NCBI RefSeq assembly: GCF_018729455.1
Contig: NZ_JAHHZF010000005.1
Coordinates: forward strand, 248,001-312,000
Direction of reading: 5' to 3'
Source: Prosthecodimorpha staleyi
GTDB taxonomy: Bacteria > Pseudomonadota > Alphaproteobacteria > Rhizobiales > Ancalomicrobiaceae
DNA: 64,000 nt
The notes under the pieces are model-generated. The model saw only the letters and a list, made by a program, of their open reading frames with translations. It was not told the DNA's origin and did not search any database. Position numbers and translations under genes: made by a program. How positions within the stretch are numbered: position 1 is the stretch's first letter; every line of letters begins with the position of its first letter. Positions 1-64,000 of this stretch are shown in pieces.

Positions 1-77
1 GGCCCGTGTCGGGTTGCTCGATCGATGGTGCGATCTCGACGGTCATCCACACCTTAATAACCGATGAACGACGAAAT

Positions 78-779
78 TCACATCCCCCGTTCGGCCCGTA
101 TGGTTTCGTAGGCCTTATTGAGCTCGGCGACCCGGTCGGTGAGCAGTTGCAGGGCTTCCTCCGGCACGCCCTTGGCGAAGTGCAGGTCGGGATGGCTCTC
201 GGTCACGAGCTGCCGCCAGCGCCGCTTGACCGCCTCGTCGGTCGCCTCGCGGGCGAGCCCGAGCACCCGGTAGGGGTCGGGTCCGCCGAGCCGGACATGG
301 CGGGCGGCGGCGCGCTCGAAGGCGTTCCGGTCGAGACCGAAAATCTCCGCCACCCGTTCGAGATAGGCGATTTCGAGATGGTGGACGAAGAGGTCCGCGG
401 TGGCGATGTGGAAGAGCCCGTCGAGCACGTCGGCGAGGAACATGCCGTCGCCCTCGGCGAGGTCGGCCATGCGCGCCGCATAGGCCTCGAAGCCGGCCAC
501 GTCGGCCTTGGCGAGGTCGAACAGGCGCTGCACGTTGGCCTCCTCGCCGGGCGGGATCTCGACCACGCGACGGAACGCCGCGACCTCGTCGTGGGATACG
601 ATGCCGTCCGCCTTCGCCATCTTGGCCGACAGCGCGATCAGCGCGACCGTGAAGGCGACCGGCTTCGAATCGGCCCCGAGCCGGCGAATCGCCGCGACCA
701 GGCGATCGATCAGCGGCACGATCCCTGTCGCCTGGCCGAGCGCGGCGACCACATCGCTGACGGCAGTCCAGATCGCCAC
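78..779 (-). CDS. TerB/DjlA-like co-chaperone with C-terminal J domain
   Basis: This is a 233-residue protein. Its helical TerB/DjlA-like region spans about residues 30-155, and a J domain occupies about 167-230 with the DnaK-stimulating HPD tripeptide at 196-198. Proteins of this kind recruit and stimulate DnaK. The TerB part is often a metal- or membrane-associated helical bundle. Unlike E. coli DjlA there is no obvious N-terminal transmembrane segment, so it is probably cytoplasmic or peripheral. It lies 49 bp downstream of the CDF transporter gene on the same strand and may be cotranscribed with it. The family call is firm; the exact client is unknown. Confidence 0.85.
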   Translation of the reverse strand: MAIWTAVSDVVAALGQATGIVPLIDRLVAAIRRLGADSKPVAFTVALIALSAKMAKADGIVSHDEVAAFRRVVEIPPGEEANVQRLFDLAKADVAGFEAYAARMADLAEGDGMFLADVLDGLFHIATADLFVHHLEIAYLERVAEIFGLDRNAFERAAARHVRLGGPDPYRVLGLAREATDEAVKRRWRQLVTESHPDLHFAKGVPEEALQLLTDRVAELNKAYETIRAERGM

Positions 780-828
780 GGCGCCCCCTCCCCTCGCCGG
801 TCTCGCGCCGCGCGAACCCGGCCCGTGC

Positions 829-1731
829 TCAGAGCACCACGATACCGTGATGCTTGGCCTTTTCCTCCGGCTCGATGTGAATGGTCACGATCGAATCCGG
901 TACGTCGGCCTCGATCGCATCCTCGATCCGGTCGCAGATGTCGTGGGCGTCGGAGACCGTCATGCCGCCGGGCACGACGAGATGAAAGTCCACGAAGGTG
1001 ACGCGCCCGGCATGGCGGGTCCTGAGGTCGTGGGCCTCGATGGCGCCCTCCCCGTGGGTCGACACCGCCTTGCGGATCTTCTCCTGGATGTCCGGCGCCG
1101 CAGCCGCATCCATCAGCCCGCCGACCGATTCGGTGACCAGGCTCCAGCCCGACCAGAGGATGTTGATCGCCACCAGGCCGGCCAGCAGCGGGTCGAGCAC
1201 ATGCCAGCCGGTCACGACCGCCAGGCCGACGCCGGCCAACACGCCGACCGAGGAGACCACGTCGGTCAGGAGATGGCGACCGTCGGCGATCAGCGCCGGC
1301 GACCGGTTGCGACGCCCGTAGCCGATCAGCAACCAGCACCACAGGCCGTTGATCGCGCTCGCCGCGATGTTGACGGCGAGGCCGCGCCAGTCGGCATTGA
1401 TCGGCTTCGGGTCGACATAGCCGCCCCAGGCCTCGCGCGCGATCGACAGCGCCGCGACCAGGATCAGCGCGCCTTCCAGCACGGCGGCGAAATATTCGAC
1501 CTTGTGGTGGCCGTAGGGATGGTTGCGGTCGGCCGGCTTGGCCGACAGGCTCACGGCGATGAAGGCCGCAACGGCGGCGACCACGTTGATCACGCTTTCC
1601 AGCGCATCCGAATAGAGCGCGATCGATCCGGTCCAGAGATAGGCCAGATACTTGAGGCCGAGCACCACGACGCCGACCACGATGCTGCCGAACGCAATCC
1701 TGCCGGTCATGGTCATGACGCCTCCTCGCAT
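829..1731 (-). CDS. Cation diffusion facilitator (CDF) family transporter
   Basis: This is a 300-residue inner-membrane protein of normal CDF length. The N-terminal two thirds hold about six hydrophobic segments and the C-terminal third is a cytoplasmic ferredoxin-like domain with His and Glu residues. Membrane-helix 2 carries SDALES (residues 41-46), a variant of the usual DxxxD/HxxxD metal site, and helix 5 carries DGRHLLTD with HxxxD. CDF proteins export Zn, Fe, Mn or related divalent cations by proton antiport; the substrate cannot be read from this sequence. A start at the later Met6 or Met8 is possible. Confidence 0.88.
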   Translation of the reverse strand: MRGGVMTMTGRIAFGSIVVGVVVLGLKYLAYLWTGSIALYSDALESVINVVAAVAAFIAVSLSAKPADRNHPYGHHKVEYFAAVLEGALILVAALSIAREAWGGYVDPKPINADWRGLAVNIAASAINGLWCWLLIGYGRRNRSPALIADGRHLLTDVVSSVGVLAGVGLAVVTGWHVLDPLLAGLVAINILWSGWSLVTESVGGLMDAAAAPDIQEKIRKAVSTHGEGAIEAHDLRTRHAGRVTFVDFHLVVPGGMTVSDAHDICDRIEDAIEADVPDSIVTIHIEPEEKAKHHGIVVL

Positions 1732-1880
1732 GCGACGGGTCTGGTCCGGGGCGGCCCGTGCCTCCCCATCCTGCGCCCCTAATGACGGAAGGGCATGACA
1801 CGGCCCTTCAGGACCGCATCATGCCCTCAGGGGCACCGGCGCCGACCCCTCGATCAAACCGCCTGAGGCGAGGGAATGGC

Positions 1881-1912
1881 GAAGAAAAAGAAAGAGTTCA
1901 ACCTCTTTTTTT
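1881..1912 (-). terminator. Possible intrinsic terminator after pccA
   Basis: A weak A/T-rich hairpin (AAAGAG and CTCTTT arms at 1891-1896 and 1903-1908, extended by A-T pairs) is followed on the minus strand by a T-rich tract. It lies about 75 bp beyond the pccA stop codon. The stem has few G-C pairs, so the call is tentative. Confidence 0.35.
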
Positions 1913-1987
1913 GCACCTGCGAACGAGTTGCACAGACAACGGTGGACAGCGGATCGATGGTCGATCCGCGTCTCCGTCGACTTCAAA

Positions 1988-4003
<2,016 letters not shown>

Positions 4004-4201
4004 CGTGGCGAATGCCCCCGCGTGACATGTCGAAGTCGGCTGGTTCTAGGCGGTTCCCATGGGCGCCGCAACATGGCCGAAGGATTGAGCGGCGCGGCGC
4101 ACGGGCGCATCGGCGGGATCGGATGCGCCCGTCGGCGTCGGGACGGCACCGAGCGGCGGCAAACGCGGAATCCGGCCCCCGAATCCGCCCCTTGATTGCC
4201 C

Positions 4202-4251
4202 CGATCAATCCTGGCCGGCGGTGCCGCGATCAATCCTGGCCGGCAGTGCCC
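4202..4251. repeat. Two-copy 25-bp tandem duplication at a gene end
   Basis: Two adjacent 25-bp units (4202-4226 and 4227-4251) match at 23 of 25 positions; both begin CGATCAATCCTGG. The second unit contains the last codons and stop codon of the transglutaminase-like gene. The first unit repeats them just past the stop. Confidence 0.8.
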
Positions 4252-4895
4252 GCAGGGGTCGGCGGTGCGGGGGCTCGGGCGACGAACTCGCGGGTCGACC
4301 AGGCGACCCAGCGGTTCGGGTGCTCGCGGCTCTGGCTGGAATGGAAGCGGTGGCCGGTCTTTTCGGGCGGCAGGACCTGGTCGGTCATGTTGTCGAGGAT
4401 CATGGGGCCCTGGTCGGTGTCGACGGTCAGCACCGCATGCCATTCGCCATTATAGGCGAGCACGACCGTCATCAGGAGCGCGGCGCGCGGCCAGCCGAGC
4501 GCCATCAGGCGGCGGCGCTTCTCCAAGGCGAAATCCTCGCAGTCGCCGGTGCCGTCGATCGGCAGGCTCCAATATTCCTCGCGGCCGAGGAAGGCCTGGT
4601 CGGTGACGTAGCGGATCGTATGATTGACGTCCTGATTGACGTCGACCAGCTGCTGCATCGTCTCGGCGCTGAGCCGGACCCGATCGAGGGCGCGATTGTG
4701 ATGGCTGCACAGGGCGGGGCTGCGCTTGCACAGATCCGCCCAGCCGGCCGGCGCATCGACCGGACGCAGTCCGGCCCCCTGCCCGCCGTCCAGCGCATTC
4801 GCCTGAGAAACGGTCAGGCCGACGCCCAAGCCGACAAGAAGCGCGCAGCGGAGGACCCATCCGGCCGGGACCGGCCCGATCGGTCCGGCTCGCAT
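4230..4895 (-). CDS. Transglutaminase-like cysteine protease (BTLCP, peptidase C93 family)
   Basis: This is a 221-residue exported protein. Residues 1-34 look like a signal peptide, with a hydrophobic stretch at 13-29 and an Ala-x-Ala cleavage site near QANA. The papain/transglutaminase-like triad can be read as Cys119 in GDCEDFA, His153 in EWHAVL and Asp168 in MILDNM, all in the contexts typical of bacterial transglutaminase-like cysteine proteases. Family members are periplasmic proteases, and some (LapG type) cut adhesins. The frame stays open to 5129, but the Met at 4895 is preferred because the signal peptide follows it directly. No c-di-GMP receptor partner such as LapD is visible nearby. 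Confidence 0.82.
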   Translation of the reverse strand: MRAGPIGPVPAGWVLRCALLVGLGVGLTVSQANALDGGQGAGLRPVDAPAGWADLCKRSPALCSHHNRALDRVRLSAETMQQLVDVNQDVNHTIRYVTDQAFLGREEYWSLPIDGTGDCEDFALEKRRRLMALGWPRAALLMTVVLAYNGEWHAVLTVDTDQGPMILDNMTDQVLPPEKTGHRFHSSQSREHPNRWVAWSTREFVARAPAPPTPAGTAGQD

Positions 4896-5490
4896 GGCGA
4901 TCGCGCCGCGCCCGAAGGCCGCGCCCGGCACGGTGCGGGCGACATGGGAGGCCGCCCCCGTCCGTCCGACCGGCAGGCGCAGGGCGCGCAACAAGGCACC
5001 CGCGCGGCGCTTTGCTGCATCCGCAACGTCCACGGCAAACCCCGTCGAATGATCTTGGCAGACTTCTTGAGCAGAGCGTTCAGCGATCGTCTGAATCGCA
5101 AAGGCTCTTTTGTTCCCATCACTATGCAAAAAATTTTTGCCGTGTCACACGGATTTCGGCCCGTGCTGGGGACCCGCCGGAAGGCGATGAATTGTCCGTG
5201 GCATTCGAGACACAGCGGGCTGTGGCATTCTAGTGATCGATTCGACTGGGCGGTCCGTGCCGGTAACTTGGCCGTGACCATGGCGATGCCTGCAATTCAC
5301 CGCAACTTTTACCGGTGCCGCCCAGACGCCCCCAGGCGCTGCCTGCCGCCCCCGGCCGCCGCCGCCGAATTTGCCGTCCCCCGGGGAATCGATCGCGCCG
5401 ACGGCGCCCGCGACAACCGGTCCGACGGACGTCACGAGGGCCGCGCGGCTTGCGCCGGCGGCCCTCGTCACACCTCAAACGGACCTTCGG
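4896..5490. other. Intergenic stretch, no gene recognised
   Basis: These 595 bases hold no convincing coding sequence apart from an unlikely N-terminal extension of the cysteine protease up to 5129. The segment around 5060-5160 is noticeably richer in A+T and probably carries the promoter of the protease gene. A long stem-loop near 5434-5468 is listed separately. Confidence 0.5.
5434..5468 (-). terminator. Stem-loop just after the TRAP receptor gene
   Basis: An 11-bp perfect inverted repeat (ACGAGGGCCGC / GCGGCCCTCGT, 13-nt loop) begins about 23 bp past the stop codon of the TRAP receptor gene. There is no U-tract, so it may be a transcript-end-stabilising hairpin or a Rho-associated structure rather than a classical intrinsic terminator. 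Confidence 0.4.
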
Positions 5491-7662
<2,172 letters not shown>

Positions 7663-7666
<4 letters not shown>

Positions 7667-8049
7667 AGTTCAACCGCCAGAAAGGCCCCGGCGACCCGCC
7701 GATTCTCAGCCAGCAGCACGTTGTAGGTACTGACCGCAGCCCCGGTCGCCATGGAATCGGAGCTGATGCCGCGCTCCCGGAAGCGGGCCTTGAGGGCCGG
7801 CGGCAGCGGCACGAGACCGGTCCCGGTGCCGACCAGCAGGATGTCGATCGGCTGCGTCTCGTCGAAGATCAGCCGGAACGCGGCCGGCGTCAGGTCGGCC
7901 GGCCCGGCCGCCGCCCAGGCATGGATCCCCGACGGCAGGCACAGGATCGAGCCGCGATGGCTCATGCCGGCAAAGCGGAAGCCGCCGCTGCCATAGGCCT
8001 CGACGGCGGCCCGTCCGGGAAAGAAGCCTTGAACCGGTGCGCTCGCCAT
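7663..8049 (-). CDS. Mth938-like domain protein (DUF498, NDUFAF3 homologue)
   Basis: This is a 128-residue single-domain protein of the Mth938/DUF498 fold, with the conserved core LPSGIHAW and the ILLVGTGTGLVPLPP strand-loop. Mitochondrial NDUFAF3 belongs to this family and helps assemble complex I. The bacterial proteins have no established enzymatic activity. The gene overlaps the following squalene-synthase-like gene by 4 bp and lies 9 bp after secF. Translational coupling therefore links it to the protein-translocation operon. Confidence 0.83.
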
Positions 8050-8058
8050 GGCGGCGGA

Positions 8059-9006
8059 TCAGGGCCGGGCCTTGGCGGCGGCGGCCGCATCGGACTTGGC
8101 CACCCCCTCAGGGCTGCCGCCGGTACGCAGCTTGAGGAAGATCAGCATCGGCGCGGAGACCACGATCGACGAATAGGTGCCGATCACAATGCCGACCAGC
8201 ATGGTGAAGTTGAAGCCACGCAGGGCCTCGCCGCCGAACACGAACAGGGCCAGGACGGCCATGAAGGTGGTCAGCGCCGTGCAGATGGTCCGCGACAGGG
8301 TCTGGTTGATCGACAGGTCGATCAGATCCGGCAGCGGCATCTTCTTGTATTTCCGCAGACTTTCGCGGATGCGGTCGTACACCACGACGGTGTCGTTGAG
8401 CGAATAGCCGACGATCGTCAGAACCGCGGCCAGGGACTGCAGGTCGAACTGCAGCTGGAAGATGATGATCACCCCCATGGTGAGGACGATGTCATGGGCG
8501 GTGGTCAGCACGGCACCGATGGCGAACTGCCATTCGAAGCGGAACCAGAGATAGATCAGCACGAGACCGAGCGAGACGGCGACCGCGATGGCGCCGTCGC
8601 GGCGCAGGTCGGCCGAGACGCTCGGGCCGACCACCTCGGTGCGGCGGATCTCGTAGGCGTCGCCGAGCTTGTCTTTGACCTTGTTCAGCGCCACCTGCTG
8701 GGCCGCGTCGCCGCCGGGCTGTTCCGGCAGGCGGATCATCACGTCGTCGCCCTGGCCGAAGCCTTGCACCTGGGCCTCGCCGAGCTCCAGCCCGCCGATC
8801 ATCTTGCGCAGTTCGGACAGATCGGCCGGCCCGCCCTTGTGGCGCACCTCGATCAGATTGCCGCCCGTGAAGTCGATGCCGTAGTTGATGCCCAAGGCGC
8901 CCCAGGCCATTACGGTCAGGACGAGCAGGCAGACCGAGATCGGAAAGGTGACGGTCCGCCACCTCATGAAGGGGATCTTGGTATCGTCCGGTATGAGCCG
9001 CAGCAT
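8059..9006 (-). CDS. secF: Protein translocase subunit SecF
   Basis: This is a 315-residue inner-membrane protein with six predicted helices. It carries the SecF signature GIDFTGGNLIEV in the first periplasmic region and the conserved GYSLNDTVVVYDRIRE segment in helix 4. SecF pairs with SecD to drive the late, proton-motive-force-dependent stage of preprotein export through SecYEG. It follows secD by 65 bp on the same strand. Length and motifs are standard. Confidence 0.97.
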   Translation of the reverse strand: MLRLIPDDTKIPFMRWRTVTFPISVCLLVLTVMAWGALGINYGIDFTGGNLIEVRHKGGPADLSELRKMIGGLELGEAQVQGFGQGDDVMIRLPEQPGGDAAQQVALNKVKDKLGDAYEIRRTEVVGPSVSADLRRDGAIAVAVSLGLVLIYLWFRFEWQFAIGAVLTTAHDIVLTMGVIIIFQLQFDLQSLAAVLTIVGYSLNDTVVVYDRIRESLRKYKKMPLPDLIDLSINQTLSRTICTALTTFMAVLALFVFGGEALRGFNFTMLVGIVIGTYSSIVVSAPMLIFLKLRTGGSPEGVAKSDAAAAAKARP

Positions 9007-9071
9007 GGGTCAATCCATCCGGGGCGGGCGACGTTCGAAGGAGCGCCGCGCCTGGGTGATAAGAATCGGGA

Positions 9072-10673
9072 TCAGAGCGGAACGCGCGCGGGGCGGTAGT
9101 GCCGCACCCACAGCGCCACCATCAGCCGGGTGACGGTCACGGCGGTGAAGAAGCTGGTGATGTTGCCGATCGCCAGCGTCACCGCGAAGCCGCGGATCGG
9201 GCCGGTGCCGAGGAAGAACAGCACCGCGGCGGCGATCAGCGTCGTCAGGTTGGAGTCGGTGATCGTTCCGATGGCCCGCGTGAAGCCGGTATCGATGGCC
9301 GAAATCGCGGACCGGCCGAGCCGCTGCTCCTCGCGCACGCGCTCGTAGATCAGCACGTTGGCATCGACCGCCATGCCGATCGACAGCGCGATGCCGGCGA
9401 TGCCCGGCAGCGACAGCGTCGCCCCGAGACTGGACAGGATCGCGAAGGTGAAGAAGACGTTGATGATCATCGCGACATTCGCGAAGATTCCGAGCAGCCC
9501 GTAGCTCGCCATCATGAACACGATCACGGCGACGCCGCCGATCACGGTCGCGAGCTTGCCGGCCGCGATCGAATCCGCGCCGAGGCCCGGACCGACGGTG
9601 CGCTCCTCGACGATGGTCAGCGTCGCCGGCAGTGCGCCGGCGCGCAGCAGGAGCGCGAGGTCGTTGGCCGACTGGACGGTGAAATTGCCCGAGATCTGGC
9701 CGGAGCCGCCGAGGATCGGCTCGCGGATGACCGGATCGCTGATCACCGTGCGGTCGAGCACGATCGCGAAGGGCCGGCCGACATTCTGCTGCGAGATGGT
9801 GGCGAATTTCTGCGCGCCTGACGTGTTGAAGCGGAATGACACCACCGCCTCACTCGACTGCTGGCTGAAGGTCGCCTGCGCATCGACCAGTTCCTCGCCG
9901 GTCAGCATCGCGCGGCGCTGGATCAGCACCGGGACCGGGGTCGGGTCGTTGGTGTAGAGGACTTCGGTGTCGGACGACTTGGCGCCTTCGAGCACGCTCG
10001 GCCCGCGGTCCTCGACCATGTGGAAGGTCAGCCGCGCGGTCTGCTGCAGGATCGCCTTCAGCCGGTCGGTATCCTGCAGGCCGGGCACCTGGACCAGGAT
10101 GCGGTTCGCGCCCTGGCGCGCGATCGACGGTTCGGTCGTGCCGAGTTGGTCGACGCGGCGGCGGATGACCTCGATCGACTGCTCGACGGCGCGCCGGACG
10201 CGGTGGTCGAGACCGGCCTGGGTCAGCGTCAGGCGGTAGAGCCCGGGCTCCGGGGTCTCGACCGTCAGGTCGTTGACCGGCTTGCCGCCGAAGGTGGTGT
10301 CGGCCAGATTCTGGATCAGGCCGTTGAGCTTGGCGGTGGCCTTCTCGATCTGGTTCTGGTCGGTGATGCGCACCTGCACGCTGGTCTGCTGGCTGCCGAG
10401 ACCGGTATAGCCGATCCGGTCCTCGCGCAGCACGCGGCGCACGTCGTCGCGCAGGATCTCGACCCGGTCCTTGACCAGCGCCGGCGTATCGACCTCGAGC
10501 ACCACATGGGCGCCACCCTGCAGGTCGAGACCGAGCGTCATCTGGCGCGCCGGCACCCAGGAGGGCAACGCGGCCAGCTGCTCGCGCGTGAAGAAGTTCG
10601 GCAGCGTGAAGAGGATGCCGGCGAGGCAGACCGCCACGATGGCGATGATTTTCCAGCGCGAGAAATACAGCAT
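9072..10673 (-). CDS. secD: Protein translocase subunit SecD
   Basis: This is a 533-residue membrane protein with one N-terminal helix, a large periplasmic P1 domain (about 35-340) and five C-terminal helices. The signature GLDLQGGAHVVLEVD is at about 49-63, and the helix 4 region carries GMAVDANVLIYERVREE, matching the SecD consensus. With SecF and YajC it forms the accessory translocase that pulls exported proteins across the membrane. yajC lies 84 bp upstream in the same orientation. Confidence 0.97.
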   Translation of the reverse strand: MLYFSRWKIIAIVAVCLAGILFTLPNFFTREQLAALPSWVPARQMTLGLDLQGGAHVVLEVDTPALVKDRVEILRDDVRRVLREDRIGYTGLGSQQTSVQVRITDQNQIEKATAKLNGLIQNLADTTFGGKPVNDLTVETPEPGLYRLTLTQAGLDHRVRRAVEQSIEVIRRRVDQLGTTEPSIARQGANRILVQVPGLQDTDRLKAILQQTARLTFHMVEDRGPSVLEGAKSSDTEVLYTNDPTPVPVLIQRRAMLTGEELVDAQATFSQQSSEAVVSFRFNTSGAQKFATISQQNVGRPFAIVLDRTVISDPVIREPILGGSGQISGNFTVQSANDLALLLRAGALPATLTIVEERTVGPGLGADSIAAGKLATVIGGVAVIVFMMASYGLLGIFANVAMIINVFFTFAILSSLGATLSLPGIAGIALSIGMAVDANVLIYERVREEQRLGRSAISAIDTGFTRAIGTITDSNLTTLIAAAVLFFLGTGPIRGFAVTLAIGNITSFFTAVTVTRLMVALWVRHYRPARVPL

Positions 10674-10756
10674 GTCTCACCGTTCATTGCCGCCCGGCTC
10701 GGCCGGGCTGGACATCGGCCGGCCGCGCTCGGCCGGCCGGGGTTGCCCCGATGGCG

Positions 10757-11092
10757 TCACGCCTCCTTGGCGGGCTCGCCCTTGGTGCGGACCTCGGCGA
10801 TCGCGCTGCGGACGACACGCACCTTGGTGCTCTCGCCGAGATCGACTTCGAGTTCGGTTTCGCTCACCACCTTGGAGACCTTGCCGATCAGACCACCGGT
10901 GGTCACGATCGTATCGCCACGGCGGACGCCGGCGAGCATCTCCTGATGACGCTTGGCCTGCTGGCGCTGCGGGCGGATGATCATGAAATACATGATCGGC
11001 AGGATGAAGAGGAACGGGGCCAACGTCATGAACAGATCGTTGGCTCCGGCTCCGGGCGCCGCCGCTTGAGCGAAGGCAGGCGTGACGAACAT
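10757..11092 (-). CDS. yajC: Preprotein translocase subunit YajC
   Basis: This is a 111-residue protein with a short N-terminal segment, one transmembrane helix (about 22-40) and the family motif RPQRQQAKRHQEML followed by a small beta domain with GDTIVTTGGLIGKV. It associates with SecDF. The frame stays open well upstream, but the ATG at 11092 is preceded by a GAGGAG ribosome site and gives the usual YajC length. It is the promoter-proximal gene of the yajC-secD-secF-Mth938-squalene synthase-like operon. Confidence 0.94.
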   Translation of the reverse strand: MFVTPAFAQAAAPGAGANDLFMTLAPFLFILPIMYFMIIRPQRQQAKRHQEMLAGVRRGDTIVTTGGLIGKVSKVVSETELEVDLGESTKVRVVRSAIAEVRTKGEPAKEA

Positions 11093-11478
11093 CGAAGACT
11101 CCTCGGAGGGCGGACGGGATAGCGCGCCTGATATGGTCCGGGCCGGGCGGTCCGGCAAGCGCACGGAAGCTTGTTTTCGGGACGGAGGCCCCGTCCCGAA
11201 GCGCGGCGGACTATAGCGACAGCGCGGATCTTTGCAAACGCCGCGTGCCGGCCCTGCACGAATCCGCTTCCCGGGCGGGGCGCTGCGGCCTTCGCAGGGC
11301 TCGGGCGCGCCCAGCGACCACACCAGGCGGCGACCAGCTGCGCAGCGATCAGTCGCGCGGCCACCAATCGCGCAGCGACCATGCGGGCGGTCGGCTTTCG
11401 CCCCGTGCGCCGGCCGTGCTATGGCGGCGGCCCGGTTTCGACCGCGATGCTCCAAGAAAACGCCCGGGAGGCGCGCCC
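11093..11478. other. Divergent intergenic region between yajC and the DUF815 ATPase gene
   Basis: This stretch separates two divergently transcribed genes and must hold both promoters. I could not pick out convincing -35/-10 elements. It contains a 15-bp minisatellite, listed separately. Frames that read through it toward the ATPase are Arg/Ala-rich and not protein-like. Confidence 0.5.
11329..11388. repeat. Four-unit 15-bp minisatellite
   Basis: Four diverged 15-bp units are visible at 11329, 11344, 11359 and 11374, each approximating (a/g)gc(g/c)a(c/t)ca(g/a)..cgc. They lie in the intergenic region upstream of the DUF815 ATPase gene. Read as protein they would give Val-Ala-Ala-Arg-Leu-type pentads, but no gene is supported there. 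Confidence 0.6.
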
Positions 11479-12366
11479 TTGTCCGATCCATCCGCCGACT
11501 TCGCCGCCCTCGTCGCCCGGCTCGACACGCTGATCGGGTTGATCGCCCGCGCGGTGCCGGACGCCCCGAAGCCGGTCGACCTCGCCGCCGCCGACGCCTT
11601 CGTCTGGCATCCGGTCGGCGACCGGCTGCAGCCGGTGCCCAAGGTCAACCGGGTCGAGATGACGCTCCTGCAGGGCATCGACCGGGCACGCGACACGCTG
11701 CTCGCCAATACCGAGCGCTTCGCGCGCGGCCTGCCGGCCAACAACGCGCTGCTCTGGGGCGCGCGCGGCATGGGCAAGTCGTCGCTGGTCAAGGCGGCGC
11801 ATGCCACCGTCAATCAGACGCTGCGCCAGGAGGGCGCGCTGCCGCTGAAACTCGTCGAGATCCATCGCGAGGACATCGAATCCCTGCCCGTTCTGATGGG
11901 GCTGGTCCGAGACGATCCGCACCGCTTCATCGTCTTCTGCGACGACCTCTCCTTCGATAGCGACGACACCTCCTACAAGTCGCTGAAGGCGGTGCTCGAA
12001 GGCGGCATCGAGGGACGGCCGGCCAACGTGATCTTCTATGCGACCTCCAACCGGCGCCATCTGCTGCCGCGCGACATGATGGAGAACGAGCGCTCGACGG
12101 CCATCAATCCGCACGAGGCGGTCGAGGAGAAGGTGTCGCTGTCCGACCGCTTCGGCCTCTGGCTCGGCTTCCACAAATGCAGTCAGGACGAATATCTGGC
12201 CATGGTGCGCGGCTATGCGGCCCATCTCGGACTGACGCTCGACGACGACCGCCTGGTGCGCGATTGCCTCGAATGGTCGACCACCCGCGGCTCCCGCTCC
12301 GGCCGCACCGCCTGGCAGTACATCCAGGACCTCGCCGGCCGCCAGGGCGTCCGCATCGACGGGTGA
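11479..12366 (+). CDS. DUF815 family AAA ATPase
   Basis: This is a 295-residue predicted P-loop ATPase. Walker A is GARGMGKSS (Lys100), Walker B is the FIVFCDDLSF strand, and the family-typical YATSNRRHLLPRDM (sensor-like) and EKVSLSDRFGLWLGF segments follow. Family members are cytoplasmic and of unknown function. They are commonly found beside the yajC-secDF block in alphaproteobacteria, as here. The TTG at 11479 is preferred as start because a GGGAG ribosome site lies 8 bp upstream and conserved sequence begins at once. The ATG at 11245 would add 78 low-complexity residues. Confidence 0.85.
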   Translation: MSDPSADFAALVARLDTLIGLIARAVPDAPKPVDLAAADAFVWHPVGDRLQPVPKVNRVEMTLLQGIDRARDTLLANTERFARGLPANNALLWGARGMGKSSLVKAAHATVNQTLRQEGALPLKLVEIHREDIESLPVLMGLVRDDPHRFIVFCDDLSFDSDDTSYKSLKAVLEGGIEGRPANVIFYATSNRRHLLPRDMMENERSTAINPHEAVEEKVSLSDRFGLWLGFHKCSQDEYLAMVRGYAAHLGLTLDDDRLVRDCLEWSTTRGSRSGRTAWQYIQDLAGRQGVRIDG

Positions 12367-12450
12367 GGCGGGTACGAAGGGCTGGTTCCGGAGGAGCCGG
12401 CTTCAGGGCGTGCTGACGGCCTTGCGCCCAAACGATAGTCGGACCTGCGA

Positions 12451-12472
12451 AAGCGCCCGGCGAGGGGCGCTT
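12451..12472. terminator. Hairpin between convergent genes
   Basis: An 8-bp perfect inverted repeat (AAGCGCCC / GGGCGCTT, 6-nt loop) lies between the convergent DUF815 ATPase and NlpD-like genes, with only a short T-run on either side. It is a possible bidirectional terminator. Confidence 0.35.
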
Positions 12473-12603
12473 GGGGGTCGTGCCGCATGCCGGCGGGGCC
12501 GCGGCAGGAAGTCCCTCGAAAAACAATGGAGGCGGCGGGGGCCTTTCGTGGGACCCTGGTCGCCGCCTCGAGGCTGCCGTCGATCCGGGCGGATCGGCGG
12601 CGG

Positions 12604-14136
12604 TCAGTTGGATGCGAGGAACTGTTTCGGATCGACCGGACGCTGTCCCTTGCGGATTTCGAAATGCAGCTGCGGCTGGTTGACGCCGCCGGTGGCACCG
12701 GCCCGGGCGATGATCTGGCCGCGGGTGATGCGCTCGCCCTTGTTGACCAGAAGCTCGCTGGCATGGGCATAGGCGGTGACCCAGCCGTCCTGATGGCGGA
12801 CCAGGACGAGGTTGCCGTAGCCCTTCAGTTCGTTGCCAGAATAGATCACCTCGCCGTCCTCGGCCGCCTTGATCGAAGTGCCTTCCGGGACCGCGAGGTT
12901 GATGCCGTCGTTGCGCTCGCCGTTGGCGGAGCCGAATTCCTTGATCACGCGGCCGCGCACCGGCCAGCGGAACGACGGGGTGCCGCTCTTGGCCTCGCCG
13001 CGGGTGGCTTGGCCGTCGACGCCGGGCTCCTTGGCGACGGCGATGCTCTCCGTCGTGGTCGGGGCGGGCGTCGGGGCCGGAGCGGCGGCCGGCGGCGCGC
13101 CGATCGTGGCCACGCGGGTCTCGCCCGGCTTGCCCGGCATCGGCTTGACGGCGATCTGCGGCGCGGGCACCACGACGGCCGGCGCCGGCATCGGCTTGAC
13201 CGCAACCTGCGGCGCCGGAGCGGGCGCGGCCGGTGTCTTGTCCGCGAGGCGCAGCACGGCGCCCGAGGGCAGCAGCAGCTTCTGGCCGGGCTTCACGTCG
13301 TCGCCCTTAAGGCCATTGGCCTCCTTCAGCTTCGCCTTGGTGATGCCGTAGCTGGCCGCGATCCGCTCCAGGCTCTCGCCGCTGCGCACGATATGCGGGC
13401 CGACCTTGACGCCCGTCACGGCCGTTGCGGTCACGCTCGGCGCCTTCACGGTCGCGGTCACCACCGGGGCAGGCGCCGGCCTTGCGACCACGGTCGGGGC
13501 GGCAGCCAGGCGCGGCGGAGCCACGGCGACGCGGGGCGCGGCGGGCGCCGGTGCGGCGGCGACCGCCGGGGCCGGCACCGAATAGGTCGGGATGACGATG
13601 CGGGTGCCCGGCGTCACGCGCGAGCCGTCGGCGAAATTGTTCGCCTGCAGGATCGCCGAGGATGGAATGCCGTAGCGGCGCGACAGGGTGTCGATCGTCT
13701 CGCCCTGCTTCAGCACGACCGCGTTCGGACCGACCTGCCAGCCGTTGGCGGTCGGGGTCGCGATCGGGGCCGGCGCGGCGGCGACGGGCGGCGGGGTGTA
13801 GGTCGGCGTGCCATAGGCCGGCGCCGAATAGGTCGGCTGGGTGGCGACCCGCGGCGGCTGATAGACCGGGGCGTTCTGGGCCGGCGGCGGCGCGTAGCCC
13901 TGGGTCGCCGGGGGCGGCAGCATCGCCCGGCTGACCGGCGCGGGTGCCGCGTTGATCGAGCCGGTGGTGTCGGAGGCGGCCGGCGCCGGGGTGCCCGAAA
14001 GGATGGAGCGCTGGTTATCCGTGTCGCCGAAACGGGCGATTTCAGAGCTGCAGCCGGCCACCGTGGAAGCCATCAGGGCGACCGCGACCGCATGCGAAAC
14101 CTTAGAAGACCGGGAAATCGTGACGGGCATACGCAT
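12604..14136 (-). CDS. NlpD-like lipoprotein: two LysM domains plus degenerate LytM (M23) domain
   Basis: This is a 510-residue protein. The N-terminus has a hydrophobic stretch ending VAGC, a plausible lipobox with Cys29, so an outer-membrane lipoprotein is likely. Pro/Ala-rich linkers separate a first LysM (VLKQGETIDTLSRRYG), a second LysM (VRSGESLERIAASYG) and a C-terminal LytM domain of about 120 residues. In the LytM domain the metal-ligand positions of active enzymes read NDGIN instead of HxGxD, and HxH reads QLH; only YAH and the last His remain. It is probably an amidase activator like NlpD/EnvC/DipM rather than an active endopeptidase, acting in cell division. Confidence 0.85.
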   Translation of the reverse strand: MRMPVTISRSSKVSHAVAVALMASTVAGCSSEIARFGDTDNQRSILSGTPAPAASDTTGSINAAPAPVSRAMLPPPATQGYAPPPAQNAPVYQPPRVATQPTYSAPAYGTPTYTPPPVAAAPAPIATPTANGWQVGPNAVVLKQGETIDTLSRRYGIPSSAILQANNFADGSRVTPGTRIVIPTYSVPAPAVAAAPAPAAPRVAVAPPRLAAAPTVVARPAPAPVVTATVKAPSVTATAVTGVKVGPHIVRSGESLERIAASYGITKAKLKEANGLKGDDVKPGQKLLLPSGAVLRLADKTPAAPAPAPQVAVKPMPAPAVVVPAPQIAVKPMPGKPGETRVATIGAPPAAAPAPTPAPTTTESIAVAKEPGVDGQATRGEAKSGTPSFRWPVRGRVIKEFGSANGERNDGINLAVPEGTSIKAAEDGEVIYSGNELKGYGNLVLVRHQDGWVTAYAHASELLVNKGERITRGQIIARAGATGGVNQPQLHFEIRKGQRPVDPKQFLASN

Positions 14137-14274
14137 CGCAACTCACTCACGCGCACTGGATCAACTTCCGCATGATTAAGCCGCTGTAACGTTGATAAAG
14201 CCTTAAGCCGAGGGTTGGGCTCTTGAAATATCGGACGCGATCGTGGCCGATCCGCCACAGTCGAGTCGGAATCC

Positions 14275-15072
14275 TCAGTGCGGTCGCGCCGCCGTTCCGG
14301 CCAGAAGGCCTCCATCGATGACCAGTTCGGCGCCGGTCATATAGGCCACCTCGTCGGAGGCGGCGAGCACGCACAGCGCGGCGACCTCCTCGGGCCGACC
14401 GAAACGCCGCAGCGGCGTATCGGCCACGAAAGCCGCCATCCGGGCCGCCCGTTCGGGGCCATCGCCGAGCATCGGCTCCCACATCGGCGTCAGCACGGCG
14501 GCCGGATGAATCGAGTTGCACCGGATGGCGAGACCCTGTTCGGCGCACCAGAGCGCCACCGTCTTGGTGTGGTTGCGCACCGCCGCCTTGGAGGCCGCAT
14601 AGGCGGCCGCGGCCGGGATGCCGACCATACCGGATCGGGACGAGATGTTAACGATCGCCCCCTGCCCGGCCGGCCGCATGGCCCGGATGGCATGCTTGCA
14701 ACCGAGAAACACGCCGTCGAGATTGGTCGCGTGCACGGCGCGCCAGTCCGCCAGACTGGCATGCTCGGGATCGTGGGCGACGAAGCCGCCCTCGAAGCCG
14801 GTGATGCCGGCATTGTTGACGAGGATGTCGAGCCGGCCATGCGCGGCGACGGCGGCTGCGACGACGCGCTCCCAGTCCGCCTCGACGCGGACGTCCAGCC
14901 GCTCGAAGCGGTGCGGGGCGCCGAGCGCGGCGGCCACGGCCCGGCCGCCGGCCTCGCCGATGTCGGTCGCCCAGACGATCGCCCCCTCGACCGCGAAGGC
15001 CGCGGCCACCGCCGCGCCGATGCCGCGTGCGGCCCCGGTGACGATCGCGATCTTGTCCTGCAGTCGTTTCAT
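14275..15072 (-). CDS. SDR family oxidoreductase
   Basis: This is a 265-residue classical short-chain dehydrogenase. The cofactor loop is [11 protein letters not shown] near the N-terminus, NNAG is present, and the catalytic Ser and YxxxK lie in SSRSGMVG...YAASK. The start at 15072 follows a GGAGG ribosome site; earlier in-frame residues look non-coding. It is read in the same direction as the nif genes upstream, 91 bp after the SIR2-like gene, and could be cotranscribed with them, but nothing ties its substrate to nitrogen fixation. The substrate is unknown. Confidence 0.88.
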
Positions 15073-15163
15073 GCCGCCTCCGGACCCGGTTCGGGAGCCC
15101 GGGATCGCGAGCGAAGGCGGCGGAACCATGGCGGCTGCCGCCGTTGAAGGCCCGGTCCGGCGA

Positions 15164-16033
15164 TCAGCCGACCAGGGCGTCGACCGCGGCGCCGAGCGGC
15201 AGGTCGATCGCCCGGATGTTCTGGTCGGCGAGGAATTTCGCCTCGTTGCGCGTCAGGGCCGCGGCGTCGACAACGGCGAAATGCGGCCCGGCCGACCGCT
15301 TCATGATCTGGCGGGCATAGGTGCGCAGCATCTGGTCGTGGAAGCGGCAGCCGACGAACAGGAAGCCGCGCGTCGCCCGCCGCACCTTGACGGCCTCCGG
15401 GATCGGCGACTGGATGTCGATCTCGGTCAGCACCTCGACATAGTCGGAATCCGCGACCAGGAAATTCCTCGCCGGCCGGATGCCGCCATGCGGCGCATAG
15501 AGCACCGTCGCCGCCGCCTCGGCCGCCTCGGGCAGGATCTCGGCGCCGGAGGGGCCGTAGGTCCGGGTCCAGATGTCGCGGAATTCGCCGGCGCGGGTCA
15601 CGCCCTGAATCTCAGCGAAATCGGTCCGGCCCGCGCGCCTGAGGCCCGCCGCCATGGCGCCCTCGTACCAGGTGTCGACGATCAGCGAGAGCGGCAGCGC
15701 GGCGAGGCCGGCATGCAGCCGGTTCGGCGCGACCGCATGGGCGAAGATGTCGGCCATGAAGGCCTGCAGCGTCTTGCGATGGCGGCGGCTCTCGATGAAC
15801 TGGGCGACCGACCACATCGAATTGCGGATGCGCCCGGGCGCGGGCGCCCGCTTGTGCAGTTCGGCGGCGACCGCCTCCGGCGTCGCCGGCACCGGTGCGG
15901 GTCCTTCCAGGCCGATCAGGGCCGGCCCGAGATAGGGCACCAGCTGGTCGGCGGCGAGCCGGGTCCGGATGTCGGCCAGGACGGCTGGAGCCGCGGCGGG
16001 GGCGACGATGTCGAGTTCGATCGTGGCGGCCAT
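15164..16033 (-). CDS. SIR2-like protein of the nif cluster
   Basis: This is a 289-residue protein resembling the SIR2_2 group. It has an N-terminal LVPYLGPAL segment where sirtuins have the GAGxS nucleotide loop, a central [15 protein letters not shown] helix, and an HGG motif in YAPHGG with a following DSDYVEV block, typical of SIR2-like NAD hydrolases or deacylases. The Rossmann loop is altered (GPAL rather than GAGI), so catalysis is uncertain. The ATG lies 1 bp from the nifT stop, making it the sixth gene after nifB. Similar genes are seen next to nifZ/nifT in other diazotrophs, but I know of no assigned role. Confidence 0.75.
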
Positions 16034-16034
16034 T

Positions 16035-16247
16035 TCAATCCTCCCCGCCGAGCTTGCGGGCGTTGACGGTGATCGGCAGCCGGGTATCGGCCGGCATGTC
16101 GGGCAGGATCAGGGTCCAGCCGTTCTTGAGTTTCACAGAGCCGCCCCAGAGCGTGTCCTTCTCGGTCTCGACGATCGGCTCCTCAAGGTCCTTCTTCGGC
16201 ACATAGGCCGAGAGCCCCTTGTCGCCGCGGCGGATCATCACTTTCAT
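16035..16247 (-). CDS. nifT: Nitrogen fixation protein NifT/FixU
   Basis: This is a 70-residue protein whose sequence (MKVMIRR, then AYVPKKDLEE, then LWGG, LKNGW and LPDMP) is that of the small NifT/FixU family. The ATG at 16247 has a GGGGAG ribosome site 9 bp upstream. The molecular role in nitrogenase maturation is not settled; deletion has little effect in studied species. It sits between nifZ and the SIR2-like gene, with 1 bp between its stop and the next start. Confidence 0.93.
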   Translation of the reverse strand: MKVMIRRGDKGLSAYVPKKDLEEPIVETEKDTLWGGSVKLKNGWTLILPDMPADTRLPITVNARKLGGED

Positions 16248-16305
16248 CGGCTTACTCCCCGGAAGTCGGTGCGGTCGGAGCGGCAGGCCCCGGCGCCATC
16301 GGTCG

Positions 16306-16629
16306 TCATGCCGTCGCTTCGGGCCCGCCGGCTCTCGGGCGCGCGCGCACCGGTTCGGGCTTGTCGAGGCTGACCAGTTCCTTGCCGCGCATGCCCACGA
16401 TGGTGCCGCGGTCGATCCATTCGACGGCATAGATATAGAATTGCTGCAGGAAGGTTCCGATGTCGCGCACATAGCCGACATCGCCCTTGGCGACCAGCAT
16501 CTCACCGATATCCTTGCCCCGATAGGTGCCGTCATTCTTGACATATTTGGTCGATCGCACCTTCTCTCCGGGCATGAAGACAGGGGGCTTGCGGATTTCG
16601 ATCTCCTGTTCGACGCCGAGACCCATCAT
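16306..16629 (-). CDS. nifZ: Nitrogenase P-cluster assembly protein NifZ
   Basis: This is a 107-residue protein with the NifZ core (FMPGEKVRSTKYVKNDGTY, then GKDIGEMLVAKGDVGYVRDIGTFLQ split by short turns, then VYAVEW-like YIYAVEW). NifZ helps form the second P-cluster of the MoFe protein. Two adjacent ATG codons (16629 and 16626) follow a GGGAGAGGA ribosome site; either could be used. The first overlaps the stop of the upstream LRV gene as ATGA, implying translational coupling. Confidence 0.92.
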   Translation of the reverse strand: MMGLGVEQEIEIRKPPVFMPGEKVRSTKYVKNDGTYRGKDIGEMLVAKGDVGYVRDIGTFLQQFYIYAVEWIDRGTIVGMRGKELVSLDKPEPVRARPRAGGPEATA

Positions 16630-17396
16630 TCCTCTCCCTGTTCCAGTCGTGATTGCGCCATCTCGCGCACGCTCTCGTCGGCATCGGCCAGCAGGCGGAC
16701 GACCAGTCCGGCCGGCAGCCGCTCCGCGCACAGGAAGCGGACCCGGAAATCCGGATCGCCGGTCATCAGCACCAGCCGGTCCGGCGCCAGCCGGCGCGCC
16801 ACCTCGACCCGGACCAGCGGATCGGGATCGGCGACGAGGCCGGGCAGCGCATAGTCGGGCGCGCGCCGGGCGACCTCGCGGCGCACCGAGGCGTCGATAT
16901 CGCGGAGGAGCCGGATCAGCAGCGCCGGCTCCGCCCGCCGGGCAGCAGCCAGCCGCACGGTGTAGTCCGGGTCCTCGAACAGCACGCCGAGATCGTCGCC
17001 GGCCAATCTCATGGCCAGGGCGATGCGGACGCGTGGCTCCGGATCGTCCTTCAGCGCCCGAACCCGGCTGAGCGGCAGCCGCAGGGCGACCATGGCGCGC
17101 ACATCCGGCTCGGGATCGTCCATCAGGCCGACCAGCCGGAACGGCGAGGCATAGCGGGCGGCGAGCGTGCGGACCTCGAAATAGGGATGATCGAGGTAAC
17201 GCTCGGCGTGACGCGGGTTGGCCGCGAAGAAGCGGTCGATCCGCCGGCCGCGCCGGTCCATCACGCAGGTTCGGCCGAACTCGCAGCGGCCGGCGGCCCG
17301 GGTCTCCTCGTGCGGGCAATCCGAACAGGAGACCGGGTTGCCGAGCCAGTCGGTCGGCCCCTCGTCGGGATCGAAATCGGCACCCGCATCCGCCAT
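16626..17396 (-). CDS. 4Fe-4S leucine-rich repeat variant (LRV) protein of the nif cluster
   Basis: This is a 256-residue protein with an N-terminal cysteine cluster (Cys24, Cys27, Cys38, Cys44) expected to bind a [4Fe-4S] cluster. About eight LRV/HEAT-like helical repeats follow, each with a pattern like DDPxxxVRxxVAxRL. This architecture matches the LRV protein of the Azotobacter nif region. It may be a scaffold or electron carrier in cofactor assembly, but the function is unproven. It starts 49 bp after the fdxN stop and ends overlapping nifZ. Confidence 0.9.
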   Translation of the reverse strand: MADAGADFDPDEGPTDWLGNPVSCSDCPHEETRAAGRCEFGRTCVMDRRGRRIDRFFAANPRHAERYLDHPYFEVRTLAARYASPFRLVGLMDDPEPDVRAMVALRLPLSRVRALKDDPEPRVRIALAMRLAGDDLGVLFEDPDYTVRLAAARRAEPALLIRLLRDIDASVRREVARRAPDYALPGLVADPDPLVRVEVARRLAPDRLVLMTGDPDFRVRFLCAERLPAGLVVRLLADADESVREMAQSRLEQGEE

Positions 17397-17445
17397 GGCG
17401 GCCGGCCTCCCCGCTCGTCGCAGTGCTCGGACCCGATGGCCCGGC

Positions 17446-17643
17446 TCAGGCCGCCTTCACGCAGGTGTTCGGCACCGGGCAGACATTGGCGCATTGCTGC
17501 ACGTCGAAGGCGCCCTCGCATTCGGTGCACTTCTTCGGATCGATGATGTAGGTCTCGCCCTTGAACCGGATCGCCGCCGAGGGGCACTCGAATTCGCAGG
17601 CGCCGCAGGCGGTGCACTGGGAGGCGATGATCTTGAACGCCAT
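17446..17643 (-). CDS. fdxN: 2[4Fe-4S] ferredoxin, FdxN type
   Basis: This is a 65-residue bacterial-type ferredoxin. The first cluster motif is C10-x2-C13-x2-C16-x3-C20-P and the second is C39-x2-C42-x8-C51-x3-C55-P, the extended spacing characteristic of nif-associated FdxN. It supplies low-potential electrons, most probably to NifB for cofactor precursor synthesis or to nitrogenase. A GGAGAG ribosome site precedes the ATG. It follows nifB by 68 bp in the same operon. Confidence 0.93.
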
Positions 17644-17711
17644 GGGTCTCTCCTTGACTTCCGGGGATGGAGACGACCGGCGGCCTTTCCCGCCGGTCCG
17701 GTGGGAAGGGT

Positions 17712-19199
17712 TCAGGCGACGGCCTGCTCGATCGCGCGCCCGAAGGTCGCCGCGTAGAGGGCGCCGATCGCGGTCTCGATGTAGTCGAGGGCATAGCGGT
17801 CGGTCGCCGTGATGCCGGCCGCCGTCAGCATGTCCTGCGGGCAGTCGCCGATCTTGGCGCAGAGCACCACCGCGATGCCCTCCAGCGCCGCGATCACCCC
17901 GTCGAGCGTCGCGTCCTCGCCGAAGCCGCCCATGCAGTAATTGTCGACCTTGCGGTGGCCGACGAAGGCGATGCCCTTCGGTGAGGCCTCGTAGACCTGG
18001 AACTCGCGGGCATGGCCGAAATGCTCGTTGATCCGGCCGCCGCCCTTGGTCGCCACCGCGACCAGCAGTGTGCCGCCCTCCTGGGCGCTGTCCTTGACGG
18101 TCGCAACGGCGGATTGCTTGGCCGCGACATGGTCGCCGCGCTCCTTGGCGACGACCTCCCGATAGGCCGCCCGCCTGGCCGGGTCGTAGGCGACCGCCTC
18201 GGGCAGCTGGTCGAGGGTGAATTCCTGGCCACGATCCTCGCCGAGCAGGCCGACCGCATCGGCACGGCATTGGCGGCAATGGCGCATCAGCTTGGCGCCG
18301 CCTTCGAGCCGGTCCTGCAGCGCCTTCAACTCCATGGCGGTCGGCCCGCGCTGGCCGGTCAGGCCGTAATGGGTGCCGTGCGCCGGGTCGGAGATCAGCG
18401 GCATGACATTGTGCAGGAAGGCGCCGCGCGCCTTGACCCAGCGATTGACCTCGATCAGGTGCTCGTCGTTGACGCCCGGGATCATGACCGAGTTGATCTT
18501 GGTCAGGATGCCGCGCGCGGTGAGCATCTCCAGGCCGAGCATCTGCCGCTCGTGCAGGATCCGCGCGGCCTCGATGCCGTGCCAGCGCCGGTGCTGATAG
18601 AAGATCCAGGGATAGATCTTCGCCCCGATCTCCGGATCGACCATGTTGATCGTGATCGTGACGTGATCGACGTTCATCGCCGCCAGTTCGTCGACATGGT
18701 CCGGCAGGGCCAGACCGTTGGTCGAGATGCACAGCTTGATGTCGGGAATGTCCTTGGAGATCTGGTTGAAAGTCGCCCTGGTCTTGTTCCAGTCGTAACA
18801 GGCGTCGCCCGGGCCGGCGATGCCGAGCACGGACAGTTGCGGCACCTCGTTGGCGACCGCGATCACCTTGCGCCGGGCCTGGTCGGGGGTCAGCTTCTCG
18901 GAGACGACGCCGGGCCGGCTCTCGTTGGCGCAATCGTATTTCCGGTTGCAGTAGTGGCACTGGATGTTGCAGGCCGGTGCGACCGCGACATGCATGCGCG
19001 CGAAATAGTGGTGCGCCTCTTCCGAGTAGCAGGGGTGATCCTTGATCCGCTCCCAGACATCCGCGTCCATGTCGTCCGGCTTGGCGGACGATCCGCAGGA
19101 CGAGGACGCGCAGCCGCCGGACTTGGCGGTGGCTTCGAGCGCCTCGAAGTCGATCGGCTGGGCCAGACTGTCGAGCGAGATCATCAGCGGCTGGTTCAT
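17712..19199 (-). CDS. nifB: Nitrogenase cofactor biosynthesis protein NifB
   Basis: This is a 495-residue radical SAM enzyme that makes NifB-co, the Fe-S-C core of FeMo-co. The SAM cluster motif is C77-x3-C81-x2-C84 (ACNIQCHYC), followed by the SISTN-type and GPGDAC segments of NifB. The C-terminal 120 residues or so form a NifX/NafY-like cofactor-binding domain, the fused form common in proteobacteria. Start choice is between ATG 19199 and GTG 19208; a GGAGGGGA ribosome site fits the ATG better. It heads the nifB-fdxN-LRV-nifZ-nifT-SIR2 operon behind a sigma54/NifA promoter. Confidence 0.97.
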
Positions 19200-19238
19200 C
19201 CTGGTCACTCCCCTCCGAGTGTGGTCGGGGACAGGATC

Positions 19239-19253
19239 GCAAGCCGCGCGCCA
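19239..19253 (-). promoter_or_regulatory. Sigma54 (-24/-12) promoter of nifB
   Basis: On the minus strand the element reads TGGCGCGCGGCTTGC. It has GG at -24, GC at -12 and correct 10-bp spacing against the TGGCAC-N5-TTGC consensus, with one mismatch in the conserved bases. It ends about 40 bp before the nifB ATG. Confidence 0.85.
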
Positions 19254-19259
19254 GGATTT

Positions 19260-19272
19260 TTATCGTTTGATT
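19260..19272 (-). promoter_or_regulatory. IHF-like site of nifB promoter
   Basis: On the minus strand the site reads AATCAAACGATAA, one mismatch from the WATCAANNNNTTR consensus. It lies between the -24 element and the NifA site, where IHF bends DNA in nif promoters. Confidence 0.6.
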
Positions 19273-19325
19273 TCAGTATGATGAACGAAATCGACAGAGT
19301 CCCGGCACGGAGTCCGACAGCCGAA

Positions 19326-19341
19326 TGTCGAGACCCCGACA
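19326..19341. promoter_or_regulatory. NifA upstream activator sequence (TGT-N10-ACA) for nifB
   Basis: A perfect TGT-N10-ACA (TGTCGAGACCCCGACA) lies 73 bp upstream of the -24 element of nifB. The spacing and orientation are those of classical NifA activator sites. Confidence 0.85.
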
Positions 19342-19358
19342 AGGATGAACGATATTTT

Positions 19359-19396
19359 TACCCGGATGATATTGCCTTCAAAATAATATCCGGGTA
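19359..19396. repeat. Inverted repeat upstream of the DUF2239 gene
   Basis: The 9-bp arms TACCCGGAT (19359-19367) and ATCCGGGTA (19388-19396) are extended inward by four more pairs after one G-T and one mismatch, with an 8-nt loop. It ends 28 bp before the DUF2239 start codon. It could be an operator or a transcript hairpin; there is no U-tract, so a terminator is unlikely. Confidence 0.6.
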
Positions 19397-19424
19397 GAAA
19401 TCGCGACCCGTTCGGAGGCTCACG

Positions 19425-20057
19425 ATGATGACGACGACAGCGACGACCACGACCGTCACCGCATTCCTGGACGGCCGGCGCCTGGCGGCCGGACCGCGCG
19501 CCGCCGTGGCGCAAGCCCTGTCCGCCCTGTCGGAGGAAGGCCAGATCATGGCGCTCGTCTTCGACGACAGGTCCGGCGGGCAGGTCGATCTCGATCTGAG
19601 CGGGGGGCCCGAGGCGATTGCGGCCCGCTATGCCGAGGCCATGGCGCCGACCGGCGCGCCGGACAACAGCAACGACGAAGCCGGCAAGGCCGGTACTTCC
19701 GACGAGGCCGGTAGAGCCGGCCGGGGCCGCCCGAAGCTGGGCGTGGTGGCCCGCGAGATCACGCTGCTGCCGCGGCATTGGGACTGGCTCGCCAGCCAGC
19801 CGGGCGGCGCGTCCGTAGCCTTGCGCAAGCTGATCGATCGGGAACGCAAGCAGGCGGCCTGGGACGACATGGTCCGCGACCTGCGCACGGCGACGCAGCG
19901 GTTCATGACCGCCATGGCCGGCGACCTGCCCGGCTACGAGGAGGCCAGCCGCGCGCTCTATGCCGGCGACCACGCCCGCTTCGTCGCCGAGACCGAAGCC
20001 TGGCCCGCCGACATCCGCGACCACGCCCGCCGCCTGGCCGAGGGCGCGTTGGCCTGA
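19425..20057 (+). CDS. DUF2239 family protein
   Basis: This is a 210-residue protein with the DUF2239 core: FLDGRRLAAG near the N-terminus, a short variable linker rich in Ala/Gly/Asp, and the conserved GRPKLGVVAREITLLPRHW segment followed by a helical WLASQPGGASVALRKLIDRERK region. The function is unknown; the basic helical segment resembles DNA-binding regulators, but that is inference. A GGAGG ribosome site precedes two adjacent ATGs. It is divergent from nifB and shares its upstream region, though no sigma54 element faces this gene. Confidence 0.8.
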   Translation: MMTTTATTTTVTAFLDGRRLAAGPRAAVAQALSALSEEGQIMALVFDDRSGGQVDLDLSGGPEAIAARYAEAMAPTGAPDNSNDEAGKAGTSDEAGRAGRGRPKLGVVAREITLLPRHWDWLASQPGGASVALRKLIDRERKQAAWDDMVRDLRTATQRFMTAMAGDLPGYEEASRALYAGDHARFVAETEAWPADIRDHARRLAEGALA

Positions 20058-20266
20058 CCGGACGGCGCCGCCGGCCCGGGCGGGCAGAATCCGACATTTC
20101 CATCCCGCCGATGGCGGATCGAATTGACCGCGTCATCCAAGAGCAGGCGGTTCGGCTTGGGCATGCGAACGGACTCCGGCGATCCCGAGCGGACGAGCGG
20201 CCCTATCGCAGCCCGCAGTGCGTCCGACCCCGTTCGCCCGTGGCGGCCCAGCAATGGCAGCGAGCG

Positions 20267-20515
20267 TCAGTCCACCGTCTTCCAGTCGTCGAGCAGGAAG
20301 GTAGTCGACGTACGGGCACCATGCGCCGTGATGCGCTTGCCGACCAGCCTCTCCAATTCTTCGTCCTGAAAGGCATTGCCGCCCTTGCGGCGCAGGATCA
20401 GGGGCGCGCGTCCCCCGCCCTCGTTCAATACGACCGCGGTATGGTCGCTCTTCGATCCGGCGCCGACACGGCGGCGCTCGACCGTTCCCAGCACGGCTTC
20501 CATGACGACAGGCAT
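20267..20515 (-). CDS. Small protein coupled to a caspase/gingipain-like peptidase
   Basis: This is an 82-residue protein of unknown family. It is predicted mostly beta-stranded, without a signal peptide or membrane segment, with a Gly/Arg-rich middle and a conserved-looking end (RITAHGARTS, then LLDDWKTVD). Its ATG overlaps the stop codon of the upstream peptidase gene as ATGA, so the two are translationally coupled. Candidate roles are substrate, inhibitor, chaperone or sensor of the peptidase; nothing in the sequence decides. Coding status rests mainly on the coupling. Confidence 0.6.
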   Translation of the reverse strand: MPVVMEAVLGTVERRRVGAGSKSDHTAVVLNEGGGRAPLILRRKGGNAFQDEELERLVGKRITAHGARTSTTFLLDDWKTVD

Positions 20516-22095
20516 CAGCGACTCTCGCTCAGTTCGATTTTCACCAGTCGATCGTTGGCGACAGCGACATTGAGGACTCGGATGCGCACGGACTTTCCCG
20601 CCCCCTCGATGCGCTGACAGTAGACCACATTGGCGCGAGTCTCCATCCGAGCCTTGAGCTGTCGGCCGAGGACCGCGCCGCCGCGGACGTCTAGAACACG
20701 TGGTTTGACCTTCGAAAATCCATAGCGTCCGGCGATGCGGTCCAGTGCGTCGTCGAAGCGCAGATGGAAGTTGCCGTCGATCTCCTTGCCGGTCAGGTAG
20801 AGAGCCTGACCGGCTGCGGCAATGCCCGAAGCCTTCAGAACCGCGCGGCTCTTCACATTGAGCCCCTGCAATTCCGGCATCGCAAAGGCGAGATCGGTTC
20901 TACGCACCGCCTCGGCACAGGCCTGGATCGACGGATCGCCCAACAGGACGAACTGGGCCAGCGTCTTCAGATTGGTCGGATTGGCCAGAGACTGGCTGCG
21001 CACGAATTCCTGCCGCGCCTCCAGTAAGGCGCGCCCGAGCGTCAGACCGCGGCGCACGCCCGCCATGAAAAGGTGCGTCAGGACATCGGCCTGTCCGTTC
21101 GAATCGGCAGGTCCATAGGCGATGTTGGTCGAGCCCAGAAAGCCGACTGCGCCTTGATCCAGATAGGTCAACGCGATCGGCAGGGTGCCGCCGGTCAGAT
21201 CGGGATCGAAAAGTTGTGCGCCGTAGCAGCATTCCGCGACCGCTACCGTTCCCGCTCGGACAGGGCCGGCAAGGCCCGTGCTCGTCAGCGCCACCGGCAT
21301 GGATGCGTCGTCCTGGCCATAGAACTGCACGTCGCTGTCCGCGCCGTGGCAATTGATGAAATGCGGCAACCGGCCCAACGCGACATCCAGCCCGCTCGGG
21401 CCACTCGGCGGACTGACGAGCACCTCGCGATCCGACCCGAACACCTTCTCGATGCTGAGCCTAGTCGAGACGTCCCACACCTTAGCGGTCAAGGCGAAGG
21501 GAACGGCGAAATCCGAACGCGCGGCGGGCTTATGCCGGACCAGACGGTCGATCTGACGCAGCATGAAGCCCAGCGAATCGTGATCGGCCGGCGGCGCCGG
21601 AAGGCGGCCGACGACGCGAGTGACGGCCCCGTATCTGGTAGGATACGGTGAATAGGGGGCGCTGCAGGCATAGGGCAGATCGCTCGGGATGTTCGGATCC
21701 GGGTCTTCATGTAGCCCCTTCGGCATCCGGAGGTCGACATGCGGCAGGATGTCCGGTCCGTCGAGCAGCACGAAGAAGTCTGGATTGAGGGCCTTGTCGA
21801 GCCCGTCGATCGCAGCCTTCAATTGCTGCGCACTCTGGCGAAGCGTCACCGGCGGCGACGATATATCTGCCATCTGCCGCGCGTCGTCGACATCGACGAT
21901 GCGCGTCTCGATCCCACGCGCGGCATCCGCGGCAATCAAATTCGCTAGCGATTCGTCCAGGCGGCGCAGCCCGTCCTCACCATATTTCTCAACACTTGCA
22001 GTGCGGTTGCGGATGATCAGCTTCAAGGCGCGCCCCCGATCTATTCTCACGCTGCGATGGAGCGTAACGATAGATTGGAGAATATTCCCCTTCAA
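20515..22095 (-). CDS. Clan CD (gingipain C25/caspase-like) cysteine peptidase
   Basis: This protein is about 500-526 residues with no signal peptide. The segments typical of C25/caspase-hemoglobinase-fold peptidases are in order: PDFFVLLDGPDILPHVDL, the catalytic His in HFINCHGAD (His250), the catalytic Cys in VAECCYGAQLFDP (Cys289 or Cys290), and then GAVGFLGST...YGPADSNGQADVL and VLLGDPSIQ. A beta-rich region of about 120 residues follows. The start is uncertain: TTG 22095, GTG 22050 and TTG 22026 are possible, and the last begins right at the fold. It is likely cytoplasmic, which suggests a regulated intracellular protease. It forms an operon with the small 82-residue gene and separates nifA from nifB. 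Confidence 0.75.
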   Translation of the reverse strand: MKGNILQSIVTLHRSVRIDRGRALKLIIRNRTASVEKYGEDGLRRLDESLANLIAADAARGIETRIVDVDDARQMADISSPPVTLRQSAQQLKAAIDGLDKALNPDFFVLLDGPDILPHVDLRMPKGLHEDPDPNIPSDLPYACSAPYSPYPTRYGAVTRVVGRLPAPPADHDSLGFMLRQIDRLVRHKPAARSDFAVPFALTAKVWDVSTRLSIEKVFGSDREVLVSPPSGPSGLDVALGRLPHFINCHGADSDVQFYGQDDASMPVALTSTGLAGPVRAGTVAVAECCYGAQLFDPDLTGGTLPIALTYLDQGAVGFLGSTNIAYGPADSNGQADVLTHLFMAGVRRGLTLGRALLEARQEFVRSQSLANPTNLKTLAQFVLLGDPSIQACAEAVRRTDLAFAMPELQGLNVKSRAVLKASGIAAAGQALYLTGKEIDGNFHLRFDDALDRIAGRYGFSKVKPRVLDVRGGAVLGRQLKARMETRANVVYCQRIEGAGKSVRIRVLNVAVANDRLVKIELSESR

Positions 22096-22187
22096 GTTGT
22101 TTAATCATTAAGTGCCCGCAAACCTCCCCTCGACCGCAGACCGTGAGCCGGTGCAACGCCGCAGCCGGCTCCCGGCCTTGCCTCCGG

Positions 22188-24125
22188 TCAATACCGCTTC
22201 ATCTCGACGCCGTAGCGCTTCAGGGCGTAGCCGATCTGGCGGGGGGTGATGCCGAGCAGGCGGGCGGCCTTGGCCTGGACCCAGCCGGTCCGCTCCATGG
22301 CGTCGATCAGCCGATCCTTCTCGGTCAGGCGCGACCCGAGCGCCGGACAGGTGCCATCGCCGGCATGTTCGCAGGTCTGCGGGTCGGCGGTGCGCGGCCC
22401 GGATGGAGCGGCCCCCGCGGAGGGAAGCCCCGGGGTCGCCGGCCCGTGGGATGAGAAGTGGGATGAGCCGCGGGACGGGCCGTTCGGCGCGGCCATTGGG
22501 AGCGCAGCGGCAGCGGATGGGGTCGGCAGCGGTGCGGCCGCACCGGACTCCGCTGCGGGCACCCGGGCGGGCGCGGGGGACGGCGCCGGCGCGCGCGCCA
22601 CCACCGGCGTGACGGCACGACCGGCCGCCAGATCGCCGACCGCGTCGGAAGGCGCGCGCTTGCCGTGCCCGGTCCAGAGCAGCGCGGACAGGCAATTGCC
22701 GGAGGCGCAGGCGAAGTCGTCATGCTGGATCAGGCTGCCGCGCGCCAAGGTGGCGGTGCGGCGGACGCAGTTCTCCAGCTCACGCACATTGCCGGGAAAA
22801 TAGCAGGACTTGAGCAGGTCCATGGCCTGCCCGGAGATATCCAGCTTGCGCCCGTTTTCCCGGTTGAAGCGATCCAGAAAGGAACGGGCGAGCAGCGCGA
22901 TGTCGCCGGGGCGCTCGCGCAGCGGCGGCAGGAAGACCGGCACGACGTTGATGCGATAGTAGAGATCGGCGCGGAATTCGCCTTTCGCGACGGCCTCTTC
23001 GAGATTCTTGTTGGTGGCGCAGATCAGGCGCACGTCGACCTTCAGCGTGCGGTTGCCGCCGACCCGCTCGAACTCGCCCTCCTGCAATACCCGCAAGAGT
23101 TTGGCCTGGAAGCTCGCCGAGATCTCGCCGATCTCGTCGAGCAGCAGCGTGCCGCCATGGGCCATCTCGAAGCGGCCGGCCCGCTGCGTCAACGCGCCCG
23201 TAAAGGCGCCCTTCTCGTGACCGAACAGTTCCGATTCCAGCACGCTCTCGGGCAGCGCGGCGCAGTTCAGCTTGACGAAGGGCTTGGCCTTGCGTGGCGA
23301 CAGGTCGTGGATCGCGCGCGCGAACAGTTCCTTGCCGGTGCCGCTTTCGCCGCGTAAGAGCACGGTCGAATTGGACTTGGCGACGATCGCGATCGTCTCC
23401 AGCACCTTGCGCACCGGCAGGCTCTCGCCGACGATGCCGCCGACTTTCGGCGTCGGCACCCGTCCGCGCGCGGCCAGTTCGTCGCCGAGCGCCTTTTCCA
23501 GCGACCGGCGCTCGTCGAGCAGGCGCTGTCGGTCGGCTGCCAGAATCTTGTGCAACCGTACCGTTTGCCCGACCAGGTTGGCCACCATGGCCAGGAAGCG
23601 CAGGTCCTCGTCGAAGCGGAATTGCGCGCCGCCGTCCCAGACCCGGTCGATGGTCAGCGTGCCGAGAACCCGGTCGTCGGCCTTGATCGGGACGCCCAGG
23701 AAGGAGACGCGCCCCTTCAGATCACGCCCGCCGGAGCCGGACGCGCCGGCAAAGAGCGGGTCGTTGGCGATGTCCTGCACCACCATCGGGGTCGCGGTGG
23801 CGACCAGCCGGTCGATCACGGATTGCGGCAGCGTCTCGATCGGCCGGCCCTTGGCGTCGCCGGCCCAGCCGGCGGTGGCGACGATCTCCGGATCGCCGGC
23901 CTCGTCGAGGATGACGATCATGCCGAGCCGCATCTGCAGGAACGAACTCATCACATTCACGACGCCGGTCAGCAGGCGCTCGAGCCGGACCGGTTCGGTC
24001 AGGATCTTCGAGATCTCGTAGATGCCAAGAAGCGCGATGTCCGACGATGTCTGGCTGCGTCGCATGGGAGCTTTCGCGGGTTCAAACTGACATGCATTCT
24101 CGACGAGCGTCACGGCGTGTTGCAT
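22188..24125 (-). CDS. nifA: Nitrogen fixation transcriptional activator NifA
   Basis: This is a 645-residue sigma54-dependent activator. An N-terminal GAF domain (about 35-190) is followed by an AAA+ domain with Walker A GESGTGKE and the sigma54-contacting GAFTGA loop. A long Pro/Ala linker leads to a C-terminal Fis-type helix-turn-helix ending [12 protein letters not shown]. After the AAA+ domain the cysteines are spaced C-X11-C-X19-C-X4-C, the pattern of oxygen-sensitive alphaproteobacterial NifA proteins. It activates nif promoters through TGT-N10-ACA sites, two of which are in this window. ATG 24125 has a GGGGA ribosome site; Met21 (24065) is an alternative. Confidence 0.96.
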
Positions 24126-24174
24126 GGCCGGTCCCCGTATACGAAAGGCCTGACGGCATTGCGAAATCTTCGAT

Positions 24175-24190
24175 TGCTATCAGGTTGCCA
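24175..24190 (-). promoter_or_regulatory. Possible sigma54 element upstream of nifA
   Basis: On the minus strand TGGCAACCTGATAGCA aligns GG and GC with the -24/-12 positions but differs at three consensus bases. It lies 50 bp before the nifA ATG. No NifA site of the canonical form was found upstream, so autoactivation is not supported. Confidence 0.3.
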
Positions 24191-24301
24191 CCGAATGACG
24201 GTACTGTCTTGCGCGAATTGCCGGCAAACGCATCCATTACTGCTTATTCGCACTGCACATCGACAAACCGACTGTCCGTCTTTTTGCGTAGACCGTCGCC
24301 G

Positions 24302-25114
24302 TCAAAGCAGCTGTCCGCCGTTGATGTTGATCTCCTCACCGGTGACGTAGCTGGCGGCGTCCGAACACAAGAAGGAGACCACGGCGGCGACCTCCTCCGG
24401 CCGGCCGAGACGCTTCATCGGAATGAGCGGCACGAAGCGCTCCTCGGTTCCCGGCGACAGGATGTCGGTGACGATCTCGCCGGGTGCGACCGCGTTGACG
24501 CGGATGCCGTAGGGGGCGAAATCGACCGCCATCTCGCGGGTCAGTGCGGACAGCGCCGCCTTCGAGGTCGCGTAGGCGGCGCCGGCGAAGGGATGCACGC
24601 GGGTGCCGACCACCGAGGTGATGTTGACGACTGAGCCGCGCGCGCGGGCGAGTTCCTCGAACAGGCCGCGGGCGAGCAGCAGCGGCGCCAGGAAATTGAC
24701 GTGGAAGACGCCCATCCAGAGCGCATCGGGCGTGGTCAGCGCGTTCAACCGCTCGCCCGCCGCGCCTTTCGGCGAGACGCCGGCATTGTTGACCAGCGCA
24801 TCGAGCGGGGCGCCGGCGAGCCGGCGGCGGATTTCGGCGATGCCCTCCGGCAGGCCGTTGCGGTCGGCGAGATCGAGGCGGATATGGTCGTCGGGGCCCG
24901 TCTCCCAGGGGCAGAGGCCGGCATCGAAGGGATGCCGGGAACAGGTCAGGATCCGCCAACCCTCGGCGGCGAAGCGCTTGACGATGGCGTGGCCGATGCC
25001 GCGGCTACCGCCCGTGACGACGACGGTGCGCCGGCGCTGCGGGTCGGCGGCCACGGGCTCGCCATGCGGAAACGGGCAGCGGCCGGCAGCGGGCGGATCC
25101 GAAAGGGCCAGCAT
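24302..25114 (-). CDS. SDR family oxidoreductase in the ahpCD operon
   Basis: This is a 270-residue classical SDR. About 28 leader residues are followed by VVVTGGSRGIGHA (cofactor loop), the NNAGVSPKG segment, and catalytic Ser and YxxxK in NITSVVG...YATSK. It ends in the common C-terminal SDR motif with GGQLL. The gene starts 12 bp after the ahpD stop and is very probably the third gene of the ahpC-ahpD operon, hence under the same NifA/sigma54 promoter. The substrate is unknown; a carbonyl product of peroxide damage is one conceivable target, by inference only. Confidence 0.85.
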   Translation of the reverse strand: MLALSDPPAAGRCPFPHGEPVAADPQRRRTVVVTGGSRGIGHAIVKRFAAEGWRILTCSRHPFDAGLCPWETGPDDHIRLDLADRNGLPEGIAEIRRRLAGAPLDALVNNAGVSPKGAAGERLNALTTPDALWMGVFHVNFLAPLLLARGLFEELARARGSVVNITSVVGTRVHPFAGAAYATSKAALSALTREMAVDFAPYGIRVNAVAPGEIVTDILSPGTEERFVPLIPMKRLGRPEEVAAVVSFLCSDAASYVTGEEININGGQLL

Positions 25115-25126
25115 CCGCGCCCTCCC

Positions 25127-25669
25127 CTACTCGGCCGCCGCGGCGGCAAAGCCGAGCGTCTCCAGCGCCACGGCGGCCGACTGGATCACAGCCGCGAAGC
25201 GCACCGCCGTCTGGATCGTCGCCGCGCCGATGCCGGCCTCGCGCAGCACCTTCTCGTGGCTGTCGATGCACAGGCCGCAGCCGTTGACCGCCGAGACGGC
25301 CAGCGACCAGAGCTCGAAATCGACCTTCTCGACCCCCGGCTTGCCGACGACCGACATGCGCAGCCGGGCCGGCATGGCACGATATTCCGCATTCGTGGCG
25401 AGATGCACGAAGCGGTAGTAGATGTTGTTCATGGCCATGATGGCCGCCGCCGCCCGCGCCGCGTCGAGCGCCTCCGGGGCGAGATGCGGCGCGGCCTCGG
25501 CCTCCAGCGCGGCGGCGACCTCGCCGTTGCGGGTGGCGTGGCCGCAGGCGACCATCAACCCGTATTTCTGCTGCGCGGTCAGACCGTCCTCCTCGGCGAT
25601 CGAGGAGAGGTTCAGGCCGACGTCCTTGGCATAGGCCGGCAGGCGTGCCTTGAGCGCGGCAATCGACAT
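25127..25669 (-). CDS. ahpD: Alkyl hydroperoxide reductase AhpD (CMD-like)
   Basis: This is a 180-residue protein of the AhpD family. The catalytic motif is C131-x2-C134-x3-H138 ([12 protein letters not shown]), on the helical carboxymuconolactone decarboxylase-like fold. AhpD recycles oxidised AhpC, classically with lipoylated proteins as electron donors. It follows ahpC by 93 bp and precedes an SDR by 12 bp, all on the minus strand. Length and active-site residues are complete. Confidence 0.93.
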
Positions 25670-25762
25670 GCGTCACTCCGATCTCGACGGATAGCGGGAG
25701 CCCGAGGGCGTGTTGGCGGAGGCCGTCCGGTGCGCGGCCGAGACGCGGCCGCGCACCGGGGA

Positions 25763-26317
25763 TCAGGCGGCCTTCAGGGTCGCACCGCCGACATCGCGGT
25801 TGCACGGGCACAGTTCGTCGGTCTGCAGGGCGTCGAGCACCCGCAGCGTGTCCTTCGGGTTGCGCCCGACATTGAGATTGGTCGCGTAGACATGCTGGAT
25901 CGTGTTGTCGGGATCGACCACGTAGGTGATGCGATAGGCGACCCCGTCGGGCGATCGGATGCCGAGACCGTCGACCAGCAGGCCCTTGGTGTCGGCGAAC
26001 TGCCAGATCGGCAGCCGGTCGAGATCCTTGTGGTCGCGCCGCCAGGCCAGCTTGACGAACTCGTTGTCGGTCGAGCCGCCGAGCACGACCGCATCGCGGT
26101 CGGCGAAATCGGCGCCCAGTCGGGCGAATTCGGCGATCTCGGTCGGGCAAACGAAGGTGAAGTCCTTCGGATAGAAGAAGATCACCTTCCACTTGCCCGC
26201 AAAGCTCGCCTCGGTCAGCGTCTCGAAGGCGGAAACGCCGTTTTCCACATGGCTGTTGAAGCCGGGTCTGACGCCGACGATCTCGAAGGCCGGCAGCTTG
26301 TCACCAATTCCGAGCAT
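25763..26317 (-). CDS. ahpC: Alkyl hydroperoxide reductase AhpC (peroxiredoxin)
   Basis: This is a 184-residue 2-Cys peroxiredoxin. The peroxidatic cysteine is Cys57 in FTFVCPTE with the preceding FYPKDF segment, and the C-terminal DELCPCNRD segment supplies the resolving cysteine (Cys170 or Cys172). Its sequence type (CPTEIAEF, then DNTIQHVYATNLNVGRN) is that of the AhpC partnered with AhpD. It reduces hydrogen peroxide, organic peroxides and peroxynitrite. ATG 26317 has a GGAGAGGG ribosome site. The upstream sigma54, IHF and NifA sites imply expression during nitrogen fixation. Confidence 0.95.
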   Translation of the reverse strand: MLGIGDKLPAFEIVGVRPGFNSHVENGVSAFETLTEASFAGKWKVIFFYPKDFTFVCPTEIAEFARLGADFADRDAVVLGGSTDNEFVKLAWRRDHKDLDRLPIWQFADTKGLLVDGLGIRSPDGVAYRITYVVDPDNTIQHVYATNLNVGRNPKDTLRVLDALQTDELCPCNRDVGGATLKAA

Positions 26318-26350
26318 GGCACCCTCTCCGCAATGGACCGAGGGATAGAA

Positions 26351-26366
26351 TGCAGGCATCATGCCA
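26351..26366 (-). promoter_or_regulatory. Sigma54 (-24/-12) promoter of ahpC
   Basis: On the minus strand TGGCATGATGCCTGCA matches the sigma54 consensus TGGCACG-N4-TTGCA at all but two positions, with GG and GC correctly spaced. It ends 33 bp before the ahpC ATG. Confidence 0.8.
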
Positions 26367-26371
26367 CCCAT

Positions 26372-26384
26372 TAAAATATTGATT
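26372..26384 (-). promoter_or_regulatory. IHF site of the ahpC promoter
   Basis: On the minus strand AATCAATATTTTA is a perfect match to the IHF consensus WATCAANNNNTTR. It lies 6 bp upstream of the -24 element, nearly the same place as the IHF-like site in the nifB promoter (7 bp). Confidence 0.8.
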
Positions 26385-26429
26385 TCATGATATTTTTCTG
26401 GCACGCCCGGAATTGTCGAATGTCGCCCC

Positions 26430-26445
26430 TGTCGGAAAGCCGACA
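26430..26445. promoter_or_regulatory. NifA upstream activator sequence (TGT-N10-ACA) for ahpC
   Basis: A perfect TGT-N10-ACA (TGTCGGAAAGCCGACA), itself a dyad, lies 64 bp upstream of the -24 element of ahpC. Confidence 0.82.
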
Positions 26446-26588
26446 TCACCCCGGCGGAACGCGGAGGGGGCGAGCGGGTGGGACACGGCCGCCCGCCTCC
26501 GCGGCACGGCCGCCTCTGTGTGCCGTCGGCGACGCGCAAGTCCCGATGCGGAATCTGCAAGGCATGCCCGCAATGCAAAAACGTCGCA

Positions 26589-26617
26589 TTGTGCAGTGCC
26601 GCAAAATTGGCTATACA
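26589..26617 (+). promoter_or_regulatory. Sigma70-type promoter of the small RNA
   Basis: TTGTGC (26589-26594) and TATACA (26612-26617) are separated by 17 bp. The expected transcription start is near 26624, just before the first RNA hairpin. Confidence 0.65.
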
Positions 26618-26623
26618 CAATCC

Positions 26624-26706
26624 CGCAACGGTGACGTTGCAGCCCTCCTTGGGCGTTTCCTCCCTAGACTTAAGACCGCCCTCGAAAGAGCCGGCGGTCT
26701 TTTTTT
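26624..26706 (+). ncRNA. Small RNA with anti-Shine-Dalgarno motifs (alpha-r14/cuckoo-like)
   Basis: The predicted transcript is about 83 nt with three hairpins. Hairpin 1 (26625-26640) is GCAACG-GTGA-CGTTGC. Hairpin 2 (26642-26654) is GCCC-TCCTT-GGGC with an anti-Shine-Dalgarno loop, and the linker that follows contains TTTCCTCCC unpaired. Hairpin 3 is an intrinsic terminator. A promoter with 17-bp spacing ends 6 bp before the start. From memory, this arrangement of CCUCC-type loops resembles the alphaproteobacterial anti-SD RNAs (alpha-r14 group, cuckoo RNAs), which pair with mRNA ribosome sites. The family name is an inference; the RNA gene itself is well supported. Confidence 0.72.
26672..26706 (+). 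terminator. Intrinsic terminator of the small RNA
   Basis: A perfect 9-bp stem AAGACCGCC / GGCGGTCTT encloses a CTC-GAAA-GAG mini-hairpin and is followed by a run of T (26700-26706). Confidence 0.9.
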
Positions 26707-26903
26707 GACCCGCAGTGCCGGCTGGTGCCGGACCGTCGCGACCGGCAGCAGCAACAGCCCGGCGGCCGAGCCAGGCAGCCCGGCGACTGTCCCGAGGGCG
26801 GGCGCTCCCGGTTGCAGACTCCGGTGGAAAACCTTTGTTAACTTTCCCGCGCCGCCCGGGCTCCTGTACTCTTGAATGAGTCGCGGTTTGGCAGGGGGCG
26901 GCC

Positions 26904-27365
26904 ATGGACGACGACATCGATCTTGAAATCGATACCATGTTCGCGCGAACCGCGTTCACGCATCTTCTGCCGCTTAAACGTTTGGGCGTACCGGTCGCAT
27001 CGCTGACGGCCTGTGGCCCGGCGGTGGGTGAACGGTCGATGCTGATCCTCGAGACCTTGCTTGAGGAAGCCGGATTTTCGATCAACGATCTGGCCGTCAC
27101 CCGCGACGGCATGACCTACCGGGTCAAGCCGCATGTCGCACGCGAACTCGGCTTCCGGCCGATGGTGCTCGACACCCAATTGCGACGGGTCGACGGGCGG
27201 CGGGTCTGGTCTGCCGTCACGGCCGATCAGCGGCGCGGCCTCGCCGTGACGGAGGCCGGGGTCGTGGTCGGGCTGCGCTTCACGGCCGCCGCCCTGCCCG
27301 TACAGACTGCACCCGACCGGATCGTGCCCGATCACATCCCGCCTCTGCGCATCGCGGCGGAGTAG
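26904..27365 (+). CDS. Uncharacterised 153-residue protein
   Basis: I do not recognise a family. The sequence has an acidic N-terminus (MDDDIDLEID), then a helical segment, then a region with DLAVTRDGMTYRVKPHVARELGF that suggests an alpha/beta fold. There is no signal peptide or membrane helix. Codon use resembles its neighbours, and an AG-rich GGCAGGGGGCGG stretch precedes the ATG. It stands alone, downstream of the small RNA and convergent with the ABC transporter operon. The open frame and ribosome site support it as a real gene, but there is no functional clue. Confidence 0.65.
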   Translation: MDDDIDLEIDTMFARTAFTHLLPLKRLGVPVASLTACGPAVGERSMLILETLLEEAGFSINDLAVTRDGMTYRVKPHVARELGFRPMVLDTQLRRVDGRRVWSAVTADQRRGLAVTEAGVVVGLRFTAAALPVQTAPDRIVPDHIPPLRIAAE

Positions 27366-27418
27366 GCCCGCCGGGCTGGAGCGACTTGAGGCCCGGCGCC
27401 CGACCCCATGATCTTACG

Positions 27419-28424
27419 TTACGGTATCGTTGCCGGCGCGGGGATGCCCGCCTTCGCCCGTGCGGCAACCAGCCGGCAGGCGACACGGGTTTCCGTATCG
27501 ACGGCCACCAGAGGCGGCGGTGCCACGCGGCAGGCCGGCTCAACCAGCGGGCAACGGCTGGCGAAGGCGCAGCCCGCCGGACGGTCGATCGGATTCGGCA
27601 CCTCGCCGGCCATCGGCGCGCGGTCGCGATTGGGCGCCTCGACATCCGGCACGGTCTCGATCAGCAGCCGGCTGTAGGGATGGCGCGGGGTTGTGAAGAC
27701 CGCATCGGCCGGGCCGGATTCCACAAAGCGGCCGAGATACATCACCGCGATATCGTCGGACAGGTGCCGCACCACCGAGAGATTGTGGCTGATGAACAGG
27801 TAGGTGAGGCCCAGTTCGGCCTGCAGCTGGCGCATCAGGTTGAGCACCTGCGCCTGGACGGAGACGTCGAGCGCCGAGGTCGGCTCGTCGCACACCAGGA
27901 GATCGGCCTCGGTGGCGAGCGCCCGGGCGATCGAGATGCGCTGGCGCTGACCGCCGGAGAATTCATGCGGGAACTTGACGGCATCCGTGGCCGCGAGGCC
28001 GACCAGGCCGAGCAGTTCGCGCACCCGCGCCGACCGGGCCGCCGCCCCGGACAGGAGACCCAGTTCCACCAGCGGCTCGGCGACGATGTCCTCCACCCGC
28101 CAGCGCGGGTTGAGGCTGGCATAGGGGTCCTGGAAGATCATCTGCAGCCGCGGCCGGCGCGGGCGGCCCTCGGCGTCGGGCAGGTCGTGGAGACGGATCG
28201 AGCCCGATGTCGGCCGTTCCAGTCCGACCACGAGCTTGGCGAGGGTCGACTTGCCGCAGCCCGATTCGCCGACCACGCTGAAGGTTCGGCCACGGCGGAC
28301 CTGGAACGAGACCCCGTCGACCGCCTTCAGGATGCGGCGCGGCCGGCGCTCGACGATGCGCGTGATCAGCGGCGCCGAGACGTCGAAATGGCAGGCCGCA
28401 TCGACGGCCTCGAGCAGGATGGCG

Positions 28425-28438
<14 letters not shown>
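27419..28438 (-). CDS. Dipeptide/oligopeptide-type ABC transporter ATP-binding protein (DppF/OppF)
   Basis: This is a 339-residue ATPase with Walker A GESGCGKSTLAKL, signature FSGGQRQRISIARAL, Walker B LLVCDEPTSALD and the C-terminal oligopeptide-transporter extension with the CxxRCP-type motif (FASRCPLVEPAC). It powers uptake together with the DppD-like subunit. ATG 28438 lies 14 bp inside the preceding gene, so it is translationally coupled. It is the last gene of the seven-gene operon that starts with the binding protein. Confidence 0.93.
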
Positions 28439-29473
<1,035 letters not shown>

Positions 29474-29477
<4 letters not shown>

Positions 29478-30979
29478 GCTTCGCCCCTCACCACCGGATA
29501 GGCCGACGAGAAGATGTCCTCGACCGGCGGATGCCCCCAGGTGCGGACCGGATAGAGCGCGATCAGCTTCTCGAACTGGGCCTGCGCGCGGCGCTTGTCC
29601 GCCGCCTCGTCGACGCCCGGGATGACGCCGTCGAACATCGACCAGCGCCCGTCGACCATGACATGGCGCACGTCGCGGCCATGGCCGGCGAGCAACAGGG
29701 TCTGGATCGGATCGATCTGCTGGCCGAAATGCGGGCGGTCGAAATCGACCACGATCAGGTCGGCCTTGCTGCCCGGGGCGAGCCGGCCGAGATCAGGCCG
29801 CCGCAGCGCATCGGCGCCGTTGAGGGTGGCGGCATCGAAATAATGCTCCGACCGGCAGGCGGTCGAGCCGTCCATGACGCGCGCCAGGATCATGCCGACC
29901 TGCATGTTCATGATCATGTCGGGCGGCGCCGTATCGGTGCCCATGGCGACGTTGAGGCCCATCTCGCGGTAGCGCGTGAAGGAGCGGATGACATTGCCGT
30001 GCCGCCCGGAGACCAGCGGGCAATGCACCACGGTGGCGCCGTGATCGCGGATGATCTCCAGGTCGCGGCCGGGGCGGTCGATGCCGGGCACGCCGGAGAC
30101 CCAGGTGGCATGCGGCAGGAGCGTCATGGCACCGAAGATGCCGAGACTTTCCAGCCATTCCGGCGGGCTCATGCCACGCAGCTTCAGCACCATCTCGTAT
30201 TCGATCTTCGACTGGCAGCAATGCAGCCGGACCGGAATATCCATCTCGCGAGCCGCGGCCGCGGTGCGGGTCAGCAGGTCGGGCGTGCAGGTCTCGATCC
30301 GGTCGGGCGCCAGCATGGCGCGGACGAGGCCGCCTGCCCGGCCCTCGACGTCGCGCGCAAAGGCGAGCGCCGCGTCGAGGCTTTCGAGCCCGCGCGCCTC
30401 GTCGAACCAGGGTTCGATCTGCCCCTCGGCGACCAGAACCTGATTGCCGGTGCGATAGGCCGGGCCGAGATAGACGCGCAGGCCCAGCTCCTCGGCTGCC
30501 GCCGCCGCGCCCTCGAACTCGTCGCGCGTCTCGCCCCAGGCCCGGTAGAACAGCGAGGCGATCGGCAGCGCCGTGGTGATGCCGTTGCGCAGGAGCGAGG
30601 CGAAGGCGTAGCGCTTCTGGAAGACCAGTTCGTCCTCCGACAGCATCTCGAACGGGCCGGCCTCGAGATAATCCTGCGGCCAGACGCGGCCCTTCTTCCA
30701 GGCCGGCTGGTTGTCGAAGCCGAGGATGGTCGTGTCGAGATCCGACAGGGCGTCGAGATCGACGAAGCCCGGCGCGATCATGGCATTGCCGAAATCGAGC
30801 CGCCGGGCGACCTCGCCGGGGAAGCCGTGGCCGACGAAGATCACGCGGTCGTCCTCGACCACCACCTCGCCGTCGGCGAAGAGCACATGCCCGCCGCGCC
30901 CGCCCGCGGTGCCGGCCCGGTGGCCGACCACCCAGCGGGCGGTCATGAGCGTCCGGCCGGTGACCTGCGCCGGCGCCAT
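29474..30979 (-). CDS. Amidohydrolase family protein lacking the HxH metal motif
   Basis: This is a 501-residue protein of the cytosine deaminase/chlorohydrolase superfamily. A composite beta-sandwich surrounds a TIM barrel that carries VRLHCCQSKIEYE, LPHATWVSG and the C-terminal-strand Asp in AMGTDTAPP. At the first metal motif, where related enzymes read PGFxDxHTH, this protein has PGFVDLDALSD with no histidine. Either a different metal centre or loss of catalysis follows. ATG 30979 has a GGGAGG ribosome site and overlaps the preceding deaminase-like gene. The substrate is unknown but is probably what the surrounding ABC transporter imports. Confidence 0.82.
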
Positions 30980-32178
30980 CACGGCGCCTCCCGGAGGACT
31001 GCGCCGTCGCGCGCCACGACACGGCCGCGCTTGATCACGATCCTGTTCGCCGGCCGCGACACGACCGCCTCGGTGATCGCCGCGCCGGGCACGATCAGGA
31101 GATCGGCGACGCAGCCGATGTCGAGCCCGTAGCCGGCCAGATCCATCACCCGCGCGCCGCCATGGGTGACCACGTCGAAGGCCAGTTCGACCTCCTCGTC
31201 CTTGCGGAAATTGTTGCGCAGGCCAAGGAACATGGCGCGTTCCAGCATGTCGGCGTTGCCGTAGGGACCCCAGGTGTCGCGGATGCCGTCCGAGCCCGAG
31301 CAGAGACGCACGCCGGCCGCGGCGAGTTTGGCGACCGGCGGCGCCGGGCGGCTGGCCGGACCGGTGGTCATGATCGCGATGTCGAGTTCGGCCAAGGCCG
31401 CGATCAGCGGATCGACCAGCGCCGGATCGGGATCGCCGAGGCAAAAGGCGTGGCTGACCGTGACCTTGCCGGCCATGCCGAGCGCGCGGGTGCGCTCGAT
31501 GATCAGCTCCATCGAGAAGGCCCCCATCGTGCCGCCCTCGTGCAGATGGATGTCGACCGGCTTGCCGTAGCGCTCGGCCAGCCCGAAGACCACGTCGAGC
31601 TGGCCCTTCGGGTCGCGGTCGATGGCGCAGGGGTCGAGACCGCCGACCACGTCCGCGCCCATCTTCATCGCCTGATCGAGCAGTTCCGCCGTGCCGGGCC
31701 GGATCATCAGGCCGGATTGCGGGAAGGCGACGATGTCGATGTCCATGATGTCGGCATAGTCGGCGCGGGTCTTGAGCACGCCCTCCATGCCCCACAGGCC
31801 GATCTCGGTATCGACGTCGACATGGCTGCGGATCGCGGTCGAGCCCATGCGCGAGGATTGCACCACCTGGCGGGCGGACTGGCGCGCCGGATCGATGTTG
31901 ATCAGCTTCTTCAGCCGGCGCTCGTTGTCGATCTTGTCGATCAGCCGCGGCCCGGCATCATGCGGGCGCCAGCCCATGCCCCACAGCGACTTGTCGAGAT
32001 GGGTATGGGCCTCGACCAGGCCGGGCGTCAGGATCGCCCCGGCCCCGTCCAGCACCTCGACGCCCGCCGGCACCGGCAGATCCGGGCCGATCGCGGCGAT
32101 CCGGCCGGCCTGGACATGGACATCGGCGGCGGAACGCGCCATCGGGCGGACGTTGCGGATGAAGAGATCGTGGCTCAT
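30979..32178 (-). CDS. Cytosine deaminase-like amidohydrolase
   Basis: This is a 399-residue metal-dependent hydrolase resembling CodA. Metal and catalytic motifs are present: HTHLDKS, HLHEGG, SHAFCLG and GSDGIRDTWGPYG. Relatives deaminate cytosine, isoguanine, creatinine or other cyclic amidines. ATG 32178 has a GAGGA ribosome site. The gene lies between the permease genes and the ATPase genes of a dipeptide-type ABC transporter, indicating that the imported compound, perhaps an N-heterocycle, is hydrolysed at once. The exact substrate is not readable. Confidence 0.85.
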   Translation of the reverse strand: MSHDLFIRNVRPMARSAADVHVQAGRIAAIGPDLPVPAGVEVLDGAGAILTPGLVEAHTHLDKSLWGMGWRPHDAGPRLIDKIDNERRLKKLINIDPARQSARQVVQSSRMGSTAIRSHVDVDTEIGLWGMEGVLKTRADYADIMDIDIVAFPQSGLMIRPGTAELLDQAMKMGADVVGGLDPCAIDRDPKGQLDVVFGLAERYGKPVDIHLHEGGTMGAFSMELIIERTRALGMAGKVTVSHAFCLGDPDPALVDPLIAALAELDIAIMTTGPASRPAPPVAKLAAAGVRLCSGSDGIRDTWGPYGNADMLERAMFLGLRNNFRKDEEVELAFDVVTHGGARVMDLAGYGLDIGCVADLLIVPGAAITEAVVSRPANRIVIKRGRVVARDGAVLREAP

Positions 32179-32219
32179 CGGGCGGTCCTCGGTCGGGGCG
32201 CGCAAGGGTCGGGGCGGGT

Positions 32220-33164
32220 TCAGCGGAGCTTCGGGTTCAGCGCGTCGCGCAGCCAGTCGCCGATCAGGTTGACGGCGAGCACGATCAGGCCGAGCTGCAG
32301 GGCGGGAAAGACCACCACCCACCAGGAGCCGGAGAAGAGATACTGGTTGCCGATGCGGATCAGCGTGCCGAGCGAGGGCCGCGTCACCGGCATGCCGACG
32401 CCCAGGAAGGACAGCGTCGCCTCCGACAGGATGGCGAGGCCGAGATTGAGCGTCGCGGCGACCAGCACCGGCGTCAGCGTGTTGGGCAGGATGTGCCGGC
32501 GCATGATGCGCGCGGCGCTGACCCCGATGATGCGCGCGGCGAGCACATATTCGCGCCGCCGCTCGACCATGGTCGAGGCGCGCACCGTGCGGGCATATTG
32601 CACCCAGCCGGTCAGCGCGATGGCGCCGATCAGGATCACGGCCGAGAAGTTGTCGCGGATGCCGGCCGGCAGCAGGCCGCGGAAGATGGCGCTGACCAGG
32701 ATGGCGACCAGCAGCGTCGGGATGCTCAGCACCGTGTCGGCGAAGCGCATCAGAAGCATGTCGGTGCGCCCGCCGAAGAAGCCGGCGACGAGGCCGATCG
32801 AGACGCCGATCGCCATGGCGGCGGCGACGCTGGCCAGCCCGATCAGGAGCGAGACGCGCGTGCCGTAGAGGATCGCCGACAGCATGTCGCGGCCCTGCGG
32901 GTCGGTGCCGAGGATGAAAGGCCATTCGCCGCCCTCGACCCAGACCGGCGGCAGTTCCGCCTTGTCGACAAAGAGCTGCGACAGGTCGTAGGGGTCCTGG
33001 GGCACGAACAGCGGCGCCGCGAAGGCGCTGACCACCAGGATGGCGAGCAGCAGCGCGCCGAGGATCGCGGTCGGCGACTTGCGAAAGCTCCAGCCGAGAT
33101 CGCTGTCGAGGAAGCGCCGCAGCGCATGCGGGCGGGCCGGCGGGGTCGTCGCTTCAGCGGCCAT
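32220..33164 (-). CDS. Dipeptide-type ABC transporter permease (DppC-like)
   Basis: This is a 314-residue inner-membrane permease with about six helices, an N-terminal OppC-type segment (PTAILGALLLAILV) and the EAA coupling loop around REYVLAARIIGVSAARIMRRHILPN. Start ATG 33164 has a GGGAGG ribosome site and lies 11 bp inside the upstream permease gene. It forms the translocation channel with the DppB-like subunit. Confidence 0.92.
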   Translation of the reverse strand: MAAEATTPPARPHALRRFLDSDLGWSFRKSPTAILGALLLAILVVSAFAAPLFVPQDPYDLSQLFVDKAELPPVWVEGGEWPFILGTDPQGRDMLSAILYGTRVSLLIGLASVAAAMAIGVSIGLVAGFFGGRTDMLLMRFADTVLSIPTLLVAILVSAIFRGLLPAGIRDNFSAVILIGAIALTGWVQYARTVRASTMVERRREYVLAARIIGVSAARIMRRHILPNTLTPVLVAATLNLGLAILSEATLSFLGVGMPVTRPSLGTLIRIGNQYLFSGSWWVVVFPALQLGLIVLAVNLIGDWLRDALNPKLR

Positions 33165-34143
33165 GTCCGCCTCCCACGGTGTCGACGCGCAGGCGCGGGT
33201 CGACCAGCGCATAGGTCATGTCGACCAGTGTGTTGACGGCCACGAACACCGCCGAGACCACCATCAGGTAGCCGGCCATGACCGGGATATCGACGAAGCT
33301 GACCGCCTGCACGAACAGGAGCCCCATGCCGGGCCACTGGAACACGGTCTCGGTGACCAGCGCGAAGGCGATCAGGTTGCCGATCTGCAGGCCGGTGACG
33401 GTGATCACCGGCATCAGGCAGTTGCGTAGCGCATGGCGGAACTGGACCGCCGGCTCGGACAGACCGCGGGCGCGGGCGAAGCGGATGAAGTCGGCCCGCA
33501 TCACCTCGAGCATTTCCGCGCGCACCAGCCGCATGACCAGCGTGACCTGGAAGAAGGAGAGCGTGACGGCCGGCAGGATCAGCGCGGTCAGGCCGGATTT
33601 GGTCAGAAGGCCGGTCGACCAGCCGCCGAGCTTGACCACCTCGCCGCGCCCGAAGGCCGGCAGCCAACCGAGCGTCACCGAGAAGACCAGGATCAGCAGG
33701 ATACCGACCGCGAAGCTCGGCAGCGAGACGCCGAGCACGGACAGGAACTGCAGCGCCTGCGCCAGGAAGGATTTTCGGTGGACCGCCGTGTAGACGCCGA
33801 GTGGAAGGCCGATCAGGAGCGACAGGACGGTGGCGACGATGACCAGCTCGAAGGTCGCCGGAAAACGCTCCGCGATCAGCGGGAAGACATCCTGCTGATT
33901 GCGGTAGGAGATGCCGAAATCGCCGCGCGCAGCATTGGCGACGAAGGCGAGATACTGCTCGGGAACCGAGCGGTTGAGGCCGAGCCGCTCGCGCAGTTCG
34001 TCGCGCTGCTGCTGGCTGGCCTGCTCGTTGAGCATCAGTTCGACCGGATCGCCGACGAAGCGGAAGATCGTGAAGGCGATCAGGGCGACGGCGAGCATCA
34101 CCCCGACCGCCTCGGCGAGGCGCTTCACCAGAAAGGCGAGCAT
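33154..34143 (-). CDS. Dipeptide-type ABC transporter permease (DppB-like)
   Basis: This is a 329-residue permease starting MLAFLVKRLAEAVGVMLAV, the typical OppB N-terminus, with six helices and the EAA loop DFIRFARARGLSEPAVQFRHALRN. It follows the binding-protein gene by 98 bp and overlaps the DppC-like gene by 11 bp. Confidence 0.92.
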   Translation of the reverse strand: MLAFLVKRLAEAVGVMLAVALIAFTIFRFVGDPVELMLNEQASQQQRDELRERLGLNRSVPEQYLAFVANAARGDFGISYRNQQDVFPLIAERFPATFELVIVATVLSLLIGLPLGVYTAVHRKSFLAQALQFLSVLGVSLPSFAVGILLILVFSVTLGWLPAFGRGEVVKLGGWSTGLLTKSGLTALILPAVTLSFFQVTLVMRLVRAEMLEVMRADFIRFARARGLSEPAVQFRHALRNCLMPVITVTGLQIGNLIAFALVTETVFQWPGMGLLFVQAVSFVDIPVMAGYLMVVSAVFVAVNTLVDMTYALVDPRLRVDTVGGGHGR

Positions 34144-34241
34144 CGACAGTCTCCGTTAGGCCGCATGCGGACCGGCCGGCAGGCCGAACCGGGACGGCGG
34201 CGGATGCGCGGTCTCGACCGCCGCATCCGCCGCCGCCGGCG

Positions 34242-35822
34242 TCACTTCACCTTGGCGAGCCAGAGGCGCGGCTTGTTGTCCGGGCTCTGCACCATCACGT
34301 CGACCGAGCCGGAGCGGATCGCCCAGGCCATCGGCTGCTGGTGCATCGGAATGAAGATGATCTCGTCCTTGGCGATTTTGAGCGCCTCGGTCATCATCGG
34401 GATGCGCTTCTTGGGATCGAGCTCGACGCCGCCCTTGTCGGTCAGTTCGTCGATGCGCGGATCGCCCCAGCCGCCCCAGTTGAACACGCCCGCCGACCCG
34501 CTCTTGGAATGCAGCACCTGCACCAGCAGCGAATAGGTGTCGATCATCGGCTCGGTCGCCCAGCCGAAGGTGATCACGTCGAACTCGCCCTTGACGCGCT
34601 TCGGCGTCTGCTGGGCGCGCGGCGCGATCGAGAGGTTCGGCTTCAGCCCGGCGCGCGACCACATCGAGGCGACCGCCTGGCAGAGTTCCTCTTCGTTGAC
34701 GAGGCTGTCGTTGTTGCAGTTCATCAGGAACGAGAAGCCGTTCGGATAACCCGCTTCGGCCAGGAGCTTCTTGGCGCCGTCGAGATCGAAGGGCGGGCGC
34801 TTGTCGAGGTCCGGCACATAGCCCGGGATGGCCGGGGCGACCAGCGAGCCGGTCGTGCGCGACAGTCCGCGCATGACGCGCTTCTGCACCGCGTCGGCAT
34901 CGATCGCCTGGTAGAGCGCCTGGCGGACGCGCTTGTTCTTGAAGGGATTCTTGTCGGTCACGTCGCTTTCGACAAGCTTGTCCTTCATGTTGAAGACCAT
35001 GTAGACGGTGCGCAGTTCATTCGACTGCAGCACCTTCACGTCCGGCGAGGCGGTCAGGCGCGGCAGGTCCTGCAGCGGCGCCAGATTGGTGAAGTCGATC
35101 TCGCCCGACAGCATGGCGGCGACGCGGGTCGCCGACGAGGTGATCGGGGTGAACTCGATCCGGTCGATATTGTGGACCGGCTTGTCCCACCAGTCCTTGT
35201 TGACGACGAACACGGTCTGGGCGTCGGCGCGGCGGGATTCGATCTTGAACGGGCCGGTGCCGTTGGTGTTGCGCGTGGCGTAGTTCTCGACGCCCTTGCC
35301 GCTGTCGGTCGGCAGCAGCGCGTCGTTGGCGACCATCCACTCCTTGTCGAGGATGTAGATGTTGGTCAGGTCGTTGAGGAGTAGCGGATAGGGGCCGTTG
35401 ACCTCGATGTCGACGGTGAAGTCGTCGACCTTGGTGGCCGACTTGTAGGCCGGCAGGTTGCCCTTGAGCGGCGAGGTCGGATGGGTGACGCGCTCGAGCG
35501 AGGCGATCACGTCGTCGGCCGTGAAGGCATTGCCGTTGTGGAACTTGACGCCCTTGCGCAGGTGGAAGCGCCAGACGGTCGGCGACACGGTCTCCCAGCG
35601 TTCCGCCAGCGCCGGCTCGATCTTGAGTTCGCCGGTGTAGCGGACCAGGCCCTCATAGACGTGGTTCAGCACCGAGAGCGTGAAGGTCTCGCCGAACGAG
35701 TAGGGATCGAGCGAGGCGATCTCGCGGCCGGCACCCCATTTCAGCGTCTTCGCCTCGGCCGACGCGCCGGCCAGCATGGAGAGCGCGGCCACCGCCGCCA
35801 GGAGATTGCGCTTCATCGACAT
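34242..35822 (-). CDS. ABC transporter substrate-binding protein, peptide/nickel (SBP_bac_5) family
   Basis: This is a 526-residue periplasmic protein with a Sec signal (KRNLLAAVAALSMLAGASAEA). The cluster C/SBP_bac_5 pattern is clear: SLDPYSFGETFTLSVLNHVYEGLVRY in pieces, KGVKFHNGNAFTADDV and the RVRQALYQAIDADAV motif. Family members bind peptides, nickel complexes, opines or other solutes. The ATG at 35822 has a GGGGGAG ribosome site; upstream in-frame sequence is non-coding. It is the first gene of an operon that also encodes two amidohydrolases, so an N-containing cyclic or amide solute is more likely than a peptide. Confidence 0.93.
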   Translation of the reverse strand: MSMKRNLLAAVAALSMLAGASAEAKTLKWGAGREIASLDPYSFGETFTLSVLNHVYEGLVRYTGELKIEPALAERWETVSPTVWRFHLRKGVKFHNGNAFTADDVIASLERVTHPTSPLKGNLPAYKSATKVDDFTVDIEVNGPYPLLLNDLTNIYILDKEWMVANDALLPTDSGKGVENYATRNTNGTGPFKIESRRADAQTVFVVNKDWWDKPVHNIDRIEFTPITSSATRVAAMLSGEIDFTNLAPLQDLPRLTASPDVKVLQSNELRTVYMVFNMKDKLVESDVTDKNPFKNKRVRQALYQAIDADAVQKRVMRGLSRTTGSLVAPAIPGYVPDLDKRPPFDLDGAKKLLAEAGYPNGFSFLMNCNNDSLVNEEELCQAVASMWSRAGLKPNLSIAPRAQQTPKRVKGEFDVITFGWATEPMIDTYSLLVQVLHSKSGSAGVFNWGGWGDPRIDELTDKGGVELDPKKRIPMMTEALKIAKDEIIFIPMHQQPMAWAIRSGSVDVMVQSPDNKPRLWLAKVK

Positions 35823-35905
35823 GGGTTCTCCCCCGATCCCGCGTCGCGGCTCCGTTGCCGCGCGCTTCGTCACGACCATGGCTGGCCGATTTCGTCGACC
35901 ATCCG

Positions 35906-35920
35906 ATACCCATATGGTAT
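35906..35920. promoter_or_regulatory. Candidate GntR operator
   Basis: The palindrome ATACC-CATAT-GGTAT lies in the 303-bp divergent region between the binding-protein gene and the GntR/FCD regulator gene. It extends to GGTATGC, a heptamer repeated at 36072-36078. Confidence 0.5.
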
Positions 35921-36071
35921 GCAGTATTGTCGCCGACGGGCCAAGAGGCTGCGCGCCGCAAATAGAGGCAAATCGCGGTGCACGCGCGTTCTGCGGCCCA
36001 TCCGGAGGGTTGATTTCCCTGCAATCCCAGCGCGGTTTCAACCGTCCGGCATGCCGAAAATTTCCGCACTT

Positions 36072-36078
36072 GGTATGC
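36072..36078 (+). promoter_or_regulatory. Second GGTATGC half-site
   Basis: TGGTATGC recurs here, 48 bp before the regulator ATG, in the same orientation as the right arm of the palindrome at 35906-35920. It may be a second binding site that autoregulates the regulator gene. Confidence 0.35.
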
Positions 36079-36125
36079 GATTGAACGTTCTATATGTATG
36101 CGAAATGCCATTGTGGGAGCGCGCC

Positions 36126-36926
36126 ATGCGCGAACCGAAAACCAAGACCGAACCCGCGGCATCGGCTCCGGCCGGCGCGGAGCCCGACGGCAAGGCCGGA
36201 TCGCGGGCGGCGCTCGTCTACCGGGCCTTGCGCCGCGCGATCATCGAGCAGGCGCTGATGCCCGGCTCCAAGCTGCCGGAGGACGCGATCGGCGAGCGGC
36301 TCGGCGTCAGCCGCACGCTGGTGCGCGAGGCGCTGGCGCGGCTTGCGACCGAGGGTCTGGTCGAGCTGCGGCACAATCGCGGCGCCACCGTCGCCTATCC
36401 GAGCCTGGAGGAGGCGCGCGACGTGTTCGCGGTGCGCCGGGCGATGGAGCGGCTGGTGGTCGAGGAATTGAGCGGCCGGCTGACGCGCGAGCAGGTGCAG
36501 ACGCTGCAGGCCCATGTCGCGGCCGAGGATCGGGCGCAAGGCCGCAACGGGCCGGAATCGATCCGGCTGGCCGGCGAATTCCATCTGCTGCTGGCCGCCA
36601 TGACCGGCAATGCCCTGCTCGAGCGCTACGTCAACGAGGTCGCCTCGCGCTGCTCGCTGATCCTCGCCATCTACGGCCGGCCGCATTCCTCCGAATGCGC
36701 CGTCAACGAGCACCGCGAGCTGATCGACGCGCTCGTCTCCGGCGACGCCGCGCGCGCCATCCACCTTATGGACCACCATCTGGAAGCCGTCATGGGCCGC
36801 GCCCTCATCAAGGCGCGCGCCGAACCCGACATCCGCGACGTGCTCGCCGCCTATGCGGAGACCGAGGGCCTGGAGCCCGGTCCCGCCCGCACGCCGCCCA
36901 AAGCCCGCTCGCGCGCGAGGACCTGA
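36126..36926 (+). CDS. GntR family regulator, FadR/FCD subfamily
   Basis: This is a 266-residue protein with a winged helix-turn-helix (about 25-95: LVYRALRRAIIEQALMPGSKLPED, then LGVSRTLVREALARL) and a C-terminal all-helical FCD ligand-binding domain with the metal/ligand residues of the FadR group (Asp, His in EFHLLLA, and HRELIDAL). It is divergent from the ABC transporter/amidohydrolase operon and most likely controls it in response to the imported solute. It is followed by a flavin reductase-like gene with a 1-bp overlap (TGATG). ATG 36126 follows a GGGAG ribosome site. Confidence 0.92.
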   Translation: MREPKTKTEPAASAPAGAEPDGKAGSRAALVYRALRRAIIEQALMPGSKLPEDAIGERLGVSRTLVREALARLATEGLVELRHNRGATVAYPSLEEARDVFAVRRAMERLVVEELSGRLTREQVQTLQAHVAAEDRAQGRNGPESIRLAGEFHLLLAAMTGNALLERYVNEVASRCSLILAIYGRPHSSECAVNEHRELIDALVSGDAARAIHLMDHHLEAVMGRALIKARAEPDIRDVLAAYAETEGLEPGPARTPPKARSRART

Positions 36927-37624
36927 TGAGCCTGACCGACGACACCCTTGCGGCCGCCCCGGCCCGGCCGGCGGCCGACCCACTCGCGATCGGCTTCGAT
37001 TTCGCCGCCCTGACCCCGCGCGAGCGCTACAAGATCCTGATCGGCACCGTCATCCCGCGGCCGATCGCGCTGGTCACGACCGTCGATCGCGACGGCCGCG
37101 CCAATGCGGCGCCGTTCAGCTTCTTCAACTGCCTTTCGGCCGACCCGGCCATCCTGGCGCTCGGCGTCGAGTTCCGCTCGGACGGCTCGTCCAAGGATAC
37201 CGGCCGCAACATCCGCGACACCGGCGCCTTCACGGTGCATATCGTGTCGGATGCGATCATGGACGCGATGAATGTCTGCGCCGTGCCCTTCGCGCCGGAG
37301 ATCGACGAACTGGCCGAGGCGGGACTTGCGACTGCGCCCGGCACGGCCGTGCCGAGCCCGCGCATCCTGGCGGCGCCGGCCGCGCTCGAATGCCGGCTGC
37401 ACAGCTTCCTGGACATCGGCTCCTCGCGCGAGATCATCCTCGGCGAGGTGCTACACGTCCATATCCACGCCGATGCGGTCGATCCTGTCCGCCTCCATGT
37501 CGACCACCGCGGCATGGACGCGATCGGCCGCATGGGCGGCCACGGCTATGCCCGCACGCGCGACTATTTCGACCTGCCGACGATGTCGGTCGCCGACTAT
37601 GCGGCGCGGCAGGCGAAAGGATAG
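36926..37624 (+). CDS. Flavin reductase-like domain protein (split-barrel FMN-binding)
   Basis: This is a 232-residue protein with the flavin reductase/DIM6-NTAB fold: PRPIALVTTVDRDGRANAAPFSFFNCLSADP (read in pieces) forms the FMN-binding strand-loop, and MGGHGYARTRDYFDLP closes the domain, as in many members. Such proteins bind FMN and either supply reduced flavin or act as flavoprotein reductases. It starts overlapping the GntR stop, so it shares that regulator's transcript. No partner monooxygenase is adjacent. Confidence 0.87.
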   Translation: MSLTDDTLAAAPARPAADPLAIGFDFAALTPRERYKILIGTVIPRPIALVTTVDRDGRANAAPFSFFNCLSADPAILALGVEFRSDGSSKDTGRNIRDTGAFTVHIVSDAIMDAMNVCAVPFAPEIDELAEAGLATAPGTAVPSPRILAAPAALECRLHSFLDIGSSREIILGEVLHVHIHADAVDPVRLHVDHRGMDAIGRMGGHGYARTRDYFDLPTMSVADYAARQAKG

Positions 37625-37666
37625 CGGCGGCTTCGGACCGGGCGCCCGTGGCGCCCGCCGCTCGGC

Positions 37667-38437
37667 TCAGACCGAGCGCCCGCCGTCGACCTCGATGGTC
37701 GTGCCGGTGACGATGCGGGCGAGGTCGGAGGCGAGATAGAGCACGGCGGCGGCGACATCCTCGGGGCGGACGATCTCGCCCATCGGGATCATCGCCGCGA
37801 AGGACTGTGCGGCCTCCGCCACCGGCTTGCCATGCGTGAAGCCGCTCAGCATCGGCGTCTCGGTGGCGCCCGGATTGACCGCGTTGACGCGGATGCCCTC
37901 CTTGGCCAGTTCGAGCGCCAGCGACTGCGTGACCGCGATCGCCGCCGCCTTGGAGCCGGCATAGGCGGCCAGACCCGGCTTCGGCCGGACGCCGACATTG
38001 GAACAGATGTTGACGATCGAGGCCGCGCCGGCCGCCCGGAGCGCCGGCAGGCAGTGCTTCGCGGTCAGGAACAGCGAACGCACGTTGACCGCCATGATCC
38101 GGTCCCAGGCCTCGGCCTCCATCGCGTCGATCGGCGTGAAGGACTGCGGAATCCCGGCGCAATTGACGAGGATGTGCAGCGGTCCGCCGACCCGGGCGGC
38201 AAGCCGGGCGACGCTCGCCTCGGCGGCGACATCGCAATGCCAGCCCGCCGACCCGTCGATCGCCGCCGGCGCGTCGCTCTCGGGCAGCCCGATATCGGCG
38301 ACGATCACCTCCGCCCCGCTCGCCCGGAACAGGGCCGCGATCGCCCGCCCGATCCCGGAGGCGCCGCCGGTGACGAGGGCGCGCTTGCCGGCGAGGAGCG
38401 TCGGCGTGGCGCCGGTCGGAACGGAGGGCAGAGCCAT
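37667..38437 (-). CDS. SDR family oxidoreductase of the catabolic island
   Basis: This is a 256-residue classical SDR with VTGGASGIGRA (cofactor loop), NCAG, catalytic Ser in ICSNVG and YAGSK. The ATG at 38437 lies 4 bp after the upstream aldehyde dehydrogenase stop, so it is the fourth gene of the aldo/keto reductase-ALDH-ALDH operon. It presumably oxidises or reduces an intermediate of that pathway; the substrate is unknown. Confidence 0.9.
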   Translation of the reverse strand: MALPSVPTGATPTLLAGKRALVTGGASGIGRAIAALFRASGAEVIVADIGLPESDAPAAIDGSAGWHCDVAAEASVARLAARVGGPLHILVNCAGIPQSFTPIDAMEAEAWDRIMAVNVRSLFLTAKHCLPALRAAGAASIVNICSNVGVRPKPGLAAYAGSKAAAIAVTQSLALELAKEGIRVNAVNPGATETPMLSGFTHGKPVAEAAQSFAAMIPMGEIVRPEDVAAAVLYLASDLARIVTGTTIEVDGGRSV

Positions 38438-38441
38438 GGGG

Positions 38442-39923
38442 TCAGGCCTTGTGGATGTTGATGGCGTGGATCTCGGTGAATTCGGCGAGACCGGCTTCGG
38501 CATTCTCGGTGCCGATGCCGCTCTGCTTGATGCCGCCGAAGGGCATGTGGCGCCGGCCGAGCCGCGACTGGGCATTCTTGTTGATGAAGGTCATGCCCGC
38601 CTCCAGCCGCCGCGCGAGGGCGAGGCCGCGATCGAAATCCGTCGTCCAGATCGACGAGCCGAGGCCGTATTCGGTGCCGTTGGCGAGCGCGACGACTTCG
38701 TCCAGGCTGTCATAGGCGATCACCGGCAGGACCGGACCGAACTGCTCGCAGGTGACGACCTCGAAATCGGGACCCGGGCGGCGCACCAGGGTCGGGCGGA
38801 TGAAGTTGCCCTCCGCCCAGGTCGCCGGGTCGACCGGCTGGCCGAGTTCGACCAGATCGCCGCCGGCCGCGCGGGTCCTGGCGACCAGCCCGTTCAGGAA
38901 GGCCAACTGGCCGGGATTGTTGATCGGCCCGAAGGTCGTGCGCGGATCGAGCGGATGGCCGATGCGGACCTTGTCGAGATGCGCGGCGAGCCGATCGAAG
39001 AAGGCGTCGTAGATCGCCTCCGGCACGTAGAGGCGCTTGATCGCGAAGCAGAACTGGCCGGAGCGGTGAAAGGCGCCGGCCGCCAGCATCGGGATGCCCT
39101 TGTCGAGGTCGAAATCGTCGAGGACGATCGCCGCATCGTTGCCGCCGAGCTCGAACTGCACGTTCTTCAGCGTGTCGGCCGCGGTCCGCATGATCGCCCG
39201 CGCGGCGACGCCACCGCCCGTGAAGGAGATCAGCCGCACCTTCGGGTGGGCGGCCAGCGCGGCGCCGACCTCGGCCCCGCCATGGACGACGTTGATCACG
39301 CCCTTGGGGAACAGCGGCGCCAGTGCGGCCATCAGGAGCGCGATGCCGGCCGGGGCGGTCGGCGGGGTCTTGATGACCAGCGTGTCGCCGGCAACCAGCG
39401 CGGGCGCGAACTTGCGGATCAGGAGCACGATCGGCGCGTTCCAGGGCACGATAGCGGCAACCACCCCGATCGGCCGGCGCTCGATGCGCACGATCGATGT
39501 GGCGTCCTCGATCACGACCGGCTCCAGCGCGACCTGCGCGGCGGCGACATTGTCGCGCGAGGCGAAGGCGGCGCCGCGCAGTTCCAAGACGATCTCGGCC
39601 GGCAGCATACCGGTCTCGCGCACGACCACGCCGGCGAGCCCGTCGAGCCCTTTCTCGGCCTCGGCCTCGATCAGGTCGGCGGCCTTCAGCACCAGCGCGG
39701 CGCGCTCGGCGACCGGCACCCGCGACCAGCTCTTCAGCGCCGTCGCAGCGGCCGCGACGGCGCGGTCGACCAGGGCGGCATCGGCGGCAGCGACGCGCGC
39801 CACCAGGTCGGCGGTGCGGCCGGGATCGCGCACCTCGAAGCGGGTCTCCCCGCCGATCCAGGCGCCGTCGACGAAATTGTCGACGACGAGCGGCGCGCTG
39901 CCGGCCTTGACGATGTCCAGCAT
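38442..39923 (-). CDS. Aldehyde dehydrogenase family protein (second of tandem pair)
   Basis: This is a 493-residue NAD(P)-dependent aldehyde dehydrogenase. The PWNAP motif, the catalytic Glu in FELGGND and the catalytic Cys in FHRSGQFC are all present. It is clearly paralogous to the upstream gene (shared SGQFCFAxKRxY region and GGxKQSGIG end), so the pair arose by duplication. It lies 8 bp after that gene in one operon. It oxidises an aldehyde to an acid in the island's pathway; the substrate is unknown. Confidence 0.93.
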   Translation of the reverse strand: MLDIVKAGSAPLVVDNFVDGAWIGGETRFEVRDPGRTADLVARVAAADAALVDRAVAAAATALKSWSRVPVAERAALVLKAADLIEAEAEKGLDGLAGVVVRETGMLPAEIVLELRGAAFASRDNVAAAQVALEPVVIEDATSIVRIERRPIGVVAAIVPWNAPIVLLIRKFAPALVAGDTLVIKTPPTAPAGIALLMAALAPLFPKGVINVVHGGAEVGAALAAHPKVRLISFTGGGVAARAIMRTAADTLKNVQFELGGNDAAIVLDDFDLDKGIPMLAAGAFHRSGQFCFAIKRLYVPEAIYDAFFDRLAAHLDKVRIGHPLDPRTTFGPINNPGQLAFLNGLVARTRAAGGDLVELGQPVDPATWAEGNFIRPTLVRRPGPDFEVVTCEQFGPVLPVIAYDSLDEVVALANGTEYGLGSSIWTTDFDRGLALARRLEAGMTFINKNAQSRLGRRHMPFGGIKQSGIGTENAEAGLAEFTEIHAINIHKA

Positions 39924-39931
39924 GGCGAACC

Positions 39932-41383
39932 TCAGCGGTGATAGTTGATGGCGTGATAGTCGATATATTCGCGCAGGCCGATCGGCGAGCTTTCCCGTCC
40001 GATGCCGCTCTGCTTGACCCCGCCGAAGGGGATGTTCTTCTGGCCGAGCCGCGACGTGCCGGCATTGTTGACGAAGGTCATGCCGGTTTCGAGCTCGCGC
40101 GCGACCTCGACGGCGCGGTTGGTATCGCGCGTCCAGATCGACGAGCCGAGGCCGAGTTCGCCGGCATTGATGCTGTCGATGACGGCGTCGAGATCGTCGT
40201 AGCGCACGACCGGCAGCAGCGGCCCGAACTGCTCGACCTGGACCAGTTCAGCCTCTGGATCGATGTCGGAGACCAGCACCGGGCGCATGTAGTAGCCGTC
40301 GGCCTCGGACTTCGGCGAAACCCAGCTGCCGAGTTCCTCGACCGTCGCCCCGCTCGCCCGGGTGCGCGCCAGGAGCCCCTGCAGGGCGCGGTACTGGCCG
40401 GCATTGTTGATCGGCCCGAACGTCACACCCGCCTCGAGCGGATGGCCGACGCGGAACTTGTCGACCTCCGCGCGGATGCGGGCGACGACCTCGCCATAGA
40501 GCGAGGCCGGGGCATAGACGCGCTTGACCGCGAAGCAGAACTGGCCGGAGCGGCGGAAGGCGCCGCCGACGATGCGCGGGATGGCGAGATCGAGATCGGC
40601 ATCCTCCAGGATGATCGCCGGATCGTTGCCGCCGAGCTCGAACTGGACGCCCTTCAGCCCCTCGGCGGCATCCTTCATGATCGCGCGGGCGACCGTGCCG
40701 CCGCCCGTGAAGGAGACCTTGCCGACCAGCGGATGGGTGGCGAGTGCCCGGCCGACCTCGGCCCCGCCATGAACGACGTTGATCACGCCCGGCGGGAACA
40801 GCGCGGCCATCTTCTCCAGGAGCAACGAAAGGCCGATCGGCGCGGTCGGGGCCGGCTTGACCACGACCGTGTTGCCGCAGACCAGCGCCGGCGAGACCTT
40901 GCGCATGGCCAGGATGATCGGCGCGTTCCAGGGCACGATGGCGGCGATCACGCCGATCGGGCGCTTCTCGACGCCGACCCAGCTCTCTGCATCCTCGTAG
41001 GCTTCGGGCACCAGGAAGGCGGCGCCGGCCTCGGCATTGTCGCGCACGATGTTGGCCGCCATGCCGATCTCGGCGGTGTTGGTCGCGACCAGCATGCCGC
41101 TCTCGCGCGCCATGAGGCCGACCACGGCCGGGGCCTCGGCCTCCAGGAGGTCGGCGGCCCGGCGGAGCAGCGCCGCTCGGGTCTCGACCGGCATCTCGCG
41201 CCAGGACTTGAAGGCCTCGGCCGCGGTCCGGACGGCGAGATCGACCTCATACGCGCCGCCCCGGGCGACCAGGCCGACTACGTCGGCGAGGCGGCCGGGA
41301 TCGCGCACCTCGTCGCGCGCCGCGGAGGCGACCGGCGCGTTGCCGATCCAGTGGTCGACCCGGAGGGGGGATTCTGTGGTCAT
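39932..41383 (-). CDS. Aldehyde dehydrogenase family protein (first of tandem pair)
   Basis: This is a 483-residue aldehyde dehydrogenase with PWNAP, FELGGNDP (general-base Glu) and FRRSGQFC (nucleophile Cys). ATG 41383 follows an AAGGA ribosome site. It is the second gene of the operon, 38 bp after the aldo/keto reductase. Length and catalytic residues are normal. Confidence 0.93.
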   Translation of the reverse strand: MTTESPLRVDHWIGNAPVASAARDEVRDPGRLADVVGLVARGGAYEVDLAVRTAAEAFKSWREMPVETRAALLRRAADLLEAEAPAVVGLMARESGMLVATNTAEIGMAANIVRDNAEAGAAFLVPEAYEDAESWVGVEKRPIGVIAAIVPWNAPIILAMRKVSPALVCGNTVVVKPAPTAPIGLSLLLEKMAALFPPGVINVVHGGAEVGRALATHPLVGKVSFTGGGTVARAIMKDAAEGLKGVQFELGGNDPAIILEDADLDLAIPRIVGGAFRRSGQFCFAVKRVYAPASLYGEVVARIRAEVDKFRVGHPLEAGVTFGPINNAGQYRALQGLLARTRASGATVEELGSWVSPKSEADGYYMRPVLVSDIDPEAELVQVEQFGPLLPVVRYDDLDAVIDSINAGELGLGSSIWTRDTNRAVEVARELETGMTFVNNAGTSRLGQKNIPFGGVKQSGIGRESSPIGLREYIDYHAINYHR

Positions 41384-41421
41384 GCTCGGTCCTTTGCGGC
41401 CGGTGTCCGGCCGTCGTCCGG

Positions 41422-42387
41422 TCAATCGATGGTGCGTTCGATTTCGTAGTCGGGCCGCGGGGCCAGCGCGGCGATGCGCGCGCGCAGGTCGGGCGTCATG
41501 GCGAATTCGGCCGCGTCGAGATAGTTGCGCATCTCCGCGACCGTCTCCGCCCCGATGATCGGCGTCGTGACGGCCGGATGCGAGCCCGCCCAGGCGACCG
41601 CCAGCATGGCCGGATCGACGCCGATTTCGTCGGCGATCCGGCAGAATTCGGCCGCGATCTCGAAGTTGCGCCGCTCCTCGTAGCGCTTCAGGTAGCGCGG
41701 CTCGGCCAACCGGCCCTGTCGCGCACCGTCCGGATCGGCATTGGCGCGGGTCAGGAGGCCGCTCGCCAGCGGCGAGAAGATCATCACCGCCAGCCCCTTG
41801 GCCTGCGCCAGCGGGAAGAGTTCGTATTCGGCCTGGCGCTTGACCAGGTTGTACATCGGCTGGACGACGTCGAAAGCGACCAGCCCCTCGGCCGCCGAGA
41901 CCCCGAGCGCGTCGGCGATGCGCCAGGCCGACCAGTTCGACACGCCGGCATAAAGGATCTTGCCCTGGCGCCTGAGGTCCTCGAAGGCCCTGAGCGTCTC
42001 CTCGACGCGCGTGAACGGGTCGTAGTGATGGGCGAAATAGACATCGATCCGGTCCGTGCCGAGCCGGCGCAGGCTCGCCTCGACCTCGGCCATGATGTGC
42101 CGGCGCGACAGGCCCGAGCCGTTGGTGTCCTTGGACATCGGCCGGCAGACCTTGGAGGTGATGACGATGTCGTCCCGGTCGGCCTTCATGCAGGCGCCGA
42201 GCAGGCTCTCGGCCCGGCCGCCGCCCGCATAGGAATTGGCGCAATCGAAGAAGTTGATGCCGGCCTCGCGGCAGGCGCCGTAGAGGGCCTGCGCCGTCTC
42301 GGGCGTCGCGTAGGAGCCGAACGACATGGTGCCGAAGCACAGATTGGAGACGCGGGTCCCGGTCCGGCCGAGTTGCACATACTTCAC
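41422..42387 (-). CDS. Aldo/keto reductase
   Basis: This is a 321-residue TIM-barrel oxidoreductase of the type related to potassium-channel beta subunits. The catalytic tetrad is visible: Asp48 and Tyr53 in FFDCANSYAGG, Lys79 in ITSKV and His120 or His121 in YFAHHYDP. It reduces aldehydes or ketones with NADPH. It is the first gene of the AKR-ALDH-ALDH-SDR operon, 120 bp downstream of one of the five shared 22-bp dyads. Confidence 0.93.
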   Translation of the reverse strand: MKYVQLGRTGTRVSNLCFGTMSFGSYATPETAQALYGACREAGINFFDCANSYAGGGRAESLLGACMKADRDDIVITSKVCRPMSKDTNGSGLSRRHIMAEVEASLRRLGTDRIDVYFAHHYDPFTRVEETLRAFEDLRRQGKILYAGVSNWSAWRIADALGVSAAEGLVAFDVVQPMYNLVKRQAEYELFPLAQAKGLAVMIFSPLASGLLTRANADPDGARQGRLAEPRYLKRYEERRNFEIAAEFCRIADEIGVDPAMLAVAWAGSHPAVTTPIIGAETVAEMRNYLDAAEFAMTPDLRARIAALAPRPDYEIERTID

Positions 42388-42506
42388 GCCGACAGTCCTC
42401 CCGGTGCGGTCCGCCCGCCTGCCCGTTCCGGCCGATCCGCCGGCGGGCTTTTCCCGACGGTCGCCCGAAGGCGAGCCGACCGAGGTCTGATGTCACGGCC
42501 GCCTCA

Positions 42507-42528
42507 AAAAGTCAATTTTATAGCTTTT
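42507..42528. promoter_or_regulatory. Island dyad 1, upstream of the aldo/keto reductase operon
   Basis: AAAAGTCA-ATTTTA-TAGCTTTT (8-6-8) is one of five related A/T-rich dyads in the catabolic island. It lies between the GntR/UTRA regulator stop and the operon it is proposed to control. Confidence 0.6.
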
Positions 42529-42546
42529 ACCTTTTTGCAGATCGGC

Positions 42547-43293
42547 TCAGCGCAGCTTGAAGTCGATCCGGACCTTGTCGCCGCGATAGATGCCGTCGGC
42601 GAGCAGCACCAGTTCGCCCTCGGCGTCGACGGCGCAGCGTTCGATCTTGGCGACCGGATGGCTGAGCGGGATGTCGAGCAGGTCGGCGGTGATCAGGTCG
42701 GCGCTGCCGATGGTCAGCGTCTGGGTCGCGTCGGTGATGACGAGGCCGGGCACGTCGGCGACCAGGCGCAGGGCGGTCTTGGCCGAATAGGCCTCCTCCG
42801 GGATCAGCGGGCAGATGCGCTCGGCGACATAGACATCGGCGATCAGGAAGGCCTCGCCGTCGCGGGTGTGCCGGCGGCGCAGGTGGCGGTAGGCCTCGGC
42901 GGGGCGGCCGACCCGACGGCCGGCGGTCGGCAATTGCACGCCGCGCTCGTCGTGCAGAATCTCGATCTTCGCCTTGTCGCGGGCGATCAGCATGCCCTTC
43001 CAGTCGGTCTCGACCTGACACCACAGATCCTGCGACGGCCGCTCGCGCACGAAGGTGCCCTTGGCGCGGAAGCGCTCGATCAGGCCCTCGCTCTCCAGGA
43101 TGTCGAAGGCCTGGCGGATGGTCATGGTCGCGACGCCGCATTCGCGGGCGAGCGATTCCACGGTCGGCACCTGCATGCCGACCGCCCATTCGCCGGTCTC
43201 AATGCGCCGCCGGAACAGGGTCGCGAGCTGGATATAGCGGGACACCGCGCTCTTCTTGAGCGCCTCCGCCGTCGTCTGCCTTCCGCCCGCCAC
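42547..43293 (-). CDS. GntR family regulator, HutC/UTRA subfamily
   Basis: This is a 248-residue protein with an N-terminal winged helix-turn-helix (about 15-80: LFRRRIETGEWAVGMQVPTVESLA, then GVATMTIRQAFDILESEGLIER, read in pieces) and a C-terminal UTRA effector domain. GTG 43293 is the start: a GGAGG ribosome site is 6 bp upstream and the ATG-initiated extension is not protein-like. A dyad matching those of four other operons sits 35 bp upstream. It is the best candidate for the local regulator of the island, acting as a ligand-released repressor. The effector is unknown. Confidence 0.9.
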   Translation of the reverse strand: MAGGRQTTAEALKKSAVSRYIQLATLFRRRIETGEWAVGMQVPTVESLARECGVATMTIRQAFDILESEGLIERFRAKGTFVRERPSQDLWCQVETDWKGMLIARDKAKIEILHDERGVQLPTAGRRVGRPAEAYRHLRRRHTRDGEAFLIADVYVAERICPLIPEEAYSAKTALRLVADVPGLVITDATQTLTIGSADLITADLLDIPLSHPVAKIERCAVDAEGELVLLADGIYRGDKVRIDFKLR

Positions 43294-43327
43294 CTCTGGC
43301 CTCCTCCCGCCGACCCGCCCCCCGGGC

Positions 43328-43349
43328 TTATGTCGATGATATAGATTAT
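43328..43349. promoter_or_regulatory. Island dyad 2, upstream of the GntR/UTRA regulator
   Basis: TTATGTCG-ATGATA-TAGATTAT (8-6-8) is the weakest of the five dyads but keeps the ATnATA-TAG centre. It is placed 35 bp before the regulator start, as expected for autoregulation. Confidence 0.45.
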
Positions 43350-43391
43350 GGGTGAATGACGTCTGCCACCATCCCGTGCCGGATCGACCTC

Positions 43392-44048
43392 TCAGCCGGC
43401 CGGCAGTGCCGGCAGCGGCGTCAGCCGTCCGGGCTCCTCGACCCGGCCTGCGACCAGTTCGACGCCGAGACCCGCCGGCAGCGGAATCCGGTGCACGTTC
43501 AGCGTCAGCGCCACCATGCAGTAGTAGCCGACCAGCGCGGTCAGTTCGACCACCCCGCCCTCGCCCCAGCGCGCCAGCACCGCCTGATACGCCGCTTCGC
43601 CGACATCGCCGCCGGTCAGCATGTCGCGGACGAAATCGTAGACCTCCCGATCGGCCGGATCGGCGAATGCGGGCGCCGCGCCGTCGCGGATGGCCTCGAT
43701 CGTCGCGACCTCCAGCCCGGCCGCCTCGGCGGCCCTGCGATGGACGCCCCATTCGAGTTCGCTGTTCCAGACCCGCGCGGTCATCAGCACGGCCAGTTCG
43801 CTGAGCCGGGTCGGCAGCCGGGTGCGGTAGCGCAGCGTCTCGCCCAACTGGCTCCAGCGCTCGGCCAGTTCGGGATTGTGCAAGGCCGCGCGCAGGGGCC
43901 CGACCAGCTCGCCGCGCCGGCCGTTGATGATCGCATCGCGCACGCGCTTCTGCTCGGCGCTCATGCCGTCGGCATCGGGCAGCGAGATGCGCGCGCCGGT
44001 GCGTGGTGCCGCGATGGGCGTGCGGCCGGCCGACGGCGTCGCGGTCAT
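43392..44048 (-). CDS. Carboxymuconolactone decarboxylase (CMD) family protein
   Basis: This is a 218-residue protein with the CMD/AhpD-like helical fold (LSELAVLMTARVWNSELEW, then EWGVHRRAAEAAGL, and VVELTALVGYYCMV). It lacks the CxxC redox motif of AhpD, so peroxidase activity is unlikely. Members include decarboxylases of aromatic ring-cleavage pathways, but many are uncharacterised. It is the last gene of the enoyl-CoA hydratase operon and overlaps the CoA-transferase gene by 4 bp. Confidence 0.85.
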   Translation of the reverse strand: MTATPSAGRTPIAAPRTGARISLPDADGMSAEQKRVRDAIINGRRGELVGPLRAALHNPELAERWSQLGETLRYRTRLPTRLSELAVLMTARVWNSELEWGVHRRAAEAAGLEVATIEAIRDGAAPAFADPADREVYDFVRDMLTGGDVGEAAYQAVLARWGEGGVVELTALVGYYCMVALTLNVHRIPLPAGLGVELVAGRVEEPGRLTPLPALPAG

Positions 44049-45241
44049 CGGGCCACCTCGCCGGCGAGGCCGAGTTCGGCCAGGATCTCGGCGGTGTGCT
44101 CACCGAGAAGCGGCGGCGCGCGCTCGAAGGCGAGCGGCGCGTTGGCGAAGCGCATCGGGCTGACCACCTGCTTGACGGTGCCGGCGAGCGGGTGCGGCAG
44201 CTCGCGCAGCATCTCGCGATGCTGGATCTGGGCCTCCTCGAACACCCTCGGCACGGTGTTGATCGGCCCGCACGGCACCTGGGCGGCGCCGAGTGCGGCG
44301 AGCCAGTGGTCGAGCGGCTGGGTCAGGAAGCGTTCGCAAATCAGCGGATGCAGGATTTCGAGATGGGTCACGCGCGCCGCGTTGGTGGCGAAGCGCGCGT
44401 CGCCCGCCCATTCGGGGCAGCCGAGCACCTCGGCGAAACGGCGGAACTGCTCGTCATTGCCGACCGCCAGCACCAGATGACCGTCGGCGACCGCAAACAC
44501 GTCCTGCGGCTGGATGTTCGGATGCCGGTTGCCGCGCCGGATCGGCGCCTTGCCGGAGACCAGATAGTTCATCGCCTGGTTGGCCAGCATGGCGACAGAG
44601 ACATCCAGCATGGCGATGTCGACGAAATCGCCCTCCCCGGTCTCCGCCCGCCGCGCCAGGGCGGCCAGCACCGCGACGGTCGCGTACATGCCGGTCATGA
44701 TGTCGACGATCGGCACGCCGACCTTCTGCGGCCCGCCGCCGGGAAGATCGTCCCGCTCGCCGGTGACGCTCATCAGGCCGCCCATGGCCTGGATCATGAA
44801 GTCGTAGGCGACCTCGCTCTTGCGCGGGCCGGTCGTGCCGAAGCCGGTGATCGAGCAATAGATCAGGCGCGGGTTGACGGCCTTCAGGTCGTCGTAGCCG
44901 AGCCCGTAGCGGGCGAGCGTGCCGACCTTGAAATTCTCCAAGACGATGTCGGCCGTTCGCGCGAGCGCGACCACGACATCGCGGCCTTCCGGCGTCGCGA
45001 TGTCGACCTCGACCGAGCGCTTGCCGCGGTTGACCGAGAGATAGTAGCCGGATTCCTGCGTGCGGCTGCCGTCGGCGGCGGCCAGATAGGGCGGCCCCCA
45101 GCGACGCGTGTCGTCGCCCTCCCCGAGCCGTTCGACCTTGATCACGTCGGCGCCGAGATCGGCGAGAATCTGGCCCGACCAGGGGCCGGCCATGATGCGG
45201 CTGAGATCCAGCACGCGGATATGCGAGAGCGGTCCGGCCAA
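44045..45241 (-). CDS. CaiB/BaiF family (class III) CoA-transferase
   Basis: This is a 398-residue class III CoA-transferase. Typical segments are LDLSRIMAGPWSGQILADLGADVIKVE (in pieces), SVNRGKRSVEVD, the conserved VDIMTGMYA with the probable catalytic Asp, and GNRHPNIQPQDVF. It transfers CoA from a donor thioester such as succinyl-CoA to a carboxylic acid, activating the island's substrate for further degradation. It lies in one operon with enoyl-CoA hydratase, two hydrolase-type genes and a CMD protein. The acid is unknown. Confidence 0.93.
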   Translation of the reverse strand: MAGPLSHIRVLDLSRIMAGPWSGQILADLGADVIKVERLGEGDDTRRWGPPYLAAADGSRTQESGYYLSVNRGKRSVEVDIATPEGRDVVVALARTADIVLENFKVGTLARYGLGYDDLKAVNPRLIYCSITGFGTTGPRKSEVAYDFMIQAMGGLMSVTGERDDLPGGGPQKVGVPIVDIMTGMYATVAVLAALARRAETGEGDFVDIAMLDVSVAMLANQAMNYLVSGKAPIRRGNRHPNIQPQDVFAVADGHLVLAVGNDEQFRRFAEVLGCPEWAGDARFATNAARVTHLEILHPLICERFLTQPLDHWLAALGAAQVPCGPINTVPRVFEEAQIQHREMLRELPHPLAGTVKQVVSPMRFANAPLAFERAPPLLGEHTAEILAELGLAGEVAR

Positions 45242-45244
45242 GCC

Positions 45245-45910
45245 TCAGCCTCCCCCAAACACGAGGTCCATGACGGGTCCTTCGTCGGACCCGATGTCGT
45301 CCTGAACGGCCGTCGCCACGAGCGAGGGCCGCGTTGCCTGCGTCTCGGCCCAGGCCGCGAGGTGCGGATGGGCCGGCCGCCAGCCGCTGGCGCGGTAGCG
45401 GAAATCGAGTTGGCCGAGCGCGCACAGGATGGCGATCTGGCCGAGCCCGAAGGGTGCGGCCGCAAGCGCCGCCGCTTGCCCTTCGAGCGCCGCAAGCGTC
45501 GCCACCACCTTGGCGCGATAGCTCGCCATGGTGCCGGGATCGCCGCCGGAGACGCCCATGCGCTCGATTCGCCAGAGCAGCAGGTTGTCGGTCAGGCCGT
45601 CGCCGAGCGCCTGCCAGCGCAATTGCGTCAGCCGCGCCTCGCCGGACGCCGGCAATATCTTTTCGCCGTCCGGCACCAGCGCGATCAGCGCCTCGGCGAT
45701 GACGCGCGAATCGTAGAGCGGCGGCAGGCTGTCGCGCAGCAGCACGGGGATCTTGCCGAGCGGGTTCTCCGCCGCGATGACCGGATTGGGCGCGCCGCGC
45801 GGCACCGCGACGGCGCGCACGCATTCGATTCGGTCCTGAAGACCGAGTTCATGCACCAGGATCATCACCTTGCGCACGAACGGCGAGCGCGGCGACCAGA
45901 GCAGCCTCAT
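45245..45910 (-). CDS. Glutathione S-transferase family protein
   Basis: This is a 221-residue two-domain GST. The thioredoxin-like N-terminal half contains MRLLWSPRSPFVRKV and the glutathione-binding IPVLLRDSLPPLYDSRVIAE segment; the C-terminal half is helical. It starts overlapping the upstream alpha/beta hydrolase gene by 4 bp and ends 3 bp before the CoA-transferase. It may conjugate glutathione to, or isomerise, a pathway intermediate. Confidence 0.88.
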   Translation of the reverse strand: MRLLWSPRSPFVRKVMILVHELGLQDRIECVRAVAVPRGAPNPVIAAENPLGKIPVLLRDSLPPLYDSRVIAEALIALVPDGEKILPASGEARLTQLRWQALGDGLTDNLLLWRIERMGVSGGDPGTMASYRAKVVATLAALEGQAAALAAAPFGLGQIAILCALGQLDFRYRASGWRPAHPHLAAWAETQATRPSLVATAVQDDIGSDEGPVMDLVFGGG

Positions 45911-46728
45911 CGCCGGCCCTCCCCGCCCATCAGACGGCCAGGTGCGCCACCGTCGCGCTCCCAGGCGTCGAGCGCATCCGCGATCGCGGCCAGGAAGGCC
46001 TCCGGCCGCTCGAACACCGGAACATGACCGGCATCGGGGATCGCGGCGAACCGGGCCTGCGGGATCGCGGCCGCCATGGTCCGCATGGTGTCCGGCATGG
46101 CGCCGTCCTCGGCGCCGGCGACCAGAAGGGTCGGCACGGCGATCCGGCCGAGCACCGCACTCTCGTCGTAGCGCTGCAGCGCGGAGGCGGCGGCGACGAA
46201 GCCCTCGAGCGGGGTCGCCCCCACCATGGCACGCAGCCGTTCGGCCATCGGCGTGCCGAGCCGTTCGGGCCTCAGCCAGCGCCGCACCGTCGCCTCGGCG
46301 AGCCCGGCCATGCCCTCGGCGCGAGCGAGCGCGATCCGTTCCTGCCAGAAGGTCTGGCCGGTCGGTGCGCTCTTCGCCTGGCCATCGACCAGGATCAGGC
46401 CACCGAAGCGGCCGGGCGCGCGCGCCAGGGCGGCAAGCCCGGTAGGCACGCCCATGGAGAGGCCGACATAGAGGCAGCGGTCGATATCGGCCGCATCGAG
46501 GACTTCGATCAGATCGGCACCGAGTTCGGCCATGGCGAGCGGATGCGACGGCACCGGCGACCGGCCATGGCCGCGCTGGTCATAGCGCAGGAGGTTGAAG
46601 CGGCGGCCGAGCGGGCGGGCGACCTCGTCCCAGAGCGACAGATCGGTCAGCAGCGAGTTGCCGAACACGATCCAGGGCGCGCCGTCGCCGGCCCGCTCGA
46701 TCTCCAGATGGAGGCCCATGGCTTTCAT
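45907..46728 (-). CDS. Alpha/beta hydrolase, 3-oxoadipate enol-lactonase-like
   Basis: This is a 273-residue alpha/beta hydrolase with the nucleophile elbow GLSMG (Ser), catalytic Asp in GAEDGAMP and His in DAGHVPVFE. The N-terminal IVFGNSLLTDLSLWDEVARPL stretch (in pieces) and FNLLRYDQRGHGRS resemble PcaD enol-lactonases. It hydrolyses an ester, lactone or related bond in the pathway; the precise reaction is inferred. It lies 2 bp after enoyl-CoA hydratase. Confidence 0.87.
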   Translation of the reverse strand: MKAMGLHLEIERAGDGAPWIVFGNSLLTDLSLWDEVARPLGRRFNLLRYDQRGHGRSPVPSHPLAMAELGADLIEVLDAADIDRCLYVGLSMGVPTGLAALARAPGRFGGLILVDGQAKSAPTGQTFWQERIALARAEGMAGLAEATVRRWLRPERLGTPMAERLRAMVGATPLEGFVAAASALQRYDESAVLGRIAVPTLLVAGAEDGAMPDTMRTMAAAIPQARFAAIPDAGHVPVFERPEAFLAAIADALDAWERDGGAPGRLMGGEGRR

Positions 46729-46730
46729 GG

Positions 46731-47492
46731 TCAGCGGCCGACGAAGACGGGCGGGCGCTTCTCGACGACCGCCCGGGTCGCCTCGCGGGCGTCCTCGGTG
46801 GTCATCAGGCGGGTCGAGAAGGACTGCTCCAGCTCGTAGCCGTCCTCGGTCTGCATGAACTCGACGCGGTTCAGCGCCTCCTTGGCCATGCGCAGGCCGA
46901 TCGGCGCCTTGGCGGCGATGACGGCGGCCATGGCCTGCGCGGTCGGCGCCAGTTCGGCGAAGGGCACTACCTCCTGCACGAAGCCGACGCGCCAGGCCTC
47001 GCGGGCGTCGATCGGCTGGCCGGTGAAATACATCCGGCGCAGCAGGCCCTGCGGCAGGTGGCGGGTCATATGGGCGGCCCCGCCGCAGCGGCCGACATTG
47101 ATCTCCGGCATGCCGAAGCGGGCATGCTCGGCCGCGATGCGGATATCGGCCACCGAGGCGTAGACGCAGCCCGCCCCGAAGGCCGGGCCATTGACGGCGG
47201 CGATGACCGGCACCGGCGCATGACGCACCGCCGCGAAGGACCGGCGCACGATCGCCGCCCGCTTCGGGTCGTCCTGGATGGTGGCGGCCAGGAATTCGTT
47301 GAGGTCGAGGCCGGCGCAGAAGGCCTTCTCGCCCGCCCCGGTGAACACGATCACGTTCACGTCGTCCCAGGCCTTGGCGGCCTCGAAGGTCTCGGCGATC
47401 TCGCCATAGAGCGCCAGCGTCAGCGCATTGACCGGCGGGCGGTCGATGGTCACCGTCGCGATGGCGTTCTGCTTCTCGATCTTCAACGTCAT
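46731..47492 (-). CDS. Enoyl-CoA hydratase/isomerase family protein
   Basis: This is a 253-residue crotonase-fold protein. The oxyanion-hole segments are AFCAGLDLNEF and AVNGPAFGAGC, and the active-site region has the usual AARFGMPEINVGRCGGA form with Glu. It hydrates or isomerises an acyl-CoA formed by the CoA-transferase. It is the first gene of the five-gene ECH operon, downstream of one of the 22-bp dyads. Confidence 0.92.
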   Translation of the reverse strand: MTLKIEKQNAIATVTIDRPPVNALTLALYGEIAETFEAAKAWDDVNVIVFTGAGEKAFCAGLDLNEFLAATIQDDPKRAAIVRRSFAAVRHAPVPVIAAVNGPAFGAGCVYASVADIRIAAEHARFGMPEINVGRCGGAAHMTRHLPQGLLRRMYFTGQPIDAREAWRVGFVQEVVPFAELAPTAQAMAAVIAAKAPIGLRMAKEALNRVEFMQTEDGYELEQSFSTRLMTTEDAREATRAVVEKRPPVFVGR

Positions 47493-47836
47493 GCCGTTCC
47501 TCCCGCCCGAGTCCGGCCCATCCGATTCGCGACCGCCGAAGCGACGACGACCCGCCCGGCGCGGACCCGGGGTCCGTCCGTACCGCGTCCTCGCCGAGCC
47601 GATCCCGGAACCGGTGTGCCCGCCGCCCCGTCCCGCGCAGGGAACGCCTGGATCGAAATCCGGAGCGGCTTGTTAAATGATAAAGCTAGTTTTATGTATT
47701 TTCTCGATCCCGGGCTTGTCAATCGCCGCCCGGCCCGGGCAGGTCCGGCCGGGACGGTTCGCCCGTTCGCGATCACCCGCCCGCCGCGCCGCCTCCCAGC
47801 CCTGATCGGCGCCCGCCACCCAGAGGAACCCGCCCC
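47493..47836. other. Divergent promoter region of the enoyl-CoA hydratase operon and an alpha/beta hydrolase
   Basis: This is a 344-bp non-coding stretch between two divergent genes. It contains a local A/T-rich island around 47670-47705 holding dyad 3, flanked by GC-rich sequence in which I see nothing else. Confidence 0.6.
47681..47702. promoter_or_regulatory. Island dyad 3, between divergent hydratase and hydrolase genes
   Basis: TAAAGCTA-GTTTTA-TGTATTTT (8-6-8) is related to the other island dyads. Its position allows control of both the leftward hydratase operon and the rightward alpha/beta hydrolase. Confidence 0.5.
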
Positions 47837-48649
47837 GTGTCCCCAGCCGAGACCGATGCCGCCGCCCTTCGCCTGATCGACCGCCCCGGCGGTATCCGCA
47901 TCGGCTACCGGGTTGCGGGCGACGGCCCGCTGGTGGTCCTGATCGCCTCGACGGGACGCTGCGCGGCCGAACTCCGGCCGCTCGCCGAGGCGCTGAACCG
48001 CCATGGCTTCCGCGTCGCCCGCCCCGAGCCGCGCGGCATCGCGCCCTCGGCCGGGCCGATGACCGGCGTCACCTTCCATGATTTCGCCGCCGACTTCGCC
48101 GCCGTGATCGAGGCCGAGCGCGCCGCCGGTCAAGGCCGGCCCGCGATCATCGCCGGCCACGCCTACGGCACCTGGATCGCGCGCACGCTTGCGACCGACC
48201 GGCCGGATCTGATCGACGGGGTCGTGCTGCTCGCCTCTGGGGCGCGCGCCTGGCCGGCGCATCTCTCCGCTGCGATCACGGCCATCAACGATCCCGCCAC
48301 CGCGCCGCAAGACCGGCTCGCCGCGCTGCGCCTCGGCTTCTTCGCGGAGGGCAACGACGCCACCGAATGGCTCGAAGGCTGGCATCCGGCGGTGGTCGCC
48401 AGCCAGCGCGCCGCCCGCGCGGCGACCGTGCAGGCGGACTGGTGGCCGACCGGCGTGGCGCCGATCCTCGACCTGATGGGCGGCGCCGATCCGTTCCGCC
48501 CGGCCGGTTCCGAACGCGAGCTCGTGGACGAATTCGGCCCCCGCGTCACGGCCGCGGCGATCGCCGGGGCGAGCCACGCCATGCCGGCCGAGAAGCCGGT
48601 CGAGGCCGCCGCCGCGATCGCCGCCTGGTGGCGCGACCTTCATCCCTGA
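47837..48649 (+). CDS. Alpha/beta hydrolase
   Basis: This is a 270-residue alpha/beta hydrolase beginning with GTG (47837), with an AGAGGA ribosome site 9 bp upstream. The nucleophile position reads GHAYG rather than GxSxG, so Ser is replaced by Ala in the elbow. The acid region is LMGGADPFRP and the His is in AGASHAMPAEKP. Without the serine it may be non-hydrolytic or use another mechanism. It is convergent with livF and divergent from the hydratase operon. Confidence 0.85.
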   Translation: MSPAETDAAALRLIDRPGGIRIGYRVAGDGPLVVLIASTGRCAAELRPLAEALNRHGFRVARPEPRGIAPSAGPMTGVTFHDFAADFAAVIEAERAAGQGRPAIIAGHAYGTWIARTLATDRPDLIDGVVLLASGARAWPAHLSAAITAINDPATAPQDRLAALRLGFFAEGNDATEWLEGWHPAVVASQRAARAATVQADWWPTGVAPILDLMGGADPFRPAGSERELVDEFGPRVTAAAIAGASHAMPAEKPVEAAAAIAAWWRDLHP

Positions 48650-48675
48650 CCGGGGGACCGGCCGCCGACGCGCCA

Positions 48676-49380
48676 TCAGCTGACCTCCAGCCAGGCGCGC
48701 CGGATCTCGTCGTCGGCCTGGAAGGCCTCGACCGATCCGGAGAAGACGATCTCGCCGCGGCCCATCACGAAGACCCGGTCGGTCAGGCGCATGACCATGG
48801 CGAGCTTCTGTTCGAGCAGCAGGATGGCGAGGCCGCGCCGCTTCATCTCCAGGATCGTCTCGGCCAGCGCCTCGACCACCTTCGGGGCCAGGCCCTCGGT
48901 CGGCTCGTCGATCAGGATCACGTCCGGATTGCCGAGCACCGAGCGGAACAGGGTCAGCATCTGCTGCTCGCCGCCCGACAGGAACCCGGCCTTGACGTTG
49001 CGCCGCTCGCGCAGGCGCGGAAACACGTCGTAGAGCTCGTCGAGCGTCCAGGACGGCTTGCCGGACCGGCCCGCCTTCATGCCGAGGATCATGTTCTCCT
49101 CGACCGAAAGATTGCGGAAAATCTGGCGATCCTCCGGCACATAGGCGATGCCGGCCCGGGCGACCTCGTGGGCCGGCAGGCCGGCGAGATCGCGGCCACC
49201 GATGCGGACAGCGCCGCGGCTCGGCGGCAGAAGTCCCATCACGGCCTTGCAGGTCGACGAGCGGCCGGAGCCGTTTCGGCCGAGGATGGTTGCGATGGTG
49301 GCGTCCGGAACCTGGAAGGTGACCCCGTTCAGCACCTTCACATGGCCGTAGGCGGCATGCAGGTTGGCGACGTCCAGCAT
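48676..49380 (-). CDS. livF: Branched-chain-amino-acid-type ABC transporter ATP-binding protein (LivF)
   Basis: This is a 234-residue ATPase of the HAAT family with signature LSGGEQQML and Walker B VILIDEPTEGL. Walker A reads GRNGSGRSST, with Arg where the catalytic Lys normally stands. The switch His is not obvious; the segment reads LLEQKL. It partners LivG to power uptake through LivHM. The ATG overlaps the livG stop (ATGA). The ligand is probably an organic acid or amide of the island rather than leucine. Confidence 0.93.
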   Translation of the reverse strand: MLDVANLHAAYGHVKVLNGVTFQVPDATIATILGRNGSGRSSTCKAVMGLLPPSRGAVRIGGRDLAGLPAHEVARAGIAYVPEDRQIFRNLSVEENMILGMKAGRSGKPSWTLDELYDVFPRLRERRNVKAGFLSGGEQQMLTLFRSVLGNPDVILIDEPTEGLAPKVVEALAETILEMKRRGLAILLLEQKLAMVMRLTDRVFVMGRGEIVFSGSVEAFQADDEIRRAWLEVS

Positions 49381-50132
49381 CAGTGCTCCCCATCGCCCAG
49401 ATAGGCTTCGCGCACGCGCGGATCGGACCGGATCTCGGCCGGCGTCCCGGTCACCAGGATGCGGCCGTTGACCAGCACCGAGACGCGGTCGGCGAGCGTG
49501 AAGACCACGTCCATGTCGTGCTCGACCATCACCAGCGTGCGGCCCTCGGTCATGCGGCGGATGAATTCGATGATGTGCCGGGTCTCCTCGCGCGACATGC
49601 CGGCGGTCGGCTCGTCGAGCAGGATGACCGAGGCGCCGGTGCCGACCGTCATGCAGATCTCGACCGCGCGCTGCTCCGAATAGGCGAGATCGGCAGCGCG
49701 CTTTTCGGCCTGCGCGGCAAGGTTGGCGCCCGCGATCAGCCGGTCGGTCTCCTCGGCGATGCGTGCCCAGACCGGGCCGATGCGCATCAGGCTCCAGCGC
49801 TTGCCGAACCGGCCCATCACGGCGAGCAGGATGTTCTCGCGGACCGTCAGCCGGTCGAAGACATGGGTGATCTGGAACGAGCGGCCGAGCCCGGCGCGGT
49901 TCAGGGCATGCGGCACCAGTCCGCCGATCGACGTGCCGTTGAGGGCGATCACCCCGGAGGTCGGCGCGAAGGCACCCGAGATCAGGTTGAACAGCGTCGA
50001 CTTGCCGGCGCCGTTCGGGCCGATCAGGGCGTGGCGTTCGCCCTGCCGGATATCGAGGTCGATCGCCTCCAGGACGCGCACCACGCCGAAGGTCTTGGCG
50101 ACGCCCTCGAGCTTCAGGGTGTTGGCGTTCAC
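49380..50132 (-). CDS. livG: Branched-chain-amino-acid-type ABC transporter ATP-binding protein (LivG)
   Basis: This is a 250-residue ATPase with canonical Walker A GPNGAGKSTLFN, the family segment LGRSFQITHVFDRLTV and Walker B VILLDEPTAGM. The C-terminus is the LivG-type extension ending in VREAYLG. It overlaps both neighbours by 1-4 bp within the operon. In contrast to LivF its nucleotide site looks fully normal. Confidence 0.94.
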   Translation of the reverse strand: MNANTLKLEGVAKTFGVVRVLEAIDLDIRQGERHALIGPNGAGKSTLFNLISGAFAPTSGVIALNGTSIGGLVPHALNRAGLGRSFQITHVFDRLTVRENILLAVMGRFGKRWSLMRIGPVWARIAEETDRLIAGANLAAQAEKRAADLAYSEQRAVEICMTVGTGASVILLDEPTAGMSREETRHIIEFIRRMTEGRTLVMVEHDMDVVFTLADRVSVLVNGRILVTGTPAEIRSDPRVREAYLGDGEH

Positions 50133-51409
50133 GGGCTCTCTCCGGGACGGGTTTGTTCGGCGCGGGGGCCGGGGCGGCCGGCGAAGAGGTGCGGCAGAAC
50201 CGGCCGGCCGGCGCCGAGGGCAAGGCGGCTACCGCCGACGAGCGCGACGAGGCCGACCAGCCAGGGCCACGGCGTCAGCGGAGCGAACGGCACCGCGAAG
50301 ATGCGGACCGGCGGCCAGACGCCCTTCAGCGACGCGATTTCGGCGCGATAGGCCTCCGAGCAGACGGTGCCGGTCAGCTCGATCAGTAGAACCAGTCCGG
50401 CCATCGCCATCACGGCGCCGGCGAGACCGGCGAGATCGCCGAGGCCGATGAGCGGCCCGGTGCCGTCGCGCACGCGGCGCCAACGCGCCAGGATCGCGCC
50501 GCCGATGCCCTCGGGGGCGAACAGCACCGTGACGACGAAGACGACGCCCAGATAGAAGGGCCAGAAATGCGACAGGCTCGAGCCGAAATAGGCGAAACTG
50601 GTGGTCAATGCCGCGCCGATCACCGGCCCGAGGAACACCCCGGCACCGCCGATCACGGTGTTGAGCACCACGAAGGCCGATCCGGCGCCGCCGAACAGCA
50701 CCATGCTGGCGGATTCGTCGGAGATCGCCAGGAGCCCGCCGGCCAGTCCCGACACCGCCGCCGACAGCGCGAAGACAACGGTCTTGACCCGATGCGCGTC
50801 GTAGCCGAGGAAGCGGATGCGCAGTTCCCGCTCGCGGATGCCGCGCACGACCAGCCCGAACGGGCTGCGCTGCAGGCCGTAGAGGGCGAGGAGCACGACC
50901 AGCGTCCAGGCCAGCGTCAGGTAGTAGACCGAACCGGTCGACTGGAAATCGAGCGGACCCCAGTTGGTGCGAATCGAGCGGATGCCGGCCTCGCCGCCGA
51001 ACAGGCCCTCCCATTTCTGCGCCAGCGCGCTGACCAGTTCGGCGATCGCCACCGTGATCATGGCGAAGTAGACGCCCGACCGGACGGTCGCGAACCAGCC
51101 GGCGACCAGCCCGAACAGGAACCCGGCGCCGGCGCCGACCAGCGGCAGCAGGGGCGTCGGGAAGCTTCCGCCGCGGTCGATCGCATCCATCATGTAGATG
51201 GTCGCGAAGGTGCCGACGCCGTAATAGGCGGCGTGGCCGAAGGACGGCAGACCGGCCTGGCCCCAGAGCAGGTTGAAGCCGAGCGCGAACACCGCCGCGA
51301 TCATGATCTTGTTGGCGAGGTTGAGCGTGGCGAGCCCGCCCAAGGCCGGCAGGGCGACGAGCGCCGCGGCGGCGGCGAGGCCGAGAAGGACGAGGACGAT
51401 CCTGGACAT
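50129..51409 (-). CDS. livM: Branched-chain-amino-acid-type ABC transporter permease (LivM)
   Basis: This is a 426-residue membrane permease with about ten helices and the LivM motif around NLLWGQAGLPSFGHAAYYGVGTF, the permease coupling region with GIRERELRIRFLGYDAHRVK, and GGAGVFLGPVIGAAL. A C-terminal extension of roughly 100 residues is longer than usual for LivM and contains two more hydrophobic segments. It overlaps livG by 4 bp. Confidence 0.92.
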   Translation of the reverse strand: MSRIVLVLLGLAAAAALVALPALGGLATLNLANKIMIAAVFALGFNLLWGQAGLPSFGHAAYYGVGTFATIYMMDAIDRGGSFPTPLLPLVGAGAGFLFGLVAGWFATVRSGVYFAMITVAIAELVSALAQKWEGLFGGEAGIRSIRTNWGPLDFQSTGSVYYLTLAWTLVVLLALYGLQRSPFGLVVRGIRERELRIRFLGYDAHRVKTVVFALSAAVSGLAGGLLAISDESASMVLFGGAGSAFVVLNTVIGGAGVFLGPVIGAALTTSFAYFGSSLSHFWPFYLGVVFVVTVLFAPEGIGGAILARWRRVRDGTGPLIGLGDLAGLAGAVMAMAGLVLLIELTGTVCSEAYRAEIASLKGVWPPVRIFAVPFAPLTPWPWLVGLVALVGGSRLALGAGRPVLPHLFAGRPGPRAEQTRPGESP

Positions 51410-51413
51410 GGGG

Positions 51414-52355
51414 TCAGACCCGCTCGTCGCCGGCGATGCCCTGGGGCCGGATCATCAGGACCAGGAGCATGAGCAGGAAGGGGAGGACGCCGGCCGTGTT
51501 GGCGATCGGCACGTTGAGCAGCGTGCGGGCGGTCTCCGCCGAGACGACGCCGATCTTGGCGAGGAGGTCGCCGAAGGTGGTGTCGACATAGACGACCGCA
51601 TTGACCAGCACGCCGATGATCAGCGAGGCGATCAGCGCGCCGGAGAGCGAGCCGAGACCGCCGACGACCACGACCACGAAGACGATGACACCGAGTTCCG
51701 TCGCCATGTTCGGATTGGTCGTGTAGTAGGCGCCGCCCATCGCGCCGGCGAGCCCGGCAAGACCCGCGCCGACCGCGAACATGCCGGAGAAGATCGCCGA
51801 GACATTGTAACCGAGAGCACGCACCATGTCGGGATTGAGCACGGCGGCGCGCACCACAAGACCGATCCGGGTGAAGCGCAGCAGGCAGAAGATGGCCGCG
51901 AACATCGCGATGGCGGTCGCCCCGATCAGCACTCGGAAGAAGGGATACTGCACGGCGCCGATCGAGAAGGCGGCGAAGCGCAGGCTCTCCGGCACCGGAT
52001 AGGAGACTGCATAGGGACCGAAGAACACCTTGACCAGTTCCTCGAAGGCGAAGGACAGGCCGAAGGTCAGGAGCAGTTCCTGGACATGGCCGTGCCGGCG
52101 GACATGGCGCAGCAGCGTGCGCTCGCAGATGAGCCCGATCAGCGCGACGCCGAGCGTGCCGATGACGATCCCGCCCCAGAAGCCGAAGATTCGGGTCGCC
52201 GCGAAGGCCAGATAGGCGCCGAGCATGTAGAAGGAGGCATGGGCGAAGTTGAGGATGCCCATCATCCCGAAGATCAGCGTCAGGCCGGAGCTGATCATGA
52301 ACAGCAGCAGCCCGTAGATCAGCCCGTTGAGCAGGGCGACGACGATGGTATCCAT
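51414..52355 (-). CDS. livH: Branched-chain-amino-acid-type ABC transporter permease (LivH)
   Basis: This is a 313-residue permease with about eight helices and the LivH motifs GLIYGLLLFMISSGLTLIFGMMGILNFAHASFYMLGAY (in pieces) and GGLGSLSGALI. It forms the channel with LivM. It follows the binding-protein gene by 132 bp and is 4 bp from livM. Confidence 0.93.
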   Translation of the reverse strand: MDTIVVALLNGLIYGLLLFMISSGLTLIFGMMGILNFAHASFYMLGAYLAFAATRIFGFWGGIVIGTLGVALIGLICERTLLRHVRRHGHVQELLLTFGLSFAFEELVKVFFGPYAVSYPVPESLRFAAFSIGAVQYPFFRVLIGATAIAMFAAIFCLLRFTRIGLVVRAAVLNPDMVRALGYNVSAIFSGMFAVGAGLAGLAGAMGGAYYTTNPNMATELGVIVFVVVVVGGLGSLSGALIASLIIGVLVNAVVYVDTTFGDLLAKIGVVSAETARTLLNVPIANTAGVLPFLLMLLVLMIRPQGIAGDERV

Positions 52356-52487
52356 GCACTCCGGCTCCGGCGCGTCGGGCGCAGGCCCGAACGGGACGAC
52401 CCGACAGGATCGAAGGGGATCAAGCGGCGAGCCGGCGGCCGGCGCCCTGCGGGCGAGGCCCCGGCCTCGTCGGGATGGCGGGTCCGA

Positions 52488-53726
52488 TCAGTTGCGGACC
52501 ATCTTGCAGTCCGGATTGACCGGCGTGGAGGCCTCTTCGGCGCTCAGCAGCTTGACCGGCTTGAAGCCCATGTCGGTGCCGTCGAGCTTGCGGGCGGCGT
52601 CCTTCGAGACCACCGAGACGACCAGCGGCAATTGCAGCTGATGGTCGTCGGCGCGCATGGACAGATCGCCGAGCGGCCAGGGCGTCTTGGTCGTCTCCAT
52701 GGCGGTGATCAGCGCCTTGATCGGCAGCTTCGGTGCGGCCGGAACCTGCTTCATGGCATGGGTCAGCATGGTCAGGGTGATCAGGCTGTTGCTCATGAAG
52801 GCGACCGGATCGCGTCCGGTGGCGGCATTGAAGGCGGCCCGATAGGCCTCGCCCTTCTCGCCGCCCGCCTGGGCGTTGAAGATCTGGGCCGTGAAGTTGC
52901 CGAGCGCGGCCGGGCCGGCGGCGGCGAGGTTGCCGGGCTCGTCCAGGAACATGCCGGCAAACTTGGCCGGCAGACCGGCCGAGGAGGCCGCCTGCAGGAT
53001 CAGCTGCAGGTCGCTGCCGCCATTGGCGGTGAAGATGGTCTCCGGCGCGCCCGCGCGGGCCTTCTCGATGAAGGACGAGAAGTCCTTGATCTTGAACACG
53101 TCGTGGCGCGCGGTGCCGACCACCTCGTAGCCATAGGTCTTGGCGTTGGCGACGGTCGCCGCCTCCATGTCGCGGCCCATCGTGTAGTCGGGCTGCAGCG
53201 AATAGACCTTCTGGCCGAGCGCGCCGGTCTCCTTCATCACCTTGGCGAGGGCGTTCTGGCGGATATAGGGCGTCGTGGTGAAGCGGAAGGAATAGTAGCT
53301 GCAATCCGCGCCGGTGAAGTTCACGCCCTCGGCGCCGACGATCAGCAGGATCGCCGGATCGTCCGGGTTGCGCTGGTTCCAGCGCTTGATGTCGGCGAGA
53401 TTCTGCGCAGCGAGCGGCGAAGTGCCGGCGCCGATGATGATGCGCGCGCCGTCGGCGACGGCCTGCTTGAAGCGGTCCGCCGCGCCCTGGGTCGTGCCCT
53501 GGTCGTCATAGACGGAGACTTCCACCGGATTGCCGTTCCAGCCACCCGCGGCGTTGAACGGCTTGACGATGAAATCGATGGTCGGATCGTACATGGCGCC
53601 GATGAAGGCCATCGACCCGGTCTTCGGCGTCAGATAGGCGACCTTGACCGGTTCGGCCGCAGCGGCGGCGGCACCGAGCGCCAGGGCCGGGATGGCGGCG
53701 GCGACAAGCTTGAGCACGGGATGCAT
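52488..53726 (-). CDS. ABC transporter substrate-binding protein, LivK/Peripla_BP_6 family
   Basis: This is a 412-residue periplasmic binding protein with a Sec signal (VLKLVAAAIPALALGAAAAAA) and type I periplasmic fold: VKVAYLTPKTGSMAFIGAMYDP, VSVYDDQGTTQGAADRF and GAGTSPLAAQNLADI. It carries Cys pairs (FTGADCSYY and NPDCKMV) typical of HAAT receptors. Relatives bind branched-chain amino acids, amides, urea or aromatic acids. ATG 53726 has a GGAGGA ribosome site. A remarkable stem-loop lies in the leader and an island dyad is further upstream. Confidence 0.93.
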   Translation of the reverse strand: MHPVLKLVAAAIPALALGAAAAAAEPVKVAYLTPKTGSMAFIGAMYDPTIDFIVKPFNAAGGWNGNPVEVSVYDDQGTTQGAADRFKQAVADGARIIIGAGTSPLAAQNLADIKRWNQRNPDDPAILLIVGAEGVNFTGADCSYYSFRFTTTPYIRQNALAKVMKETGALGQKVYSLQPDYTMGRDMEAATVANAKTYGYEVVGTARHDVFKIKDFSSFIEKARAGAPETIFTANGGSDLQLILQAASSAGLPAKFAGMFLDEPGNLAAAGPAALGNFTAQIFNAQAGGEKGEAYRAAFNAATGRDPVAFMSNSLITLTMLTHAMKQVPAAPKLPIKALITAMETTKTPWPLGDLSMRADDHQLQLPLVVSVVSKDAARKLDGTDMGFKPVKLLSAEEASTPVNPDCKMVRN

Positions 53727-53743
53727 CCGTTTCCTCCGACATG

Positions 53744-53792
53744 AGGCAAGTCCCGGTCGGAGCGCGCCGCTCCGACCGGCGGGGACTTGCCT
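53744..53792 (-). promoter_or_regulatory. Long stem-loop in the leader of the Liv operon
   Basis: An 11-bp outer stem AGGCAAGTCCC / GGGACTTGCCT and a 9-bp inner stem GGTCGGAGC / GCTCCGACC are perfect, joined by a one-sided 4-nt bulge around a 5-nt loop. It ends about 7 nt before the ribosome site of the binding-protein gene. There is no U-tract. Confidence 0.7.
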
Positions 53793-53952
53793 TGAGACAG
53801 TGATGGGAGCTGCCGACGAGTCCGAAGGATCGCAGCCCGCTCCGGGATCCGGGCTTCTGGGGGCCCGGTTCGGCGCTCCGTCCGCTCGCGCGGCCGGACT
53901 GGGGATCGGCCCTGAGGCCGAACGACCGGCGCAGGCTAGGCGGCGATCCGGT

Positions 53953-53974
53953 AAAAGTCAATAATATGACTTTT
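53953..53974. promoter_or_regulatory. Island dyad 4, upstream of the Liv operon
   Basis: AAAAGTCA-ATAATA-TGACTTTT has perfect 8-bp arms and is the best of the five dyads. It lies 17 bp past the GST gene end and 227 bp before the binding-protein ATG. Confidence 0.65.
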
Positions 53975-53991
53975 CGATTTAATGGGCTTTT

Positions 53992-54576
53992 TCACAGCAT
54001 CGGCTCGAAGGCCGGCAGGGCCCGGATGCGGGCAATCCAGCGCCCCACGGCCGCATACGGATCGAGGGCGACGCGGGCTTCTGGTGCCAGCGCGACATAG
54101 GGAAAGCAGGCGATGTCGGCGACGGTCGGGCGGGTGCCGACGAGCCAGTCGCGCGCGGACAGCCAGGTCTCCAGGATCGCCAGCGCCCGCCGGGCCTCTG
54201 CTTGCGCCGCGACGATATCGATCGGCGTGCCGATCAGGAAATGCAGCCGCGCCGCCTGCAGGCCGACCGCGATCTCCTTGGCCGCAAAGGCGAGCCATTG
54301 GGTGACCTCGCCGAGGCCGCGCGGATCCGTCGGCAGCCAGTCGGGTGCATGGCGGGCGGCGAGATAGACCAGGATGGCCTGGCTGTCGAACAGCACGGTC
54401 TCGCCGTCGACCAGCACCGGGATCTGCCCGCGCGGATTGAGCACCAGGAAGTCGGACGCCTTGTGCGCCCGGACCGCCACGTCGACGGTGATCCGTTCGG
54501 CCGCGAGGCCGGCGAGCGCCAGGAACAGGCGCACCTTGTAGCCGTTGCCGGAGACCGGATGGTCGTAGAGCTTCAT
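53992..54576 (-). CDS. Glutathione S-transferase family protein
   Basis: This is a 194-residue GST. The N-terminal thioredoxin-like domain has KLYDHPVSGNGYKVRL and the glutathione-binding GQIPVLVDGETVLFDSQAI; the C-terminal domain holds DWLVGTRPTVADIACFPY with the conserved Asp cap. The ATG overlaps the upstream alcohol dehydrogenase stop (ATGA), so the two form one operon. Conjugation or isomerisation of an aldehyde product is a reasonable guess. Confidence 0.9.
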   Translation of the reverse strand: MKLYDHPVSGNGYKVRLFLALAGLAAERITVDVAVRAHKASDFLVLNPRGQIPVLVDGETVLFDSQAILVYLAARHAPDWLPTDPRGLGEVTQWLAFAAKEIAVGLQAARLHFLIGTPIDIVAAQAEARRALAILETWLSARDWLVGTRPTVADIACFPYVALAPEARVALDPYAAVGRWIARIRALPAFEPML

Positions 54577-55709
54577 GGGTCCGCCATGCGCAGGATCGGT
54601 TTCACGACCTGCCCCGATGCGGCCGCGGCGAATGCCGCCTCGATCTCGTCGAAGGGGAAGAAGCGGACCAGGCGATCGAAGGGAAAGCGGCCCTGCCGCC
54701 AAAGTTCGATCAGGCGCGGGATGAACACCGGCGGGTTGCTGTCGCCCTGGATCACGCCGCGCAGGGTCCGACCGTAGAGCAGCGTCGCCGCGGGAATCGC
54801 GATGTCGCCGGTGCCGGCGGCCGCGCCGGTCACCGCCGCGGTGCCGCCCATGCGCAGCGCCTCCAGCGCGAGCCGCACGGTTGCGGCGCTGCCGACGCAT
54901 TCGACCGCGCCGTCGACGCCGCCGCGCCCGGCGATGGCGCGGATCTCGTCGAGCGCCCCCGCCCCGGCCGTGACGGCATGGCTGGCGCCGAGGTCGAGCG
55001 CGAGGTCGAGCCGCCCGGCATCGCGGTCGACCGCCAGGATCGGATAGGCGCCCGCGGCCTTGGCGGCCATCACGGCGGCGAGCCCGACGGCACCGGCCCC
55101 GATCACCGCCAGCGCGCTGCCCGGCGCCGGCTTCAGGACATTGAGAATCGCCCCGGCACCGGTCTGGAAGCCGCAGCCGAGCGGCCCCATCAGTTCGACC
55201 GGCACGTCCGCCGGCAGTTTGACGAGGGCGCGCGCGGCGACCACGACCCGCTCGGCGAAGGAGGACTGGCCGAAGAAGGCCGCCGCCACCGCGGTGCCGT
55301 CGCAGCGGAACACCGGGCTCGTGCCGTCGGCGCGGCCGCCGGAGAAATTGAGCCGCCGCTTGTCCTCGCAATAGGCCGAGCGCGCGTCCAGGCAGTTCGG
55401 GCAGGTGCCGCAGCTGCGATAGGTGACGACGACCGGATCGCCGGGTGCGAATCCGGCCACCGCCGCGCCGACCGCCTCGACGATGCCGCTGCCCTCATGG
55501 CCGAACACAGCCGGGCGCCGATAGGGCAGCCGGCCGTCGCGGGCCAGGATGTCGGTATGGCAGAGGCCGGTGGCCACGATCCGGACCAGGACCTCGTCGG
55601 CCCGCGGCGCTTCGAGCCGGACGGGTTCGATCCGGACCGATTCGCCCGCTTCGCCGAAAATCGCCGCCCTCGCCTCGAACACCCGCGCCTCCCTGGCCCG
55701 TTCGATCAC
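54573..55709 (-). CDS. Zinc-dependent alcohol dehydrogenase, aryl-alcohol type
   Basis: This is a 378-residue medium-chain dehydrogenase. Catalytic zinc residues are in GLCHTD and FGHEGSG, the structural zinc in CGTCPNCLDARSAYC, and the cofactor loop is IGAGAVGLAA. The segment MGPLGCGFQTGAGAILNVLKP and the preceding FFGQSSFAE are characteristic of aryl- or benzyl-alcohol dehydrogenases such as XylB. It oxidises an alcohol to the aldehyde that the island's ALDHs could take further. A dyad of the island regulon lies 17 bp upstream of the ATG. Confidence 0.93.
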   Translation of the reverse strand: MIERAREARVFEARAAIFGEAGESVRIEPVRLEAPRADEVLVRIVATGLCHTDILARDGRLPYRRPAVFGHEGSGIVEAVGAAVAGFAPGDPVVVTYRSCGTCPNCLDARSAYCEDKRRLNFSGGRADGTSPVFRCDGTAVAAAFFGQSSFAERVVVAARALVKLPADVPVELMGPLGCGFQTGAGAILNVLKPAPGSALAVIGAGAVGLAAVMAAKAAGAYPILAVDRDAGRLDLALDLGASHAVTAGAGALDEIRAIAGRGGVDGAVECVGSAATVRLALEALRMGGTAAVTGAAAGTGDIAIPAATLLYGRTLRGVIQGDSNPPVFIPRLIELWRQGRFPFDRLVRFFPFDEIEAAFAAAASGQVVKPILRMADP

Positions 55710-55725
55710 TAGCGGCTGACCGCAA

Positions 55726-55747
55726 TTAAATCAATCATATAGCTTAT
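55726..55747. promoter_or_regulatory. Island dyad 5, upstream of the alcohol dehydrogenase-GST operon
   Basis: TTAAATCA-ATCATA-TAGCTTAT (8-6-8) shares the ATnATA-TAGCTT half with dyad 1. It lies 17 bp before the dehydrogenase ATG, positioned to block initiation. Confidence 0.55.
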
Positions 55748-55877
55748 GGACTATTGAATGCCCATACTGGGCATCGTTGCTTGATATCGGTGCGAATCCG
55801 CCCAGAAACCCTGATAGAATTGAATAGATCGCGTCTCGCCGGATCGCATTGTCGCAGACTGCGGGGTCCGACTGCGA

Positions 55878-56951
55878 ATGGGGGGCTCCTTGTACTGTTT
55901 CATTCATGCGGGACTGCATAAGACCGGCAGCTCATCCCTGCAGGAACTCTTCTTTCAAAATGCGAAGGCGCTTCAGCAGGAAGGTATTCTCTACCCGACG
56001 CAGTCCGCGCAACATCGCCAGCATGTCATCCTCGCCAAGGCGCTTCAGACCCGCAGTCAAGACAATTCATCCGTGGTTCGCGCCTTCGAGGCCGAGATCG
56101 CGACCAAGACCCATGACGCGCTTCTCCTGTCCGCCGAGTGGATTTCGACCACCTTGCGCAAGCCGGAAGGCTCCAGGCTGGTCGAGTATGTTCGCGCGCT
56201 CGGTTACCATCCAATTGTATTCGTCTATTTGCGCCATCAACCGCAGATGATAAACTCGCAATATCTTCAAGGTGTACGGACTTTCAATTTTTCGGGTTCG
56301 CTGAGCGATTTGATCGCGCTGAAGCGCGACACCTATCCAGAGAACAAGACATTCCTTCCACAAATCGACAGGTTCGGGGACGATATCGTGTTTCGCCCGT
56401 TCAATGAAGAATTGCGCAGAAACGGCGTCGAACGCGATTTCCTGGCCGAACTGGATCGTCGGCTCAATCGCAAAGGGCGCCTCACGGCATTCGCGAACCG
56501 ATCCCAGGGCAGGCGCGAGAACGTCTCGACAGAGGGGCCGATTCTGGTCGAGGTGCTGCGCGGGTTGCGCCGGCGCGTCGAAGATGCCCTGTCGAGGCGC
56601 GAGCGCATGCTTCTGGCCCGCAAGATCGTCGCCATGTGCACGCGCCGGGTCGGACCGGAGGCGACCTATTGCGGTCTCGACACCGCGCTCGCACGAGCCA
56701 TCGAGAAGCGGCATCGGGCCGGCAACGACGCGATCGCGCGGGCCGCCTGGAACATGAGCTGGGAAGACGCCTTCGGCGCCGACATCGGACAGTCCTACCA
56801 GTGCAACGATCTGCACGTTACCCGCGACCGCGCCGGCCTGCTCGCAGCGCTTGCCATGATCGAAAGGCTCGTCACCCTGACGCCGGGCTGGATCGAAATG
56901 GCGCGCCAGCGGCAGATGCCGGAAATCGACCCCGCGATAGCATTCGCCTGA
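55878..56951 (+). CDS. Sulfotransferase-like protein
   Basis: This is a 357-residue protein. The N-terminal HAGLHKTGSSSLQELF matches the PAPS 5'-phosphosulfate loop of sulfotransferases (Lys15), and VFVYLRHQPQMINSQY matches the 3'-phosphate-binding strand with Arg. It would transfer sulfate from PAPS to a glycan or similar acceptor. The first half of the gene is visibly less GC-rich than its surroundings and uses more A/T-ending codons, suggesting transfer. The stop overlaps the next start (TGATG). Confidence 0.82.
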   Translation: MGGSLYCFIHAGLHKTGSSSLQELFFQNAKALQQEGILYPTQSAQHRQHVILAKALQTRSQDNSSVVRAFEAEIATKTHDALLLSAEWISTTLRKPEGSRLVEYVRALGYHPIVFVYLRHQPQMINSQYLQGVRTFNFSGSLSDLIALKRDTYPENKTFLPQIDRFGDDIVFRPFNEELRRNGVERDFLAELDRRLNRKGRLTAFANRSQGRRENVSTEGPILVEVLRGLRRRVEDALSRRERMLLARKIVAMCTRRVGPEATYCGLDTALARAIEKRHRAGNDAIARAAWNMSWEDAFGADIGQSYQCNDLHVTRDRAGLLAALAMIERLVTLTPGWIEMARQRQMPEIDPAIAFA

Positions 56952-58795
56952 TGCCGACCGGTCGCCCGCCTGCCCGCGACAACCCCGCCGCCGGGATCAC
57001 CGGCCGCGTCGCCCTGGTCGGATGCAACGGCTTCATCGGACGCGCGGTTACGCGGCTGCTCGGCCCGGTGCTCGGCGAGCGCCTGACCCTGGTCAACCGG
57101 TCCGAACTCGGTCCCGTCTTCGAACGCTGGGCGCCGTCCGCGCTGCGCGCGGTCGCCGACCTTGCCGAGCCCGATCGGGTCGCCGCGGCCTGCGGCGACG
57201 CGGAGACGGTCGTCGATCTTGTCGCCGATGGCACGCCGGCTTCCGTCCATGGTCTCGATCTGCGCCGGATCCATCATCTGACCGCCCTCAGATGCGACTT
57301 CCACGCCGCTCTGGCGGCGCGCCCCGGACGCCATCTGATTCTGACCTCCTCGGGCGGTGCCGTCTATGGCGAAGCCGGCGCGACGCCGGTCTCGGAGAGC
57401 CGTGCCGAGCGGCCGGCCGCCCCCTATGGTCTGCTCAAGCTGTCGATCGAACAGGGTCTCGCCCATGTCGGCCGGGCCACGGGCCTGACCTGGACCACCC
57501 TGCGGATCGCCAATCCCTACGGTCCCGGGCAGCAGGTCCGCCGCGGACAGGGTGTGGTCGCGGCCCTGGTCCAGGCTTCCCTCAACGACATCCCCTTCCA
57601 GTTGCGCGGCGACGGCGGCGAGGTGCGGGACTTCGTCCATGTCGCCGACGTCGCCGAGGCGATCGCCCTCGCGGTTCGCGTCGGCCGCGACCTGGCCGGG
57701 GAAATCATCAATATCGGCAGCGGCACCGGCCGCAGGATCGGCGACCTGATCCGCCTCGTCGAGGAAGCCGGCAGGCGTCCGATCCGGATCGAGACCATGC
57801 CGCAGATGCCCGGCGAGATCCGCAGCAACATTCTGGACATCGGCAAGGCGGGCCGCCTGCTCGGCTGGCAGCCGCATCGCTCGCTCGAAAGAACGATCCA
57901 TCTCCTGCTCACGGAGCCGACCGGCGCGACCGCGGAGGCCGCCGACGATCCGCCGACGGCCGAGGATGTGGCGCAGGTCCGCATGCCGTCGTTCCCCAGC
58001 GCCCAAGCGAAAGCCCCGCCGAAAGGGCCGCTCTGGTTCTTTCTCCACATTCCGAAGACCGCCGGCAGTTCGCTACGCTCGGAACTGGCCGGCGGCCTCG
58101 CCCCGAACGCCAATGTCACGGTTGCGCAGTCCGATAGCGGTCGGACCTTCGAGATCCGTCGCGACGCGGCCTTTGACCGCTTCCTGGCGGAGCATGCGGT
58201 GCGGCCGCTCCGCTTCGCCTCCGGACATATGCGCTGGCGGCAGGTACGCAGGCTGCCGGCCCAGGACCCGCAGGCCCGTCTGGCGACCATGCTGCGCGAC
58301 CCGGTCACCCGCGTCGTCTCGGCCTATCGGTACATGCGCACCCCCATGCATCCGCCGCATGAGGATTTCATCCGGGAATTCCCCCGGATCGAGGACTTCA
58401 TCGAACATTCGGCCCATCGGAACTACATGGCCATGTTCCTTTCCGAGTATGACGACGAGCCGGCGAGTAGCATCGCCGACCGGCTGGAATCGACCTTTGC
58501 CTTCGTGGGGCTCTACGAGGACTACAGCCTGTCGCGCGCCGTCCTGCTCAAGCTGGCCGGAGTCACCGCCGCCGAGGAAAGGCATGTCCGCAAGACGCCG
58601 GACCTGCCCGTCAACGAAGTGACGCCAAGTGCAGACCTCGAGCGCCGCATCCGAGCCCGCAACGAGCGCGATTGCGAGATCCATGCCCTCTGGCGCGATC
58701 GTCACGAACGGCGCCGGGCCGAATGGGTCGCGTTCCTGGCCGCCCCGTCGGACGCGCGTGCGCAGATGGAGATAGTGGGTGGGACGTTGCCTTGA
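56951..58795 (+). CDS. Fusion of NAD-dependent sugar epimerase/dehydratase and sulfotransferase
   Basis: This is a 614-residue two-domain protein. Residues about 18-320 are an extended SDR (VGCNGFIG cofactor loop at 23-30, SSGGAVYGE, catalytic Y159-x3-K163, GDGGEVRDFVHVADVA), as in nucleotide-sugar epimerases or dehydratases. A linker of about 35 residues leads to a sulfotransferase family 2 domain (FLHIPKTAGSSLR at 364-376 with Lys369, MLRDPVTRVVSAYRYM). One polypeptide could thus modify a nucleotide sugar and sulfate a product. The start overlaps the preceding gene by 1 bp and the end overlaps the next gene. The coding sequence is continuous, so a sequencing-error fusion is unlikely. Confidence 0.85.
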   Translation: MPTGRPPARDNPAAGITGRVALVGCNGFIGRAVTRLLGPVLGERLTLVNRSELGPVFERWAPSALRAVADLAEPDRVAAACGDAETVVDLVADGTPASVHGLDLRRIHHLTALRCDFHAALAARPGRHLILTSSGGAVYGEAGATPVSESRAERPAAPYGLLKLSIEQGLAHVGRATGLTWTTLRIANPYGPGQQVRRGQGVVAALVQASLNDIPFQLRGDGGEVRDFVHVADVAEAIALAVRVGRDLAGEIINIGSGTGRRIGDLIRLVEEAGRRPIRIETMPQMPGEIRSNILDIGKAGRLLGWQPHRSLERTIHLLLTEPTGATAEAADDPPTAEDVAQVRMPSFPSAQAKAPPKGPLWFFLHIPKTAGSSLRSELAGGLAPNANVTVAQSDSGRTFEIRRDAAFDRFLAEHAVRPLRFASGHMRWRQVRRLPAQDPQARLATMLRDPVTRVVSAYRYMRTPMHPPHEDFIREFPRIEDFIEHSAHRNYMAMFLSEYDDEPASSIADRLESTFAFVGLYEDYSLSRAVLLKLAGVTAAEERHVRKTPDLPVNEVTPSADLERRIRARNERDCEIHALWRDRHERRRAEWVAFLAAPSDARAQMEIVGGTLP

Positions 58796-61700
58796 GGATC
58801 TCCCCATTGCCTGACCGGCCGGCCTCGCTCTCCCGCGCCATCGCGACGGAACCACCGCCTGCTGCCGGCGACGGACCGGGCTCGATCGGGGGCCGGCTGC
58901 AAGCCCGGCTGCTCGCCCTGCCGCCGGCGGGCGCTCTGGTCGCCTCCGGCCGTTTCGATGCCGCCTTCTACGCCGCGGTCACGGGGCTGAGCGGCACCGC
59001 CGAGACCCTCGCTGCCCACTATCTGGAGACCGGCGCGGCCGCAGGAACGGCGCCCAGCCGGGATTTCTCCGCGGCCGACTATTGCGGCTGGTATGCCGAC
59101 GTTCCCCGCCGGCCGGCCGATGCCTTCCTGCATTTCGTGCGCCATGGCCAGTTCGAATTCCGCTGCCCGTCGCGCGCATTGGCCTGGTCCGACGGCGCGA
59201 TGATTATGGCGACGGGCCTGTTCGATTTTTCAGGCTATGCCAAATGGCGCCAGTTGGAGGATCGGTCCGCGGTCGCACTGCTCATTGACTATTCGGTTCA
59301 TGGCGCGCCCGGCGGCGTGGCGCCCTGGGCCGGCTTCGAGCCGGCCTTCGTCGCGCGCCTCTACGGCCCGCTCCTGATCGGCCATTCCAATCCGCTCGTC
59401 TTCTATCTGGCCAACCGCCATCGCCCCTGGTGCCATCCGAACGCGGCCGCCGCCGAGGAGGTCGCCCGGGCCGTGCGCGCGAGCGGCATCCTCGACGAGG
59501 CCTTCTACCGTCGGACCGTGTTGGGCGGGCGCACCGACATCGATCCGGCGCTGCATTACGCATCGGTCGGCTACATCACCGGCGCTCCGGCCGCGCGCGA
59601 TTTCGACAGCCGCGCCTACTACGCGAACAACCCGGACATTGCCGCGGCCGAGATCGACCCGGCCGTCCATTTCGCCGCCCACGGCCGGGCCGAGGGCCGG
59701 CGGGGAAGCGCGCAGCCGATCGCGCACGCCCTCGACGACGAGCGCGAGTCCGAGTCCGACGGACCGACGATCCTGATCGTCTCCCACGAGGCGAGCCGTT
59801 CCGGCGCGCCCTTCGTCGCCCTGGAACTGGTCTCGGCCTTCGCGGACCGCGCCAATGTGGTGGTCTGGCTCGGGCAGGACGGTCCCTTGCGCGCGGCCTT
59901 CGCGCGGGCCGCGGTCGACATCGTGGTCGCACCGATCGACCATGGCAGCGCGGGGGCGGTCGTCGACCACCTGAAGGCCCGCCATGCCTTCGACTTCGCG
60001 CTGGTCAACTCGGTCGTCGCCGCGCCGGCCCTGCCGGCCTTGGCCGCGCGCGGCGTGCCGGCTGTCCTCATGCTGCACGAATGCGCCGATTATGTCTTTC
60101 CGGCCGGCACCGCCGCCGCAGCGGTCGCGCGCGCCGCCGCCACCGTCGTTCCGGCCGAATTCGTCGCCGCCTCGGTGCGGGCCGAATTCGAACGGCTCGG
60201 CATGCCGTCGCTCGACCTGCCGCTGGTGGTCCGCCCGCAGGGCCGCTGCGATACCGGTCGCCAGGGCCAGGCGGCGGGAGGGCTGACGGCGGCGGAAATC
60301 CGGGCGCGGCTCGGCATCGACGACGACGCGGCGAAGCCATTCGTGGTGTTCGGCGCCGGCCGGGTGCAGCCGCGCAAGGGCGTCGAGCTCTTCATCGAGA
60401 CCGCCCACCAGTATGTCGAGGCCTACGGGCGGGACTGCCGCTTCGTCTGGGTCGGCGGCGGCTACGAGCCGCCGGACGACGCCGAATACTCGCTGCACCT
60501 CGCCGACCAGATCGCGAAATTCGGTCTCGGCGACGTGGTCTCCGTCTTCGGCGAGCAGGCTTCGCTCGCCGGCTTTTGGGCGGTCGCGGATGCCTTCCTG
60601 CTGTCCTCGCGCTTCGATCCGTACCCCAACGTGGTGCTCGACGCGCTCTGGGACGGGCTGCCGGTGGTATGCTTCGAACGCACGACCGGCGCCGCCGATC
60701 TGGTCCGGCCGGGCTCCGACGACGTCCAGGTAGTGACCTTCAAGGACCCGGCCGCCGCAGCCCGCGCGCTCGCCTCCCTTCACCCCGTCGTCGGCGCCCG
60801 CGACCGGGCCCGGCGGGCCGAGACCTGGCGGCCGCGCCTCGCCATGGCGGACTATGCGCAAGCGATCTTCACGCTCGGGATGGAGGTCTCCAGGGCCTCC
60901 CCGCCGCCGACAGTCGAAGCGCTGCCACGCTCGCTCGACGAGCGCGCCTGGTTTGCGGCCGCACAGCCGGCCTGGGCCCTGGCCGACCGGCGCGGGCCGT
61001 TCCGCAGCGATGCCGAACTGGCTGCGGATCATGCGCTGGCGATACGGCGGGCGATGCCGTCGATCGGCCGCAGCGTCGCCGCGTCGCCCGTCGTCAGACG
61101 CGCCGATGCCCGGATCGTTGCGCCCGGGGAAGACCTGGCGGTCCCGCCCGGCATGCGGGCCGGTCTGCATGTCCATCTGACGGAGAGCGCCGACCCGATC
61201 GTCCTGCTCTCGATCCTGCGCGCCCATGCGGCGATCCCGATCGCGGTGACATTCGCCAGCCGGTCCGTCGAGGAGCGCTGCCTCAATCACCTCGCCACCG
61301 TTCGGCATGTGTCGATCCCGGACGATCCGCAGGCCTTCGAGCCCCCGCGCGCCCTGCTCAGGGTGCTCGCCGCCGCCTTCGCGGGATTCGACCTGGTCGG
61401 CAGCATCGCGGTCGGGGCACCGCCGCCAGCCGTCCGCGGCCGCGCCGGTGCCGATCTGGCCTTTGCGACCGACCGGGCGGCGATCGGCGGCATCCTGGCC
61501 GCGCTCGCCGCCCCGGACGGCCCGATGCTCGCCTTCCCGCATTGGCCGGTCGGCGACGGCACCGCGGGCTGCGATCGGGTCGCCGGCCGCCTCGCCGCGA
61601 GTCTCGGCCGGCCCGAACGCCCGCGCGACGACCGGCCGCGACCGGCGACCTGGAACTTCTGGCTGGCGCCTTCACGCTGCCCGGACCTGCTTGAGCCGGC

Positions 61701-61872
61701 GCTCGGCGCGGCCGCCGCCGGACTGGTGCGCTCCGAGAACGATGCCGACCGGCAGGCCGGCTTCCTCGCCTTCCTGGCGTCGCTGGCCGATCCGCTGCGC
61801 CCGATGCTGGCGGTCGATGCCTTCGTCCACCTCCGGCGCGCGGCACCCTGCTACCTGCCGTTCGCCGGCTGA
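58792..61872 (+). CDS. Large multidomain glycosyltransferase (repeats, GT4, RgpF-like C-terminus)
   Basis: This is a 1026-residue protein. Residues about 50-315 contain repeats of the form FDxxYYxxNPDIxxAxxDPxxHFxxHGxxEGR, common at the ends of bacterial surface-glycan transferases. Residues about 320-700 are a GT-B family 4 transferase (GAGRVQPRKGVELFIE, FGEQASLAGFW, SSRFDPYPNVVLDALWDGLPVV). Residues about 780-1026 resemble the rhamnan-synthesis RgpF region (LHVHLTESADPIVLL). The start is taken as TTG 58792, overlapping the previous stop (TTGA); no ATG fits. It builds the glycan that the two upstream sulfotransferase proteins may decorate. Confidence 0.85.
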   Translation: MRISPLPDRPASLSRAIATEPPPAAGDGPGSIGGRLQARLLALPPAGALVASGRFDAAFYAAVTGLSGTAETLAAHYLETGAAAGTAPSRDFSAADYCGWYADVPRRPADAFLHFVRHGQFEFRCPSRALAWSDGAMIMATGLFDFSGYAKWRQLEDRSAVALLIDYSVHGAPGGVAPWAGFEPAFVARLYGPLLIGHSNPLVFYLANRHRPWCHPNAAAAEEVARAVRASGILDEAFYRRTVLGGRTDIDPALHYASVGYITGAPAARDFDSRAYYANNPDIAAAEIDPAVHFAAHGRAEGRRGSAQPIAHALDDERESESDGPTILIVSHEASRSGAPFVALELVSAFADRANVVVWLGQDGPLRAAFARAAVDIVVAPIDHGSAGAVVDHLKARHAFDFALVNSVVAAPALPALAARGVPAVLMLHECADYVFPAGTAAAAVARAAATVVPAEFVAASVRAEFERLGMPSLDLPLVVRPQGRCDTGRQGQAAGGLTAAEIRARLGIDDDAAKPFVVFGAGRVQPRKGVELFIETAHQYVEAYGRDCRFVWVGGGYEPPDDAEYSLHLADQIAKFGLGDVVSVFGEQASLAGFWAVADAFLLSSRFDPYPNVVLDALWDGLPVVCFERTTGAADLVRPGSDDVQVVTFKDPAAAARALASLHPVVGARDRARRAETWRPRLAMADYAQAIFTLGMEVSRASPPPTVEALPRSLDERAWFAAAQPAWALADRRGPFRSDAELAADHALAIRRAMPSIGRSVAASPVVRRADARIVAPGEDLAVPPGMRAGLHVHLTESADPIVLLSILRAHAAIPIAVTFASRSVEERCLNHLATVRHVSIPDDPQAFEPPRALLRVLAAAFAGFDLVGSIAVGAPPPAVRGRAGADLAFATDRAAIGGILAALAAPDGPMLAFPHWPVGDGTAGCDRVAGRLAASLGRPERPRDDRPRPATWNFWLAPSRCPDLLEPALGAAAAGLVRSENDADRQAGFLAFLASLADPLRPMLAVDAFVHLRRAAPCYLPFAG

Positions 61873-61894
61873 CCGGTTTCATCCGGTCTTTGTT
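61871..61894 (+). terminator. Intrinsic terminator after the glycosyltransferase gene
   Basis: GACCGG-TTTCAT-CCGGTC is followed by TTTGTT, starting within the stop codon of the glycosyltransferase gene. Confidence 0.6.
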
Positions 61895-62002
61895 CACATC
61901 CTGTCACATTGCCGCGAGCGCATGGAAAATCCCGATGGCCGTCATCGCCTTTCGGGCAGGCCCCGATAAAGTCCTGCCGCCAACAGCTTGGAGGAGCGCA
62001 GC

Positions 62003-62986
62003 ATGAGCATGGACCGTCGGGCTTTCATCACCACCAGTCTCATCGGCCTCGCCGCGGCCAGCGCCACCGGGGTGGCGACCGTGCCGGCGATGGCACAGGG
62101 AACGGCGCCCGCCCCGTCCGCTCTGAAGCCCGGTCCGGCCGCCCAGGTCTACAAGCTCGGCGATTTCGCCGTGGCGGCGCTGCATGACGGCGCTGTGCAG
62201 TTCCCGACCCCGCCGAACTTCATCCGCAACCTGTCCGACGCCGAAACCGCCGCGACCTTCGCGGCCGTCGGCCTGCCGTCCGACAAGCTGAGCCTGACCT
62301 TCACGCCGATGGTGGTCTCGACCGGCAAGAATCTGGTCCTGTTCGACACCGGCTTTGCCGACAACGGCAGCCCCACGGCCGGCCGGCTGATCGCCAATCT
62401 GGCCGCCGTCGGCATCAAGCCGGAGGATATCGACACCGTCGTGATCAGCCATTTCCACGGCGATCACATCAACGGCCTGCGCAACAAGGCCGGCACGCTC
62501 CTGTTCCCGAAGGCCGAGATCGCCGTGCCGGAGCCGGAATGGGCCTACTGGATGGACGACGCCAAGATGAGCGCCGCCCCGGACGGACTGAAGGGCAACT
62601 TCCAGAACTGCCGCCGGGTGTTCGGGGCGGAAGCCGCCAAGGTGCGCCGCTTCGGCTGGGGCAAGGAGGTCGTGCCCGGCGTGACCGCCGTACAGGCCGA
62701 CGGCCATACGCCCGGCCATACCGCCTTCCTGGTCGCCTCCGGCAAGGACCAGTTGATGTATGTCGCCGACATCACCAACAATCCGGCCATCTTCGCCAAG
62801 AATCCGGAGCTGAAGGCGATGTTCGACATGGATGCCGACCGCGCCGTCGCCACCCGCAAGGCGATCCTCGACCGCGCCGCCGCCGACAAGGTCCGCGTCG
62901 CCTTCTATCACGGCGCCTTCCCGTCGAACGGCTTCGTCACCAAGGCCGGCAACGGCTTCGACTTCACCCCCGCATTCTGGCAGTGA
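62003..62986 (+). CDS. Exported MBL-fold metallo-hydrolase (Tat signal)
   Basis: This is a 327-residue metallo-beta-lactamase-fold protein with an N-terminal Tat-like signal (DRRAFITTS, then a hydrophobic stretch and AMAQ). The zinc motif HxHxDH is complete (H150, H152, D154, H155 in SHFHGDH), with later His and Asp in GHTPGHTAF and VADITN. Relatives are lactonases, phosphodiesterases or other hydrolases, so the substrate is open; a periplasmic lactonase is plausible. ATG 62003 is chosen for its GGAGGAG ribosome site, and a terminator upstream shows an independent unit. Confidence 0.9.
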   Translation: MSMDRRAFITTSLIGLAAASATGVATVPAMAQGTAPAPSALKPGPAAQVYKLGDFAVAALHDGAVQFPTPPNFIRNLSDAETAATFAAVGLPSDKLSLTFTPMVVSTGKNLVLFDTGFADNGSPTAGRLIANLAAVGIKPEDIDTVVISHFHGDHINGLRNKAGTLLFPKAEIAVPEPEWAYWMDDAKMSAAPDGLKGNFQNCRRVFGAEAAKVRRFGWGKEVVPGVTAVQADGHTPGHTAFLVASGKDQLMYVADITNNPAIFAKNPELKAMFDMDADRAVATRKAILDRAAADKVRVAFYHGAFPSNGFVTKAGNGFDFTPAFWQ

Positions 62987-63068
62987 GGCTGCGCTGACGG
63001 ATGCCCGGGGCCGCGTCTGCGGCGCCCGGGCGTTCGGCTCTGCCCGACGCCGCCGGAACCATGTCTTC

Positions 63069-63167
63069 GGACGCTCAGCTGCGCCAGGGAAACGGGTCGT
63101 TGGACGCTCAATCGCGCCAGGGAAACGGGCCGTTGGACTCTCAGCCGCGCCAGGGAAACGGGCCATC
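63069..63167. repeat. Three-copy 33-bp tandem repeat at the end of the CYTH gene
   Basis: Units start at 63069, 63102 and 63135 and share the core GCGCCAGGGAAACGGG. The third unit contains the last codons and stop of the CYTH gene; the other two lie beyond the stop. Because 33 is a multiple of three, each unit re-encodes PFPWR and a stop in the same frame. Confidence 0.85.
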
Positions 63168-63626
63168 CTCGGCGGCGGCGAGCAGCAGGGCGGCCGAGCC
63201 GTAGCGGCGGTCATGGGTGATTTCCGGGCCGACCCAATTCGGAGGCAACACAACTGCGGCCTCGTCCCGCAATTCGATCTCGGCGATCACCAGCCCGTCG
63301 AGCGGCCCTAGGAAGACGTCGACCGTCCACAGATGCGTGCCTTCCGGGACGGCGAAGCGGACCCGTTCGATGATCGGGCCGTGACAGCGCCGCGCCAGCA
63401 TGGCGTCCGCGTCGGCGACGGGAATCTCGTACTCGAACTCGTCCCGGGCGATGCCGCTTTTCGGCCCCTTCACGGTCAGCCAGGCCGTCCGCTCGCTGCG
63501 CCGCACGCGCACCTTGTTGGTGCCGCCGCTCGACAGCAGCCCGTCGAGCAGACGCTCCGACCCACTCGCGCGTTCCCGCCAGCCGTCATGGGCGATCAGG
63601 AACTTGCGCTCGATTTCGATGGCCAT
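63141..63626 (-). CDS. CYTH domain protein (triphosphate-binding tunnel fold)
   Basis: This is a 161-residue single CYTH domain. The N-terminal signature E4-x-E6-x-K8 (MAIEIERKFL) is intact, followed by KVRVRRSERTAWLTVKGPKSG, EFEYEIP and LIxAEIELRDE-type acidic and basic residues that line the tunnel and bind divalent metal. Members hydrolyse inorganic tripolyphosphate or thiamine triphosphate, or make cAMP; the short, domain-only form fits a triphosphatase. The C-terminal codons are part of a 33-bp tandem repeat. Confidence 0.9.
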   Translation of the reverse strand: MAIEIERKFLIAHDGWRERASGSERLLDGLLSSGGTNKVRVRRSERTAWLTVKGPKSGIARDEFEYEIPVADADAMLARRCHGPIIERVRFAVPEGTHLWTVDVFLGPLDGLVIAEIELRDEAAVVLPPNWVGPEITHDRRYGSAALLLAAAEDGPFPWRG

Positions 63627-64000
63627 GAACCCTCAATCCCCGTTGCGGAGAGCCGGCCTCCCGGGGCGTTGCCGTCCTGCGACGCCCGAGGGCAACGATC
63701 CGGTCCCTTCGTTCAGGACCTCGGGCCTGCGCTGCCCCTCCGCAAAATCCCGGTCTCTTGCGCTGTGTCCCCGCTTCCATTGTCACAATCAAGCTGCGGC
63801 CGGTTGCGATCGAACGCCGCGCTCGGCGCCTAGGCATTTCCCGATCGGATGCGGTCGTCCGATCGGGAAATGCGCCAGAATCGATCCCTCGAGCCGGTCC
63901 TCTGCTTCCGGATCTCTTCGATCCGGATGGGACGGACTGCGGGGTCATCCGCCCAAGGTCCGGCCGTCGCGGCGACCTGACGGCCCGGCCCCGATCGCCA
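63627..64000. other. Intergenic stretch at the right edge, no gene recognised
   Basis: No convincing coding sequence reaches the window edge on either strand. The stretch contains the inverted repeat at 63834-63873 and otherwise ordinary GC-rich sequence. Confidence 0.5.
63834..63873. repeat. 16-bp perfect inverted repeat
   Basis: GCATTTCCCGATCGGA and its exact reverse complement are separated by an 8-bp loop. No T-run follows on either strand, so it is not a standard terminator. It may be a dispersed palindromic element or a protein-binding site. Confidence 0.7.

Follow-up and report, generated by a model that had tools for sequence, protein, structure and literature searches.

Operators of HutC-subfamily regulators follow the consensus NyGTMTAKACNy, in which GT and AC stand 4 nt apart, according to the available part of the survey of Suvorova et al. 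(2015, PMC4494728), and the accessible text on a tetrameric GntR regulator (PMC7797058) describes a short palindrome of the usual kind. The best solved-structure matches of the regulator considered here are YvoA/NagR and DasR, both deposited as repressors; NagR/YvoA of Bacillus subtilis aligns over its full length (residues 13-241, E 2.1e-11).

The window, a stretch of 64,000 nt from Prosthecodimorpha staleyi, contains a catabolic island with five related 22-bp sites, among which a GntR/UTRA protein is encoded. We put at roughly 0.84 the probability that the five sites are operators of this protein, which would act as the local regulator of the island. The properties computed are the motif itself, its restriction to the island under the thresholds applied, its position upstream of genes, its conservation together with the regulator and its co-change with residue 38 of that protein.

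The regulator and the gene units of the island

The regulator has the architecture of a GntR-superfamily protein with a UTRA domain, that is, an N-terminal winged helix-turn-helix (HTH) and a C-terminal UTRA domain:

42547..43293, minus strand: GntR HTH plus UTRA regulator, 248 aa, the proposed binder (PF00392, PF07702)

The match to PF00392 reaches 57.6 bits (cut-off 27, E 9.9e-16) and that to PF07702, over residues 133-242, reaches 62.1 bits (cut-off 23.8, E 6.4e-17). The protein stays below the cut-off in all 20 NCBIfam families matched, and scores 85.7 bits against the HutC equivalog TIGR02018, vs a cut-off of 220. The label 'HutC-type' given to it in the original prediction thus describes the domain architecture; it extends neither to the equivalog score nor to the HutC-subfamily operator consensus. 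Residue 38 of the recognition helix corresponds to T56 in this protein.

The genes around it are organised as follows:

37667..42387, minus strand: transcription unit 1 (AKR, two ALDHs, SDR), order kept in loci L021, L006 and L007
41422-42387, minus strand: AKR of unit 1 (PF00248)
38442-39923, minus strand: second ALDH of unit 1, NCBIfam matches under cut-off
43392..47492, minus strand: transcription unit 2 (enoyl-CoA hydratase, PcaD-like hydrolase, GST, class III CoA-transferase-like protein, CMD-family protein)
47837..48649, plus strand: divergent alpha/beta hydrolase, by domain match
48676..53726, minus strand: transcription unit 3, Liv-type ABC importer (substrate-binding protein PF13458, LivH, LivM, LivG, LivF)
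53992..55682, minus strand: transcription unit 4 (zinc alcohol dehydrogenase, ADH, and GST)

Product names are presumed for the first ALDH (about 39932-41386, minus strand), the SDR (about 37667-38440, minus strand), the class III CoA-transferase-like protein of unit 2, LivH, LivM, LivG and LivF of unit 3, and the GST of unit 4. An alpha/beta hydrolase is similarly placed in L021 and L007, and none was found in the L006 locus. The ADH start was provisionally reassigned to GTG 55682, preceded by GGGAGG at 55693-55688, because GTG 55709 would sit within a candidate -10. No published description of such a gene cluster was found in the open-licence PMC literature.

Five instances of one motif

All five 22-bp sequences are present where they had been reported, and each precedes a transcription unit, as had been claimed:

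42507..42528, minus strand: candidate operator 1, AAAAGTCAATTTTATAGCTTTT, upstream of AKR-ALDH-ALDH-SDR
43328..43349, minus strand: candidate operator 2, weak, in the gap separating the CMD gene from the regulator gene; possible autoregulatory site
47681..47702, no strand assigned: candidate operator 3, in the divergent gap between the enoyl-CoA hydratase (ECH) operon and the alpha/beta hydrolase
53953..53974, minus strand: candidate operator 4, upstream of the Liv operon
55726..55747, minus strand: candidate operator 5, upstream of ADH-GST, with TTGATT in its arm (55734-55729)

They had been described as dyads of one pattern. The shared motif is borne out, but not five good palindromes: arm pairing is uneven, with 8 of 8 pairs complementary at 53953, 6 at 42507, 4 each at 47681 and 55726 and 2 at 43328, and the three centre pairs add no complementarity in any site. 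The five are better called instances of one motif than five good dyads.

The TTGACT arm of operator 1 (42515-42510) is directed toward the AKR gene, which is also preceded by a site in L021, L006 and L007. The CMD-GntR gap that holds operator 2 carries sites in L021 and L006 and a lower-scoring one in L007; in L008 there is none among the sites listed. Operator 3 overlaps a possible -10 of the ECH operon (47699-47694), placed by eye. Operator 4, identical in sequence in P. hirschii (L020), contains TTGACT within its arm (53961-53956), with TAGCCT (53938-53933) 17 nt downstream.

In leave-one-out scoring, four of the five sites outscore every other non-training position in the window; 43328 comes second, beaten by an overlapping register of site 47681. 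A de novo search for palindromic motifs in the intergenic DNA of 12 relatives' loci, using no window sequence, gave a motif scoring 278.4 vs 184.2-200.0 in 8 dinucleotide shuffles, which had fewer seeds than the real set. With this motif the five sites take ranks 1-5 in the window (29.1, 28.7, 23.3, 22.9 and 12.7), the fifth, 43328, lying barely above overlapping registers of 47681 (12.5) and 42507 (12.3); 26374 follows at 9.9. Genes were called for this run by a simple codon-bias heuristic, which hid the L027 and L028 sites from it; 5 of the 43 listed matches, one of them the unrelated 26374, fall inside ORFs of this gene caller.

The whole genome (6.19 Mb) was scanned with three descriptions of the motif. 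A refined pattern, composed after inspection of the window's and the relatives' sites, occurs with at most 2 mismatches in exactly four places, all claimed sites, vs 38 in a backwards-read control; site 43328 has 3 mismatches to it. A narrower pattern from the window's sites, at up to 3 mismatches, again has four genome places, all claimed, and the control 1 match. A sequence model drew on 17 sites from other genera, chosen from 25 that score at least 16 in loci outside the genus whose regulator lacks Arg at residue 38; most of the 8 omitted sites have no mapped gene start nearby. At E<=10 this model finds two places only, 42507 (E 0.22) and 53953 (E 1.09). Site 43328 is missed in model scoring as well as by the refined pattern. 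Building a motif and scanning the genome, the check that had been proposed, therefore yields no equally good match outside the island at the thresholds used, and the five sites are real, far beyond chance. Across genomes, a perfect match to the pattern occurs in 6 of 10 that encode the regulator (own genome included; the other 4 have none) vs 23 of 387 others; in these 23, at one locus each, regulator and CoA transferase are absent within about 1.5 kb.

Conservation of the sites with the regulator

All 30 loci with a regulator homologue carry at least one site at score >=16, vs 3 of 30 reversed-sequence controls. For held-out loci the figures are 16/16 and 1/16; two loci of the held-out set, L085 and L086, nearly duplicate the training locus L023, and L090 is a 4.4-kb contig. 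Site totals in real and reversed same-composition sequence are 70 vs 3 at score 16 and 60 vs 0 at score 18. None of 64 sites scoring at least 16 lies within a homology-mapped gene, a count that covers genes similar to the query set. Most of them (53/64) have a mapped gene start no more than 450 bp away, and 11/64 have none at that distance. Of 18 sites with a TTGA arm on one side only, 16 direct it at the nearest mapped gene.

For 12 of the 64 sites the regulator gene is itself a mapped target. Autoregulation, assumed in the original prediction, has a candidate site in the gap before the gene, and the site there, 43328, is weak. The larger proposal, that the regulator governs all five units, is well backed by the comparison: a site at every regulator locus, none in a mapped gene, and one operator base that varies with one regulator residue all point to it, and the GntR/UTRA protein very probably binds the five predicted sites.

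Residue 38 and operator base -8

With Arg at residue 38, G stands at -8 in 55 of 82 half-sites; with Thr, Ala or Ser, it does so in 4 of 82, the remaining 78 being non-G. The -8 column was masked during site choice and sites scoring below 13 were excluded, a threshold that lets false sites through (81 real vs 13 control sites, unmasked). Between the two clades this column shifts by a total variation of 0.62, and the other half-site columns by at most 0.26. By per-locus majority, 10 of 19 Arg loci have mainly G and 8 are ties.

The ten non-Arg regulators together make up a single clade, so that the co-variation counts as one event on the tree and the Fisher value of 5.6e-18 is not usable as a probability; ten alignment columns split the two clades, residues 38 and 39 not alone. 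An independent change at residue 38 was sought in a class sample, which yielded the regulator in the own genome only (1/385), and in the families of G289 (4/87), G297 (4/12, none new) and G301 (14/248); among the 16 further homologues obtained, no second independent change was found. Regulator and operator seem to have changed together in evolution, and the thirty loci offer a small natural experiment on such co-change, with one recognition-helix residue and one operator base.

Proposed mechanism and alternative explanations

The best reading of the comparative evidence is that the protein would be an autoregulated repressor of an island for CoA-dependent catabolism and uptake. A regulator dimer would bind WWA(A/G)G(T/C)(C/T)A-6 nt-T(A/G)(A/G)C(C/T)TWW over or beside the promoters of the Liv uptake and catabolic units, and its own gene weakly, blocking transcription until the UTRA domain binds a pathway intermediate or CoA-ester and the dimer is released. 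Direct binding, repression rather than activation, inducer and substrate are what we infer. The island would gain a named regulator, an operator and a likely five-unit regulon, and one reporter could serve the search for both inducer and pathway.

That the same regulator binds as an activator or dual regulator is unlikely. If TTGACT/TAGCCT is the Liv promoter, the centre of the dyad there would fall near -38, and this position is used by class II activators too; however, the dyad would cover the candidate ECH -10, which suits repression, the YvoA/NagR and DasR structures were deposited as repressors, and the promoter placements are themselves weak. A consensus scan for sigma-70-like promoters recovered none at the five sites, the -35/-10 placements being by eye. 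By the same scan, promoter boxes were rejected as the full account of the sites. That the sites are merely A/T-rich -10/-35 boxes in GC-rich DNA, an alternative the original prediction had itself raised for -10 boxes, is hardly credible: the gene-facing TTGA arm suggests that the motif may in part also serve as a -35 box, but G and C positions are conserved symmetrically about the centre, the rest of the genome has no match at the thresholds applied, and reversed sequence contains few.

A different DNA-binding protein is a very improbable binder, whether a global regulator or the product of the gene at about 36.1-36.9 kb, which we take to be a FadR-like GntR protein. The nearness of this reading frame favours such a binder, as does an operator unlike the HutC-subfamily consensus in the available part of PMC4494728. 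The 218-aa piece of the nearby gene matched no Pfam family; the gene was found in P. hirschii but, outside the genus, at 0 of 12 loci, whereas all 30 loci with the UTRA regulator have sites. With a global regulator, further sites would be expected across the genome, which has no others at up to 2 mismatches. The sole strongly shifting base column, moreover, tracks the recognition helix of the UTRA regulator, which favours that protein as the binder.

Comparison with known systems

As in the HutC-subfamily operators covered by the accessible sections of PMC4494728, the sites are palindromic, single sites are common to divergent genes, and Arg-G, the commonest predicted contact there, is the pairing seen here too; they are symmetric and lie upstream of local uptake and catabolic genes. 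The centred core of GT and AC 4 nt apart is found in 0/64 sites; GT-4 nt-AC occurs anywhere in 3/64, and GT and AC 10 nt apart, at -7/+7, in 8/64. The DNA contacts appear moved about 4 bp outward relative to the canonical core. Overlapping canonical dimers offset by 4 bp were dropped as an explanation, since C is not conserved at the partner position (-1). Should the wide spacing hold up, these sites would form an exception class to the HutC-subfamily GT-4 nt-AC binding rule, and domain swaps could then test how operator spacing is chosen in the GntR superfamily.

NagR/YvoA shares palindrome-like operators ahead of uptake and catabolic genes. Its half-sites, in the portion of PMC4333415 at hand, occupy -7 to -4 around a six-nucleotide gap, where the motif described here has G(T/C)(C/T)A. 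Arg38 and Arg48 of NagR contact G-5 and G-4 in that text; the equivalents here are Glu and Thr, and the co-varying operator base is -8, unlike those contacts. In the YtrA subfamily, by the available text of PMC4494728, the palindrome is longer and its conserved pairs lie well away from the centre, as here, and the SdhR palindrome given there has GT and AC 10 nt apart by our count, SdhR being likened by its operator only. YtrA members are described there with a short C-terminal domain, in contrast with the UTRA domain here. We give even odds to a UTRA clade whose recognition helices would read DNA some 4 bp farther out than those of NagR-type proteins, with residue 38 at -8 rather than -4, thereby pairing a wide, YtrA-like operator with a HutC-type body, where a single Arg-to-Thr change may have turned AAAGG into AAAAG with the regulon retained.

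Five candidate operators in the catabolic island

All five 22-bp sequences of the original prediction are present in the window, each beside its unit:

Operator 1, 42507: AKR-ALDH-ALDH-SDR unit; 6 of 8 arm pairs complementary
Operator 2, 43328: regulator gene; 2 of 8
Operator 3, 47681: ECH operon and hydrolase; 4 of 8
Operator 4, 53953: Liv unit; 8 of 8
Operator 5, 55726: ADH-GST unit; 4 of 8
Regulator gene, 42547-43293, minus strand: GntR helix-turn-helix (HTH) and UTRA domains

They had been described as related dyads. Symmetry is uneven across the set, but the common motif stands: in leave-one-out scoring, four of the five rank first against all other window positions, and 43328 ranks second, behind an overlapping register of 47681. 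Despite the uneven symmetry, the five sites are one motif.

A palindromic motif search of the intergenic DNA of 12 loci outside the genus (three of the four related loci named below and 9 surrounding other regulators), made without the window sequence, gives a best motif scoring 278.4, against 184.2-200.0 in eight shuffles, which were given fewer seeds. Scanned over the window, this relatives' motif places the claimed sites at ranks 1-5; 43328 comes fifth at 12.7, marginally over the next score of 12.5, again the overlapping register of 47681. Apart from the claimed sites and registers overlapping them, the top score is 9.9, at an A/T-rich near-dyad at 26374-26395, AAATATTGATTTCATGATATTT; it has no GTCA half-site and could be the site of a different regulator.

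The genome-wide scan proposed with the prediction, carried out with mismatch-tolerant patterns, returned only claimed sites at the thresholds used. Pattern WWAWGTCRATNWTATRGCTTWT with up to 3 mismatches matches four places, all claimed (control, 1 match), as does WWARGYYADWNNWHTRRCYTWW with up to 2 (read backwards, 38 places). A sequence model made from 17 sites in other genera finds four of the five sites in the window at E<=10 and nothing else, missing 43328; over the whole genome it finds 42507 (E 0.22) and 53953 (E 1.09) only. Because both pattern and model scans give claimed sites only, the regulon appears to be local. Judged on sequence, a five-site regulon under the GntR/UTRA regulator probably holds, with 43328 a weak member.

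Island functions, promoters and leader

Domain or family matches identify the AKR, one ALDH, an enoyl-CoA hydratase, a PcaD-like hydrolase, a GST, a CMD protein, a zinc alcohol dehydrogenase and a Liv-type substrate-binding protein; the remaining genes are presumably a CoA transferase, the other ALDH, an SDR, a second GST and the rest of the Liv set. Among ten proteins scanned, relatives' clusters also encode an AMP-binding enzyme, a FadJ-type hydratase-dehydrogenase, a thiolase, acyl-CoA dehydrogenases, an amidohydrolase and a TctC receptor. The products named for the island point to import of a carboxylic or aromatic acid and to its CoA-dependent degradation.

By eye, the Liv and ADH units carry TTGACT or TTGATT in one arm with TAGCCT or TAGTGA 17 nt downstream, and at the ECH unit the dyad covers ATACAT, 17 nt past TTGACA. 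A promoter scan supported none of these -35/-10 placements. In 16 of the 18 informative sites the TTGA arm points toward the mapped gene closest to it. Bound at the dyads, the predicted regulator would sterically block transcription, which fits the by-eye placements. The ADH gene more likely starts at GTG 55682 than at 55709; the latter, the first GTG of the frame, overlaps a candidate -10 box, and GGGAGG lies upstream of 55682. The leader that separates operator 1 from the AKR gene has one copy of CGCCTTCGG in the window (42387-42507) and five in the Prosthecomicrobium hirschii locus (L021 10765-11030), a short repeat expansion.

Conservation beside the regulator

The regulator matches 20 NCBIfam families, in every case scoring under the cut-off. 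Four related loci occur in P. hirschii, Rhizobiales bacterium 62-17, Mesorhizobium zhangyense and Pelagibacterium luteolum, and homologues at E<=1e-60 in 10 of 397 genomes of the order, counting its own and that of P. hirschii. To these were added 12 stretches, 3 from P. hirschii and 9 surrounding other regulators. The families of genomes G289 and G301 hold homologues in 4/87 and 14/248 genomes; two were known already, leaving sixteen further ones. In the family of G297 they occur in 4/12 genomes, none new, and in a class-wide sample in 1 of 385, the regulator's own. Genome G013, from within the genus, lacks both a regulator (E<=1e-20) and a perfect pattern match. G297 carries two copies (L024 and L025, with 62% and 59% identity to the query), with a strong site adjoining the regulator at L025 and a weak one at L024.

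A site scoring at least 16 with the relatives' motif is present in 30 of 30 regulator loci, against 3 for reversed sequences; in the 16 loci outside training the figures are 16 against 1 (34 sites against 1). At threshold 13, reversed controls with a site rise to 11/30 loci. None of the 64 sites (>=16) falls within a homology-mapped gene, and a mapped gene start follows within 450 bp downstream in 53 (none in 11), most commonly of TctC-type receptors (16), the regulator (12), CoA transferase (10) and GST (6); a heuristic gene caller places 5 of the 43 matches listed inside ORFs. Perfect pattern matches occur in 6/10 regulator genomes versus 23/387 others, and the one locus (2-3 kb) examined in each of those 23 holds neither regulator nor CoA transferase. 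In L006, the relative at 81% identity, a gene for an AMP-binding enzyme (10946-12808) lies between the regulator and the AKR unit, and the operator keeps with the AKR gene, not with the regulator 3' end.

Recognition helix and operator base

HTH position 38, equivalent to NagR Arg48, was compared in 30 regulators: twenty have Arg, and ten, this one included, have Thr, Ala or Ser. Sites were chosen while masking motif columns 4 and 19; G at position -8, counted outward from the dyad centre, is then found in 55/82 half-sites of Arg regulators versus 4/82 of the non-Arg. When all eleven half-site columns are compared, each masked in its own comparison, a strong shift is confined to -8 (total variation 0.62; next 0.26). 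Counted per locus the contrast is less sharp: G predominates at 10 of 19 Arg loci, with 8 ties, versus none of ten non-Arg loci. Local GC as the cause was rejected: it spans 0.59-0.70 at non-Arg loci and 0.55-0.73 at Arg loci, and the A-type window lies at 0.69, while at locus L030 (0.55) half of the half-sites have G. Counting against this evidence for the regulator as the binder, all ten non-Arg regulators form one clade (support 100/99), so the co-change is a single event; ten alignment columns divide the two clades, two of them (T56 and M57) within the recognition helix.

Comparison with known operators

A search of the open-licence literature found no paper describing this regulon; what is new here is the predicted class of operator and the way it changed together with the recognition helix. 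PMC4333415 places NagR half-sites at -7 to -4, with Arg38 and Arg48 contacting G-5 and G-4. Since HTH position 38 here (NagR Arg48) goes with -8, not -4, we infer that the contacts in the candidate operators have moved outward by ~4 bp per half-site. The regulator had been called HutC-type, which fits its GntR HTH and UTRA domains but not its operator: according to PMC4494728, GT and AC stand 4 nt apart in most operators of the HutC subfamily, SdhR being among the exceptions, whereas this centred core is found in 0/64 sites here, 8 of which have GT and AC 10 nt apart. The same source gives YtrA sites as wider than usual for the HutC subfamily, and its column numbers point to a similar outward shift in YtrA.
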